DNA from: Nematopogon swammerdamellus
Taxonomy: Eukaryota; Arthropoda; Insecta; Lepidoptera; Adelidae
DNA: 64,000 nucleotides
Reading direction: 5' to 3'
Assembly: GCA_946902875.1 (NCBI GenBank)
Contig: OX336340.1
Span: 3,431,739-3,495,738, forward strand
Shown here: piece by piece, positions 1 through 64,000 of the stretch
Layout of the letters: each line of letters opens with the position of its first letter
Position numbering within the stretch: position 1 is the stretch's first letter
Translations under genes and position numbers: made by a program
Notes under the pieces: model-generated
Told to the model about the DNA's origin: nothing
What the model saw: only the letters and a program-made list of their open reading frames with translations
Database searches by the model: none

Positions 1-905
1 CTATCCCTTTTAATTGTTCAGTGTGAAGGTGAGTCGCGGCGGCGGCCCACAGTTATCCGCCCGCTTGAGCGCTCGGCATTTTGGTTAATTAAAATAAATA
101 TTTGATTAGACGCTTCGTTTATTTTGTTTTCCTAAGAACCTGGGGGGGGGGGGGGGGCGGGGAAGGGGGGGGGGGCAGTCGCTCTCGAACTGAGCTATCG
201 AATACTCTTAACTAACCGAATGAAGATTTCTGACAAAAGGACGAAAGGACCAAAAGCAGCTTATGGATCTGTGCTATTTGCGTATTCATAGACTGAATAA
301 AATTTTTGTGAAGGTGTATTTTTAATGTGTTTGCGACCGGGACGCGCGACCTTGCGACCGGCTGTGGGGCAGCTTACTTATGAAACCTTTCAAGCATGAA
401 AACATTCCATTAGCCAGAAAAATTATGCTTAAAAAATATACTTATACAGGTTGTTAAAGGATAGGGTTTCGTAACTTCAGGGTTCGAAAGGGGTCCATAT
501 TTGAAGAGGAAAAGCTCTGAAACTTTTTCCCCGATTCGGTCATTTTATAGTGCTTTTTAGTGAAAATAGTTTCTTCGAGTCTTGATGGACGGTTAACTTC
601 CGCCTTTTATATAAAAATAAAATGACTAACTTACATGTTTAACTAGTAGAATTGAACTGCATGGAGGTAAATTCCAAACACTTAAATTTTAATGACAAAG
701 GGGACTGGACTAGGTTGCACTAGCTAGACCTAGACAGCACTGTTGTCAAATCTTCCCATACTCACTCACTGTTCATCGTGTTTTTATTACAATTTTAAAT
801 TTTTGTATGAAAAAAAATATGGGATTTGAGTGATAAGGATTTTTTTCTTCTAATAATGAGTACTTTCTATTCCTGAAGTTTCTCAAGCCTATCCTGAAAC
901 ACCCT
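1..905. other. Non-coding, low-complexity and old repeat
   Basis: No exon recognised. A G-rich run lies at about 139-175. Positions 450-520 match, in inverted orientation, a segment at about 32960-33025 (shared stretch 'ggttcgaaaggggtccatat'), so this is a dispersed repeat. A related end motif, 'acaccctgta', occurs near 899. Confidence 0.5.
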
Positions 906-916
906 GTAAATGAAAG

Positions 917-1140
917 CAGTATAATTGCTGTGGAAATGCGCGCTTTCAGGAGTATGTGTGGAGTTACACTGAAAGATAGATTGAGAAATAGTGTAGTGCG
1001 AGAGTGCTGTGGTCTGAAAGAAGATATAGTGACAAGGATTGAGAAGAATGAATGATAGGAGACTAACGAAAGAAATTTATGAAGAAAATTTTAGTGGAAG
1101 AGTCGGGAAGATCAGTGGAGATCCGTTGACTATGTTTACA
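917..1140 (+). pseudogene. LINE reverse transcriptase C-terminal remnant (RTE-like)
   Basis: Conceptual translation gives MRAFRSMCGVTLKDRLRNS, then VVRECCGLKEDIVTRIEK and later RRLTKEIYEENFSGRVG. This is the recognisable tail of an arthropod RTE-type reverse transcriptase. The segment usually between these parts (with RWFGHVER) is missing, so it is deleted as well as truncated. It is an inactive fragment. Confidence 0.65.
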
Positions 1141-1179
1141 CACTACAAACAGGCGTGACGCTATGTATGTACGAGTATG

Positions 1180-1568
1180 TTTTTTTTTTATGGAAACTGA
1201 CACGGTTGGCTACATCACCTACAACGTCCGTGATGTCTGCCCATAACACCGGGTGAACTAGGTGCCATGTCAGTGCTTCCCCCTTTGATCGTGCCGGCTA
1301 CACTGAACTGGTCGGAAAACACAAACTGTTTACATAGCCGTTTAGACCGAGACGTTTCATTCAGTGCGGTGGTACCAACCCGGACGGGTTAAACCCTACC
1401 ACCAAGTAAGATTAGGAGGGAAGGGACCTACAGTTTTACGAGGAATCCGAACCTCGGTCAGCCTCCAACGGTCAGCGGTCACCCATCCAAGTACAGACCG
1501 CACCCAGCGTTGCTTAACATTCAATAGCGACAGTTGACTGTCTGCACCACTGAGCTATCGAGGCTGAC
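1180..1568 (-). repeat. SINE family S1 (tRNA/5S composite head), near full length
   Basis: Read on the minus strand it starts with gtcagcctcgatagctcagt (A-box-like), carries the 5S-like 'cttggatgggtgaccgctg', the shared central module (ctgtaggtcccttccctcct...ggtggtagggtttaac), the 'gtaaacagtttgtgttttcc' segment and the tail ending in 'gtcagtttccata' with poly-A. The arrangement is the same as in the better copies at 31792-32168 and 55487-55848. Confidence 0.8.
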
Positions 1569-1650
1569 ATAATGACATATGTATTCTTATCGCAAAATTA
1601 TTCAACGTATGTTATGACCAGGAAGTTATTCTTTCTTTCTTTCTTTCTTT

Positions 1651-1758
1651 CCTAAGAAGGGACGTGAACTTTCGATCGAAAGTTCGTCGATAATAATAAT
1701 TGTATGACGTAATAACCTAATTATCGACAAACTTTCGATCGAAAGTTCCCTTCTTAGG
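1651..1758. repeat. Palindromic hairpin element
   Basis: Arms of about 40 bp (cctaagaagggacgtgaact onward, and its reverse complement ending in cccttcttagg) flank an AT-rich loop. Each arm contains the perfect 18-bp palindrome aactttcgatcgaaagtt. A second, outer inverted pair (accaggaagttat near 1618, ataacttcctggt near 1792) suggests the whole unit may run from about 1612 to 1806. Probably a small MITE; no target duplication identified. Confidence 0.6.
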
Positions 1759-2329
1759 AATGCAGACAGTTGCGCATATTTCCCACGTATCATAACTTCC
1801 TGGTGGCACTATACCTACTTATTGTTGTATCATGTATTGCTTGCAGCTGCTGCAAAAGAAGGAGTGTTATAAGTTAGACGCCTCCGTCTGTATGTCTGTC
1901 TGTCGCATCGTAGCTCTAAAACGGATGGGCCGATTTGGATGCGGGTTTTTTTATTCGAAAGCAGGTTTAACCGAGATGGTTCTTATTTAATTTTGATGAA
2001 GATCAAAGTCAGCAGATTATCGAAGACCATCGGCACTTTTCCTAATTGGTGAAGGGATCTCTGCTGTAAATTTATTACACTTTCACTCGCCGCCTTTAAA
2101 TAAATATAAGTTCAAATTCCGTCACTTAAAAAGTTTGGAATAAAAGTTTAATTACAAATCTAATTAAAACCCAACAAGCCTTAAACAGTAAAAAATAATT
2201 TCCGCTTAGCTTAATTAAAGGACCGCTAAGTAAATGAAATTAAACTCGGTTCGGTAATACATACAATCGTCAAACTTGCTGTGATTATAGTGCCAATTCT
2301 GAAGTAAAACAACAAATATTAAAAATTAT

Positions 2330-3330
2330 ACGAAACCCTCGGTGCGCGAGTCAACCACCACCTTTTGCCGATGGAGCGGCCGATATCGGCCGCTTTATAC
2401 ATTAATTATTACAATGCAGTCACTGCCGAGTAACCCTGTAGAAGGAACGGTGCGCCACCTGAAAGACTTCCTGGCTCCTTCCTGGCTCCTTTAGCTCCTT
2501 TCGGCAGACTTCGGCTCGAAGGAAAGTGTGGTATGAGTGATGTTTTGGTGGTTTAAAAAAAACCAGGGTTAATATAAAGAACTCTCTCTATATTAACCGT
2601 AACCTAATGTTGAGGCGGTGCAAGTCGTTTTTGTTACGTTTCGTTTCGAGCCGAGTGTTCACGAAAGGAGCCAAAGGAGCCAGGAAGTCTTTCAGGTGTC
2701 AAACCGGTAGAAGGAATACCTTAAAATTCCTAAAGATAGAAAGCTGCGACGGCGCGCGGCGGCGTAAACATTTCTTCTTTTGTTGCGAAAATACCTTTCT
2801 ATTTTCTACACATCGAAATAAAAACGGCAAAGCCAACAAGAGCGAGGAAGAGGCCTGTTTACCAATTCAGATCAAAATGCTGAGGGTTCCGTCCGTCCGC
2901 AATCATTCTGACAACTCTCCCACCCAACTCGCCAACCAACAATGGCTCGATTCCAAGTGTTACGGTTATTCAAATCTGTGTCAAAATAGTATTATACAAT
3001 ATTTTTTTATAGTAAGCGCGACATGTGGCCTCGAGCAAAGATTACATAATAGTTACTTCGTAACAGATAAATCACTCCATAGAAAAAGTTCCACACCTTC
3101 GGCTTTAATAGTCTACTGTTTCACATCGCCAATCGCTGCGTGCGAAAATGTACCTAAACGATCGAGTGTAAAGTGATTATTGCTTTGCAGCTGCGCGCAG
3201 TTGCGTGGGCCAGCGTGGGCGAGCGTGTAGGTATGCCTCGCGCGGCTGACGAATTCCCACTGAATTAGATCGCGTGCGCGGCGGTCCTCCGGGCGGTCAG
3301 TAGTTAGCGCGCGCAAGTACATAGTCCAGC
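2330..3330. repeat. MITE-like inverted repeats and a dispersed repeat also present near 34 kb
   Basis: An inverted pair of about 55 bp lies at about 2456-2520 and 2643-2700 (cacctgaaagacttcctggc and its complement). Positions 2595-2640 match the complement of about 40090-40140 ('aacctaatgttgaggcgg'). Positions 3030-3210 recur inverted at about 34190-34376, a transposon copy that ends 28 bp before exon 4. An open frame at 2607-3176 crosses these repeats and is not a gene. Confidence 0.6.
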
Positions 3331-3480
3331 GACGCCCATGGACATTCGGTCGAATGCGTGGGTTGCGAATGCCATGCCGGCCTGACCTGACAGATGCCTA
3401 TTCAAGCCTATCTTGATGGACCCGAGCACAGATCAGGGATTTCTGTGGACCCGAGACTGTACTTGGGGGGGTAATATGAA
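3330..3480 (-). repeat. LINE 3'-UTR fragment
   Basis: Contains 'gcccatggacattcggtcga' and 'gcgaatgccatgccggcctga', as do LINE 3' ends at about 3836, 12870, 24580, 54540 and 62460. Degenerate and non-coding. Confidence 0.5.
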
Positions 3481-3835
3481 GTATACAGGGTATTCGGCAC
3501 ATCGACCGACAATTTTTTTTTTGTAGGTAAGTGTGGTCATTTGCAAGGTTTTGACCTATGTCAGGTGTCACGTCGTATCGAGATACGATTTTTTTTTATT
3601 ACCAAAATCTTGGCTTTAACCCCTTGTAACTTTTTTTTTATGGTTGTATCTGCACGAAATAAAATTTATTTGATTTTACGATGTATCCTTATTTGAGAAA
3701 AAATATCATTCCCATTTCTTAATTCATAAAAAAAACTAGCAGCAATTGAGAGCTTCGTTTTCTCTTAAAATGTTTGCTAGTTTACACCCTTTCCAACGGT
3801 ATACCACATGTCATACAAATAATTTACTATGTTTT

Positions 3836-4570
3836 TTTAATGGATAGCGCGACATGTCGCATCGTTTCACCTACAAGTAGGTGTCTAACGATGCCCATGA
3901 ACATTCTGTGATGCACGGGGATTACGAATGCCATGCCGGCTTGACAGGAGCCTTTTCACGCCCCTTTTGAAGAACCCCAGGCAGTACTTGGGAGGAAATA
4001 GATGGGCAGGGAGTGCGTTCCACATTTTCCCGGTTCTGTGAATAAAAGATCTACAGAACCGGTTGGTGCGAATAGGGGCGCATCCCCTGCCCAGTACGCG
4101 TAGTGCGGAGGTGGAATGGGGATGCCGGAATCGCGTTAATCAGCTCCTCCGAAACCTCCCCATGAAATAGACGTTAGAACACACTTAGGGAGCCGACGTC
4201 CTTACGGAGTTGCAGTGGTTCTAAGTCACAGGGTCACCCACCAGTCGCACGGCCATGTGGCCAAAATTATGGATAGTTTGCAAGAGTCTAAACATTAAAA
4301 ATGGAAGCGAAGTAGTTCGAATTGAACAAAGTGCCCGCGACCGGCTCCGGAAAACGCTCGGTACATCGTCATCAGGACAAAATCGTGATCACACTTGGCG
4401 TGAACTTACTGCCGCCCGTCCTTCCGGCCGACTGGGAGAACTAGCTCGTCAGCCAAGTCCGGGGAGCTCCGGGGAAGTTCGGGTGCCATTGTCGGATCGT
4501 AGAGACGGGATTTCATGTCGCCTAAGTAGCGAAACTTTGAGGTCTCGCAGCTTAGGATGCTCTTGTTAGT
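3836..4570 (-). pseudogene. Decayed LINE 3' end (reverse transcriptase tail and 3' UTR)
   Basis: Begins after a T-rich run (the A-tail on the minus strand) and carries the same 3'-UTR blocks as 54526-54745 and 62425-62575, plus coding remnants shared with 61760-62200 (complement of 'gggcagggagtgcgttccac' and 'cagtacgcgtagtgcg'). No intact reading frame. Confidence 0.6.
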
Positions 4571-4674
4571 TATACGGCGTGGTGACAGGGGATGTCTCTG
4601 GCGCTATTGATTAGGTAGAATATCTGTAACATAGATTTAACAATATACTCTACACCTGTTGAGTTATATTATGG

Positions 4675-5070
4675 GTTACTAGCTTTTGCCCGCGGCTTCG
4701 CTCGCGTGAAATTCGTATTTAAAAAGAAGAAAGTAAGTAAGCCCAAAGAAAGTAAGTCCATAAAAAAAAAAAAAAAAGCTACTGTACCTTTATTTCGGCG
4801 CGCGGAACAATTCGCTTTGTATGAGAGCCACATCATAGCGTAACCGGAAGTTTATTTTATTTCACAACCTATCCTGTGTCCCGTATAGTTAAATGTGCTT
4901 GTACTTAGTTTCATAGAATTCGGATGATCGGTTTAGGAGTTATGGAGGAACATACATACCTAGATACAGAAAAGATTTCTAAATATCGTCAATTTAGTTT
5001 TAGTATCATACATAGAGTCTACAAAAGCAATATCCCATAAAACAAATTAACTTATTCCATGACCATCCCT
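4675..5070 (+). mobile_element. Helitron-like non-autonomous repeat
   Basis: Carries 'cttttgcccgcggcttcgct' followed by 'cgcgtgaaattcgtattt', a signature of widespread lepidopteran non-autonomous elements often classed as Helitrons. The body, with 'gaattcggatgatcggttta', recurs inverted at about 44530-44870. Assignment to Helitrons is from memory; the terminal hairpin was not checked. Confidence 0.5.
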
Positions 5071-5224
5071 TACAGATTTATTATTAGTATTGATTGATGA
5101 TATTGATTGATATTGATATTGATGATATTGATATGGTGTTTTCAAGAATACTACATACACTAACATTTTGTCAACCTCAATCATCGATCGACCTCAGATC
5201 GAACGCCGAACCTCATGCATCGGC

Positions 5225-5460
5225 GTTCGAACATCGAAGTTAAGCTCACCGGGCATGGTTTGGATGGATGACCGTCCGATCGTCGTGGCTGGCCGTCGTT
5301 CGGATTTCATTTAAAAGACTTCGAAATGAAATCCGAACCATACTTAGTTCTTTCCTTGGTTAGGACCCTTCATGTGGCTCCATCCCTTTCCTTACTAGGT
5401 GGTAGGGTTTAACCCGTCCGGGTTGATACCACCCCACCGCATTGAATGAAGGGCGATGTC
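5225..5460 (+). repeat. 5S rRNA-like SINE fragment
   Basis: Positions 5231-5277 read gaagttaagctcaccgggca, then tggtttggatggatgaccg. This is close to the internal control region of insect 5S rRNA (gaagttaagcaacatcgggc, then the ggatgggtgaccgc motif). It is followed by the SINE central module (5395-5455) and then meets the oppositely oriented S1 copy. It is more 5S-like upstream than the S1 copies. Confidence 0.6.
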
Positions 5461-5755
5461 ATAGTGCTTCTCTTTGGTGACGCCAGCTGCACTGAACTGG
5501 ACAGCAACAATTATTTACATAGCAGTTTCGACCGATCTTTCATTCAGTGCGGTGGTACAGACCCGGGCGGATTAAACTTAAACTCTACCACAAAATAAGA
5601 TAAGAAGTAATCGGACCTACAGTTTTATGTAGAATTCGAACCACGGCCAGCCTCCAACGGTCGAACGGTCACCCATCCAAGTTATGACCGCGCCCAGGCG
5701 TCCTCACGATCACCAACGACGTTCGACCGATCGCTCCACCACCGAGCTAACGAGG
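5461..5755 (-). repeat. SINE family S1, minus orientation
   Basis: Body and head of S1 in reverse, with no poly-A tail visible. It contains complements of the central module and of the 5S/tRNA head, ending at 'accgagctaacgaggctg'. Its head is the first unit of the 148-bp array that follows. Confidence 0.7.
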
Positions 5756-6200
5756 CTGTCGGACCTACAGTTTTATGTGGAATTCGAACCACGGCCAGCC
5801 TGCAGCGGTCGAACGGTCACCCATCCAAGTTCTGACCGCGTCCAGCCGTCCTCACGATCACCAACGACGTTCGACCGATCGCTCCACCACCGAGCTAACG
5901 AGGCTGTCGGACCTACAGTTTTATGTGGAATTCGAACCACGGCCAGCCTGCAGCGGTCGAACGGTCACCCATCCAATTTCTGACCGCGCACAGCCGTCCT
6001 CACGATCACCAACGACGTTCGACCGATCGCTCCACCACCGAGCTAACGAGGCTGTCGGACCTACAGTTTATGCAGAATTCGAACCACGGCCAGCCCCCAA
6101 CGGTCGAACGGTCACCCATCCAAGCTGTGACCGCGCCCAGGCGTCCTCACGATCACCAACGACATTTGACCGATCGCACCGCCACCGAGCTAACGAGTCT
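5756..6200 (-). repeat. Three tandem 148-bp copies of the S1 SINE head
   Basis: The string ctgtcggacctacag starts at 5756, 5904 and 6052, an exact 148-bp period. Each unit holds the complement of the 5S-like/tRNA-like head. The array ends 26 nt before the first base of exon 1, so it occupies the region where the branch point and pyrimidine tract of that acceptor would be expected. Confidence 0.85.
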
Positions 6201-6226
6201 GACCGTGCGCTTATCCATTGTCGCAG

Positions 6227-6417
6227 GCTGCAGCCGCCGATAGCGGCGACGGTTCGGGTGCTGACTGTGGGCGGGGGCGGCGGCGCGGCTGGCGGCACTG
6301 GGGGCGCCCGGCTGCTGCAGCTGGCGCCGTCCGGCCAGCATCTCGTGCTCGCGCCGGCGCAGGGCGACCCGCAGCTCTGGCATCTCATGTCCAATTCTAA
6401 AGTGCACACTTTTAAAG
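6227..6417 (+). CDS. NWD2: Exon 1 of window: WD40-repeat protein, NWD2-like
   Basis: Most 5' exon supported. The acceptor is ccattgtcgcag/G and the donor AAAG/gtaact. It has 191 nt, enters as the last base of a codon and leaves with one base that joins exon 2 to make a Gly. It reads RVLTV, a glycine/alanine-rich loop (GGGGGAAGGTGG), then LLQLAPSGQHLVLA and PQLWHL, one degenerate WD blade. KVHTFK runs straight into the GH of the next blade in exon 2, as expected inside a beta-propeller. It is much more GC-rich than the introns. The repeated SINE-head array ends just upstream. Residues before it must come from exons outside the window, where this family has its NACHT ATPase. Confidence 0.8.
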
Positions 6418-6466
6418 GTAACTTTTTTGCTAACTTTTTTATTTGCTAACTTCCCATGCCCTTACA

Positions 6467-7115
6467 ATTTTTTTTTATGAAATCTGACACGATTTGCTGC
6501 ATCACCTACAACAGCGGCAACATTCAACCTCTTTGCCTACAACATCCGTGATGTGAGCCCATAACACCGGTTGAACAAGGTGCCATGTCAGTGCTTCCCT
6601 TCATTTCATGTCGGCTACACTGAACTGTACGGATAACACTAACTATTTACATAGCCGTTTCGACCGACGTTTCATTCAGTGCGGTGGTACCAACCCGGGC
6701 GCGATGAACCCTATCACCTAGTAAGGTAAGAAGGGAAGAGACCTACAGTTTTACGTGGAATCCGTACAACGGTGGTAGGCTCAAATTTTAGCCGACTGGG
6801 TTGACCCACTGTACTGGATGTAAGATGGCCGCATAGCAACCTCGGCTGTGTTCTCTTCCAGTCCGGTACAGCCAGCAATCGAAAGGGAAGTCTCCGGTAT
6901 GGCACCTATCTTCTCGGATCGGAGCTGATATTGGCTGGTCGGAACATGTGCTTTGTGCCGAGCCAGTGGAAGGACCGTGCCAATGTGAGAGGTAGCTATA
7001 CCGTCGCAATTAGCGTCTCGTCATCTTTTAGTCGACTTTTGCGACATGCACGGGGAGAGATAAAGTGGGGCTATTCTTTTTAAGTATCGACCCCACACAG
7101 TATATCATATCATCT
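6467..7115. repeat. SINE mosaic: S1 (-), S4 (+) and S3 (-) fragments joined
   Basis: 6467-6772 is S1 tail to central module in reverse. At the shared module it switches to the S4 body in forward orientation (6773-6955: gtaagatggccgcatagcaa, tctccggtatggcacctatc). It then continues as the S3 head in reverse (6970-7110: gacatgcacggggagagata). The joins fall in or near the module all the families share, which suggests recombination or template switching there. Confidence 0.7.
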
Positions 7116-7227
7116 GCATTTGAATTTGATAAATAGATATCTCTTAAAATATGACGAATCGAAGAAAGAGTGCAGTGTACTGTCTATGGATGATTAATAA
7201 AAAAAAATTTATTCAAAAAATAAAAAA

Positions 7228-7750
7228 AACCCGACTGCGTAAAAAATTAACTTTAAATAAAAACTGAAAAGAAAAAAAAACAAGTCCAGTAGTCTAGAAC
7301 TCTGTTAAGTAATATTCAATAACTACACCATTGAAATAGTTTCATGATCGATACACACATATAATAAAACAAATAATAAACTCTAATGCGGAACATAGCG
7401 ACTTTAACAGTCGGGACCCATTATTGGGAAAATGTCAATGGGTCCCGACTGTTAAAGTCGCTATGTTTTCAAATACCTATTCAACGATACCCCACATAGC
7501 ATAGATAGTCAACTTTATTTTTTTTTCTTTTTCACAATATGGCACCTAGTTGTCGCCATATTGAATTTGATTACTGTCTTTAGTGACACTCGCAAGATTA
7601 AGACAAATCGATTGACGTAAGAATCATCAAAATCGGCCCACGCGTTTGGTCTCTAGTGTGCCACAAATCCACAAAGGAACAAACATACATACATACATAC
7701 ATAGGCTGATAAACACATTACCCTCCTTTGCGTCGCGCAGTCGGGTAAAA
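7228..7750. mobile_element. Dispersed element with cccgactgcg ends, carrying a hairpin
   Basis: Starts near aacccgactgcgt (7229) and ends near cgcgcagtcgggta (7733-7746), so its ends are inverted. An ACAT-type microsatellite lies at 7684-7702. A perfect inverted repeat sits inside at 7392-7467. Ends like these are common in lepidopteran genomes (from memory). No coding capacity. Confidence 0.5.
7392..7467. repeat. Perfect 31-bp inverted repeat
   Basis: Arm 1 (7392-7422, starting aacatagcgactttaacagt) and arm 2 (7437-7467) are exact reverse complements around a 14-nt loop. The transcript would form a 31-bp hairpin with no mismatch. Confidence 0.85.
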
Positions 7751-7784
7751 ATAAAGAATACATCGCTCGTCCAAAACTAGATAA

Positions 7785-8133
7785 ATTCAGCAACGCTGAG
7801 CGCGGTCAGTGATTGGATGGGTGACCGCTCGACCGTTGGAGGCTGACCGTGGTTCGGATTCCACGTTAAACTGTAGGTCCCTTCCCTTCTTACCTTACTA
7901 GGTGGTAGGGTTTATCCCGGCCGGGTTGGTACCACCGCACTGAACGAAACGTCGGTCGAAACGGCTATGTAAATAGTTCGTGTTTTCCGTCCAGTTTAGT
8001 GTAGCCGACATGAAATGAAGGGAAGCACTGACATGGCACCTAGTTCACCCTGTGTTATGGGCTGACATCACGGATGTTGTAGGTGATGTAGCCAACCGTG
8101 TCAGATTCCATAAAAAAAAAAAAAAAAAAAAAA
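7785..8133 (+). repeat. SINE family S1, plus orientation, 5' end worn
   Basis: Starts within the 5S-like region (gagcgcggtcagtgattgga) and runs through the central module to a poly-A tail of about 22 A. The tRNA-like start is missing or degraded. Confidence 0.8.
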
Positions 8134-8154
8134 AGATAAACATTTATTGTACAT

Positions 8155-8700
8155 TAATACGGGGTTCCAATTCCTAAAAAAAAGTTTAAATTAACATATC
8201 GTGTGAGGTATCATTTGAGCTAACTGTTGTTTTGATTCTAAAAATATAATTGTTTCACAATTTTAAGTTCCGTGGTCTTAATTATATAGCTAAAATTTTG
8301 CAAAAAAATTAACCCCCCCTTGTTCTCCTTGGTTTCTTTAGCTAACATTTTGATTATAAAAGGGTTAGTAGATATTAAGCCATAGATTATAGGAAACTGC
8401 ATGCTTTTTCGACAATGTACAGTTCTCTCAAAACTTGAATGCCGCTCGATCTACCTACGCAGTCAACGAATTTTAGGTCATAATTCATAGAACATAGGGT
8501 AGACTTTAATGTCGATCGCATCTTGGTTTCGCGCATTTGCAGTGAAGCAATTATCTACCCTAAGATCTACGAGTGATGACCTAAAATTCGTTGACTGCGC
8601 AGGTAGGTCGAGCGGAATTTAAGTTTTGAGGGAACTGTAATATTTGCGGGGATTTTTTTGTTTTGTTTTGTTTTTTTTTTAATCCTAAACCATAATTGTG
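8155..8700. repeat. Dispersed repeat, also at 14150-14590
   Basis: Shares many blocks with 14150-14590 (gccatagatta, ttcgacaatgta, taaccccccc-like and gttccgtggtcttaat segments). The copies are diverged but collinear, apart from the MITE at 8420-8637, which the other copy lacks. Confidence 0.7.
8420..8637. mobile_element. Tc1/mariner-type MITE with TA target duplication
   Basis: A 218-bp element with terminal inverted repeats of about 60 bp beginning cagttctctcaaaacttgaa. It is flanked by TA on both sides (8418-8419, 8638-8639). The related repeat at 14500-14520 has the empty site, ttcgacaatgtaatatttt with a single TA (14511-14512). No transposase inside, so it was mobilised in trans. Confidence 0.85.
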
Positions 8701-9097
8701 CTAGCCCGACTCGCTCTTTACCGGTTTTCTTCATTCAAACGATCCCGCAGTGAGGGGTGCGGCTGTGGCTACGTCATACCACAGAATACTTTATAAGCTA
8801 GTTCAAACACAGCCAGCGCTACCATTAGTCCGTTTCTATTTCCTGCCACCACCGGCTACACAGTTCCTATTCATAAATATTGGTTGTGTGAGCGGGGGTG
8901 ACCAAACCGCGCCACGACGCTAACAACACAGCGATGCGGGCAGTTGGACTAATGCGTGCCTGGATCGTGACTGGACTAATATGGGCGATTGAATTAAAAG
9001 GGGTGTCCGGCTGGCAGCATTAGTTCAAATTTTGGCGACTGGACTAATGTGGGCGACTGGGCGCTGGATTTAAATACAAACTAAATTCAAAAGTGGC

Positions 9098-9500
9098 GGG
9101 GGGCTGAGTGGTTTGGGCATCGGCTTCTCATGCGAGAGGTCCAAGGTTCGAATCCGGTCGACGTGTACCAATGAGTTTTTTCTGACGAAAAAATTTAAGT
9201 ACATACCTACACCTGCTGCTTCACCGTTCGGAACCGGTATAAAAATGTAGGTCCCTTCCTTTGCCCCTTACTACTTAGGTGGTAGGCTCAAATTGTAGCC
9301 AACTGGGTTGGTACCACCGTACTGGATGTAAGATGGCCGCATAGCAGCCTCGGCTGTGTTCTCCTCTAGTCCAGTATAGCCAGTAATCCAGGGAAGTCTC
9401 CGGTATGGCACCTACCTTCTCGGAGGTGATATTGGCTGGTCGGAGCATGCGCTTGGTCCCCTCGGACTCAGCCACCCATACCGGATTACATAAAATAAAA
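9098..9500 (+). repeat. SINE family S4 (tRNA-derived head)
   Basis: The head carries tRNA-like A and B boxes (gggctgagtggtttgggcat, later ggttcgaatcc). The 'accaatgagttttttctgac' spacer, the shared central module and an S4-specific body (ggatgtaagatggccgcata, ccagggaagtctccggtatg) follow, ending ccggattacataaaataaaa. Its head and most of its body match 54903-55330. Confidence 0.8.
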
Positions 9501-9879
9501 AAATTAAATCCGGAAGAGAGGGTGCGGGGTAGACGCGTAGGAGGTGGGACTCAATGGGGTCCCCCCTCCCTCACCCCGCGGAAGTGACGTTGGGGGAAGG
9601 AAAGCACTTTTTAGGGGTATCTGCAAATAATTAATATTCCTATAAATATCCTATACCAACAAATTATTGATATTAAGTTATGGAGGTAGGAGGAAATGTT
9701 GTACAGGGGAAGGGAGAGAAAGAACAAAATATTTCAGCAATAACACACATTATAAATGTTAAATAACCAATGAAAATCCCTGAAAATCGGAAAAAATGTT
9801 CGTTGAGCATGTGCTTTGTTTATACGCGCTCATAGCTATACTCCGGGGCGGCGCATCTCGGTTTTGCATGAAAATTCAT

Positions 9880-10270
9880 TTGAATTTTTTTTAAGTGAAA
9901 ACTTCTTTAGCGGCGCTTGGCACTTTTTTTAGATGGGTAAAAAATGTTAAACTCGCGTCAGATCCGTAGCCTGATCGAAAAAGCGTAAGATTCGTTGAAA
10001 TTATGGATGAAAGTTGATTTTTCTGAGAAATAAACTTTTTGATGTAAAATAATTATAATAGTTCTGTAGTGTTAAATTTTTTATGTAATATAAATTGTCT
10101 TGTTTGTCTACGATAGCGCAATAAATGAATATTGTATTTTACCACATAAATGATAGTACTTTTATACTGATAAATAAAACAGTTCGTGCGAAATTATTCC
10201 CTAACCATTCCAAAATATTCAAAAATGCACAACGATGTTTGAGTTTTCACTTCTGCCGGCACACCCGAAG
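9880..10270 (-). repeat. Dispersed element, inverted partner at 33299-33820
   Basis: The complement of 33299-33820 with moderate divergence (shared: ttttcacttctgccggc, atcagatccgtagc-like and aagaagttttcact-like blocks). Both copies directly adjoin a SINE tail at the same edge ('cctaaggttgcac'). Confidence 0.75.
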
Positions 10271-10612
10271 TGCAACCTTAGGCTTTTTTTGTTATGGAAA
10301 CTGACACGGTTGGCTACATCACCTACAACATCCGTGATGTCAGCCCATAACACCGGGTGAACTTGGTGCCACGTCAGTGCTTCCCTTCGGTCGTGCCGGC
10401 TACACTGAACTGGACGATAAACACAAACTATTTACATAGCCGTTTCGACCGACCTTTCATTCAGTGCGGTGGTACCAACCCGGGCTGGTTAAACCCTACC
10501 ACTACCACCTAGTAATATAAGAAGGGAGTCATATCCCTTAGTCGCCTTTTACGACATACACGGGGAGAGATGCAGTGGGGCTATTCTTTTAAAGTGCCGG
10601 CCCCACACGGTA
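10271..10612 (-). repeat. SINE family S2, full length
   Basis: On the minus strand it begins 'gtgtggggccggcactttaa', has 'gcgactaagggatatgactc', the shared module, and the same tail as S1 up to 'gtttccata' plus A residues. S2 therefore equals the S3 head joined to the S1 body and tail. Confidence 0.8.
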
Positions 10613-11825
10613 TTTTGTAACTGTATTGTTTTTTCCTAAATAAAATTAGTCCAAATAAAAGTCGTATGCAAATAAATCCATTTGTATGTACCCCGCTGAG
10701 GCCGCAGTCTGCGGCCGGGCGCACCCTTGCTTTCACTGAATTATGTCCGGACTCCGGACTCGGGTCTGCGTCAAAACTGTCAGTTCGCTAGTCCAGGGTG
10801 CGTTTACTACGCCATTCGGGAATAGCTGAGACTGGTCGGTTACGAAGTTACGACGTATTTCGACGTATTCGGTATTTCGTTGTGATATTTTCGCTCAAGA
10901 AATTATCTCGAGAATTCAAAGCCACTTTATCCTTTCGGGGTAGATCGCTATTCTCTGTTATTTCATAATTTTGCTCAGAATAATAGCATTAATTTCTGAG
11001 GTAAATATTTAAGAAAGGAAGGGTCTACCGTAAGGAAGCAAGAACCCTTTGAAAATAAACTCACAGATACCCTTACAATTGGCAATACGTTCGTAGGAAC
11101 CCGTATACTTAAATATTAATTAGGTACCTATTTTTTGACGTGACTTTGAGTAACAAGGGGGCATTCCAGAAAGTTGGCGACATAAAGTATGTACTTTCGA
11201 CGGCTTCGTACTGCCAAACTTTTCAACCTACAAACGTGAACGCTACCGCGCCTTAAAGAACCATCCGGCGACTACACAAAACCGTGCACTCGACCTCCCT
11301 CTGTGCGGGATAAGTCCGCCTTTGCACATGATGTAAATTTTCTGTAAAATGTTTTGTAGCAATAACATTATTTTCTGTCTATAAATATATACTCGTATGT
11401 AATTTAAATGTTATGTGTCTATTAATGTGTACTGTCTATTTAAGTGTCTCTTTAAAGTGTACATTTTAATAAAAAAAAGACAGGACACTAACCACGCCTT
11501 TATTGAATTTCTCCTCGATGGTGTTCGAGCTACATAGGAACTTCTTTGAACGTCTGTGTATAGAACATACAATAAACTATGTAACAAAATACTAAAAAGA
11601 ATTCTATCCACCAAACTCTTACAATATAAATAAAAAGAAATAAGCTCTCAACATTGTCTCAACTATTTTATAACTCTGTCAGATCACACCCCAAAGGCAT
11701 TCCTCGCTAAGCTCTCCTTGAAAATGTAGCGCTCCGGGGGTGAATCTAGTACCGGTAAAAATATAGAGTCGAGTATGTGTTTAATAAATAAATAAATTGT
11801 ATGTACACACACACATTAATACATA
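10613..11825. other. Intron sequence, nothing recognised
   Basis: No exon with splice signals, no clear repeat shared within the window and no long frame of coding character. AT-rich with scattered GC-richer blocks. Confidence 0.4.
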
Positions 11826-11935
11826 CTGTCGCGATGTATACCGACAATCGGGTTAAGCAGAATGATCGGTGTTGTGCTGCAAGAATTCGGGTAAATTACA
11901 ACACAACAGCGAACACCGCGTTTACCCATCTACCT
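11826..11935 (-). repeat. SINE family S3 fragment (3' end)
   Basis: Contains 'gacaatcgggttaagcagaa' and 'cggtgttgtgctgcaagaat', the S3 3' portion in reverse. It is truncated by about two thirds. Confidence 0.7.
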
Positions 11936-12061
11936 TCCCACAATCCCAGTTTGTCATTTTTATGATTCCGTACCTTAAAAGAAAATCACGGAACCCTTAC
12001 AAGATACCATGTTTTCATTTATTTGCAAAAACCGTCAGCATTTTCAGGAGGGTCTAAGCTC

Positions 12062-12372
12062 TACCCAGGCGCTAGTTTCAGCCTTCAACCTTGTGTGTTG
12101 TTTTATAAGACTTTGCTTTCCATTCTATTCTAATTTTCAGCCTTCTATTGTTTTATAAGACTTTGAATTCCATTCTATGCAAATTTTCAATTCCATTCTA
12201 TTCATTTACCTTGTGTGTTGTTTTATAAGACTTTGCATTCCTTTCTATTCTAATTTTCAGCCTTCTACCTTGTGTGTTGTTTTATAAGACTTTGCATTCC
12301 ATTCTATTCTAATTTTCGGCCATCTACCTTGTGTGTTGTTTTATAAGACTTTGCATTCCATTCTATTCTAAT
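12062..12372 (+). repeat. Minisatellite, about 59-bp unit, five copies
   Basis: The block 'ttgtgtgttgttttataaga' starts at 12091, 12211, 12270 and 12329, with a partial copy near 12150. The unit also carries 'ctttgcattccattctattc'. Spacing is 59 bp among the last three. Confidence 0.85.
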
Positions 12373-12769
12373 GTTTCCTGAAAATGATGAATACGATCTT
12401 TCTGGTAGGTACCTACTGAATTCACCTCCTATAGGCTCTACATGGCCGTTCATATCATAACTCTGGGTTATGTAGTGCAAAATGAATGTCGTAGCGATGA
12501 GATGGGTCGGGCGGGCGAGCTAGGAGTAACCTTTTCGCAGATTGATCCGCACATAGAATTCAAAATTGTAGAAGAGATATCAACGTTTCAGCGTCAAATG
12601 GTGAAATTAAATTAAATGAAACTTTAGCAACGGTAGCAAGGAAAGGTTGATCGCTATGTATTCGAATACTTCTACACGCCCGATTATAGCATTTCGAAAG
12701 TTTTAATTTAATTTAATTTTTATATAATTAGTTTCAGTTCTAAACCATATAAAGTGTGGTAAATTGCGG

Positions 12770-12965
12770 TAAGCTCCGGAACGCTTTCCCTGCCCACATA
12801 TCTTCCCCCCGCTACAGTCTCGGGTCCTTCAAGAGAGGCTTGAATGGGCACCTGTCAGGCCGGCAGGGCATTCGCAAACCCCGCATGCGACCGAATGTCC
12901 ATGGGAGTCGTTAGACATCTTATGGGTGGCTCGAGGCCAAATTTCGCGCTTACTATAAAATATTT
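12770..12965 (+). repeat. LINE 3' end fragment
   Basis: Matches 24470-24655: 'ctccctgcccacatatc'-like, 'acagtctcgggtccttcaag', 'gaatgtccatgggagtcgtt', ending 'cgcttactataaaata'. It is the terminal coding and 3'-UTR part of the same LINE family as 24010-24657. Confidence 0.65.
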
Positions 12966-13259
12966 TTTAATCTTTTCAGAATTTTTTTTATTCGCATTAT
13001 TTTTATTCGCATTATTGATAAAAATCAAATACAAACGACCTAATGTTAGTAACAAGTAGGTACCTACGGTTCTATGGTGTGTATTTCTTTGGTTTTGGCA
13101 ATAAATTCGTCATATACCTATGTACTCGCATTCATGAAGATTCGCCCAGGTAATATTATCTTGAATTTATGGAAATTGGAGCGTGGTGTATAGTATACAC
13201 TGTATAGTATACATATTATGTATGTATCGTATTTGCATATTTTATTTATTATATTTAAG

Positions 13260-13424
13260 CGACGGGTGGCCGAGTGGTTTGGGCATCGGCTTCTCGTGCG
13301 ACAGGTCCGCGGTTCGAATCCGGTCGGCGTGTACCAATGAGTTTTTTCTGACAAAACAATTGACGTGCATACCTACACCTGCTGCTTCACCGTTCGGAAC
13401 CGATGTAAAACTGTAGGTCCCTTC
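13260..13424 (+). repeat. SINE S4 head only (tRNA-like)
   Basis: tRNA-like boxes 'ggtggccgagtggtttgggc' and 'ggttcgaatcc' at 13265-13322, then the spacer 'accaatgagttttttctgac' and ctgtaggtcccttccc. At the shared module it meets an S1 copy in the opposite orientation, so two SINE heads face each other. Confidence 0.8.
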
Positions 13425-13612
13425 CCTTGTCCCGGGATAAACCCTACCACCTAGTAAGGTAAGAAGGGAAGGAACCTACAGTTTTACGTGGAATCCGAAC
13501 CACGGTCAGCCTCCAACGGTCGAGCGGTCACCCATCCAAGTACTGACCGCGCTCACGGTTGCTCAACAACAGTCGGCCGACCGCACCACTGAGCTACCGA
13601 GGCTGACATAAT
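13425..13612 (-). repeat. SINE S1 head (best 5S-like match)
   Basis: The minus strand carries 'gcgcggtcagtacttggatg' followed by 'ggtgaccgctc', which from memory is identical to the internal control region of silkmoth 5S rRNA over nearly 30 nt. The tRNA-like 'ggtagctcagtggtgcggtc' precedes it. The body is missing past the central module. Confidence 0.8.
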
Positions 13613-14149
13613 AAGCGAGCGTAGGTATATAAAGCTTTCCCAAAACTCCTGTACACGTTCTCTCTGTGTTTTCTCATCTAGTGCAGTATAGCCAGCAATA
13701 CAAAGGGTACCGGCACCGGCATGGCAATTTCGATAGTGGCAGGTCTGTGATTGATGCGAATGGTCACGGAGTAGTGTTGACAAAGAGGATTGATATTGAA
13801 GGGAGGGAGACAGGTGTCTCTTAGGGAACGTACACATACCACGTGACTGATTTGGGGGGAGTGAGGGCTTTGTCAAAATATCTGGGTCACAGGGCGGGGG
13901 GAGGGGGGTAATATTCCGTGAAACACCAAGAAAAAACATTGAATCCTTTTCCCCCGATGTCTTGGAACTACTAGACGGTCCTGCTCTTTCTGGTTCCACA
14001 TTATAACCATCCCAATATAAAACCCACGAATACCCATTAAAAGTTAAAGCATAATTTTAATTTATTAAGTAAATAAATGTATAAATGTTATTACTAGTTT
14101 AAGTGTATGTAATAAATGATTTAATAATACATATTATTGGAGTTTTTTA

Positions 14150-14590
14150 ATTTGTGTTATTATTTATCCTTTTGAAAACTCGCCAAGCTTTATTTTGGTT
14201 GCAATTTGATACCAATAAAATAAAACTTTAAACTAACATATCGGGTGGGGTATTATTTGAAAGAGTAAGGTAAGGATGTAAGGATTCTAAAAAATATTGT
14301 TTGTACAATTTTAAATTGTACAAACAATATACAGTTATACATAACATAAATTGTGGTCTTAATGATGCTAAAAATGTGCAAAAAAAATCCGTCCCCCCCC
14401 TCTCCCCCTACCGGCTGTTCTCCTAGTTTTCTAAAGCTAAAATTTTGACTTTCATAGGGTTAGAAGATATTAAGCCATAGATTACAGGAAAACTGCTTTT
14501 TTCGACAATGTAATATTTTCGTGGTGGTGGTACATATTTTTGTTTTAGTACGGAACCATAACTTGTGCGAGCCTGACTCCCTCTTGACCG
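14150..14590. repeat. Dispersed repeat with empty MITE site
   Basis: A diverged second copy of 8155-8700. At 14505-14520 it shows the uninterrupted TA target that holds a MITE in the other copy. Confidence 0.7.
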
Positions 14591-15195
14591 CTTTTTAGTA
14601 GAATCGTCTAATGTTTGAGGACAGGACTGAGCGGCGGTCTGGCGTCGGTCAATAAATTCGGAAGTGGTCGTAACGGCGGCGAGCCGAAATCAGATTTGTC
14701 ATTAAGACCCGGCAATACCAAAAAAATCGGTTTCTCCCGATTTATGTTGCTCGTAAACCACTGATGTTACCAGTTTGTGTTACAAAAAATATATGGATTT
14801 CTACAAGACGCAATTGGATCTATTTAACTTGAAAGAAAATAAATCATGTTCATGTTATAGTCATGTCATTTTAATATTTTTTATTATGGAAAGTGTGACC
14901 TCTGACCTATGGCGCCGGGCCACCATTAAGGTGTACAACGACGCCCATGACGTCGTACGCGGGCATTTGTGAGCATAGTCTAACACATACAATACCTCCT
15001 TCCCGTCAAATAGATTTTTATTATTTTTATTAAAATACGATTACGCCTACAATTAAATATGTATTGATCCTGCACTTACGTCCTCCAAACTCACAGTTGT
15101 TTACGAGAACCATCAATCGGGAGAAACCGATTTTTGGTACTGCCGGGTCTTAAATCTGAAATATATGCGAGCGAAGACACGGACACATCTATGTA

Positions 15196-15512
15196 CCGTG
15201 TGGGGCCGGTACTTTAAAAGAATAGCCCCACTGCATCGCTCCCCTTGTATGTCGTAAAAGGCGACTAAGGGATATGACTCCCTTCTTATATTAGTAGGTG
15301 GTAGGGTTTAACCCGCCCGGGTTGGTACCACCGCACTGAATGAAAGGTCGGTCGAAACGGCTATGTAAATAGTTTGTGTTTTCCGTCCAGTTCAGTGTAG
15401 CCGGCACGACCGAAGGGAAGCACTGACGTGGCACCAAGTTCAACCGGTGTTATGGGCTCACATCGCGTATGTTGTAGGTGATGTAGCCAACCGTGTCAGT
15501 TTCCATAAAAAA
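15196..15512 (+). repeat. SINE family S2, full length
   Basis: Starts 'gtgtggggccggtactttaa', with 'gtcgtaaaaggcgactaagg' and 'gatatgactcccttcttata', then the shared module and the S1-type tail ending 'gtcagtttccata' and A8. Confidence 0.85.
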
Positions 15513-15611
15513 AAATTATAATAATGTAGTTATAATTATAAGCACCACACAATTTATACTAAATGTTTTTAAATAATTTTTTTTGGGATTAATTCTAGCG
15601 AAAATTTCACA

Positions 15612-15902
15612 ACATACATACATACCACACACTGTATTCCGACAATCGGGGTAAGCAGAGTAGTCGGTGTAGCGCTGCAGGTACTCTTGTAAATTACAGC
15701 ACAACACCGACCGCCACGTTTAGCAATGTCTTAGGACAAGATAACTATCAAGCAGCAAGTAAGGCACGAAGACCCACCAGCTGCACAACTCGGTGGAAGG
15801 ACCGTGCCAAGGTGAGAGATGGTAACCTGTCGCCCTTTAGCACGGCACCTTGTGCGTATCCCTTAATCGCCCTTTACGACATGCACGGGGAGAGATGCAA
15901 AT
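15612..15902 (-). repeat. SINE family S3, worn copy
   Basis: S3 from its ATAC-rich 3' end (15612) to the 'gacatgcacggggagagatg' head block. The first part of the head is missing. Several substitutions relative to 43507-43846. Confidence 0.7.
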
Positions 15903-16510
15903 TTACAACATTTAGGCAATATCGTATAGTATCCGAAAGCCATACATTTATTTGTCTATTTCACTTCATTCGTTAAATGTTCAGAAGACAGTTGCCACAT
16001 TCCGCCAACTTTATCCCGGAGGCAATGATTTTCTAAACATTCAGCAGAATCCAAGCAATAACAGACGTTTCAATTGAGATATACGCAAATGTCACTGACA
16101 TGTGCCAGCAAACCGTTCCGCGCGGAGCCTACGGGCGGCGAGGCGTGACACGGATCTAGGGGGGTGAGAAGGACGATGAGAAGGGAAGAGAAGGATGGTG
16201 AGGGGGGAAGAGAAGGATGGTGAGGAGAGGGGTCAGAATTATCAAGCTTAAGTTATAGTTATTCTAGCTCTCAAACTGTATCTTAACACTGTAAGCGGTG
16301 TCTATTGTGTAGCTAGTCACAATGTATTGTAAAAAATTTTATATGCATACACGAAAAGCATTTTAACTACTTACACTGCAAGATAAAGACGACTCGTAAC
16401 TCGCGTAAAAGAAATTAAAAAAAAAATTCATAACTCCCAAATTTTTCACTTTTTTCAAAAAATAAAAAAATACATTCCCAGATATTGAGTCAATATATTT
16501 AGATTTTTTT
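15903..16510. other. Intron sequence, nothing recognised
   Basis: Contains a purine-rich patch around 16150-16235 ('gatgagaagggaagagaagg' and similar, imperfectly repeated). No coding signal. Confidence 0.4.
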
Positions 16511-16768
16511 TTTATGTAATCCGGTATGGATGGCTGAGTCAGAGGGGCCAAAGCGCATGCTCCGACCAGCCAATATCACCTCCGAGAAGGTAGGTGCCAT
16601 ACCGGAGACTTCCCTGGATTGCTGGCTATACTGGACTAGAGGAGAACACAACCGAGGTTGCTATGCGGCCATCTTACATCCAGTACGGTGGTACCAACCC
16701 AGTCGGCTATAATTTGAGCCTACCACCTAGTAAGGGGCAAGGGAAGGGACCTACAGTTTTATGTTAAA
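16511..16768 (-). repeat. SINE S4 body, headless
   Basis: The complement of the S4 3' portion from 'ccggattacat' to the shared module ('ctgtaggtcccttcccttgc'). The tRNA-like head is absent, so it is 5' truncated in its own orientation. Confidence 0.75.
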
Positions 16769-16999
16769 AAGTGCCCTTTTTAAACCCCCTAAAACGTCTA
16801 CTTTAAGCGGCTTTTGCGATTTTCTCTAAAACTTTCAAACTTTTAAATTTCTTTTCACCATCCTCACCATCTTGTAGCCCTTGTCGATACGCGTCATTTG
16901 ACACCCTAAATATTTACGACACCAGGGCAAATTCGTAGTCTCGCTGGAAATCGGGGACTATACTGAAGCGATCGAAAAGACATTTTCAATATATATTTT

Positions 17000-17323
17000 T
17001 TTTTTTTTATTGAAACTGACACGGTTGGCTACATCACCTACAACATCCGCGATGTCAGCCCATAACACCGGGTGAACTGGGTGCCACGTCAGTGTCACCC
17101 AGGTCGTGCCGGCTACACTGAACTGGACGGAAAACACAAACTATTTACATAGCCGTTTCGACCGACGTTTCATTCAGTGCGGTGGTACCAACCCGGGCGG
17201 GTTAAACCCTACCACCTAGTAATATAAGAAGGGAGTAATATCCCTTAGTCGCCTTTTACGACATACACGGGGAGAGATGCAGTGGGGCTATTCTTTTAAA
17301 GTACCGGCCCCACACGGTACAAT
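17000..17323 (-). repeat. SINE family S2, full length
   Basis: Same structure as 25338-25676 and 10271-10612: a tail complement after a T-run, the shared module, then the head ending in the complement of 'gtgtggggccggtactttaa'. Confidence 0.85.
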
Positions 17324-18156
17324 TTACATTTTCAATATCAAAATCCCCTACAAGCCCCCACCCCTAGATCCGCCAGTACACAAAGCTGTCACTCGCGAGC
17401 AGACTGACTTGCGCGTAGCGAAGCCGCTATGTCCCACCAACTCGAAGCGACATACATCGTAATTGCCCGTCGCCCCTCCCTCTACTGGGTTGGGGAAACG
17501 GTCCTTCATTGTGCTGTGCTGTTTACTGAAAATAACGCTGAAATAGAGGGGAAAATTGTTCACACAAGGGGGTTCCGTAGCAAATATTGTGTTCCTTCTT
17601 ATGAAAACCATTATGGGTGACTTTACCGAGGCGTAGATGGGTCATTCATTACCCGAAACTGCCAAATCTACCTCACCTCGCGTAACCACGAGACAAGGAG
17701 AATACCTACGGGAGACGCAACGCTACTGCGTTTGTATCGGAGCACGGCTAGCCAAAAATCCCTACTACTACGAAAATCGAAATCGCAATTTAATCTTTTA
17801 TGACGTGACTTGTCTATCTCCGTTACCCATATCGCGCCCCGCGATATGGAGAGAGACAGAGCGAGCAAGGCGAGCGACAGGTTTGTTATCGCTGGCTTGG
17901 CTCGGGTATCTGGTAGTAAGAGCCGACCGTCCGACCAATCGGAAGCCTTGCTTGACGGCAACTTGACGGGATCACTACGAATGCCAGTCTGACGGACAAT
18001 GATGGTGCGGTATATTTGTGAATTTTGAAATTGTTATTTGTAATATTATTTCAAATAGTTTTTACTGAACGAATATTATTGTTTGAATTCAAAAAAAATA
18101 TTGAAAAATTAAACAAGACTGTTGTTTTAATATTTTTGAAAAGTTGTACTAATAAT
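17324..18156. other. Intron sequence, nothing recognised
   Basis: Several frames of 60-109 codons occur here on both strands, but none shows splice context, conserved motifs or composition like the real exons. Confidence 0.35.
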
Positions 18157-18292
18157 CAGTGATAGGAATAAGTAGGGCTTATTTACCTAAATTTCGAGGA
18201 ACAGAGTAAAAGATTGGAGACTTCCTTAAGACAAAATTTTTTTCCGGTTTAATAATATTCATGGTGTTTTAATTTCGCGATTTGAAAAAAGT

Positions 18293-19848
18293 GGCCACCA
18301 TTTTGAACTTTTTAGTTACTGGACCGATTGCTTTCAAAATCGATATCTGGGTGTCAGTGTGGGCTCTGAATACGAATCTGAAGTAAAAATTTAAAAAAGT
18401 GGCCGCCATTTTGAACTTTTTAGTTACTGGACCGATTTCTTTCAAAATCGATATATGGGCGTCTGTGTGGACTCTGGATACGAATCTATAGTCAAAATTT
18501 AAAAAAAGTAGCCGCCATTTTGAACCTTTTAGTTACTGGACCGATTGCTTTCAAAATCGATATCTAGGCGTCTGTGTGGACTCAGAATACGAATCTGTAG
18601 TCAAAATAAAAAAGAAGTGGCCGCCATTTTGAACTTTTTAGTTACTGGGCCGATTTCTTTCAAAATCGATATCTGGGTGTCTATGTAGGCTCTGAATACG
18701 AATCCGTTGTCAAAATTTAAAAAGTGACCGCCATTTTGAACTTTTTAGTTACTGGACCGATTGCTTTCAAAATCGATATCTGGGTGTATGTGTGGGCTCT
18801 GAATACGAATCTGTAGTAAACATTTAAAAAAAGTGGCCGCCATTTTGAACTTTTTAGTTACTGGACCGATTGCTTTCAAAATCGATATCTGGGTGTCTAT
18901 GTGGGCTCTGAATACGAATCCGATGTCAAAATAAAAAAAAATGGCCGCCATTTTGAACTTTTTAGTTACTGGACCGATTGCTTTCAAAATCGATATCTGG
19001 GTGTATGTGTGGGCTCTGAATACCAATCTGTAGTAAACATTTAAAAAAAGTGGCCGCCATTTTGAACTTTTTAGTTACTGGACCGATTGCTTTCAAAATC
19101 GATATCTGGGTGTCTATGTGGGCTCTGAATACGAATCCGTTGTCAAAATTTAAAAAAAGTGGCCGCCATTTTGAACTTTTTAGTTACTGGACCGATTGCT
19201 TTCAAAATCGATATCTGGCTGTATGTGTGGGCTCTGAATACGAATCTGTAGTAAAAAATTAAAAAAAGTGGCCGCCATTTTGAACTTTTTAGTTACTGGA
19301 CCGATTGCTTTCAAAATCGATATCTGGGTGTCTGTGTGGGCTCTGAATACGAATCCGTTGTCAAAATTAAAAAAAATGGCCGCCATTTTGAACTTTTTAG
19401 TTACTGGACCGATTGCTTTCAAAATCGATATCTGGGTGTATGTGTGGGCTCTGAATACCAATCTGTATTAAACATTTAAAAAAAGTGGCCGCCATTTTGA
19501 ACTTTTTAGTTACTGGACCGATTGCTTTCAAAATCGATATCTGGGTGTCTATGTGGGCTCTGAATACGAATCCGTTGTCAAAATTTAAAAAAAGTGGCCG
19601 CCATTTTGAACTTTTTAGTTACTGGACCGATTGCTTTCAAAATCGATATCTGGCTGTATGTGTGGGCTCTGAATACGAATCTGTAGTAAAAAATTAAAAA
19701 AAGTGGCCGCCATTTTGAACTTTTTAGTTACTGGACCGATTGCTTTCAAAATCGATATCTGGGTGTCTGTGTGGGCTCTGAATACGAATCCGTTGTCAAA
19801 ATAAAAAAAAGTGGCCGCCATTTTGAACTTATTAGTTACTGGGCCGAT
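18293..19848 (+). repeat. Left arm: 15 tandem units of about 109 bp
   Basis: The motif gccgccattttgaac (or close variants) begins units near 18293, 18401, 18510, 18619, 18725, 18835, 18943, 19052, 19161, 19270, 19378, 19487, 19596, 19705 and 19813. Spacing is 106-110. A four-unit, 435-bp higher-order repeat is visible: 19050-19262 and 19485-19697 are translated identically. Confidence 0.9.
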
Positions 19849-21110
19849 ACACCCAGATATCGATTTTGAAAGCAATCGGTCCAGTAACTAAAAAGTTCAA
19901 AATGGCGGCCACTTTTTTTTAATTTTGATTACAGATTCGTATTCAGAGCCCACACATACACCCAGATATCGATTTTGAAAGTAATCGGTCCAGTAACTAA
20001 AAAGTTCAAAATGGCGGTCACTTTTTTAAATTTTGACAACGGATTCGTATTCAGAGCCTACATAGACACCCAGATATCGATTTTGAAAGCAATCGGTCCA
20101 GTAACTAAAAAGTTCAAAATGGCGGCCACTTTTTTTTAAATTTTGACTACAGATTCGTATTCAGAGCCCACACAGACACCCAGATATCGATTTTGAAAGC
20201 AATCGGTCCAGTAACTAAAAAGTTCAAAATGGCGGCCACTTTTTTTTAATTTTGACTACAGATTAGTATTCAGAGCCCACACAGACACCCAGATATCGAT
20301 TTTGAAAGCAATCGGTCCAGTAACTAAAAAGTTCAAAATGGCGGCCACTTTTTTTTATTTTTACTACAGATTCGTATTCAGAGCCCCCACATACACCCAG
20401 ATATCGATTTTGAAAGCAATCGGTCCAGTAACTAAAAAGTTCAAAATGGCGGCCACTTTTTTTTAATTTTGATTACAGATTCGTATTCAGAGCCCACACA
20501 GACACCCAGATATCGATTTTGAAAGTAATCAGTCCAGTAACTAAAAAGTTCAAAATGGCGGTCACTTTTTAAAATTTTGACAACGGATTCGTATTCAGAG
20601 CCTACATAGACACCCAGATATCGATTTTGAAAGCAATCGGTCCAGTAACTAAAAAGTTCAAAATGGCGGCCACTTTTTTTTAAATTTGACTACAGATTAG
20701 TATTCAGAGCCCACACAGACACCCAGATATCGATTTTGAAAGCAATCGGTCCACTAACTAAAAAGTTCAAAATGGCGGCCACTTTATTTTTATTTTGACT
20801 ACAGATTCGTATTCAGAGCCCACACAGACACCCAGATATCGATTTTGAAAGTAATCGGTCCAGTAACTAAAAAGTTCAAAATGGCGGTCACTTTTTTAAA
20901 TTTTGACAACGGATTCGTATTCAGAGCCTACATAGACACCCAGATATCGATTTTGAAAGCAATCGGTCCAGTAAATAAAAAGTTCAAAATGGCGGCTACT
21001 TTTTTTAAATTTGACTACAGATTCGTATTCAGAGTCCACACTGACACCCAGATATCGATTTTGAAAGCAATCGGTCCAGTAACTAAAAAGTTCAAAATGG
21101 CGGCCATTTT
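19849..21110 (-). repeat. Right arm: 12 tandem units in opposite orientation
   Basis: The complement motif 'gttcaaaatggcggccac' recurs about every 109 bp from about 19890 to 21100. The switch is abrupt: after ttactgggccgat at 19848 the sequence resumes as acacccagatatcgattttg, without a unique spacer. Confidence 0.9.
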
Positions 21111-21244
21111 TTTTAAATCGCGAAATTATAACACCATGAATATTATTAAACCGGAAAAAAATATTGTCGTAAGGAAGTCTCAAATTTTTTACTCTGTTCC
21201 TCGAAGTTTAGGTAAATAAGTCCTACCTATTCCTATCACTGATA

Positions 21245-22135
21245 ATAATAATACTAATAATAATACATAATATACAATATATTAGTTTTGTATAGGTATA
21301 TTCGTTTTATAATTATAAAAAATAGAAAACGTAATATTAAAGAAATAATAACAATACATATTATAAATTGAATATATCCATGTCATTGCCATAAAAAACT
21401 AACAACACCCATATACAATAATTGATTTCAAATTTCTTTATAGTCTGTCAAATTTGCCTATCATGTGTACGCGCCCGGTATGGCGCGCAGTCGTGCTCCT
21501 AACTCGCGGAATTTTTGTATTTTACACGCTTTAAGCATTGTATTATCATTAAAATGACCTAATTATGAAAGGTTACGCCATCTTTTGTCATTCCTGATGA
21601 TCTTGAGCTCTTTCGACACGCACGAACTGCACAAATCGCCATTTTGCGTAGTGCACATATACGTGTTCTTCGTTCCCAAGTCGCGAGCGCACTGACGGTC
21701 GATCCCGCAGCAGCGCTATATGTTAGTGCAAATGCTCTAACACGCGGCTAATTTTCCTATATATAAGCGCTCGACGGTTGCCACTCCCGTAGGTATGCTC
21801 GGTGCCACGAGACATCATACGAGTACCAGCAGATTTGCGGATTATAGAAGTGCTATCCAGCTTGTTAATACCTCCCAGGTTGAAAGTATCCGGGCTAGTT
21901 TAGGTGATAGGAGAAAATTCAGGGTAGGTTTAAATTACTGTTTATATGTCTATTTTGTATGTATTGTATTGTATTCGTCTGTTATTGTATCTCTGTATTC
22001 AAATGTGCGCATCATAAATCGCCCTCGCACGTATCCGCGTTCGGCGCAGCTTATTTTCAACCGACTTACAAAAAGTAGTAAAGTAAATACCCGCTAAGTA
22101 AATACAGCGCTGCTTGAGTTTTTATATTTATTTAC
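21245..22135. other. Intron sequence with LINE scrap
   Basis: 21823-21893 resembles the LINE segment at 56457-56530 ('ccagcagatttgcggg', 'cacccaggtt'). A TATA-like 'cctatatataagcgctcgac' lies at about 21756-21775, possibly from a retroelement. No exon recognised. Confidence 0.35.
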
Positions 22136-22420
22136 TTAGCGGTGCTGCAATCGGGGTAAGCAGAGTAATCGGTGTTGTGTTGCAAGAACTCTGGTCAATT
22201 ACAGCACAACACCGACCACCGCGTTTCGCAAAGTATTCGAACAAGATTAAATCGATCAAGCAGCAAGTAAGGCACGAATACCCACCTGCTGCATGAGTCG
22301 GTGGAAGTACCGTGCCAAGGTGAGAGGTGGCCAGCCTGTCGCCCTTGAGCACAGCACCGATTACTCTGCTTAACCCGATTGTCGGGATTCAGCGTGTGTG
22401 ATATGTATGTATGTATGTTA
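22136..22420 (-). repeat. SINE family S3, minus orientation
   Basis: The complement of S3, with 'gcagcaagtaaggcacgaat' and 'gaccaccgcgtttcgcaaag'. It is followed by a rearranged 3' end with the TATG-type microsatellite at 22400-22420. Confidence 0.7.
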
Positions 22421-22532
22421 CTTAGCGGTCCCCCGACTCTTATAAGTAAACGGAAATGATTTTTGACTTTTAAGGGTCGGGGTTTTACATTTCTAATTTA
22501 ACCTTTATTTCAACTTGTTATGTGTGCGGCAC

Positions 22533-22800
22533 ACAGTCAGTCACAGTCCACTGCTGGAAATACGCCTCTACAATTTTACTCCAGTCCTCCCGGCCTTCAG
22601 CTGTACGGAACCACTGCCTTCCGCAGACGTACTTGATGTCGTCGTCCCACCTGGCGGGTTGTCTTCCCACACTCCGTTTTCCTGTCCACGGCCGCCGATG
22701 TAGGGCACGGTTAGTCCAACGGTTGTCGTCTCTTCGGCTGACGTGCCCAGCTCACTGCCACTTGAGCTTTGGCACACAGGATGTGAATATACACTATAGT
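22533..22800 (-). pseudogene. RTE-type LINE reverse transcriptase C-terminus
   Basis: Minus-strand translation, allowing for decay, gives WDDDIKYVCGRQWFR and a SRRGVFPAV-type end near the canonical EAYVQQW region of RTE elements. A second copy lies at 46360-46620. Both are short terminal fragments. Confidence 0.6.
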
Positions 22801-22814
22801 AAATAGAGGCTAAA

Positions 22815-23070
22815 CGTGGTTTCCACGTAAAACTATAGGTCCCTTCCCTTCTTACCTTACTAGGTCCCGCCCGGGTTGGTACTACCGCACTGAACGATAC
22901 GTCGGTCGAAACGGCTATATAAATAGATCGTGTTTTCAGTCCAGTTCAGTGTAGCCGACATGAAATGAAGGGACGCACTGACATGGCACCTAGTTCACCC
23001 GGTGCTATGGGCTGCCATCACGGATGTTGTAGGTGATGTAGTCAACAGTGTCAGTTTCCATAAAAAAAAA
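22815..23070 (+). repeat. SINE S1, headless
   Basis: Begins at 'tccacgtaaaactataggtc', just after the tRNA/5S head, and runs to 'gtcagtttccata' plus A9. Confidence 0.75.
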
Positions 23071-23486
23071 TTGTTTTTTTTCTTAAATCATGATGACCAA
23101 ATATTTTAGAAAAATCTAATTTCATTCCCAGAATCGCGGCACGTGAAGATCCGTCGTCTCTGCCTATCCCACTGGGAAGCAGGCGCGACACAATGCATGT
23201 ATGTGCGTAATAACTCGCCATAATTTCGAAGTCTGCCCATTTATGTCAATCAGCTTGCATTAAATATATCCCCCCAAGGCACAAACCTGGTAAATCCTAC
23301 ATAATAATGTCGGATGTTATAATCCCCGGTGATCCCCTCGCGCGCCGCCCCCGCCGCCTCCCCCGCAGGAAACTTGCGCAATGTTGCCATATATTACACA
23401 ATATCTATACTGTCGCCTGACAAATACTCCTTCCTTAAACATATGTATCGAAAACTAAGTACCTACATTCCAAAAAAGAAAGCTGG

Positions 23487-23800
23487 CCGTGTGGGGCCGG
23501 TACTTAAAAAGAATATCCCCACTGCATCTCTCCCCATGCATGTCGTAAAAGGCGACTAAGGGATAAGGACAAGATACCGTGCTAAAGGGCGACAGGCTCG
23601 CCACCTCTCACCTTGGCACGGTACTTCCACCGAGTCATGCAGCAGGTGCTGCTTGATCGATTGAATCTTGTTCGAATACTTTGCGAAACGTGGTGGTTGG
23701 TGTTGTGCTGTAATTGACCAGAGTTCTTGCAGCACAACACCGATTACTCTGCTTACCCCGATTGTCGGGATTTAGCGTGTGTGATATGTATGTATGTAAA
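23487..23800 (+). repeat. SINE family S3, full length
   Basis: Head 'gtgtggggccggtacttaaa', then 'gggataaggacaagataccg', 'cttgctgcttgat'-type block and 'attactctgcttaccccgat', ending in a TATG microsatellite (gatatgtatgtatgtaaagc). Confidence 0.85.
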
Positions 23801-24009
23801 GCTGGCTAAATTAATTTTGTTTTGTTTTCAACTCTCCGTACATTTTGAGGTTACGTATTTCCGAAACTGTATGCAGAATTAATTTTTTTTACAAGCTTTT
23901 ACTTAGTTCACCTGTCCCGGTGTCTGTCTATGGCTAATCAAATCTTACAAGCGATTTTTTTTTATTTCTACACCGTAATTTTTTGAAATCTATTTACATA
24001 GTTTTCGAT

Positions 24010-24657
24010 CGAAATATGCCCCTGAAACTGAACTGCTGCACGACCTAAACTTTCGTCGCCATATCGATGGGAAGGCCAAGCTGGCTTCTAAAAAGCTGGG
24101 CGTGAGGTCGTAAGGTGCTACGATACTTCACGCCAGACCAAAAGCTGCTTCTGTATAAATCGCAGATTAGGTCCTGTTTGGAGTACTGCTCGCAACTGTG
24201 GGATGGCTCTGCCAAATACCAGCTTGCGCCTCTGGACTCGATCCAGCGTCGAGCCGTGCGACTAGTGGGTGACTCCGAAGTGTCCCTAAGTGTGATCTAT
24301 TGGTTATTCCATGGGGAGTTCTCGGAGGAGCTGTTTAACTGGATCCCGCCGTCCCCTTTCCACCTCCGCACCACACGCACCGGGCGGGGATTGCATCCCT
24401 ACACGCTGGACTTTCTGCGGATGCGTACCAATCGATTCTGCAGATCTTTCCTCTACAGAACCGGTAAACGCTCTCCCTGCCCATACCCCCCCCCCCCCTC
24501 ACCAAGTACAGTCTCGGGTCCTTAAAGAGGGACGTAAATGGGCAAGTGTCAGGCGTGGCATTCGCAACCTCCGCATACGGCCGAATGCCCATGGGCGTTA
24601 GACACCTTATGGGTGGCTCGGCGCCATATGACGCGCTTTCAATAAAATAAAAAAAAG
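24010..24657 (+). pseudogene. LINE reverse transcriptase C-terminus with 3' UTR
   Basis: The frame 24115-24525 reads TPDQKLLLYKSQIRSCLEYC and then SQLWDGSAKYQLAPLDSIQR, RRAVRLVGD. This is the thumb/C-terminal region of CR1/Jockey-type non-LTR reverse transcriptases. Upstream residues (24040-24110) continue in another frame, so it is frameshifted and 5' truncated. The end is A-rich ('caataaaataaaaaaaag'). Related ends occur at 12770, 41930, 53769 and 56347. Confidence 0.8.
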
Positions 24658-25004
24658 CACTGACCTTTGTTTGGCATGGTGGAGGCTGTGGTGGAGGGAA
24701 TGATACATCGATCGTCTTATAGTAGTTAGGCAGTACCCGAATCGTCGTCTCGTTATTATGTATTGATGAATTACCCCCAAACGGCTCAATAAAAGGCTTA
24801 CTGATTCGCCGACGACACGCCCTCTAGACGTATTGCTTCACACTTGCGAACTCCGACGTGATGGAGCATTATCTGAGCTTTGAACGTACGAACGCTCATT
24901 AGTTCTGATTGAATGGGAATACACTGTGTTTATTTCAGCGTAGATGTTGAAACCGCTTCGCTACATTGACTATCAAATGTATTTATTTCTTTATTTATAA
25001 GTAC

Positions 25005-25333
25005 CGTGTGGGTTCGGTACTTAAAAAGAATAGCCCCACTGCACCTCTCCCCGTGCATGGCGTAAAAGGCGACTGAGGGATAAGGACAAAATTCCGTGCT
25101 AAAGGGCGACAGGTTCGCCACCTCTCACCTTGGCACGGTCACGGTCTCACTTCCACCGAGTCATGCAGCAGGTGGGTCTTCGTGCCTTACTTGCTGCTTG
25201 ATCGATTTAATCTTGTTCGAATACTTTGCGAAACGTGGTGGTCGGTGTTACGCTGTAATTTGCCAGAGTTCTTGCAGCACAACACCGATTAATCTGCTTA
25301 CCCCGTTTGTCGGGATTCAGCGTGTGTGATATG

Positions 25334-25337
<4 letters not shown>
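25005..25337 (+). repeat. SINE family S3, full length
   Basis: Same blocks as 23487-23800 ('aaagggcgacaggttcgcca', 'cgattaatctgcttaccccg'). Its 3' end abuts the T-run of the oppositely oriented S2 copy. Confidence 0.8.
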
Positions 25338-25365
<28 letters not shown>

Positions 25366-25676
25366 GAAACTGACACGGTTGGCTTACATCACCTACAACA
25401 TCCATGATGTCAGCCCATAACACCGGGTGAACTTGGTGCCACGTCAGTGCCTCCCCTCGGTCGTGCCGGCTACACTGAACTGGACGGAAAACACAAACTA
25501 TTTACATAGCCGTTTCGACCGACCTTTCATTCAGTGCGGTGGTACCAACCCGGGCGGGTTAAACCCTACCACCTAGTAATATAAGAAGGGAGTCATATCC
25601 CTTAGTCGCCTTTTACGACATACACGGGGAGAGATGCAGTGGGGCTATTCTTTTAAAGTACCGGCCCCACACGGTA
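25338..25676 (-). repeat. SINE family S2, full length with long A-tail
   Basis: A run of about 27 T (25336-25362) is the A-tail on the minus strand. The body is otherwise intact and ends with the complement of 'gtgtggggccggtactttaa'. The long tail and low divergence suggest a young insertion. Confidence 0.85.
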
Positions 25677-25734
25677 CAAAGTATGTATGTAATGTATGCA
25701 TTTATAAATAGACTAACAGTATACATACAGACAA

Positions 25735-26120
25735 TTTTTTTTTATGTAATCTGGTATGGGTGGCTGTGTCGGAGGGGCCAAAGCACATGCTCTGATTAGC
25801 CAATATCAACTCCGAGAAGGTAGGTGCCATACCGGAGACTTCCCTGGATTGCTGGCTATACTGGGCTAGAGGAGAACACAACCGAGGCTGCTATGCGGCC
25901 ATCTTACATCCAGTATGGTGATACCAACCCAGTCGGCTACAATTTGAGCCTACCACCTAGTAAAGGGCAAGGGAAGGGACCTACAGTTTTACACCGGTTC
26001 CGAACGGTGAAGCAGCAGGTGTAGGTATGCACGTAAATTTTTTCGTCAGAAAAAACTCATTGGTACACGCCGACCGGATTCGAACCTCCGATGCTCAAAC
26101 CACTCGGCCACCCGCCGCTT
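25735..26120 (-). repeat. SINE family S4, nearly full length
   Basis: Runs from the tail complement ('ttatgtaatctggtatgggt') through the body and shared module to the tRNA-like head (complement of 'ggtggccgagtggtttgagc'). About 10 nt around the anticodon-loop position are deleted. Confidence 0.8.
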
Positions 26121-26514
26121 ATATTAATTAATTAAAAATAAAACTAAAATTGGTGCAGTACCTACTAGAAGAAACGAGTAGGTAATAATGAAAATAAATA
26201 ACAATTTATTAAAAAACCAAAAGTGAAAAAGTAAAACGAAAACGAGAAACAACCCTAGGTACACGAAAACAAACCGAAAGAAGAATTACAAAAAAAAATA
26301 TACACGAACAAGTCGAAATGGCGACAACTGCAAGGATCTTAACTGGATTTTGTAGTGTAAAACGAATGGGAGAATCTGAGCCCTTCATGACCAAGCGGTG
26401 AAGTCTTAACCTCGTTTCCGATAGTTCTGAGTGGGTTCGAACCTGTCGACTTGCACCACTTTGAAAACACACTCGTCGTCGGCAGATTCAGTAATGTGAT
26501 GTGTGTTGCGGCAG

Positions 26515-27218
26515 GATACTCGGGCCGGATCCTGTGCATGCGCGTGACGCGCGAGTCGCAGTACCTGCTCACCGGCTCCGAGGACACCGCTATCATCGTG
26601 TGGGATCTGCACACGCTCGCAGGCAGACTCAGTAATGTGATGTGTGTTGCGGCAGGACACTCGGGCCGGATCCTGTGCATGTGCGTGACGCGCGAGTCGC
26701 AGTACCTGCTCACCGGCTCCGAGGACACCGCTATCATCGTGTGGGACCTGCACACTCTCGCCGGCAGACTCAGTAATGTGATGTGTGTTGCGGCAGGACA
26801 CTCGGGCCGGATCCTGTGCATGTGCGTGACGCGCGAGTCGCAGTACCTGCTCAACGGCTCCGAGGACACCGCCATCATCGTGTGGGACCTGCACACTCTC
26901 GCCGGCAGACTCAGTAATGTGATTTGTGTTGCGGCAGGACACTCGGGCCGGATCCTGTGCATGTGCGTGACGCGCGAGTCGCAGTACCTGTTCACCGGCT
27001 CCGAGGACACCGCTATCATCGTGTGGGACCTGCACACTCGTCGCCGGCAGACTCAGTAATGTGATGTCTGTTGCGGCAGGACACTCGGGCCGGATCCTGT
27101 GCATGTGCGTGACGCGCGAGTCGCAGTACCTGCTCACCGGCTCCGAGGACACCGCTATCATCGTGTGGGACCTGCACACGCTCGCCGGCACTCAGTAATG
27201 TGATGTGTGTTGCGGCAG
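26515..27218 (+). pseudogene. NWD2: Exon-2 copies 1-5, with acceptor but no donor
   Basis: Copies begin after AG at 26515, 26656, 26797, 26938 and 27080. Each encodes GHSGRILCMCVT, then SQYLLTGSEDTAIIVWDLHT; copy 1 has Tyr for His and Arg for Cys, and copy 3 has Asn for Thr. They are nearly identical to the functional copy, so the duplication is recent or homogenised. Joining exon 1 to any of them leads to an early stop, so they should act as decoy acceptors or lead to decayed or shortened transcripts. An assembly error affecting one or two bases cannot be excluded. Confidence 0.75.
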
Positions 27219-27342
27219 GACACTCGGGCCGGATCCTGTGCATGTGCGTGACGCGCGAGTCGCAGTACCTGCTCACCGGCTCCGAGGACACCGCTATCAT
27301 CGTATGGGACCTGCACACGCTCGCCATTAAACTGAAGATTGT
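27219..27342 (+). CDS. NWD2: Exon 2: WD40 blade (sixth array copy)
   Basis: The acceptor is gttgcggcag/GA and the donor GATTGT/gtgagt. It has 124 nt and enters with two bases that complete the Gly begun in exon 1. It is a textbook WD40 blade: GH, then RILCMCVTRESQYLLTG, SEDTAIIVWDLH. It ends ALKLKI-type (LAIKLKI) plus two bases that form Val with exon 3. The Asp of SED and the Trp-Asp of VWD are present. This is the only member of the six-copy array that keeps both the frame and a donor, so it is chosen as the working exon. Confidence 0.85.
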
Positions 27343-27474
27343 GTGAGTAACTCAAACCTCTTTTAGAGTATTTGTTTTCCACCACATAACTCACACCATC
27401 ATATCATTAATCACTCGTACAGCTCGCCACGTCCTTGCCACCGAGTTGTAGCCATGAAGCCGCAACTAAGTGAG

Positions 27475-27545
27475 TTCGTGCTTCACCGCTCGGAACCGGT
27501 GTACAACTGTAGGTCCCTTCTCTTGTCCCTTACTAGCTGGTGTTA
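27475..27545 (+). repeat. SINE S4 scrap
   Basis: Contains 'gcttcaccgctcggaaccgg' and 'ctgtaggtcccttctcttgt', the junction of S4 spacer and shared module. Nothing further of the element remains. Confidence 0.6.
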
Positions 27546-27799
27546 CTAATACACGACCCCTATAAAATTAAACTTGACATTAAATTAATTCATTTAAAAA
27601 ATTTGCCCGGCTACGCCATGTTAGGTTATATATAATTTAATTAAATTATATGAATTTTATGAACTTTATTATAATATTTTATCAGATAACTGTCCCTACG
27701 TTGCTATTGTATTATATTGGCAACCCACCTATCAATATTATTTTTAAATTTTTATCTGACGACAACAATAGGTAGAAATATCATGAAAAATATGTGTTT

Positions 27800-28034
27800 T
27801 TAGGTTTCCGTATCCCGTACGGAAGCCTATTACTAAGCCTACGTCTTCTATCTGTCTGTCTGTCCTACTGCTGTATCTTTGGAACCGTAATAGGTAGCCG
27901 GTTGAAATTTTCACAGGATATGTGTTATTGTGGTGGAAATAACAACAAATAATAAAAATATAGAAAAGGTCAAAAATTAAGGTGCGGAAACGTAGGTGCA
28001 CGATTCCGACTCGCACTTGGCCGGTTTTTTTTTA
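27800..28034 (+). mobile_element. Dispersed 'gttccgta' element, shortened copy
   Basis: Starts near 'gtttccgtatcccgtacgga', holds the 'ctgtctgtctgtcc' run and 'gaaattttcacaggatatgt', and ends 'ctcgcacttggccggttttt'. The same element as 28842-29182 and, in reverse, 61284-61661. Confidence 0.7.
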
Positions 28035-28061
28035 TTTCTAATGTACATAATATGAGGCATT

Positions 28062-28104
28062 GCCCGTGGTCCACCTGCTCAGTCCACCTGAGTGGACCAC
28101 GGGC
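28062..28104. repeat. Short hairpin
   Basis: 13-bp arms, gcccgtggtccac and gtggaccacgggc, around a 17-nt loop. A partial third copy of the arm follows at 28114 ('gcccgtagtccacc'). Confidence 0.7.
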
Positions 28105-28336
28105 ATTTTTTTTTGCCCGTAGTCCACCATACATATAAAAATAACTAAAAAGTATACAGTAAGAGAACCTGAAAATGAGTCCGCAAAGCTTTCACGACGC
28201 ACGTACTCGTAGCCGGGGCGGGGCGGGGCGGCGGTGGCGCTGTGAAGGTGAAAAATGGACGCGTAGCTGATTTTAATTTCCGTCTTCAACATATTTCCCG
28301 TCACGTCTTCAGCACGTAACCGTTTACTCAGGTAGT

Positions 28337-28770
28337 TTTTTTTTTATTGTTTATTGAACCTGACACGGTTGGCTACATCACCTACAACATCCGTGATGTC
28401 AGCCCATAACACAGGGTGAACTAGGTGCCATGTCAGTGCTTCCCTTCATTTCATGTCGGCTACACTAAACTGGACGGAAAACACGAACTATTTACATAGC
28501 CGTTTCGACCGACGTTTCGTTCAGTGCGGTGGTACCAACCCGGCCGGGATAAACCCTACCACCTAGTAAGGTAAGAAGGGAAGGGACCTACAGTTTAACG
28601 TGGAATCCGAACCACGGTCAGCCTCCAACGGTCGAGCGGTCACCCAACCAACCGCGCCACTGAGCTACTGAGGCTGACGAATTTTCTTATCCCTTAGTCG
28701 ACTTTTACGACATGCGCGGGGAGAGATGCAGTGGGGCTATTCTTTTTAAGTACCGACCCCACACGGTACA
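28337..28770 (-). repeat. S1 SINE joined to an S3-type head
   Basis: 28337-28680 is S1 from tail to tRNA-like head, with about 20 nt of the 5S-like block deleted. It runs into the S3/S2 head in the same orientation (28690-28768, complement of 'gtgtggggtcggtacttaaa'). This is another composite of the same modules. Confidence 0.75.
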
Positions 28771-28841
28771 AGCTAATAATATTTCTTACTGTCCGTACAT
28801 GTACATTATTGTATGTAGCTATTCCGTTAGACACTATTTTT

Positions 28842-29182
28842 TCGGGTTCCGTATCCGTCGAACGGGACCCTATTACTAAGCCTACGCCGATTGTCTGTCT
28901 GTCTGTCCGTCTGTCCGAGGGCTGTATCTCTTGAACCGTAATAGGTAGCCCGATGAAATTTTCACAGAATGTGTGTTATTTTGGCCGATATAACAAGAAA
29001 TAAGAAAAAGTAAAAAATTCACGGAGGTCCCCATACAAGAAACTAAAAAGTGTATGCGCGCCATCTACCGAAAAGAGTATGAAGTATTTTAACTAATACA
29101 TAGATGGCGTGAGTGGCGCTGACTATGACATGGCGATACGGAACCCTCGGTGCGCGAGTTCGGCTCGCAGTTGGCCGGTTTT
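28842..29182 (+). mobile_element. Dispersed 'gttccgta' element
   Basis: Starts 'gggttccgtatccgtcgaac', holds the 'gtctgtctgtccgtctgtcc' run, 'agatggcgtgagtggcgct' and the end 'cgcagttggccggtttttct'. About 340 bp and collinear with the reverse copy at 61284-61661. Confidence 0.75.
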
Positions 29183-29218
29183 TCTGAGATAGATATCATA
29201 AAACGTTGTCATTTACTG

Positions 29219-29560
29219 TGTGGGGGCCGGTACTTAAAAAGAATAGCCCCACTGCATCTCTCCCGGAACCTCCGCATGTCGTAAAAGGCGACTAAGGTAT
29301 AAGGATAAGGTGCCGTGCTAAAGGGCGACAGGTTTGCCACCTCTCGCCTTGGCACGGTCCTTCCACCGAGTCACGCAGCTGGTGTGTCTTCGTACCTTAC
29401 TTGCTGCTTGATAATTTATCTTGTCCGAATACTTTGCTAAACGTGATGGTCGGTGTTGTGCTGTAATATACAAGAGTACTTGCAGTACAACACCGACTAC
29501 TCTGCTTACACCGATTGCCGGGATACAGCGTGTGTTATATTTAAGATGTATGTATGTAAT
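29219..29560 (+). repeat. SINE family S3
   Basis: Nearly complete, with an 8-nt insertion in the head ('ctctcccggaacctccgcat'). Ends 'gatgtatgtatgtaa'. Confidence 0.8.
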
Positions 29561-29951
29561 TTTTAAAATACGAATTTCACGCGAGCGAAGCCGCCGCCAA
29601 AAGCCAGTGTATACAATATAAACTGAGTATTGTATATGTAAGCCAAGTCAACGTGAAAACTCTCTCGCAAGTTGATTTAGTCCTATAGCTTTTCGATTTT
29701 GTTTTGTTTACTTAGGAGCATCTGTGTTGCCCCTGAAAGAAAATAGTTCGCCGGAAATTTCTAATTCCGAACGTTTCTCGTCCTAACTTAGTTCTCTACT
29801 CTATCTTCCTTATTCTTTATCCCGCTCGGCTCGTTCTATTCGTAGCTCTTTGATCCGAAATTCAGAGCAAAGTTCCCGCTCTAGTTTCTTCAGTTTAACT
29901 GAATAAGATGTTTTACTGATAGTACGAAAGAAAAGCCTTGCACGTACGTAG

Positions 29952-30195
29952 AGAGGCCGGTACTCGAAAAGAAGAGCCCCAGTGCATCTCGCCCCGTGCA
30001 CGTCGTAAAAAGCGACTGAGGGATAAGGACGAGATGCCGTGCTAAAGGGCGACAGGACGGCCATCTCTCACCTTGGCACAAATACATTGCTAAACGTGGT
30101 GGTCGGTATTGTGATGTAATTTGCAAGAGCTCTTGCAGGACAGCACCGATTACTCTGCTTAACCCGATTGTCGGCGTGTTGTATGTATGTATGTA
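29952..30195 (+). repeat. SINE family S3, internally deleted
   Basis: The head ('ggccggtactcgaaaagaag') and 3' end ('gattactctgcttaacccga', TATG repeat) are present. About 80 nt in the middle are lost after 'ccatctctcaccttggcac'. Confidence 0.75.
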
Positions 30196-30870
30196 CAGAT
30201 ATATTGTGTGGTTGTACGGAACCCTCGGTGCGTCATTCCGAGCTAAAGCAGATTGTGTAGGCAGCTTAAGACGAGACGGAAGTTAACTTTCTCCATACAA
30301 AATCGTCTTTCGGCATTTATGTTTTCTAGCCCCCTAAACATTATCCGATTATAAATTTTTTTTTTATTGTCTTTTTTTATTATGTGATAGATAAAGTTCA
30401 TTAAGCTTTATTGAGTCATCACTTTAGCTATTCCAAAAATAAAGGCAAAAAGACAGGAAAGTAGACTCGATTGTCCTTATTACAACAACAAAAAAAGAAT
30501 TGTAAAAATCGGATAAGGTTTAGGCCCTAAACCTTATCCGATTTTTGTATGCGTATGTATCCGTTCGTTCCGAATTGCGTGCCAAAAAGCGAACAGTGTA
30601 TTCGCTGTCACTTTGACGTTTGTTTTTGCGGATATTATACTATATATTGCAGAGCACACACAAGTATTTCCGAATTGACAGTGGTTGTCAGTTTTAGTGG
30701 TTGGCAGTCGGTTTTAATCTGTAAAATAGGTATAATTTGTAGACATGTGTATTTAATTTTGTCAACCTAATGTCGGGCCGCCCGCCAAGGACGTCACCGC
30801 GGGCCGCAAGCGGCCCGCGGGCCGCGGGTTGAAGACCCTTGGTTTAGGGGGTAAAAAAGATAAATGCCGA
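30196..30870. other. Intron sequence with an inverted pair
   Basis: A hairpin, 'taaaccttatccga' with its complement 'tcggataaggttta', lies at about 30510-30546. The block 'aagttaactttctccataca' (30284) recurs as its complement at 31437-31460, so an older repeat may have been split by the SINE between them. Confidence 0.45.
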
Positions 30871-31425
30871 AAGACCGTGTGGGGCCGACATTTGAAAAGA
30901 ATAGCCCCACTGCATCTCTCCCCGTGTATGTCGTAAAAGGCGACTAAGGGATATGACCCCTTCTTATATTACTAGGTGGTAGGTAGTGTTTTGCTCACAG
31001 CTCTACAACAGGATTGTCTCTTTCTAAAGCTCGACGTTCGTTACTTTCTGTAGGTAGGTCCCTTCCCTTCTTACCTTGCGAGGTGGTAGGATTTATCCCT
31101 CCCGGTTTGGTACCACCGCACTGAATGAAACGTCTGCCGAAACGACTATGTATATAGTTCGTGTTTTCCGTCCAGCAGGTCTATTCTTGTAAATTCTGAC
31201 AGCGGAATCAGTGCTGATGTGGCGCTGAGAGCTACTTTGGTAAGTGGCTCTCAGCGCCACAGCAGCGCTGATTCCGCTGTCAGAATTTACAAGAATAGAC
31301 CTGCAGTTCAGTGTAGCCGGCACGACCGAAGGGAAGCACTGACGTGGCACCAAGTTCACCCAGTGCTATGGGCTGACATCACGGATGTTGTAGGTGATGC
31401 AGCCAACCGTGTCAGTTTCCATAAA
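30871..31425 (+). repeat. SINE family S2 interrupted by a MITE
   Basis: Head at 30871 ('gtgtggggccgacatttgaa'), the shared module duplicated and disturbed around 30970-31090, the S1-type body, then the MITE at 31176-31303 splitting 'ttttccgtccag' from 'ttcagtgtagccgg'. Tail to 31425. Confidence 0.75.
31176..31303. mobile_element. 128-bp hairpin MITE with CAG target duplication
   Basis: Arms of about 57 bp, starting caggtctattcttgtaaatt, are complementary except for a few mismatches, around a 14-nt loop (tactttggtaagtg). Uninterrupted SINEs read gtccagttcag here; this copy has CAG on both sides (31173-31175 and 31304-31306). No coding sequence. Confidence 0.85.
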
Positions 31426-31791
31426 AAAAAGACGATTTTGTATGGAGAAAGTTAACTTCCGTCTCGCCTTAATACAAGGAGCCTCTCTCCGAAATGAATC
31501 CCTAAGTATATCTGCGCGCCGCGCGCGTACCTATTTGTCGAAGATTCGTTGTGCCGAAGTAGCGAGCACTCGGGCCCCCGGATTCAAGATCAAGTGCTCT
31601 TGAGTGCTAACGAGATGTTTGATTGTGCTCCTCGAGATCTGGAACAATTTAGTGTTGTTACTTTTGTCTCGTCTGACTGAACGAAGCCATTGTTGCGCGG
31701 AGAAACCAATCTATTGGAATAAAACTTGGCTTGGAAAATAATAATAATTTGTTTCAATTAAATGGTAGTATTCTAAATATATGTTACCTTT

Positions 31792-32168
31792 GTCAGCCTC
31801 GGTAGCTCAGTGGTGCGGTCGGTCGACTGTTATTAAGCAACCCTGAGCGCGGTCAGTACTTTGATGGGTGACCGCTCGACCGTTGGAGGCTGACCGTGGT
31901 TCGGATTCCACGTTAAACTGTATGTCCCTTCCCTTCTTACCTTACTAGGTGGTAGGGTTTATCCCGCCCGCATTGGTACCAGCGCACTGAATGAAACGTC
32001 GTCGGTCGAAACGGCTATGTAAATAGTTCGTGTTTTTCGTCCAGTTCAGTGTTGTCGGCACGATCAAAGGGGGAAGCACTGACATGGCACCTAGTTCACC
32101 CGGTGTTATGGGTTGACATCACGGACGTTGTAGGTGATGTAGCCAACAGTGTCAGTTTCCATAAAAAA
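31792..32168 (+). repeat. SINE family S1, full-length reference copy
   Basis: Begins gtcagcctcggtagctcagt (tRNA-like A box at 31803-31813). The 5S-like region is at 31833-31875 (ttaagcaaccctgagcgcgg, tcagtactttgatgggtgac), then ggaggctgac (31886-31895), complementary to the first nine bases, and a partial B box (gtggttcggattcc, 31896-31909). The shared central module, body and tail to A8 follow. The head could fold closed on itself around the 5S-like core. Confidence 0.85.
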
Positions 32169-32385
32169 AATGAAATGAAGGGAAGCACTGACATGGCACC
32201 TAGTTCACCCGGTGTTATGGGCTGACATCACGGACGTTGTAGGTCATGTAGCCAACAGTGTCAGGTTCCATAAAAAAAAATTAAATCAAGGGAAGCACTG
32301 ACATGGCACCTAGTTCACCCGGTGTTATGGGCTGACATCACGGATGTTGTAGGTGAGGTAGCCAAGCGTGTAAGTTTACATAAAA
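32169..32385 (+). repeat. Two extra tandem copies of the S1 tail
   Basis: The block from 'gaagggaagcactgacatgg' to 'gtttccataaaa' is repeated at about 32169-32279 and 32280-32385, after the complete SINE. Only the tail is amplified, each time including the A-run. Confidence 0.85.
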
Positions 32386-32462
32386 ATACAAAAAATGTAT
32401 TCTGGTTGTGAGTATTTTCTCTTCTCCATCTCTATCTCTTCCCTCCTCTATCCCCCTAGCAG

Positions 32463-32665
32463 TCAGCCTCGGCAGCTCAGTGGTGTGGTCGGTCGACTTT
32501 CGGTCGTGATCATAAGCACACCTGGGCGCGATCAAGACTTGGACGGCTGAACGTGTTTCGTTATCCACGTAAAACTGTAGGTGCCTTCTCTTCTTACCTT
32601 ACTAGGTGCCCGGCCTAAGTAAGCCCGGGTTGGTACCACGGTACTGAATAAAAGTACTTTAAACA
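32463..32665 (+). repeat. SINE S1, 3' truncated
   Basis: tRNA-like start ('gtcagcctcggcagctcagt'), a diverged 5S-like region, then the central module, stopping at 'ggtaccacggtactgaata'. Confidence 0.7.
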
Positions 32666-32879
32666 TGTACTGTTTTTATTTATGGCATTTCATTTTAATA
32701 ATTTTGCACAAGCAAGCATTGCTATGTACTTGGTTTACTTACCAAATAATTACAAAATAAAAAAAACATAAAAAAAAAATATTATGAAAAATTTAAAGCA
32801 AAGTTTAAAGTATTCGAAAAAAAAACAAACATTTAAAATAACTCATAAACTAAGCGTTTTCGGAATATGAATTATATGA

Positions 32880-33050
32880 TTTGAAAAAAAAAACACAAAT
32901 TCGATGAAACGATTTTCACCAAAAAATACTACATCGAAACTAAGCGAATCTGGGAAAAAGTTTCACCGCTTTTCGTCTTCAAATATGGACCCCTTTCGAA
33001 CCCTGAAGTTACGAAACCCTATTCTGATACACCCTGTATATAATGTATTG
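32880..33050 (-). repeat. Dispersed repeat close to the exon 3 acceptor
   Basis: The inverted match of about 450-560. Ends 'tacaccctgtatataatg', about 10 nt before the acceptor pyrimidine/AG of exon 3. Confidence 0.6.
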
Positions 33051-33057
33051 TTGGCAG

Positions 33058-33169
33058 GGAGCATATAGCGCCGGTGCTGTGCGTGGCTGCCGTCGTCAGC
33101 CGCTCGCTGGTCATCAGCGGCGGGGAGGACTCCTCGGTCATCGTGTCGTCGCTTGTGGACGGCACTCTC
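33058..33169 (+). CDS. NWD2: Exon 3: degenerate WD40 blade
   Basis: The acceptor is attgttggcag/G and the donor ACTCTC/gtgagt. It has 112 nt; the first base completes the Val from exon 2, and it ends on a codon boundary. It reads EHIAPVLCVAAVV, then RSLVISGGEDSSVIVSSL, DGTL. The GED turn is conserved, but the terminal Trp-Asp is replaced by Ser-Ser and the GH by EH, so it is a weak blade recognisable mainly from spacing. A SINE tail begins only about 35 nt after the donor, and an old repeat ends just before the acceptor, so this exon sits in a very short unique island. Confidence 0.8.
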
Positions 33170-33199
33170 GTGAGTACTCACTATTGTACAGCAGCCGGC

Positions 33200-33298
33200 A
33201 TTAAGGCATGGCGCCTAGTTCACCCGGTGTTATGGGCTGACATCACGGATGTAGTAGACGATGTAGCCAACCGTGTCAGTTTCCATACAAAAAAAAAA
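33200..33298 (+). repeat. SINE S1/S2 tail fragment
   Basis: Only the tail ('ggcgcctagttcacccggtg' to 'gtttccatacaaaaaaaa') is present, directly fused to the repeat at 33299. Confidence 0.75.
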
Positions 33299-33820
33299 GC
33301 CTAAGGTTGCACTCCGGGAGTGCCGGCAGAAGTGAAAACTTAAACATCAACGTTGTGCATTTTTGAATATTTTGGAATGGTTAGGGAATAATTTCGCACG
33401 AATTGTTTTATTTGTCAGTATAAAAGTACTATCATTTATGTGGTAAAATACAATATTCATTTAGTTCGCTATCGTAGACAAACATGACAATTTATATTAC
33501 ATAAAAAATTGAACACTACAGAACTATTATAATTATTTTACATCAAAAAGTTTATTTCTCAGAAAAATCAACTTTCATCCATAATTTCAACGAATCTTAC
33601 GCTTTTTCGATCAGGCTACGGATCTGACGCGAGTTTAACATTTTTTTCCTATCTAAAAATAGTGCCAAGCGCCGCTAAAGAAGTTTCGAATCGTACGCTT
33701 TTTCGATAAGGCTACGGATCTGACGCGAGATCTGACGCGAGTTTAACATTTTTTACCCATCTAAAAAAAGTGCCAAGCGCCGCTAAAGAAGTTTTCACTT
33801 CAAAAAAATGATTTTAGGCT
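33299..33820 (+). repeat. Dispersed element, inverted partner at 9880-10270
   Basis: Starts 'gcctaaggttgcactccggg' and ends near 'gattttaggc', with agtgaaaactt and aagttttcact as an internal inverted pair near the ends. A segment of about 60 bp (gatcaggctacggatctgac) is partly duplicated at 33605-33740. Confidence 0.7.
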
Positions 33821-34189
33821 ACAGAACAACGCTACGTCATCGGCGGCCTGAGCTGTGAGCAAAACAGTCAAGCGATGATAAAATAATAATAATAAATTAT
33901 ATTTATTTAAAATTCGTTTTAAGAAATGTGTGAATAAAGATATAATAATATTTATGTCAGCCTGTGCTGTTAACCCTATCTTTTAAAAACATTTCGATTT
34001 TAATATAACTTTCTTCGTGAAAGTACTTTCGAGAAAGTGTCCCAAAAGTGCCGAAACTCGCAAACTTTGCAAGCTTCAGTCGGCACTAACGGCAGGCCTC
34101 ACGCACTCTATGTACTTGCGCGCGCTAATTACCTACCGCCCGGTGGTGGATCTAATTCAGTAGAAATTCGTCAGCCGCGCGAACCATAC

Positions 34190-34376
34190 CTACACGCTCG
34201 CCGACGCAACTGCGCGCAGCTGCAAAGCAATAATCACTTTATACTCGATCGTTTAGGTACATTTTTGCACCCAGTGATTGGCGACGTAAAACAGTAGGCT
34301 ATTAAAGCCGTAGATATGGAACTTTTTCTATGGAGTGATTTATCTGTTACGAAGTAACTATTAAGTAATCTGTGCT
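34190..34376 (-). repeat. Dispersed repeat ending 28 bp before exon 4
   Basis: The complement of about 3030-3210 (shared 'caaagcaataatcactttat', 'gaagtaactatta'). Similarity stops near 34376. Confidence 0.7.
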
Positions 34377-34404
34377 AACGGCCCGCAATGATGATGACAA
34401 CCAG

Positions 34405-34553
34405 GTGACGAAGCTGGACCACCACCGCGGGCCGGTAACCGGCGTGAAGGTGCTGCAGGATGGTGAGATCCTCGCCACCTGCTCCCACGACGGCACCGTC
34501 TGCACATGGAGGACGGACAACTTCACACCGCTCAGCACCGTCGCGGCCGGCAG
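34405..34553 (+). CDS. NWD2: Exon 4: WD40 blade
   Basis: 149 nt, entering on a codon boundary and leaving two bases (AG) that form Arg with exon 5. It reads VTKLDHHRGPVTGVKVLQ, DGEILATCSHDGTVCTW, then TPLSTVAAGR. HH stands for GH; SHDGTVCTW is a good D-W strand. The donor is CGGCAG/gtgcgc. The acceptor (gatgacaaccag/G) is unusually poor: its 28 nt have no pyrimidine tract, and upstream of that is a transposon copy. It is kept because the phase and protein sequence join exons 3 and 5 exactly. Confidence 0.8.
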
Positions 34554-34576
34554 GTGCGCTACGCTTTCCCCTTCCT

Positions 34577-34715
34577 GCCATACATACATACATACATACA
34601 TACATACATACATACATACATACGTACATACATAAATACATACATACATACATACATACATACATACGTACATACATAAATACATACATACATACATACA
34701 TACATACACACATGC
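34577..34715 (+). repeat. Imperfect ACAT microsatellite
   Basis: About 34 tetranucleotides of ACAT type with ACGT and AAAT variants. It starts 24 nt after the exon 4 donor. A second, shorter run is at 35036-35128. Confidence 0.95.
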
Positions 34716-34727
34716 ATACACGAAAAA

Positions 34728-35035
34728 AATTACGTGCATACCTACGCCTGCTGCTTCTCCGTTCGGAACCGGTGTAAAACTGTAGGTCCCTTCCCTTGCC
34801 CCTTACTAGGTGGTAGGCTCAAATTGTAGCCGACTGGGTTGGTACCACCGTACTGGATATAAGATGGCCGCATAGCAGCCTCGGTTGTGTTCTCCTCTAG
34901 TCCAGTATAACCATCAATCCAGTGAAGTCTCCGGTATGGCACCTACCTTCTCGGAGGTGATATTGGCTGGTCGGACCATGTGCCTTGGCCCCGCCGCCGA
35001 CTCAGCCACCCGTACCGGATTACATAAAAAAAAAT
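34728..35035 (+). repeat. SINE S4, headless, flanked by microsatellites
   Basis: Starts in the spacer ('acgtgcatacctacgcctgc') and runs through the module and body to 'ccggattacataaaaaaaaa'. The tRNA-like head has been replaced by microsatellite. Confidence 0.8.
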
Positions 35036-35130
35036 GCATGCATACATACATACATACATCATACATACATACATACACACATGCATGCATGCATGCATAC
35101 ATATATACATACATAATATGCATACATACA

Positions 35131-35340
35131 TTCTACACGCTGTATCCCGACAATCGGGGTGAGCAGAGTAATCGCTGTTGTCCTGCTGGGACTCTTGTAA
35201 ATTAACTATTAAATTAGTTACAATAGCATGGGAAACCGAGACAATATGTAGAGTATGTAAAAACAAGATTCCGTCGTAAAGGGTGACAGACTAGCCAACT
35301 CTCACCTTGACACGGTTCTTCTACCGAGTCATGCAGAAAA
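35131..35340. repeat. S3 fragments in both orientations
   Basis: 35131-35210 is the S3 3' end in reverse ('cccgacaatcggggtgagca'). 35272-35340 is an S3 middle segment in forward orientation ('agccaactctcaccttgaca'). Confidence 0.6.
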
Positions 35341-35432
35341 AGTTACATATAAGGGTTCCGTTTTTGTTTTGAGGTACGGAACCCTAAAAATATAAAAAAG
35401 TTACATATAAGTAGAACAATTCTTTCATTCAG

Positions 35433-35565
35433 GTCACCGATTAACGCGATGGAGATCACCGATGACAACGTGTTCCTCGTGACCCTGGAGGATGACAACG
35501 AGCTACACCTCCGCACCCTGGTCACCGGCACACACCTCCACACACTCAAGCGGCATAAAGCTAAG
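35433..35565 (+). CDS. NWD2: Exon 5: WD40 blade
   Basis: 133 nt. The acceptor is tttcattcag/G and the donor GCTAAG/gtatga. The first base completes the Arg from exon 4; it ends on a codon boundary. It reads SPINAMEITDDNVFLVTLE, DDNELHLRTLVTG, THLHTLKRHKAK. The blade lacks Trp (LHL in place of VWD) and is followed by RH in place of GH for the next blade. Its last 55 nt and its donor are the seed of the 114-bp array immediately downstream. Confidence 0.85.
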
Positions 35566-37094
35566 GTATGAACTGTAGCTGTCCCTTCCCTTGCCCCTCA
35601 CTAGGTGGTAGGCTTAAACGGTAGCCGCACCCTGGTCACCGGCACACACCTCCACACACTCAAGCGGCATTAAGCTAAGGTATGAACTGTAGCTGTCCCT
35701 TCCCTTGCCCCTCACCAGGTGGGAGGCTCAAACAGCAGCCGCACCCTCATCACCGGCACACACCTCCACACACTCAAGCGGCATAAAGCTAAGGTATAAA
35801 CTGTAGCTGCCCCTTCCCTTGCCCCTCACTAGGTGGTAGGCTCAAACGGTAGCCGCACCCTGGTCACCGGCACACACCTCCACACACTCAAGCGGCATAA
35901 AGCTAAGGTATGAACTGTAGCTGTCCCTTCCCTTGCCCCTCACTAGGTGGTAGGCTCAAACGGTAGCCGCACCCTGGTCACCGGCACACACCTCCACACA
36001 CTCAAGCGGCATAAAACTAAGGTATGAACTGTAGCTGTCCCTTCCCTTGCCCCTCACTAAGGTGGTAGGATCAAACGTACCCGCACCCTGGTCACCGGCA
36101 CACACCTCCACACACTCAAGCGGCATAAAGCTAAGGTATGAACTGTAGCTGCCCCTCCCTTGCCCCTCACCAGGTGGTAGGATCAAATCGTAGCTACACC
36201 CAGGTCACCGGCACACACCTCCACACACTCAAGCGGCATTAAGCTAAGGTATGAACTGTAGCTGTCCCTTCCCTTGCCCCTCACTAAGGTAGTAGGATCA
36301 AACGTAGCCGCACCCTGATCACCGGCACACACCTCCACACACGCAAGCGGCATAAAGCTAAGGTATGAACTGTAGCTGTCCCTTCCCTTGCCCCTCACTA
36401 GGTGGTAGGCTCAAACGGTAGCCGCACCCTGGTCACCGGCACACACCTCCACACACTCAAGCGGCATAAAGCTAAGGTATGAACTGTAGCTGTCCCTTCC
36501 CTTGCCCCTCACTAGGTGGTAGGCTCAAACGGTAGCCGCACCCTGGTCACCGGCACACACCTCCACACACTCAAGCGGCATAAAACTAAGGTATGAACTG
36601 TAGCTGTCCCTTCCCTTGCCCCTCACTAAGGTGGTAGGATCAAACGTACCCGCACCCTGGTCACCGGCACACACCTCCACACACTCAAGCGGCATAAAGC
36701 TAAGGTATGAACTGTAGCTGCCCCTCCCTTGCCCCTCACCAGGTGGTAGTATCAAATCGTAGCTACACCCAGGTCACCGGCACACACCTCCACACACTCA
36801 AGCGGCATTAAGCTAAGGTATGAACTGTAGCTGTCCCTTCCCTTGCCCCTCACTAAGGTAGTAGGATCAAACGTAGCCGCACCCTGATCACCGGCACACA
36901 CCTCCACACACGCAAGCGGCATAAAGCTAAGGTATGAACTGTAGCTGTCCCTTCCCTTGCCCCTCACCAGGTGGTAGGCTCAAACAGTAGCCGCACCCTG
37001 ATCACCGGCACACACCTCCACACACTCAAGCAGCATAAAACTAAGGTATGAACTGTAGCTGTGCCTTCTCTTGCCTGCCCCTCACTCAAATTGC
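35511..37094 (+). repeat. 14-unit, 114-bp array of exon 5 end, donor and SINE module
   Basis: Unit starts (ccgcaccc or variant): 35511 (real exon), 35625, 35739, 35853, 35967, 36081, 36194, 36308, 36422, 36536, 36650, 36763, 36877, 36991. Each unit has 55 nt of exon 5, the donor aag/gta(t/a), then SINE module (tgtcccttcccttgcccctc, actaggtggtaggctcaaac). The last unit runs into S4 body (ccgactgtattggtaccacc), showing that the array grew where an S4 copy sat just after the donor. A 569-bp, five-unit block is itself duplicated: 35956-36398 equals 36525-36967 apart from single-base differences. Confidence 0.93.
35719..37045 (+). other. Candidate 75-nt cassette exons inside the array
   Basis: In six units the SINE pyrimidine tract ends in CAG or TAG exactly 75 nt before the duplicated donor: 35719-35793, 35833-35907, 35947-36021, 36402-36476, 36516-36590 and 36971-37045. 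Each is 25 codons with no stop (V-V/G-G-S-N, then SRTL-V/I-TGTHLHTLKRHK) and has phase 0 at both ends, matching the exon 5/exon 6 junction. The first unit (35605-35679) has an in-frame TAA, and units with 'actaaggt' are one base short. Use as exons is unproven. Confidence 0.5.
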
Positions 37095-37403
37095 AGCCGA
37101 CTGTATTGGTACCACCGTACTGGACGTAAGATGACCGCGTACCGGCTCTCGGCGCTGTAACTCAGATCTCCACCAGACCATCGGTAATTTTCGGTTACAT
37201 TACATACACAGTAACCATATAAGGCAGCTATATCCTGATTTAGTTCATACCTCTTTATCCTAAGCCTACTTCAATAGTATGCTCTCAGAGTAATAATAGC
37301 TATAGACCTCGCGTACTCTACCTCTTGGTACGTAAGTGAAGTGTGTAAGGAGATGTTCCATACAACTAGCCTAATAAATAAGGAGGAATTTCTATAACCT
37401 ATC

Positions 37404-38355
37404 CAGTGGCGGCTGGTGACTTCAGTGACCGGTAGTGCGCTAAGTACCTACCTACTTAAATACCAAATTACCCAACACATTCCCCTCATGCTATTTTAAG
37501 ATCGGGACTTCCGATTTTTTTAAATGCCTTCGTTTAATAAATTATGTACGTACCTAGTATGAATATTCTCAAGACACTCAATGAGTTGCAAAAAACAAGA
37601 AAAGAAATCCAAACAACTTTTTAACTAATTTTAGTACCTTTATGAACACATCCATAGATCACAACACTACTGCAGCTTTAAAAAAGAAAACAGTAGTAAT
37701 GCCCCAAAAATACTAAAAAAAATATATAAAAAAAATAAAAGCATTTGAAAAGTAGGAATTGAACCCGGGATCACCTGATTGTAAAGCCTTACCTTTAACA
37801 AACGCTTAGGCAAATATCGGCACCACTTAATTCACAGTATCACACAGAAAACACAAAACCTAACCATATCACATTTTAAATATTCGCGCGCTAACGGGTA
37901 TGGACATCACATGACAGCGCGCTGACTCTAGCTAGACAGACGGACCCGTGCAAAACGAATCGCTCGCGACGCGACGCGTCGCACGCGCGGCTATTCACGA
38001 TATAGCGTCCTTGTTTGGCGCTCGTGCACCGCACGCAGAACTCCATTTCGGCCCATACTGTTTCTATGACGTATCTTTGTCTCACGCGCCAGCGGTGTTT
38101 TGCCGATCTCCATACATTCAGCATGGGAGACCTGCGTGCGCTCTCCGATTCCGCACGGGGCGCGCGTTTACTCGCAAAAAAGTGTCTTGTGATCTATAAA
38201 ATAAGGTCGAATTCACATTCGTATTTATTTGGAGTACGATCTTTATGGTTTTAATGTAGGTATATTGTAAGATATTATTTATTTTGAGTGAAGTGAAGAC
38301 TTCTCGTGGTATGGTAGTGCGGCGCACGAGCGCACTTTAGGACCAGCCGCCAGTG
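37404..38355. mobile_element. hAT-type MITE, 952 bp, 8-bp target duplication
   Basis: Ends are inverted (cagtggcggctggt at 37404; accagccgccagtg ending at 38355), and the element is bracketed by AACCTATC at 37396-37403 and 38356-38363. CAG-starting ends and an 8-bp duplication are the hallmarks of hAT transposons. No transposase-like frame; the interior includes a tRNA-like 'gaattgaacccgggatcacc' stretch near 37757. Confidence 0.85.
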
Positions 38356-38419
38356 AACCTATCCATCTATATGTGGGTGTGTTTCCCGAATCCTTTAACC
38401 TGAAAGCACGTCGCACTAT

Positions 38420-38832
38420 GCGACCGTTGGAGGCTGACCGTGGTTCGGATTCCACGTAAAACTGTTGGCCCGTTACCTTGGGTGGGTAGGGTTTGTACTA
38501 CCGCCCGCCCGGGTTGTTGGTACCACCGCACTGAATGAAACGTCTGTCGAAACTGTAAATAGTTCGTTTTTTTCATCCAGTTCAGTGCAGCCGACATTAA
38601 ATAAGAGAAGCACTGACTTGGCACCTAGTTCACCCAAGGTTATGGGCTGACATCACGGATGTTGTAGTTTAAGTAGCCAACCGTGTCAGTTCGTTTTTTT
38701 CATCCAGTTCAGTGCAGCCGACATTAAATAAGAGAAGCACTGACTTGGCACCTAGTTCACCCAAGGTTATGGGCTGACATCACGGATGTTGTAGTTTAAG
38801 TAGCCAACCGTGTCAGTTTCTATAAAAAAAAA
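38420..38832 (+). repeat. SINE S1, headless, with duplicated tail
   Basis: Begins at 'gaccgttggaggctgaccgt' and continues through the module. The block from 'tcgtttttttcatccagttc' to 'aaccgtgtcagtt' is duplicated in tandem (38565-38690 and 38690-38815) with identical private variants, so the duplication is recent. Confidence 0.8.
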
Positions 38833-38955
38833 CTTGCAAAATGCTAAATATGCTAAATGTGAAAATATGACGAATCCGAATGCAGTGTACTGTCTATCAA
38901 TGACGAATAAAGAATAAAAAATTGGGTGTCTGTAAAGTCGGTTTACGGACGATAG

Positions 38956-39285
38956 TTTTACGTGATAACGTCATAAAGTGGTAAGACTACTTTAAATTTC
39001 TGCTGCCCTCGTACTTTAGACATGAATATTCTAAATTTGAAATCTTTTCCGACCGGCCAGATGCGCTTAGTATATAATGGTACGAGTAACCTCCTTTTAA
39101 TTTCTGCTGCCCTGGTACTTTAGAACCAGAGAGATAAATGTATACAAGCCGACGCTTGAGCCGATTGTGCCTCTCTATCGCTTGTTACGCGCTCTCGCTT
39201 GCACACACAGGCTCAGATGGAACGTGACACTTTTTCGTGCATGCAGCCGGTGTTCATCAATTTATAAGACGTTATCACGTCAAAA
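38956..39285. mobile_element. MITE with acgtgataacgtc ends
   Basis: Ends ttttacgtgataacgtc (38956-38972) and gacgttatcacgtcaaaa (to 39285) are inverted. The body has a duplicated 'aatttctgctgccct' segment at about 38996 and 39099. No coding sequence. Confidence 0.65.
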
Positions 39286-39552
39286 ATAAAGCCTGCATGT
39301 GTATCCTTACACATGTGACTTTATTATACCCGTCTTACTCCTAATATTCTGATAGGCGCGCTCTATATGGTTTAGTATTGTTACTCTGAGAGATTGCCCT
39401 TTGGCAAAACCGCTTTCGAAACTTGAGAAGCGAGTTCGTTGAGCAACTTAATCAAAGAGTTTGGTTTCAGCCGAACGAATCGAGAAGAAATTTTCATTAA
39501 CCTGGCTCATGTTCGCGGTTGGTTTTTTATTAGAAATTCTTTTGAAATTTAA

Positions 39553-39665
39553 CCATGACATGGCGATACGGAACGCTCGGTGCGCGAGTTCGACTCGCAC
39601 TTGGCCGGTTTTTTTTTAAACTGACACGGTTGGCTACATCTACTACATCCTCCATGTCACCCTTT
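39553..39665. repeat. End of a 'gttccgta' element joined to a SINE tail scrap
   Basis: 39553-39616 is the 3' end ('gactcgcacttggccggttt'). 39617-39665 is a reverse S1/S2 tail start ('actgacacggttggctacat'). Confidence 0.65.
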
Positions 39666-39904
39666 CGCAGCGGGGCCGGGCGTCGCGGTGGAGTAGTGGA
39701 CTGTATGTTGGTTGTGGCGGGTAGATGACGAAAACTCGTAGCCTCGGAAAAAAGATGTATTGCAGAGGAGATACAGCGGTGAATAGAAAGATATTTTAGC
39801 GAGCATTTATGTTAATTCTAGACCTATCAGTAGTGACGTTACATTACTGTTGACCAATCACAGCTCGCCTGTGTCGCCATTACCTCGGCGCCCCAGGCCG
39901 CTTT

Positions 39905-40065
39905 CACAGGAAGTGTCTATTCGTAGGTGTATACCTGCATGCAGGTATACCTACGAATAGCCCTGTCCGATCGGGAATGTCTATTCGTAGGTATACCTAC
40001 GAATAGCCCTGCCCGATCGGGAATGTCTATTCGTAGGTAATCCTGCATGCAGGTATGCAAACTGC
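39905..40065. repeat. Tandem palindromes
   Basis: 39917-39960 is a near-perfect 44-bp palindrome (one 2-nt bulge). 39981-40006 is a perfect 26-bp palindrome with half-site ctattcgtaggta. A further half-palindrome follows at 40026-40058. They are separated by 'gatcgggaatgt'-type spacers. The same bracket sequence (tacctacgaatagccctgcc) returns at about 40685. Confidence 0.8.
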
Positions 40066-40720
40066 ACTATGGGAGTTTTCAACGAAACGTAACAAAAACG
40101 ACATGCGCCGCCTCAACATTAGGTTAGGGTTAAATTATAGAAGATGCGTCGCGTAGCCTACGAATACCTCATACCTGCGAATAGCACTGTCCCGCCCGCT
40201 TGGTAAGTCTATTCGTAGGAAATCAAATACATGGTGCGGCGCGAAAACTTGCTGATTTGTATTTCGCGCCAAGCGGCGAGGTGGGGTCGGGAAAGACTCG
40301 TTCGAAACACGAAATCATGAAGTTTTGTTATCCGCATAGTCAGTTCGCGCCATGAATTGGACCAACGAGCAGCGCGCGTATGCCGTCGAGGCGTACTTTT
40401 TTACTGGCCGTTCCAGCGCCTCATGTCATGTCAACAGTCATGTCAACTCAGTGCATCGACAATGAGGACCGTCATTTGACAGATATCATCTTCAAAACTA
40501 TTTAATAAAAAAAATTTGATGATTTATGTTACAAAAAAAATAAATTACAGTGATATCTCTACTACTTTTTTTTTTATTGACTTTTCAAATCAGCAAGTTT
40601 CCGCGCCGCACCCTGTAGGACACTCCCAGTTCTTAGTTAATAATCTCTGTTTGGCATATCTACGAGTTCTTAATTAATAATCTATGTTTGGCGTACCTAC
40701 GAATAGCCCTGCCCGCTTTC
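40066..40720. repeat. Nested repeat block bracketed by cctacgaatag
   Basis: The bracket occurs at about 40158-40187, 40205-40220 and 40680-40700. Inside is the MITE-like 'cgccgcctcaacattaggtt' also seen inverted near 2600. No exon. Confidence 0.45.
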
Positions 40721-40744
40721 ACACGGGTTGAGCTGACCATCGTT

Positions 40745-40905
40745 CGGTACGAAACACAGCCCATAACACCTTGGTGAACTAGATGCCATGTCAGTGCTTC
40801 CCTTCGGTAGTGCCGGCTACACTGGACTGGACGCAAAACACGAACTATTTTTCCATAGCCTTTTCAAGCGACCTTTCATTCAGTTCTGCGTTTGAAGATA
40901 GTACG
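40745..40905 (-). repeat. SINE S1/S2 body fragment
   Basis: The complement of 'gtgttttgcgtccagtccag' and neighbouring body blocks. Lacks head and tail. Confidence 0.65.
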
Positions 40906-41929
40906 ATCATTGACCCCGTACAATGCAAGTTACCTACTGTTACACACAGGTTAATTAGGTAGCAAACATGTTTTGTTAAATTTCTCGAAAAGTAATGCTA
41001 AAAACATATAATTTTTTTTGGCGTAACGTGTTTATTTGAGTGTCTATGTAACCCTCCCGAATTTTTTGACATAAATAACGAAGCACTTATATACACTGGA
41101 TTATGTAAACAATTCGTAGTGGCCATGTTAACTTCGCCGATTATCCCCTCATTGCATCAGACAGCCCCATTAGCTAAAACTGCCTCGGAGTTTCCCGGCC
41201 TCCATTGCGGGTCTCAACTAAGAACCCTTAATTTTCCTCATTTCGCTGAAACGTGTTAAGTTACGCGCTATCTGGCTGGTCCGATCTCTCTCGTGCTGTG
41301 TGGGTGAGTTTTCGCGTATGCGGGCGCGACTAGGGTTACCAGATGGAAAATTCAAAAAGCCCAATTTCCATAGAAAAATCCTGACATTTTGATGCAAACG
41401 TAATTACCTTTCAAATAGTTGTTTATGCTTTGGCGCGGGGGCAGGACTCACTGGTCGAACTGCATTTCATCTAAATTTTCAAACTTAATTTCATATCAAC
41501 TCAAACGCCAACCAAAGATGGTAAAAATCTATATGTAATTTAAGCTTATTTAATTTGCCAAATATTACCAAAGTTGTTGGTAAAGATCGTTATATGTTTC
41601 TGTTTAAGTATATTGTGCTGTGTAATTTTCTCTAATTAGTAATTACATTACCGTTTGTATAAATTTCTAATAATAAAATAAAATTAAAAAAAAAATGTGC
41701 TGTACTTCATTGAAGAATCGAAAAATTCTGACAGTTCAAAAATCCGGCCGCAATCCTGACAAGAGCCTAAAAATCCTGACATGTCACGACAAATCCTGAC
41801 GTATGGTAAATTGGTAACCCTAGGCACGACTGAATGTGCGGATGGAGGACGTAGAACCATGTCGAATTTTTGAAAGACTTTATCAAGCGGGACGTCAACC
41901 ATTGCAGGATGTAGTATTTGTATGATGAA
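40906..41929. other. Intron sequence, nothing recognised
   Basis: AT-rich with no splice-flanked coding segment. The phrase 'aatcctgac' recurs loosely around 41380, 41750 and 41790, which may be an old repeat split in two. Confidence 0.35.
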
Positions 41930-42120
41930 CTACCAATCGGTTTCGCAGATCTTTCCTCCACATAACTGGTAAACTCTGGAACGCTCTCCCTGCCCACATA
42001 TTTCCCCCCAAGTATAGTCTCGGGTCCTTCAAGTGATACAGCCACCGGACGTACGGACGGACGGGCGGACGGACGGACGGACAGACGGACAGACGACGTA
42101 GGCTTAGTTATAGGCTTCCG
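41930..42120 (+). repeat. LINE tail fragment and GGAC minisatellite
   Basis: 41930-42035 matches the LINE C-terminal/3' region (cagatctttcctccacataa, agtctcgggtccttcaag). 42050-42095 is a run of ggac/cgga repeats adjoining the end of a 'gttccgta'-type element. Confidence 0.6.
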
Positions 42121-42699
42121 TACGCGGTACGGAAAGCAAATAATGGTTTAGGCCAATGTAGAGACAGTAACACGCGCGTGACCGTATCGTGTGACAGACA
42201 GATTAAAAATGAGACTCTCACCCATAAGAGTTTCCTTTTACAATATATTTATTTTACAGTATATTTCTTTTACAGTACATAAACATAAAGTGCTCGTGAT
42301 AACGGGCCAAACGTTTGGCCCGAAAAGTCGAGCCACACAGCCACATGAAGGACGTTAGTGCAAAACTATTTAAAAATAACATGGGACATAAAATATTGCT
42401 CACATTTAATTAAATGTCTTTTCTTTTCGCAATATTCGTATTAAAAATATGAGCTAATAAAATATTTTCAAATTACTTACTATGAAAACATTCAAATAAA
42501 TTGTATGACATAGAAATGAGAATTCGAAATGAAACACCTACAACAGATTGGACGCTTTTATTTCTATTGATAAAAATTTATCTAGGAATATTGGGATAGC
42601 TAAAACAAATTTTCTCCTTTTAACCGACTTCATTCAGTGTATTTTAATCAAACTACCTTTAGTAGTTTAAATCAAATACATTAATTACATTTAAGTACT

Positions 42700-43135
42700 T
42701 TTTTTTTTTTTTTATGGAAACTGACACCTTTGTGGCTACATCACCTACAACATCCGTGATGTCAGCCCATAACACCGGGTGAACTAGGTGTCATGTCAGT
42801 GCTTCCCTTCATTTCGCGCCGGCTACACTGAACTGGACGGAAAACACGAACTATTTACATAGCCGTTTCGACCGACGTTTCGCTTAGAGCGGTGGTACCA
42901 ACCCGGCCGGGATAAACCCTACCACCTAGTAAGGTAAGAAGAAGAAGGGTGAACTAGGTGGTAGAACCCTACCACCTAGTTCACCTTGTGTTATGGGCTG
43001 ACATCACGGATGTTGTAGGTGATGTAGCCAACCGTGTCAGGTTCCATAAAAAAAAAAAAAAAAAAAAAAGAAGGGACCTACAGTTTAACGTGGAATCCGA
43101 ACCACGGTCAGCCTCCAACGGTCGGGCGGTCAACG
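42700..43135 (-). repeat. SINE S1 with a second tail inserted in reverse
   Basis: An S1 copy in minus orientation runs from 42700 to the module at about 42945. A plus-oriented tail (42970-43068, ending in about 21 A) intervenes, then S1 minus resumes ('gggacctacagtttaacgtg') to 43135. The reverse tail landed inside the SINE module. Confidence 0.75.
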
Positions 43136-43506
43136 GTCCATTAATTTGAACAGGGCAATCTTCGTTTTCTGAAAAAAAAAACTATTTATGGGAAATACGT
43201 TTATGTTTTCGTCTAATGTAAAATCTTACCGCGGGGTGGCGCCGCTAGGGTTGCCACGTGCCCGGGATTTCCGGGACTGTCCCGGGCTAGGCTCCAATGT
43301 CCCGTGTCCCGGGCGAAGGATCATTTTGTCCCGCGAGAGTGCAATTTGTCCCGGGAAGAAAAATATGTTTGTGAATACGACTTGACGTCGCAAAGGAGCC
43401 GGCGAACAGAAGTCCAGATGCTGATAAGTTACTCAAATTAGCAACTCACAAGAAATATGATAATTTGTAAAGAAAGATTCTGTTTTCATTTTAGTGTAGT
43501 GTTGTA

Positions 43507-43846
43507 CCGTGTGGGCCCGGTACTTAAAAAGAATAGCCTCACTGCATCTCTCCCCGTGCATGTCGTAAAAGGCGACTAAGGGATAAGGACAAGATGCCGT
43601 GCTAAAGGGCGACAGGCTCGCCACCTCTGACCTTGGCACGGTACTTCCACCGAGTCATGCAGCAGGTGGGTCTTCGTGCCTTACTTGCTGCTTGATCGAT
43701 TGAATCTTGTTCGAATAATTTGCGAAACGTGGTGGTCGGTGTTGTGCTGTAATTTACCAAAGTTCTTGCAGCACAACACCGATTACTCTGCTTACCCCAA
43801 TTGTCCGGATTCAGCGTGTGTGATATGTATATGTGTGTATGTATGT
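43507..43846 (+). repeat. SINE family S3, full-length reference copy
   Basis: Head 'gtgtgggcccggtacttaaa', 'gtcgtaaaaggcgactaagg', 'aagggcgacaggctcgccac', 'ttacttgctgcttgatcgat', 'caacaccgattactctgctt', ending in a TATG/TGTG microsatellite. Confidence 0.85.
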
Positions 43847-44284
43847 GCAGTGTTGCTTACTAAAGTTGTTCGCTATAAAAAAAAATTCTAAAAGATCGCC
43901 AAACAATTTGCAACAGAAAAATATTGGTCTTTCATTTCTCCACCTTATTTATAAAGGACTGCAGATAGTAGATATGTCCCGGAAAGGCTGAAATCAGATC
44001 TGGCAAGCCTAGGCGCCGCCGCACGACTCCTGACGACGAGCGACGCTCACTGTGACCGCAGCATAAGACTAATGCTCGTCGGTCACACGCAAAACGATCG
44101 TGCACCGCGGTGCAAGTGTATGTATTTAGACGTTGTAAGATCGAATTAGACATTAGATTGCTTGTATATTAATTTCGCGAATTAATTTGTATCTAAAACA
44201 CATTTTTATTCCGGCTGAATTGCCATTCCATTTTATCTAAACTAAACCAACAATTATAAACTGAAATGTATAAACATATAACAT

Positions 44285-44520
44285 CATTATCCTTCCTTAC
44301 CTATAATAAAATCCAACGTCTGCTTTCTGTCTGAGTGTCTTCTTCTGTCCGCTTATAACTCGAGAACCACTGAACCGATTTTAATAAAACAAAATTCTAC
44401 GGATGGCTTGATTCTTCCCATCAACTATAGGCTACTTACTATCACGCTAAATGGCTTATGAGGTTAGCAGTGAAGTGAAATATGAAAGCGGGCGGAGCCG
44501 CGGGCACAGCTTGTCAATAC
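44285..44520 (+). mobile_element. Helitron-like non-autonomous repeat
   Basis: Has 'ctataataaaatccaacgtc', 'cttataactcgagaaccact', 'gaaccgattttaataaaac' and the end 'ggcggagccgcgggcacagc', a layout typical of the common lepidopteran Helitron-like family. Confidence 0.6.
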
Positions 44521-44529
44521 TAATAATAA

Positions 44530-44870
44530 AATATGTAATTAATGGTCATGGAGTAAGTCACTTGGTTTTATGAGATATTGCATTTGTAGACTCTATGTAT
44601 GATATTAAACCTAAATTGACGATTTTTGAAAATATTTTCTGTATGTATGTATGTTCCTCCGATGTTAAACCGATCATCCGAATTCGATTAAACTTAGCAC
44701 AAGCACATTTAACTATACGAGATACAGGATAGGCTAAATAATATTTTGTTACGACTTCGCTAAGATGTGGCTCTCATACAAACCGAATTGCGGTAGCGGG
44801 CTTACTTACTTCCTTTTTTTTTAATACCTACTAATTTCACGCGAGCGAAGCCGCGGGAAATAACTATTAA
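44530..44870 (-). mobile_element. Helitron-like repeat, inverted partner of 4675-5070
   Basis: Contains complements of the 4675-5070 body and ends 'tcacgcgagcgaagccgcgg' at about 44838-44857. Confidence 0.55.
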
Positions 44871-45204
44871 AAAATAAATGTACAATCTTAACTGAAATGT
44901 ATAAACACATTCAGGTTACTACTTGTAGATTGTATGTAAGCCTAATCATGACAAGCCAAATCCTCCCGAGTTATTTCAAAGTTTGCGGGATAGAATGTTT
45001 GACATGGGGAGTCTCCAGTCAACTCTATTACACAAATTACCCTGCCCTTCTGTTGCACAGATTGGACAGTGGACGGACACCCGAGATTATGTATGCGAGA
45101 AACGTATATTGTACTAGCTTTATTGTGCAGCTCCGCTCGCGTTGTTGTCGGGCTTGGGCGAAGTTTCTGAAGTATGCTTAGATACTCGTATAGTATGTTA
45201 CAGT

Positions 45205-45420
45205 ACCGTGCGGGGTCGTCGGTACTTAAAAAGAATAGCCTCACCTCACTGCATCTCCCCCCGTGCATGTCGTAAAAGGAGACTAAGGGATAAGGACAAG
45301 ATGCTGTGCATAAGTTCGACAGGCTAGCCACCTCTCACCTTGGCATGGTTCTTCCACCAAGTCTTGTAGCAGGTGGGTCTTCTTGCCTTACTTGCTGCTT
45401 GATAGCTGCTTGATAATTTG
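45205..45420 (+). repeat. SINE S3, 3' truncated
   Basis: Head to 'ttacttgctgcttgatagct', then stops. Contains a 5-bp duplication (cctcacctcac) in the head. Confidence 0.75.
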
Positions 45421-46355
45421 CTTATTATAAGTTTAATTTATTTTCACCTATGTATATAAATTTTTTTTTTTGTTCTAATTATTGTTCATTTTTCTTTTGT
45501 TTTGTCACTGCTCTAACTAAATTAAGCAAGTAGTATACAAACGTTTAGGAACTATATCTGTGTTGTATGTTACTGGCAACACCAGAGACTATGAAGAAGA
45601 ATATAGACACTTGCTTTGGTACAAACAAACGGTTGTTTTATTAAACAGAACAATGTCGGTCAATTAGTCAATTATATGTTTTGTAATTTTTCTTTTAACA
45701 TGTTATGACATATTTCTGTTGTTTGTGCCAATAAATATATAAATCCGTTATTGCGGCTCGATCTCTTTGAACTTCCTCGTCACGCGTTCTCTAATAAAAT
45801 ATTATATCGATGGCTACCACTGACTCCAACTAAATGCCCCATTTCCTTTGGATTTTTCGGAAAAGCCGGCTCGCGGGCCTCCAGTCCGGCCCGCGAATCT
45901 GTTTAATCCGACCCGCGCAGACAGACCGACAAACTGAAAGACAGACAGAGTGACAAGACAGACGCAGCGTTTTATAATATGTCGTAGAGAAGAGATGTTA
46001 CATGAATAGGGAGGGAGTCAGCCAGGGACTACTTAACGGCGTACACATAATATATCACTGGCCGTCTGCCCGCTGGTAATAATTAAAGCAAAATTAAATT
46101 GGGTTTTCTGTACGAGCTCCCATTAGTCCGAACGCTAATGGAGATTAATCCTGTTTGCGTATTCCTAATTGTTTTTACGGCAGTAACACGCCGCGCGATA
46201 GGTGCAGAGTACCTATTGTGTTCTACCTAATGGCGTGTCGTCCAGTTGTTATAATGATGTTAGCATACTTGATTAGAATCCCAATTAGTTGCCAAAATCG
46301 TTTATCCCTCTTAGAAGAGCTTTGCAGCATTTAGTTCTTGAAATTGGCCTTTTTC
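45421..46355. other. Intron sequence, nothing recognised
   Basis: No exon. A 'gacagaccgacaaactgaaa' patch (45930-45965) resembles the run in 'gttccgta' elements but lacks their ends. Confidence 0.35.
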
Positions 46356-46620
46356 AGTCAGTCAGTCAGTCAGCGTGTAAGCGTCCACTGCTGGACATAC
46401 GCCTCTCCAATTTTCCTCCAGTCCTCCCGGCCTTCAGCGATACGGAACCACTGCTTTCCGCCGACGTACTTGATGTCGTCGTCCCACTTGGCGGGTGGTC
46501 TTCCCGCACTCCGTTTTCCTGTTCACGGCCGCCAGTGTAGGACACGGTTACTCCAACGGTCATCGTCTCTTCGGCTAACTTGCCCAGCCCACTGCCACTT
46601 GAGCTTTGGCTTTTTGAGTT
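46356..46620 (-). pseudogene. RTE-type LINE reverse transcriptase C-terminus
   Basis: Minus-strand translation gives GKRSAGRPPAKWDDDIKYVG, GKQWFRIAEGREDWRKIGE, then AYVQQ-like residues blurred by the CAGT microsatellite at 46356-46373. This is a characteristic RTE end. About 250 bp only. Confidence 0.7.
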
Positions 46621-47244
46621 ATTCAATAATAGTTCCTCAAAATCTGAGACACAAAACAGTAAAAGTCGCCATCATATGAGTTCGTAAATCTATAGAGCAA
46701 AAATCCTGCACAGCACCTCGAAAACTAAATCTCAAGAAACATAATTTCGCGTCGCCCTACTAGCGCGCAGCCTCCTCCAACCACCACCACTTCCCCGCGT
46801 TTGCACTCGTAATGCACCCCTCGTAGCCGCGTCGTCGCCGCGTGGCCAAAACGCGCTACTAGATAATCCGTAGATAGCTACTGGCATGGTACCTACCTGA
46901 CTGAGTGCAGTTTCGTGAGGGGAGATGAATTTGGTCCTGTCGCCTGCGCCTTTGTCTGTGGCTGTAGATTGTGCCGAAACAGCCACCCATACAAGTTTTC
47001 ATAACAAAAAATTGTTCTTCACCTTCTACGAATTTACAGTTCCAATCTAAACATGACTTCCTTTTCTTGAAATGAAACGACTCGCGCGAGCTTTGAATTA
47101 TAAATTAGAAATATCTTAAACATTTATCGACATTTCGATCCACCGACGCCTGGCGGCCGGCGAGCGGTGATCGAACCGGTAGTCGCCAGCCGTAGACGGA
47201 AAAAATAGCCAGCATGGCGATGCCGCCGTATTGATCTTAAAAGG

Positions 47245-48112
47245 ACGATATGACGTTGATGTTGATGATAACTATGTAAATTATGAAACTGTCATCGATG
47301 TTGACGCTGATGATGATGACTTGACCGAAGATAGTGGTAATGACAACGACCTTGACGTTGATGATGATGACTCTACCGTCGATAGTGATAATGACAACGG
47401 CGTTGACGTTGATGATAATAACTTTACCGACGATAGTGGTAATGACATCGACATGGACGTTGATGATGATGACTTAGCTTTGCTGACGATAGTGGTAATG
47501 ACAACGACGACGTTGATGTTGATGATAAAGACTTTGCCGACGATATTGATAATAACACCGACGTCGACGTTGATTATGATGACTTTACCGACGATTTTTG
47601 GACTTTACCGGCGGTAGTAGTAATGACACCGATGTTGACGTAGATGATGATGACTTTACCGACGATAGTGGTAATGACACCGATGTTGACGTTGATGGTG
47701 ATGACTTTACCAACGGTAGTAGTAATGACACCGATGTTGGCGTTGATGATAATAACTTTACCGACGATAGTGGTAATGACATCGACATGGACGTTGATGA
47801 TGATGACTTAGCTTTGCTGACGATAGTGGTAATAACAACGACGATGTTGATGTTGATGATAAAGACTTTACCGACGATATTGATAATAACACCGACGTCG
47901 ACGTTGATTATGATGACTTTACCGACGATTTTTGGACTTTACCGGCGGTAGTAGTAATGACGTAGATGATGATGACTTTACCGACGATAGTGGTAATGAC
48001 ACCGATGTTTACGTTGATGGTGATGACTTTACCAACGGTATTAGTAATGACACCGATGTTCACGTTTATCACACTGATATTAACGATGATGGTGATGTTG
48101 AAGATGATGGAT
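47245..48112 (+). repeat. 51-bp minisatellite encoding Asp-rich frames, ending at exon 6
   Basis: Unit gacgttgatgatgatgactt, taccgacgatagtggtaatg, acaccgatgtt, about 17 copies with decay. Because 51 is a multiple of 3, several frames stay open; one reads VDVDDDDFTDDSGND. A 334-bp higher-order block is duplicated (47598 and 47932 begin the same segment). It stops about 18 nt before the exon 6 acceptor. Probably intronic. Confidence 0.85.
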
Positions 48113-48130
48113 CTTTTGTTTTGCACGCAG

Positions 48131-48302
48131 GTGAAGTGTTTCTGCCTGGCGCGCGACTCGTCTCGCGCGGCAGTCGGCTGCGCGGACCAGCGCGCCTACA
48201 TCTACAGCCTGCACAGTGGTCAACTCCTGCGCACGCTGCCCACCGCACACGATCTCACCGCGCTCGCGGTCACCGATCACGATCATTTCTTGCTCGCTGC
48301 CG
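48131..48302 (+). CDS. NWD2: Exon 6: two WD40 half-blades
   Basis: The acceptor is gttttgcacgcag/GTG and the donor GCTGCCG/gtatgc. It has 172 nt, entering on a codon boundary and leaving one base. It reads VKCFCLARDSSRAAVGCAD, QRAYIYSLHSGQLLRTLPT, then AHDLTALAVTDHDHFLLAA. CADQRAYIYSL is a WD strand with Tyr-Ser in place of Trp-Asp. The next blade continues across the intron into exon 7. The exon is GC-rich and directly follows the Asp-rich minisatellite; its own frame is also open back into the minisatellite but there reads unconserved Thr/Met/Val repeats. Confidence 0.85.
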
Positions 48303-49003
48303 GTATGCTCGCTATTAACAATCCTCTATCTTCTTTCTCTTTCCTTACTTCTACTGACCTAACGTAAGCGTAGTGCAGTCTTAACAGTGTACTAATATTA
48401 CCTAACAATGCAACCCAGAAGCCTAACAAACATAGGCGGCCTACTCACGTCCCTGAAAACAGAGGCCATTATATTTTACGGAAAATCAAACAGACATACA
48501 TGCGCATAAAACTAACTGACAATAGAACATACTAACAAAAATCTGTATAAACCCAGCAGCTCCTTCCACAAACAAAACACTTAACAAGGTAATCGGCCTC
48601 GCCCTTATTGGCTTGCTTTCTTTGAAGAATTATGTCGTTTGCGTGAACGTAGCTCAGCCATCGGCCTCGCCCTTAGTGACTAAATATCTTCAAGAATTAT
48701 GTCGTTTACTTGAGCGCAGCTCGGCACTCATTCTTATTTACTCCCTCCCTTAGTTACTTCCTATCTTCAAGAAAGCATATCGATTACCTGAACGCAACTC
48801 GGCCTTCGGTCTCGCTCTTTGTGACTTACTTTCTTATTTTTAAATTTGAATTTCACGCAAGCGAAGCCACGAGCAAGAGCTAGTATTATTTATAAGTTAT
48901 ATTATTTGCATTTTATATATTTATGAGTGGAAGGGAATATCAGAAGAAGCGATATCTGACTCAGCCATCTATACCGGATTACATAAGAAAAACGTGATTT
49001 ATT
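48303..49003. other. Intron with short Helitron-like end and a threefold motif
   Basis: 48590-48830 holds three imperfect repeats of 'atcggcctcgcccttattgg ... aagaattatgtcgttt' with a period of about 65. 48845-48884 is the 'tcacgcaagcgaagccacga' end of a Helitron-like element. Confidence 0.5.
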
Positions 49004-49378
49004 GAGCGGCGGGTGGCCGTGTGGTTTGAGCATCGGTTTCTCATGCGAGAAGTCCGAGGTTCGAATCGGCGTGTACCAATGAGTTTTTTTCTGGCGAAAA
49101 AATGTACGTGCATGCTACTTCGCCGTTCGGAACTTTTGTAAAATTGTAGGTTGCCCATTACTAGGTGGTAGGTTCAAATTGTAGCCAACTGGGTTGGGTT
49201 GGTACCACCGTACTGGATGTCAGATGGCCGCATAACAGCCTCGGTTGTGTTGCCTCTAGTCCTGTATAGCCAGCAATCCAGGGAAGTCTCCGGTATGACA
49301 CCAACCTTCTCGGAGGTGATATTGGCTGGTCGGAGCATGTGCTTTGGTCCTTCCGCTTCAGCCACGGATTACATAAAA
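49004..49378 (+). repeat. SINE family S4
   Basis: tRNA-like head ('ggcgggtggccgtgtggttt'), worn spacer and module, and an intact body to 'ggattacataaaaacaaa'. Confidence 0.75.
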
Positions 49379-49610
49379 ACAAATTTTAGGTGCTCCCCGC
49401 CCATAGACTTATATATAATATTATTTCTCAATGTCCCCGCCGCCACTGCCCCTGATTTCGCCTCTTATTTAGGGGAGTGAGGAGGCCGCCTCACTTATCC
49501 TAATATAACCGTTGGATTGGGGTTGTAGTGTTGGAGCTATAGCTATATCTATCCATTTACGAACTGGGCAGAGAGAGTAAATAAATAAACAAAACTAATT
49601 TGCATTTCAG

Positions 49611-49729
49611 GAGGCAACAGGGTGACGATTTACTCATTCCACACAGAGGACCACCTCACTAACTTTAGACCAACGAAGCAGAAAAAACGGAGACAAACCA
49701 AGTCGACAACATCGCTCAGCTTATTGCAG
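49611..49729 (+). CDS. NWD2: Exon 7: end of a WD blade and a basic linker
   Basis: The acceptor is tttgcatttcag/GA and the donor TTGCAG/gtttga. It has 119 nt; the first two bases complete a Gly, and it ends on a codon boundary. It reads GNRVTIYSFHTEDHLTNF, finishing the blade from exon 6 (VTIYSF in place of the W-D strand). RPTKQKKRRQTKS follows, a lysine/arginine cluster like a nuclear-localisation or acidic-lipid-binding patch, then TTSLSLLQ. This linker separates two groups of WD blades, as expected between two propellers. Confidence 0.8.
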
Positions 49730-51068
49730 GTTTGAATAATTAATGCAATTTAAGCTAATACTGATTTAAAAATTGTGTATTCTCTCTACGTACTAATATT
49801 TATTCATGACATTTAAACAAATTACAATTAACAAAGTTTTACAATTTAACACCGGCAAGGTGCTTATGTGGCGTCTTCGGAGGTTTCCCGTAAAAGTTTA
49901 GATGTGTGTATTTATTCATTTATTTATTTATATTAATATAATTTTATTTTTAATATTTCTTGGTAGGGCTTGTTGTTTTAAATTTCAATTGTAGTTTTAA
50001 GTAATTTTAATTTGATAGGTAGTTTTTTTAGTTTCAAATTTATTTTGTAATTTCGTTATTGTCTAATTAAATGGTTTACCATATAATATAACTCAAAATT
50101 AACCATAAAATATAGTAGATAATTTTTTTTTATGAATTTTTAAATGCGTGTTTTCGGGTGCGGCACTTTTCGGAAATGTTTTTTGAGTGCATTAACAAAT
50201 ACTTAAAAACCCTGTAAAGGTACACGAAAAAATTATCAATATAAATGCTAAGAGATAAAATAATAAGCGAAATAAAAATATGATTTTAATTTGGAAAATG
50301 TAGACTTTTATTTTAAACATTAAACATTAAGCAGGTTACAGGCTCTATAGGCTTGTTTACGGGTCCTACAGCGTGTGAATTACTTGAACTTCTAACCATA
50401 ATTTTACTGAATTTTATACACTTGTATATAAATACATCCTTTTGTTCTCTGTCATAGTAGATTTAGGCAATATTTCTTTGATAATATATGTTCAAATTGG
50501 GCATGCGAAACGACTTTCTCGTTATCTTAGAACAGATTTTTGCTAAACAGTTTCAGTTTCCATAAAAAAAAACTTACAAGTACGCTTTTTGGAGAAAGCG
50601 AGAAAGAAATACATTTTTCTTATTTATTTTACAAATTATGAATTATGTGAATATTGAAACCGTAAATAAAATGGAATATAATTTAATTTAATTTTTCATT
50701 CCCAGGCTCACTTTACACGGAATGGCCAACAATGAACCACTTTAGAGCTAATAAGTCATAATTAGACTCACGAACACGAGATAAAATTTATTTCAACAGT
50801 AGATTATAGATGGTTTAGTGATTTAGTGAATTAAATTGTTCAAATTTTGATTTAAATTGATCACGAATTTTACAACGCACGAATAGGTGAGCTTAATTCC
50901 ACAAGGCATTATATTCTAGCAAACCTTGGTATGTGGGAGTTGTAGGTATTTAGACACAATGATATAGGAAACGTTTTAGATCTCTGTCCTATAAATATTT
51001 ACTAAGAATAAAGTCTAATTAGCAATCGATAACAAACACTCGTTTCAGTTATATGTTTTTACATATAT
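49730..51068. other. Intron 7, AT-rich, nothing recognised
   Basis: About 1.3 kb without a recognisable repeat apart from a SINE-tail-like 'cagtttccataaaaaaaaac' scrap at about 50553-50573. No coding segment. Confidence 0.45.
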
Positions 51069-51392
51069 AAATTACCACACACGCTGTATCCCGACAATCA
51101 GGGTAAGCACAGTAATCGGTGTTGTGCTGCAAGAACGCTGGAAAATTGCAACACAACGTCGACCACCACGTTTAGCAAAGTATTCGGACAAGATAACTAT
51201 CAAGCAGCAAGTAAGGCACAAAGACCTACCTGCTGCACGACTCGGTGGAAGGACCGTGCCAAGATGAGAGGTGGCAAGCCTGTCGCCCTTTAGCACGGCA
51301 TCTCGTCCTTATCCCTTAGTCGCCTTTTACGACATGCGCGGGAAGAGACGCAGTGGGGCTATTATTTTTAAGTACCGGCCTCACACAGTTAT
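51069..51392 (-). repeat. SINE family S3, nearly full length
   Basis: The complement of S3 from 'acgctgtatcccgacaatca' to 'ggctattatttttaagtacc' and the head end. Confidence 0.8.
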
Positions 51393-51495
51393 ATGATTTT
51401 CTCTTACTTTTTTCGTGTTTCACACTTTAAGGTTTCACGAGACCCTTTTCAACACTTTGGCACTGTATAAAACAGTGTAAATGATTTGCTTTCAG

Positions 51496-51756
51496 GCTGA
51501 ACAGAGCGAACTGATCCCCATAAGCTGCCTGGAGGTGTCGCGCGACAGTCAGCTGGCGGCGTCCGGCTGCGCGCGGGGTCTAGTCCGCGTGTGGCAACTC
51601 TCAACACACCGCATGCAGGCCACGCTCAGTGGCCACATCGGCCACATCACCTGCGTTACCTTCTCTCCTAACAACCTGCTTGTACTAAGCGGCTCGGAAG
51701 ACCGAACGATTGTCGTGTGGCAGCTTGCGGACAATTCACCGACGCTGACGTACAAG
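51496..51756 (+). CDS. NWD2: Exon 8: two WD40 blades
   Basis: The acceptor is atttgctttcag/GCT and the donor TACAAG/gttcgt. It has 261 nt, phase 0 at both ends, 87 codons. Blade one: LIPISCLEVSRDSQLAAS, GCARGLVRVWQLSTH. Blade two: GHIGHITCVTFSPNNLLVLS, GSEDRTIVVWQLAD. Both have the D/x-W strand; GH, S-P-N/D and SED turns are textbook WD40. This is the largest exon found and the strongest evidence for the WD family. Confidence 0.92.
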
Positions 51757-51990
51757 GTTCGTGGTGTTACAGTGGTGCCGTGATCAGGATTAGAACTTTT
51801 TCACTGATTTTTGTTTTGTTTGTCTTTCCAGCTGCGGCATTCAATGGTGTTTTTACGATAATTTTAGTAATTTTGATAGTGAAATTTTCAATTAATATCA
51901 ACCTCTCACAAATGCACGATGATCATGACTTCACTTCATATTCACACTTCACATGTATTTTTTTTTAATTTGGTGTTAACGTCATTTTAA

Positions 51991-52663
51991 CCCTTCGAAT
52001 GTCGGACCCCGCGCGCGCGCACACCCCCGCGCGTGTCGGCCGTTTTTTGTTTTTCTGGGTAGTTTGGAAGAGGTTAGGAATTTCTCGTTTTTCCAGAGAA
52101 ACCACTAAAGACCTATTTATAGTGTTATACATCACCAGAATCTGCACGAAATTATCTATCTAATTGGTATAGACAACAATATGGTTTCTACCTTATATCT
52201 AGAAGATATGGTGTGGTGAACTGGTGAACACGAACGAAAAATTTTTTTTTTAGGTTATGTCGATTTACACAAACACTGCACATATAAAACTGCTAGGAAC
52301 ACAATTATCAGTTCAATACACTCTCCCTGCACTCATTTTCACTCACAAACTTATACATAACACATTTCGGAAAGCAACGAAAAATGTAAACAATCGCGAG
52401 CTCTCATCTCTCTCGCGCCGGCGACAACTAGCGAGCTCAGTACGAAAAATTGTTTTATCGAGACACCTTGTGTAGAGGGCCAAAATCAATTCTAAAACTC
52501 GTCAAATTAATTTGAACCTAAATTCATACAAAACAGCATCCATGCTACGTTGCATTAGCTGCCTGAAGTTGGCGACTATGCGCGGCACACGGCTGTGTGC
52601 CGGAGGCATACTAGAGGAATAATATAGCCGGCACACGGCTGTGCGCCGGACGCACGCGAAGGG
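51991..52663. mobile_element. piggyBac-type MITE with TTAA target
   Basis: Ends CCCTTCG and CGAAGGG are inverted and each is directly flanked by TTAA (51987-51990 and 52664-52667), the diagnostic target of piggyBac transposons. Length 673 bp. Near the ends are GC-rich dyads (gccggcacacggctgtgcgc). No transposase; a 72-codon frame at 52257-52475 has no recognisable feature. Confidence 0.8.
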
Positions 52664-53367
52664 TTAAAAATACAAGTATGTTAATTGGGGAAAATGTGTT
52701 CTTTTGATCCTCCTATCACAAGTACTTCCAAATGCTACAATACTAGATTATTAACTGGAGCATAACCGTGCTTTAGTAACCATCAACGTTTTTTTTAACA
52801 CATTAACGATAAGTTTATCTCTAAAACGTTAAATTCCCGAGATGTTCATTTATTAAAATGTAGTCACTCTTTCGCCTAATGTAAAAAGAGGTATTTTACC
52901 GCGGGGTGGCGCCGCGCGACGCCTGCCGAGACGGTAACGCACGGTCGGTGAGGGAAAACCAGTGGACCGCGTCGCACGTGGCTTAGACGTTGTGGGATCG
53001 CATTAGAAATTATGATTGCTTGTACATTAAATTCATCAATTACAGTTTGTAAGTGTAACTGTATTTTTCAACCGACTTCCAAAAAGGAGGAGGTTCTCAA
53101 TTCTTCTGTATGTTTTTTTTGTGTGTATGTTACTCGATTTCTCCGCCAATTCTCAGCAGATTTTAATGATTTTTTTTTTTCATGAGTAGGGTATATCTCA
53201 GGGGTGCTCCTACCTATCATAAATTTTCCACACTGAATTTAGAAAATTGTGATTCACTTTTTTTGTTCCTATTGATGCCGTGAATCTGGGCCCAAAGTTA
53301 AAGTAATGACTTCTGCAACGCCCTGCATATGTGACATTACACTCGGTTTCAATGGCTTCTCTTCCAG
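52664..53367. other. Intron with dispersed-repeat ends
   Basis: 52900-53010 shares 'cgcggggtggcgccg' and 'tagacgttgt'-'gatcg' blocks with 43230-43250 and 44125-44160. 53070-53100 has 'caaccgacttccaaaaagga', a common lepidopteran repeat end. No exon. Confidence 0.45.
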
Positions 53368-53541
53368 GGTCACACAGCAGCAATTCAAGCTCTCGCAATG
53401 ATGGCGGACAGCCGCAGGGCTGTGTCCGGGGACCGAGCGCGTTCAGTGCACGTGTGGCTCGTGGACAGCGGCATCGTGCTGCATTCTGCTCCCAACACTC
53501 CCAGCGCGAGTGTTGCGCTCACGCTCAACATGAAGTTTGCC
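53368..53541 (+). CDS. NWD2: Exon 9: WD40 blade and start of the next
   Basis: The acceptor is ggcttctcttccag/GGT and the donor TTTGCC/gtaagt. It has 174 nt, phase 0 at both ends. It reads GHTAAIQALAMMADSRRAV, SGDRARSVHVWLVDSG, IVLHSAPNTPSASVALT, LNMKFA. GH at the start and VHVWLVD mark a clear blade; LNMKFA joins exon 10's VFADGDNTAKIWSV as the first strands of the next blade. Confidence 0.9.
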
Positions 53542-53698
53542 GTAAGTCGTATTGTTTTCAAACACAGTTTCTTGTATTGAAGACGCACCGGTTTAATTTA
53601 CACAAGCACTCACCTTCGGCGGAAACGACAAATACTTATTGAAGGAGAAGAGGTAAAGAACATAATGGGTGTGAAAAAGGCGGCAGAGATTTGTCAGG

Positions 53699-54505
53699 TC
53701 AGGACTGTATGAGGCCGGTACTTAAAAGGAATATCCCCACTGCGTCTCTCCCCGTGCATGTCGTAAAAGATTCTATCCAACGACTAGCCATTCGCCTCAT
53801 TGGCGACTCTGTACTAACAAAGGACCTTCAACCTCTAAAGCACAGACGTATCTTTGGTTCATTGAGCCTCTGTTTTATCGGTACTACTATGGCCGCTGCT
53901 CTGACGAAATTGCTTCCCTTATCCCTCCTCCTCCTGTTCGCGTTCGCCAAACCCGCCATACTCTCGCGGAACACCCCTTTGTAGTGGACACGAACGGAGT
54001 ACTTCGAACGGCACGATTCTCTAAATCGTTCTTGTGCCGCACTGCAAAGGTGTGGAACGGGCTTCCGGGGAATATCTTTCCCCACTCCTACAATCCACGG
54101 ATCTTCAAATCGCGGGTAAATAGCCTTTCCCCAGCGACATTAGTCCACCTCCAAGCCGGACTGGCACCTCCTCAGGGGTGATATTGGCTGCGCCTGAGGC
54201 TTCGACCTCGGACACAGCCAGCTAGTTCGGAAACAATAAAAAAAAAGGCGACTGGGGGATAAGGACGAGATGCCGTGCTAAAGGGCGACAGTGCTTGCCA
54301 CCTCTCACCTTGGCACGGTCTTTAGACGTAGTCGGGCACGGGTAGGTCTTTGTGCCTTACTTGCTGCTTGATAATTATCTTGTCCGAATAATTTGCTAAA
54401 CGTGGTGGTCGATGTTGTGTTGCAATTTTCCAGAGTTCTTGCAGCACAACACCGATTACTCTGCTTACCCTGATTATCAGGACACAGCGTGTGTGGATTT
54501 ATGTA
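53699..54505 (+). repeat. SINE S3 split by a LINE fragment
   Basis: The S3 head, 53699-53768, ends 'ccgtgcatgtcgtaaaa'. The LINE occupies 53769-54246, and S3 resumes at 54247 with 'ggcgactgggggataaggac', ending near 54505 ('gcgtgtgtggat'). The break falls inside a block that is continuous in every other S3 copy. Confidence 0.85.
53769..54246 (+). pseudogene. LINE reverse transcriptase tail nested in a SINE
   Basis: Reads SIQRLAIRLIGDS at the start and, after frame changes, RTARFSKSFLCRTAKVWNGL and NPRIFKSRVNSL. This is the C-terminus of the same LINE class as 24010-24657 and 56347-57260. It ends 'cggaaacaataaaaaaaaa'. 5' truncated on insertion. Confidence 0.8.
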
Positions 54506-54525
54506 GATTTTGTCAGGATCGTGGC

Positions 54526-54745
54526 ATTTTTTTATACATATAGCGCGACATGTAGCATCGTTTCACCTACAAGTAGGTGTCTAACGATGCCCATGGGCAT
54601 TCTGTGATGCACGGGGATTGCGAAAGCCATGTCGGCCGGACAGGAGCCTTTTCACGCCCCTTTAGAAAAACCCCAGGCTGTACTTGGGAGGAAATAGATG
54701 GGCAGGGAGTGCGTTCTACATTTTCCCGGTTCCTGGAGATCTGTT
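54526..54745 (-). repeat. LINE 3' end fragment
   Basis: Blocks 'tcgtttcacctacaagtagg', 'gcgaaagccatgtcggccgg' and 'gaggaaatagatgggcaggg' match 3836-4040 closely. Confidence 0.65.
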
Positions 54746-54902
54746 GGTTATCTCACCCCATTGCTAACCCCAGGGTTAGCTTAACCCATTGGTAAACAGG
54801 TGTGTCGTTATAAAATGTAAGCACAGTAAACTATCTACAGACAACCCAAAATATGGCAGCAATGGTTACTCCTGCGGGAGTATTCTTATTAGCAACATTC
54901 AC

Positions 54903-55330
54903 AAGCGGCGGGTGGCCGAGCGGTTTAGGCATCGGCTTCTCATGCGAGAGGTCTGTGGTTCGAATCCGGTCGGCGTGTGCCAATGAGTTTTTTCTGGCGA
55001 AAAAAATTACGTGCATACCTACACCTGCTGCTTCACCGTTCGGAACCGGTGTAAAACTGTAGGTCCCTTCCCTTGCCCCTTACATATAGGTAAAATGGGC
55101 CCCTTATATATAGGTGGTAGGCTCTAATTGTAGCCGACTGAGTTGGTACCACCCTACTGGATGTAAGATGGACGCATAGCAGCCTCGGTTGTGTTCTCCT
55201 CTAGTCCAGGATAGCCAGCAATCCAGGGAAGTCTCCGGTATGGCACCTACCTTCTCGGAGGTGATATTGGTTGGTCGGAGCATGCGCTTTGGCCCCTCCG
55301 ACTCAGCCACCCATACAGGATTACATTTTA
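54903..55330 (+). repeat. SINE family S4, full-length reference copy
   Basis: tRNA-like head at 54905-54975 with A box (ggtggccgagcggtttaggc) and B box (ggttcgaatcc, 54958-54968), the ctgacgaaaa-type spacer, the central module with a small duplication (55080-55110), then the body and 'acaggattacattttaaaaa'. Confidence 0.8.
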
Positions 55331-55486
55331 AAAAAATCTTCTAGCAATTTCTCATGATCTGTCTCAATCGCTCCAACTGGCCTTCTCAAGCGTGAGACAG
55401 AGCTGCGGCCACCACTACTACTATTTTTTAGATAATCGCTAACACTAGTCACCTCCTTCTATCCTACCGTTTGTCGCGTCAGCCTC

Positions 55487-55848
55487 GTTAGGTCAGTGGT
55501 GCGGTCGGTCGACTGTTGTTAAGCAACCCTGAGCGCGTTCAGGACGTTGGATGAGTGACCGCTCGACCGTTGGAGGCTGACCGTGGTTCGGATCCCACGT
55601 AAAACTGTAGGCCCCTTCCCTTGTTACCTTACTAGGTGGTAGGGTTTAACCCACCCGGGTTCGTGCCATCGCATCGCACTGAATGAAACGTCGCTCGAAA
55701 CGGCTATGTCAATAGTTCGTGTTTTCCGTCCAGTTCAGTGTTGCCGACATGAAATGAAGGGGAAGCACTGACATGGCACCTAGTTCACCCGGTGTTATGT
55801 GTTGACATCACAGATGTTGTAGGTGATGTAACCGTGTCAGGGTCCATA
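55487..55848 (+). repeat. SINE family S1, full length
   Basis: 'gtcagcctcgttaggtcagt' start, 5S-like core ('gagcgcgttcaggacgttgg', one of the more diverged), partial B box, module, body and A9 tail. Confidence 0.8.
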
Positions 55849-56346
55849 AAAAAAAAGATCTACAGACAACCCAAATGGCAGCAATGGTTACTCCTGCGGG
55901 ACTATTCTCTACTAGCAATTTCTCATGATCCATCTCAGTCGCTCCTAATGGCCTTCTCAATGCGTTTAGTGAGACAGAGGATGCGGCTACCACAGTTTTT
56001 GCGATAATCGCTAAAACGAATAGGCAGGTTGATAATGTTCCACTTATTTGCCAATTTCGTTGATTGTCTGCATCCGTCGCGGCGCGTCGCGGTTACAATA
56101 GACATTAAATTGGGGTCACTGTTGAAGGATTTTACTATCAGCTCTACACAGTTTCCGCTTCGGGTCAGACGATCGTAAAACAAAACAAACTCCCAAGCTT
56201 TACAACCGGGCCCAAAGCTGACGGCTTACGCGGTTCCAACTTTCAATAGAAATGAACTCCACCGACCTGTTTCGCTTGCCTTTGTTTTGTAGCGTTGTTC
56301 CTAACTGTGCGTTTAGGCAATTATCGTAATATAATGGCGACGTGAT
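55849..56346. other. Intron sequence, small duplication
   Basis: 55857-55945 repeats 54833-54890 and 55345-55365 in part ('tctacagacaacccaaa', 'gcagcaatggttactcctgc', 'agcaatttctcatgatc'), showing that an older repeat was broken up by S4 insertion at 54903. Confidence 0.5.
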
Positions 56347-57260
56347 CTTTTTTTTTTTATGTAAACCAGCCTGCGTGGCTTTGCCGAGAGACCAATGGTG
56401 CAGTCGACAGAGCCAAAATCACCTCTCCTCGCGAAACCACGCTCAGTTAGCTGCCATGCCAGCAGATTTGCGGGCTGTTGCAAGGCTGTCTAGCCCGTTA
56501 ATACGACGCTTGAAGACACCCAGGTTAAAGGATTCAGGAAATACACTCGCCGGAAGACAGTTCCACACTCTAGCGGTGCGACAAAGAAACGATTTAGAGA
56601 ACCGATGGGTTCTCAAAAGCCCAATGTCAACAACAAAAGGGTGCTGAGTCTCTCTGCGACGAGTCATGCGGAGATAGGACGGGTGGCAGGAAATAAGGGA
56701 TGCTAGTTCCACAGAGCAACGTCCGTGATAGTATTTGTAAAACAGACTAAGCGAACCCACAAATCGTCTGTGAAGACTCCAGACCATCTGTAAGTTTCGG
56801 GTCACCAACAAGACGGATGGCTCGGCGCTGTATCGAGTCTAAGGGCGCAAGCAGATAATGCGGACTACCCTCCCAGATGTGACTGCAGTACTCCATCACC
56901 GGCCTAATTGCGGAAAAGTATACCCAATTTTCTGGATGCAGTTTTGGCCTTAGACTCGATTAGTTGCCGTAAACCGACGTCTTTGGATATAGTGGTGCCC
57001 AGGAGGTCCAGGTGCTCCGAGACAGGTACGACGCTACCATGGAAACTATAGCTTGGAAAGGAAAGGGATCGACCTTAGCTGATAATGCGCAGCACGTTAG
57101 TGATTACGGAGTGATTACGTTAACTGTGTTGTAATGTTTCTTTAACAGCCGAATTGGATGGCTTTGCTTGAGGTCAGAGTACCGTTAACTGAGCTGAAGT
57201 CTCAGGCACAGCCAATTTCTTCCCCCGGAGAGATCGGTTTGCCAATTTCACCCCTGGGTA
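56347..57260 (-). pseudogene. LINE reverse transcriptase C-terminal half
   Basis: A T-run at 56348-56358 is the A-tail on the minus strand. The frame 56443-56811 reads RTHRFSKSFLCRTARVWNCL, FPESFNLGVFKRRINGL. Further upstream on the minus strand (56812-57010) 'YCSHIWEGSPHYLLAPLDSI' and 'LDLLGTTISKDVG' can be read in other frames. It is frameshifted and 5' truncated, and related to 24010-24657. Confidence 0.8.
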
Positions 57261-57732
57261 GATCGGTTTGAAGGAGAATTGAAGCAAATGAATCAGATTT
57301 TCGGATAGATGCACGATTTTGACGGAGTAGACATGGCAAAAATGCAATTAATTTACATAATGTAGCTAGCTCGTAAGGTATTACCTACTAGTTAAACTAG
57401 TGCACACTAACGCATACAACATATTGTGTCAAGTTCGAGAGTAATAGTTAAACTACCTATCATATGAATGCTCAATAATCAATATACAAAAAATATATAA
57501 ATACATACCTATATAAACATTTTAGTTGTGCAACCCATCTCGTTGTTGATCAAAAGTCTACAGGTTTATATGGGAACGCGAACGCGGATACTTTTGCGGA
57601 GAAAATATGACTCATGGCAATAGTTTAGTTGCGAAGCAATCGATTGTATGCGCATGGTCTAATATAATTGGAAATACCTAAATAATGTTCGAAGTACCTA
57701 GCTTAAATATTTACTGAACTCTGCTATTATAG

Positions 57733-58084
57733 GTGTTCACGGAGACGGCATCGTCGCGATATAATATGATCGGACGTCGACGCAGCGTGTCACACCCAGA
57801 GCGCATCGCCTGTATCACTTTTTCCTCCGACATATTCACCCGCCACTGACACGAGCGCACCACCCTTGCGGCCATAGCACCCGCACTGTGTCACGACTCC
57901 ATCATGGAGCAATCATTTGAAAGTCGTTGCACGCTCTAGGCCTACTGCCGGGATACCACCAATTTGGTCCCGGTGACGCGCATTGACTGCGGTCCCCCCC
58001 CCCCCCCCCCCCCCCCTTGGAGGGGGAGAACCTCATTACCGGCTCCGAGGACTTGTCGCTCAAGAATGATTCATTAACCCACAG
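57733..58084 (+). pseudogene. NWD2: Decayed exon 10 copy A
   Basis: 57733-57831 is a damaged copy of exon 10 from its acceptor (attatag/gtgttcac...gagacggcatcgtcgcgata, later cgacgcagcgtgtcacaccc) to cctccgac. After about 190 nt of other sequence, including a run of about 20 C (57997-58016), the end of a copy resumes (gaacctcattaccggctccg, then gtcgctcaag) and passes into attcattaacccacag. It is broken by stops and indels. Confidence 0.7.
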
Positions 58085-58204
58085 GTGTTCGCCGACGGAG
58101 ACAACACGGCCAAGATCTGGTCGGTGTCCGGGTGCGACAGCGGCGAGGAGCGACGCAGCGTGTCGCACGCGGAGCGCATCACCTGTCCCGCTCTCACCTC
58201 CGAC
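58085..58204 (+). pseudogene. NWD2: Exon 10 copy B, cut by an insertion
   Basis: Acceptor attcattaacccacag/GTG, then VFADGDNTAKIWSVSGC, DSGEERRSVSHAERITC, identical to exon 10 except Pro for Leu (CPALTSD). It breaks after ACCTCCGAC, where a 975-bp insertion begins. The rest of the copy resumes at 59189. Without the insertion it would be an exact 182-bp tandem duplicate lacking a donor. Confidence 0.85.
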
Positions 58205-59179
58205 AAACTTTCTTTTCTATCATTTGTTTTGATTTACGTTTTTGTTTATAGACGTCCAGAGATACCAGCCTTTCGGCTACAAAATCCAGACGTCTACTAC
58301 CTGCACTCTTGCGAGTACAGTGATCATGTATGCCAGATCGAGGCCCCATAGCTGCTCTATCGAACATCCGTTCTTCCGAAATAATCCCATGGGAAACACA
58401 GGCTGCGACCTTTCCCCAGCCGATCCGAGCCACCACCCGTCCACCCGAAGGAACCCCCGACCGAAGTCGAGAGCCGGGGGTGAAGCCTTCACTGCCACTG
58501 GGGTCAGCACCCTATCCAACCGCAACCTGTGCCCAGGGCCTCAGCGTTTTGTACTAGCCCAAAGGCTTTTGTTTTCACCAGCTATGTATATGCGTGGAAG
58601 TGCATATGACCACCACCTAATGTGTACCGGGGATCCACCGTTCTCGAATGACAGACTTACGTCAGCGTCATTAGCTCGTGAGAAGTCCATCCCACATCCA
58701 CATATAAGTGTGTGTAGCACCGACATACCGATCTACATTATTCGCATGTCTACCAATTCTCCACATTGGTTACGGAGCTCTAAGTGGCTCACCACTCGCA
58801 GCTTTCGCTACTTATTCCCGTGTTAGGTGCTTTAACTACACAAGTACGGAAGCACCAGGGAATCAACGCTAAACCACAACCCCTGCGAGACCAACTCCAG
58901 TGTTCCGTGCAGAAGCACGAAGCATTCTGGGGCTTTTAACGGAACCCCGCAGTACTCAACCCAGCGTTTAGGGTGGTATCTCATTTGACCCACCGACCTG
59001 AGTGGAGTCAGCAGCGTGAGCTAAGAGGAGGCCGAAACCCCCAACTTAGTACTCATGTTAGACTAGCAACGTTTAATGAGTAATCGTCGAGAACAAGTTC
59101 TCTACCACACATTATTTCTAACAGTGACGCCCGTTACACCGCCCAGTTGCGGGATAGGGTAGCCAACTGCTAATTTTTA
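58205..59179. mobile_element. 975-bp insertion with 9-bp target duplication, unclassified
   Basis: ACCTCCGAC lies on both sides (58196-58204, 59180-59188), a new duplication of exon sequence. No inverted ends are seen. The left edge on the minus strand is A-rich (aaaacgtaaatcaaaacaaa), as in the 3' tail of a minus-oriented retroposon. Frames of up to 194 codons exist (58242-58826 plus) but I recognise no domain. It is not present elsewhere in the window. Confidence 0.7.
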
Positions 59180-59188
59180 ACCTCCGAC

Positions 59189-59250
59189 AGCCAGAACCTC
59201 ATCACCGGCTCCGAGGACATGTCGCTCAAGACTGAATCATTAACCCACAG
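59189..59250 (+). pseudogene. NWD2: End of exon 10 copy B plus duplicated intron end
   Basis: Reads SQNLITGSEDMSLK, then goes directly into actgaatcattaacccacag, the acceptor of the working exon, with no donor. Exon part (162 nt) plus intron part (20 nt) equal the 182-bp unit. Confidence 0.85.
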
Positions 59251-59445
59251 GTGTTCGCCGACGGAGACAACACGGCCAAGATCTGGTCGGTGTCCGGGTG
59301 CGACAGCGGCGAGGAGCGACGCAGCGTGTCGCACGCGGAGCGCATCACCTGCCTCGCTCTCACCTCCGACAGCCAGAACCTCATTACCGGCTCCGAGGAC
59401 ATGTCGCTCAAGGTGTGGCAGTTGGATGGAGGGAAGCTATCGCAG
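59251..59445 (+). CDS. NWD2: Exon 10: WD40 blade (third, complete copy)
   Basis: The acceptor is attaacccacag/GTG and the donor TCGCAG/gttcgt. It has 195 nt, phase 0 at both ends. It reads VFADGDNTAKIWSVSG, SHAERITCLALTSDSQNL, ITGSEDMSLKVWQLDGG. Two W strands (AKIWSV, LKVWQL) and a SED turn are seen. It is the last member of a three-member tandem duplication and the only one with the KVWQLDGGKLSQ end and a donor, so it is the working exon. The acceptor of copy B upstream is just as good and could compete. Confidence 0.88.
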
Positions 59446-59934
59446 GTTCGTTGGTTCGATGAGTTCTGAGTTCTAAATGATGCACTTTTTTATCTTTAGG
59501 TATTCTAGATACTACTTGCCTACGAACAGGGTTATTTTGTAAAGACACCGCATACTAACAGAGGTGACCCAGTTCGTGATATAGAAGCCAAATCTGTAAT
59601 TAGTTGAATACATATTTTTTCATGAAAAGGTCCCATATTATCCCGTACATATTAGCGCGTCTTTACATATGCGCGACGTTGCCAATTCTAGACAGGTGAC
59701 AGAGAAATGGGCCTCGCATTCAGTATGTTGGATCTCGGCCCGCATAACGTCTTTAGGTCTAAGCCCGTCAAGTGTGGCCTTAGCTTAGCTCTCTTTCTAT
59801 GCCGTGACGGTTATTCTACCTTTGGCAATTTGTGGTTAGCCAATAACATCACACTTGACTATATCTCCACATGGCCGCTTTCGGTTCCTTTGGCAATGTG
59901 GTCACCTAAACCTTACGTGATGGGGTCTTCCCAG
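59446..59934. other. Intron 10 with an in-frame open extension of exon 11
   Basis: From an ATG at 59707 the exon 11 frame is open back through the intron for 228 nt (MGLAFSMLDLG start). It has no WD features and contains LINE-like wording; probably chance or transposon. Confidence 0.4.
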
Positions 59935-60133
59935 GTGCTGGTTGGCCACTCCGACATCGTGACGTGCGTGGCGGTGTCCATAACCAACAAGACGCAAGTG
60001 GTCTCCGGCTCGTGGGACTGCAACCTGATCGTGTGGGACATCAACACGGGCGCCGATCTACATCTGTTGTCGGGTCACCTCGCCAAGGTCACCTGCGTTA
60101 AGGTCACTGGCGACGGCTCTATTGCTGTTTCAG
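59935..60133 (+). CDS. NWD2: Exon 11: WD40 blade and half of the next
   Basis: The acceptor is gggtcttcccag/GTG and the donor GTTTCAG/gtttgt. It has 199 nt, entering in phase 0 and leaving one base. It reads VLVGHSDIVTCVAVS, NKTQVVSGSWDCNLIVWDI, NTGADLHLLSGHLAKVTC, VKVTGDGSIAVS. Complete GH...WD unit (GHSD to VWD), then GH of the following blade, which is completed by exon 12 (GSEDKTLIIWE). Very strong WD40 signature. Confidence 0.92.
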
Positions 60134-60174
60134 GTTTGTAACATCAAGCGACACCACTCACAACGCAGTTCTAA

Positions 60175-60510
60175 AAGGCAGTGTTACAGTTCAGTTGTGC
60201 AATCGGTCAACTGCCCTTCGTGATCTTAAGCACACTGGGTGATCGTTCGACCGCTAAAGGCTGTGGTTCGAATTCAACGTAAAACTGAAGGTCCCTTCCC
60301 TTTGGACCTTACTAGGTGGCAGTGGTAGGGTTTAATCCGCCCAGGTTGGTACCACCGCACTGAATGAAAGGTCAAGTGAGACTGCTATGTAAATAGTTTG
60401 TGTTTTCCGTCTAGTTCAGTGTAGGTGGCACTTCCGAAGGGAAGCACTGACGCGGCATCACGGATGTTGTAGGTGATGTAGCCAACCGTGTCAGCTTCCA
60501 TAAAAAACAA
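60175..60510 (+). repeat. SINE S1, worn
   Basis: Diverged head (the 5S-like part is barely recognisable), module with a small insertion (gtggcagtggtagg), body, and a tail missing about 40 nt before 'catcacggatgttgtaggtg'. Confidence 0.7.
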
Positions 60511-60547
60511 ACAAACTAGACACCTACTAGAAGTTTAAGTTACCAAG

Positions 60548-60752
60548 TGTTAGGGTTTAACCCGCCCGGGTTGGTACCACCGCACTGAATAAAAAGGTCG
60601 GTCGAACCGGCTATGTAAATATTTCTTCAGTGTAGCCGTCACTACCAAAGGGAAGCACTGACACGTGACCTAGGTCACCAAGGTTTTATGGGCTGACAAC
60701 ACGGATGATGTAGGTGGTGTTGTCAACCCAAGTGTCAGTTCCCATAAAAAAG
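60548..60752 (+). repeat. SINE S1/S2 body and tail, headless
   Basis: Starts in the module ('gttagggtttaacccgcccg') and ends 'gtcagttcccataaaaaa', about 80 nt before exon 12. Confidence 0.75.
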
Positions 60753-60829
60753 TATTTCACTGTAAAACTGATAATATATTATTATGTAATATTTAACATT
60801 AAAAACAAACAAATAATACAATGCGACAG

Positions 60830-60967
60830 GATCAGAGGACAAGACGCTGATCATCTGGGAGACGAAGCGCGGCCTGGCGCTGACGTCCTTGGCGCTCCAC
60901 GTGCCGCTCGTAACCTTCCAGATCACCAGCGACTGCTCCCGGATAGTCATTCACCTGCTGGATAGAG
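60830..60967 (+). CDS. NWD2: Exon 12: WD40 blade end
   Basis: The acceptor is caatgcgacag/GA and the donor TAGAG/gtgcgc. It has 138 nt: two bases complete Gly, and one base is left over. It reads GSEDKTLIIWETKRG, LALTSLALHVPLVTFQITSD, then CSRIVIHLLDRG. The SEDKTLIIWE strand closes the blade begun in exon 11; the rest forms another divergent blade without Trp. The acceptor lacks a strong pyrimidine tract, but phase and sequence fit precisely on both sides. Confidence 0.88.
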
Positions 60968-61283
60968 GTGCGCATTCGTCTTCGGGTTTCTCTCTCTCGT
61001 GATGACGGAAGGCAATCTGTTCACTCACACACACACCAATTTTAAACAATCCAAATGTGTAAAGTAAACAGACACGTGGCGCCATCTTGTGGCAGGTGAT
61101 GTAAAACTTGACCCGTATATATCACGTTAGACACCACTCTGCGATAGCGAGAAGCAAACATGCGTGTGGCGCCATCTATTGGCGATGTAAATCTAAACAC
61201 AATCAGTCAATCAACAGCATGTTGCTCGACCTGGGCCCGTATTCTCGGAAATCCTCATTGACGCATGCATGACACATGGTTAA

Positions 61284-61661
61284 AAACCGGCCAAGTGCGA
61301 GTCGAACTCGCGCACCGAGGGTTCCGTATCGCCATGTCATGGTCAGCGCACTCACGCCATTTATGTATTAGTTAAAATGCTTCATACTCTTTTCGGTAGA
61401 TGGCGCGCATACACTTTTTAGTTTCTTGTATGGGTACCCCCGTGAATTGTTTACTTTTTCTATTTTTTTTATTATTTGTTGTCATATCGGCTATATAACA
61501 CATACATACCACATATTCTGTGAAAATTTCAACGGGCTGCCTATTACGGCTCAAGAGATAAAGACCTCGGACAGACAGACGGACAGACAGACAGACAAAC
61601 AGACAGGCAAACGGCGTAGGCTTAGTAATAGGGTCCCGTACGACGGATACGGAACCCTAAA
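61284..61661 (-). mobile_element. 'gttccgta' element, complete copy
   Basis: Runs from aaaaaccggccaagtgcgag to gatacggaaccctaaaaa. Subterminal gggttccgta (61320) and tacggaaccc (near 61648) are inverted. The gacagacagacgg run and 'gaaaatttcaacgggctgcc' match 28842-29182 in reverse. It is a very common lepidopteran interspersed repeat (from memory). Non-coding. Confidence 0.75.
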
Positions 61662-61755
61662 AACCAGTGTCCGCGACTGAGACTCTCCTGAATCGTCACT
61701 GGGGGATTTCAGCGAATAGACCCGCTGGTGCTAAACCTGTACCTATCGAAACGTT

Positions 61756-62200
61756 TTTTTTAATGGAAAGTGCGACGTTTTGTCATCACTACACCTCCGA
61801 GTTATTAGACACCTATCTAACGATATCCATGGACTTTCTGTGTTGCACTTCGATGGCCGGTCTGGCCCCTTTAAAAACCCCCATGTCTTACTTGGAAGGA
61901 AATACATGGGCAGGGAGTGTGTCCCATATTTTCCCGTTGCCGTGATTAAATTGCCTACAGAATCTGTGATTCGTCGATTGTACATGTTGCATTCCCTATC
62001 CAGTACGCGTAGTAGTGCGTAGATGGAATGGAGACTGTGGAATTGCATTAAACAGCTCCTCTGAACAATCTCCAGGATGATAGAATAGAACACTCTTAGA
62101 CGGCCAAAGTCCCTAACGGAGTTGCAGCGATTATCAATCGCAGGACACCTCAGGAACACCCACCAGTCGTACGGTACGACGCTGAATTGAGGCTCGCGGT
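61756..62200 (-). pseudogene. Decayed LINE 3' end
   Basis: Collinear with 3836-4250 ('tgggcagggagtgtgtccca', 'cagtacgcgtagtagtgcgt'). A long minus frame (61743-62312) survives by chance; its residues do not follow the frame of the related LINE copies. Confidence 0.6.
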
Positions 62201-62424
62201 GCAACCTGGTATTTACCTGAACCGTGCCAAAAGTGCGAGCAGTATGTTGGAGTATGAACAACATGCTACATAACATACTGCCCAACCTGGTGACCAAAGT
62301 ATTCACCAGCATGCTGGTATGTTCTCCGTATAAGATATTATTTCAGGTGATTTAGCAATATCTACAAACATTAAAGGGCAAGATTCCTGAGCAAAAATTT
62401 ACAAATTTACAATTTATTTTTTTC

Positions 62425-62576
62425 AGAAATTAATTTGGCATCATTTCACTTACGATTAGGTGACTTACGATGCCCATGGACATTATGTGACGCACGGGGA
62501 TTGCGAATGCCATGCCGGCCTGACAGGAGCCTTTTCACGCCCCTTTTGAAAAACCCCAGGCTGTACTTGGGAATTT
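62425..62576 (-). repeat. LINE 3' end fragment directly before exon 13
   Basis: Blocks 'gcgaatgccatgccggcctg' and 'cttttcacgccccttttgaa' match 3900-3975. It ends about 20 nt before the exon 13 acceptor, leaving only 'atcattttatttccag' as unique intron. Confidence 0.65.
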
Positions 62577-62595
62577 GAAATCATTTTATTTCCAG

Positions 62596-62682
62596 GCTGC
62601 GTGCCGATCATATGTCTTCACAACACGCCGGCCACTTACGTCAAGATTCCAACATACGCCGCCCCTTCGAAGGATATCGACG
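62596..62682 (+). CDS. NWD2: Exon 13: post-WD segment
   Basis: The acceptor is ttttatttccag/GC and the donor ATCGACG/gtacag. It has 87 nt: two bases complete Gly, and one base is left. It reads CVPIICLHNTPATYVKIP, TYAAPSKDID. The first part looks like the closing strand of the last blade and the second a proline-rich lead into the tail. It is short but fits in phase with both neighbours. Confidence 0.82.
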
Positions 62683-63164
62683 GTACAGTATCAATATTTT
62701 GAAAGTTGTTTATTATTTATGTACAAATAGCTCACCTGCTGAACAGCGATCGTTGACAGTCTCACCTCGGTCGAGCGGAAGACGCGTCTTCCTTACTCTG
62801 TGGCTAAACACAATTAATGTTGTCTAAGTATGATCATAATCTTTGTATCAATCTTTATATAATCAAAGTATGATCATATCTCTGACTCTGAATACCGCGT
62901 TCGTATACAATAGCTCGCGGCGATGACGCCTTCGAAATTCTCACGTTCTCTCTCTCTTCTCTTCTGCACGCTGAATGACATTGGGGCTCACGAATACTAT
63001 CTACATTATCTCCTTATTAGTTCTCTGCCATTCCACACACTTTCATGATAACCCAAAGATTGGCTGGACGAGAACGCCTAAGGCGTTAAGCTGTACCTTT
63101 TGGCAAATTTTAAGTGCAATAAACTTTTTTTTATTTAAATTTGATTTGATATTTGATGGTCTTC

Positions 63165-63332
63165 TCTGAAAAGGTCGCTCGGAGCGGTTATGTAAATAAA
63201 TAGTTCTTGCTTTCCGGCCAATTCAGTGTAGCTGACTTGACAATAGGGAAGTATTGGTATGGCAACTATCTCCGACAGAGGTAATTAGGTGGCATCATGG
63301 GAGCAGTCGGTGATTTATCATCAGGTTTCATA
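63165..63332 (+). repeat. Old SINE S1/S2 body copy
   Basis: Recognisable blocks: 'ggttatgtaaataaatagtt', 'caattcagtgtagctgac', 'gggaagtattggtatggcaa', ending 'caggtttcataaat'. Heavily diverged, so an old insertion. Confidence 0.6.
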
Positions 63333-63443
63333 AATATTTTGCCGAAACAGCGGCAGCGAAATCAAATAAAATTCTATACATTTTTCTTTTTTACTTTCAA
63401 CTAATTATTAATTTGCTATTTTAATATTTACATTTTCAATCAG

Positions 63444-63588
63444 AGCTGCGTCCCCTGGCTCCAAAGCGTCCGATGCGGCGCCTGCTGAAGAAGGAAGTGT
63501 CCTTGGACACTTACACCTGGCAGAAGAAGTATGGGCACCTCACCTCAGCGGCCATGATGGCTCAAGTCGACGAGCGACTGAAGAGGAG
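63444..63588 (+). CDS. NWD2: Exon 14: conserved C-terminal tail, continues beyond the window
   Basis: The acceptor is acattttcaatcag/AG and the donor AAGAGGAG/gtatgt. It has 145 nt: two bases complete Glu, and two are left over. It reads ELRPLAPKRPMRRLLKKE, VSLDTYTWQKKYGHLTSAA, MMAQVDERLKRR. It is not a WD repeat; it is basic and likely helical. From memory, a YTWQKKY...VDERLKRR segment follows the WD region in NWD2 proteins and is the main reason for preferring that name. No stop codon, so coding continues to the right. Confidence 0.85.
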
Positions 63589-64000
63589 GTATGTAATTAC
63601 AGATTATACATTACAGAGTTTGGCTGATATTATGTAAACAGGGCCATACACATTTTTGACACGTCAAAAGCTGGTATGCCAACGTTTGATGGCGATGGCG
63701 TTAATACAACCCACCTCATTACGCAGACCTAGGTACTTGAACTCCCACTTTGAGGAAACAATTTACCGTGGTACTTTACACCAGATATAGGTAATGTTGG
63801 GTTAATGATTTTTCAGTGACTATAATATTTACTTATAAGGTACTAACAAAACATTGTGACTTGTGAAGTTTGTTTGTTATCTTCTTCGCCTAGAACTGAC
63901 GGAATTTTACACTGGAAGAAATTCTACAATTAACATTAAATTTAGGGCTAGTAATATATTATAATATATAATATAAATTCCCCATAAGATATCTGTCACA
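63589..64000. other. Start of the next intron
   Basis: AT-rich, with no exon and no repeat shared with the rest of the window recognised. Confidence 0.5.

What the first reader, a model, noticed from the sequence alone, without database searches (positions are those of the whole stretch)
35511..37094. Exon-SINE hybrid array creating up to six in-frame 75-nt cassette exons
Fourteen 114-bp units each combine the last 55 nt of exon 5 and its GT donor with a SINE pyrimidine tract ending in AG. In six units the AG-to-donor distance is exactly 75 nt, with no stop and phase 0 at both ends, matching the exon 5/exon 6 junction. Each would add 25 residues, mostly a repeat of the exon 5 blade edge (RTLVTGTHLHTLKRHKAK). 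The array could give variable-length WD proteins by splicing, or it may only be a decoy-donor cluster.
Basis: partly seen in the sequence, partly recalled or inferred. Interest (0 to 1): 0.88.

Follow-up and report, generated by a model that had tools for sequence, protein, structure and literature searches.

The report
Exon fragment and SINE tandem array
In a moth-type gene, the tail of one exon and part of a mobile element next to it have been copied fourteen times in a row, leaving a row of possible extra mini-exons that look like unselected by-products rather than a working splicing device.

Summary
Fourteen 113-114-bp units start at 35511; each joins the last 55 nt of exon 5, its donor and a SINE pyrimidine tract. 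Of 13 AG-to-donor mini-exons, 6 are 75 nt, open and phase 0/0, 3 are 75 nt with TAA, 4 are 74 nt (frameshift).

The gene is a lepidopteran qui-1/NWD1, intact in the window. The junction lies in a loop between two WD blades of a modelled orthologue.

Against a working cassette system:
- An open in-frame hybrid exon is a one-in-three accident, then copied.
- Copies show no coding constraint: 7 nonsynonymous, 1 synonymous, 1 nonsense.
- 7 of 13 mini-exons would break the message.
- Neighbours are 38-40 nt apart, so at most four cassettes fit together unless introns under 45 nt are spliced.
- 0 of 120 listed homologues (586 matched) have an insert there.

For it: good donors, pyrimidine-rich acceptors of disputed strength.

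Best reading: a neutral exon/SINE minisatellite with latent cassettes. Whether any is spliced in needs RNA.

The parts
   Evidence: aligned to 23 orthologues (22 with lepidopteran names, one unnamed)
35511..37105 (+). tandem array: 14 units, each 55 nt of exon 5 plus 58-59 nt of donor and SINE; unit 14 runs into the SINE remainder
35853..36990 (+). higher-order repeat: units 4-8 (569 bp) and units 9-13 (569 bp) differ at 3 positions
35719..35793 (+). latent cassette, 75 nt, open, phase 0/0 (CAG acceptor; its donor is the variant GTATAA)
35833..35907 (+). latent cassette, 75 nt, open, phase 0/0 (TAG acceptor)
35947..36021 (+). latent cassette, 75 nt, open, phase 0/0 (TAG acceptor)
36402..36476 (+). 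latent cassette, 75 nt, open, phase 0/0 (TAG acceptor)
36516..36590 (+). latent cassette, 75 nt, open, phase 0/0 (TAG acceptor)
36971..37045 (+). latent cassette, 75 nt, open, phase 0/0 (CAG acceptor)
35605..35679 (+). 75-nt mini-exon with in-frame TAA (same TAA also in 36174-36248 and 36743-36817)
36062..36135 (+). 74-nt, frameshifting mini-exon with TAAG acceptor (likewise 36289-36362, 36631-36704, 36858-36931)
37085..37153 (+). remainder of the inserted SINE downstream of the array
   Evidence: 78-88% identity to 7 other places in the window
48131..48302 (+). exon 6, phase 0 start, native partner of the exon 5 donor (12.6-kb intron)

Best explanation
A SINE inserted about 5 nt downstream of the exon 5 donor (inferred from where the SINE similarity begins). 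A tandem duplication then joined a point inside the SINE to a point 55 nt before the end of exon 5, across a 3-bp match (CCG), making a 114-bp unit of exon tail, donor, and SINE pyrimidine tract with AG. Unequal exchange raised it to 14 copies, with one recent 5-unit block duplication (inferred). Every unit after the first happens to hold a complete mini-exon: acceptor from the SINE, about 20 nt of SINE, 55 nt of exon 5, donor. The splicing machinery most likely keeps using the first donor (35565 to 48131) and removes the rest as intron. Rare inclusion of one mini-exon would give +25 residues in 6 cases and a stop or frameshift in 7 cases, most of it presumably lost by nonsense-mediated decay. 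The array is a neutral minisatellite that carries latent cassettes; it is not a selected isoform generator. Shown here: anatomy, frames, gene integrity within the window, pattern of substitutions. Inferred: order of events and splicing outcome.
For: Anatomy and frames. SINE copies elsewhere in the window carry the same tract and AG. CCG match at the junction. Block duplication with 3 mismatches in 569 bp. Among 9 distinct changes in the exon part, 7 are nonsynonymous, 1 synonymous, 1 nonsense; counting every possible change, 68-71% would be nonsynonymous, so no deficit. 7 of 13 mini-exons not usable. 32.5% of simulated junctions are open and in frame, so one lucky junction copied many times suffices. 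Reading past the first donor meets TGA at 35569. 0 of 120 listed homologues have an insert at the site. Another exon of the gene (27219-27342) has five extra acceptors from a similar duplication, and all five lose the frame; a third exon (59251-59445) has partial copies, frame not tested. Arrays meet exons no more than expected under shifting (P 0.14-0.60).
Against: Donors are good (13 of 14 are AAG|GTATGA, 97.7th percentile of 3,943 GT sites under a 13-site matrix of this gene; the variant is at the 85th). The acceptors have 15 of 17 pyrimidines against 6-13 in the 14 native sites, and under a vertebrate matrix recalled from memory they rank within the native range, mostly near its top, so inclusion is quite possible. 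All 14 GT and all 13 AG are kept. The substitution test rests on 9 changes only, so weak selection is not excluded. The insertion point is a loop that might tolerate extra residues.
Confidence: 0.8

Rival explanations
1. The array is a working set of alternative cassettes: one to four 25-residue inserts are spliced between exons 5 and 6 and lengthen the loop between two WD blades.
For: Six open 75-nt phase-0 mini-exons; good donors; pyrimidine-rich acceptors; insertion point in an inter-blade loop of the modelled orthologue, strand 258-262, loop 263-268, strand 269-274.
Against: No coding constraint among copies; 7 of 13 mini-exons are damaging; adjacent ones can hardly be joined; under the gene's own 14-site matrix the acceptors of the six open cassettes rank only at the 11th (TAG, four) and 44th (CAG, two) percentile of 3,231 AG sites, native ones at the 76th-99.8th; none of 120 listed homologues has it.
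Confidence: 0.06
2. The array acts as a decoy or poison-exon cluster: many donors and damaging mini-exons capture splicing factors and lower or tune the output of the gene, or the row of U1 sites protects the long intron from early polyadenylation.
For: 14 donors in 1.5 kb at the start of a 12.6-kb intron; 7 of 13 mini-exons would give a stop or frameshift.
Against: Nothing here shows selection or effect; the first donor is an identical copy and lies nearest the native acceptor.
Confidence: 0.07
3. Copy number in the assembly is wrong (collapsed or expanded), although a shorter real array exists.
For: Units 4-8 and 9-13 differ at only 3 of 569 positions, a pattern that a mis-join could also give.
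Against: Several of the other units carry their own variants and the exons on both flanks are in order. Reads were not available and the genome search did not complete.
Confidence: 0.07

Closest known systems
SINE exonization (Alu and other SINEs; passages of PMC2394776 read)
   Same: A SINE in an intron supplies a pyrimidine tract and AG that can serve as a 3' splice site; that paper tabulates exons to which an element gives only the 5' or 3' part.
   Different: Here the rest of the exon and the donor come from a duplicated piece of the neighbouring exon, the tract is internal to the element and not an inverted A-tail, and the hybrid is repeated.
Tandem genomic duplication creating splice sites (PMC4974935 abstract read; PMC3443670 passages read)
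   Same: A duplicated segment crosses an exon-intron boundary and splice signals are inherited from the parent.
   Different: The potato case gives one new intron; here the gaps between units are 38-40 nt, too short for ordinary introns (minimum intron size is recalled), and the acceptor is from a SINE.
Tandem duplicated or mutually exclusive exons (for example Dscam1; search listing only)
   Same: Repeated exons in a row with neighbours too close to be joined. A 5' splice site to branch point limit of about 50 nt is described in PMC7969005 (passages read).
   Different: Only a 55-nt tail is copied, extra copies would add to exon 5 rather than replace it, and no constraint on the copies is seen.

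Membership tests
SINE exonization | A SINE supplies a splice site | tested here: met
   Tract and AG of the array unit align to dispersed SINE copies in the window; sequence potential only
SINE exonization | The SINE-derived sequence is present in mature transcripts | not testable with these tools
   No transcript data; no near-identical protein was listed (best 76% identity)
SINE (tRNA-derived) | tRNA-related head with A and B boxes | tested here: inconclusive
   Head motifs with 0-3 mismatches at 4 places for both boxes (9101/9145, 13267/13311, 26088/26066 on the minus strand, 54913/54957) and a fifth (49014) for the A box only; ARAGORN 0 and Rfam 0; the copy at exon 5 lacks the head
[quoted passage not shown]
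[quoted passage not shown]
   38-40 nt from a donor to the end of the next AG; the yardstick is general knowledge and PMC7969005 passages on a ~50-nt limit
Mutually exclusive tandem exons | Copies are whole exons kept by selection | tested here: not met
   55-nt tails only; 7 nonsynonymous, 1 synonymous, 1 nonsense among 9 changes
Minisatellite | Head-to-tail copies | tested here: met
qui-1/NWD1 | Orthologous NACHT-WD protein, WD part | tested here: met
   Best 23 sequences at 74-76% over 100% of the query; one frame over 14 exons; window and these 23 form one clade, support 0.986
qui-1/NWD1 | NACHT part | not tested
   Upstream of the exons found in the window

The most novel reading that the evidence does not exclude
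One duplication made a self-contained exon unit (SINE acceptor, SINE plus exon coding piece, exon donor) that is now copied as a block, so that copy-number change adds or removes optional 25-residue inserts in a WD protein. Within the 38-40-nt gap the only adenines upstream of the tract lie on the previous unit's donor region, so neighbouring cassettes would exclude each other by position, giving up to 29 insert-bearing in-frame messages with one to four inserts, varying between individuals with array length.
Probability: 0.06. Interest if true: 0.75.

Novelty: new variant of a known kind. Interest (0 to 1): 0.33.

Why it matters
It is a clean example of how a mobile element beside an exon, plus one small duplication, can yield a complete exon in one step and then many copies. 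The parts (element acceptor, exon donor, frame, neighbour spacing) are known exactly, so long-read RNA from this insect would test directly how often such accidental exons are used and whether neighbour spacing alone excludes pairs. If none is used, it is a natural control showing how strongly the first donor wins.

Tried and rejected
Recursive splicing: the SINE has TAG|GTGGTA or CAG|GTGGTA, a zero-length-exon look, but GTGGTA is a poor donor by eye; not scored, not pursued. Special attraction of arrays to exons: 13 arrays (12 merged TRF rows of period 30 or more, plus the duplication at 58027-59445, chosen by me) touch or lie within 30 or 70 nt of 2-5 of 14 exons; with 20,000 circular shifts P is 0.14-0.60; no excess seen. 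Pseudogene: rejected after the two exons missing from my first assembly were found by tblastn at 49607-49729 and 62595-62681 and all 14 joined in frame. Unusual divergence: about 84% identity to the 23 best sequences against 91% among them; the tree puts the window as sister to those 23 with weak support (0.404), so an early branch is enough; species not determined.

Insert in homologues: my first pattern matched 30 of 120 sequences; an alignment of all 120 was then used and shows 38-40 residues in a 40-column stretch in each.

Exchange between the native exon and the array: all 23 best orthologues have Ile where the native exon and 9 other units code Val, while units 3, 8, 13 and 14 code Ile. 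This hints that the native exon takes part in array turnover, but one or two back changes explain it as well; left open.

Acceptor strength: the two scorings disagree. Neither is decisive.

Fold search of the orthologue model listed 50 rows of other proteins, the best a highly repetitive propeller; not used. SINE family: passages of PMC3272025 on Helicoverpa SINEs were seen; the element here was not matched to a named family.

Papers: no whole text was read. Abstract and outline: PMC4974935. Passages: PMC7969005, PMC3272025, PMC2394776, PMC3443670. Seven searches answered, seen as listings, several of which showed only part of the matches; no title or abstract start listed there describes an exon/SINE hybrid array, which is no proof of absence.

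Full report
WHAT IS THERE. The window carries, on the + strand, 14 exons of an insect WD gene. Joined with AG and GT sites they give one 732-residue frame without a stop. A protein search found 586 matches and listed 120; the best 23 sequences are at 74-76% BLASTP identity over the whole query. Of these, 22 bear lepidopteran names (two of them Plutella xylostella) and one, P0007, is unnamed; several sources call the protein qui-1 or NACHT domain- and WD repeat-containing protein 1. In a tree of 723 columns the window and these 23 form one clade with support 0.986. So the host gene is a lepidopteran qui-1/NWD1, intact in the part seen; the N-terminal NACHT part was not seen.

THE ARRAY. Exon 5 (35433-35565) ends AAG|GTATGA. 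From 35511 on, the last 55 nt of the exon, the donor and about 53 nt of SINE repeat 14 times with spacings 11 x 114 and 2 x 113 nt (TRF period 114, 13.7 copies). The intron half matches dispersed repeats in the window from its sixth base on; some of these have tRNA-like box A and box B sequence, though ARAGORN and Rfam find nothing. Downstream, unit 14 runs into further SINE sequence (37085-37153). Exon 5 and the SINE share CCG at the point where the units join. Units 4-8 and 9-13 are a 569-bp block duplication with 3 mismatches.

THE MINI-EXONS. Between each SINE AG and the next donor there are 13 stretches: 6 open 75-nt, 3 of 75 nt with TAA, 4 of 74 nt. The phase 0/0 claim holds, because exon 5 ends and exon 6 begins on a codon boundary.

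IS THE FRAME SURPRISING? No. If the junction between a SINE copy and exon 5 is moved over 5,600 placements, 33% are in frame and 32.5% in frame and open. If all units descend from one junction, as the shared breakpoint suggests, the six open units count as one event, not six.

SELECTION. Against the unit consensus, which equals the native exon, the 55-nt exon part shows 9 distinct changes: 7 nonsynonymous, 1 synonymous, 1 nonsense. With every possible change counted, 68-71% would be nonsynonymous, 27-30% synonymous and 1-2% nonsense. There is no deficit of damaging changes. The sample is small, so weak constraint cannot be excluded.

SPLICE SIGNALS. A matrix from 13 native donors (exon 5 left out) puts AAG|GTATGA at the 97.7th percentile of 3,943 GT sites and the one variant at the 85th; native donors, each left out in turn, range from the 23rd to the 99.8th. 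A matrix from the 14 native acceptors puts the SINE acceptors at the 11th (TAG), 44th-47th (CAG) and 71st (TAAG) percentile of 3,231 AG sites; native ones, each left out in turn, from the 76th to the 99.8th. A vertebrate matrix from memory gives the 98th, 99.7th and 90th, with native ones from the 49th to the 99.9th. The tract has 15 of 17 pyrimidines, native ones 6 to 13; 0.9% of AG sites in the window, array included, reach 15. So donors are good and acceptors uncertain.

GEOMETRY. From a donor to the end of the next AG there are only 38-40 nt. Within that gap the adenines other than those in the last 6 nt lie 27-38 nt before the mini-exon, in the GTATGAACTGTAG of the previous unit's own donor region; further upstream lies that unit's exon tail. 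A limit of about 50 nt between 5' splice site and branch point is described in PMC7969005 (passages). Hence adjacent units should not be joined. With a minimum intron of 45, 60 or 100 nt the six open cassettes give 30 combinations including none, with at most four cassettes; with a limit of 30 nt all 64, with six. If exon 5 fails to use its first donor, TGA follows at 35569.

PROTEIN SIDE. In an AlphaFold2 model of the Spodoptera orthologue (29 sequences, mean pLDDT 74.9, pTM 0.46, local pLDDT 87-89) the exon 5/exon 6 junction is residue 268/269: strand 258-262, loop 263-268, strand 269-274 (position). An insert would enter the loop between two blades and repeat the end of one strand, the next strand and the loop. 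That may be tolerated; it would not make a new blade (inference). All 120 listed homologues have 38-40 residues in a 40-column stretch over the junction, so none of them has a 25-residue insert.

SETTING. Other exons of this gene are hit too. The exon at 27219-27342 is preceded by five copies of its acceptor and first 106-108 nt (141-bp period); all five extra acceptors lose the frame into the next exon. The exon at 59251 has partial copies at 58027-58205 and 59180-59230. Circular shifting of the arrays shows that this many meetings with exons is expected in such an array-rich window.

VERDICT. A real, neatly built by-product of SINE insertion plus tandem duplication. Most likely it is removed as intron, with possible low-level inclusion. 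It is a new variant of known processes (element exonization; duplication across an exon boundary), and its use is testable by RNA. The own-genome search did not answer in seven tries, so other copies in the genome, reads and relatives' DNA were not examined.

Noticed in passing
26468-27325: 141-bp tandem array holding the acceptor and first ~107 nt of the exon at 27219-27342, six acceptors in all; only the last keeps the frame.
   Followed up: partly
58027-59445: Partial duplications of the exon at 59251-59445 with its 20-nt intron end (unit about 182 bp), apparently split by a ~970-bp insert at 58206-59179 of unknown kind; no Rfam match; a weaker copy (82%) at 57778-57832.
   Followed up: partly
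18280-21118: Two neighbouring arrays of about 109 bp (14.4 and 11.7 copies) whose consensus units look like reverse complements: a 2.8-kb near-palindrome in the intron.
   Followed up: no
5611-6201: 148-bp repeat, 4 copies, ending 25 nt before the acceptor of the first exon found in the window.
   Followed up: no
35511-35565 and array units 3, 8, 13, 14: All 23 best orthologues have Ile where the native exon has Val; four array units code Ile. Possible exchange between coding exon and array.
   Followed up: partly
47296-48066: Long degenerate array of a ~51-bp unit just upstream of exon 6.
   Followed up: no
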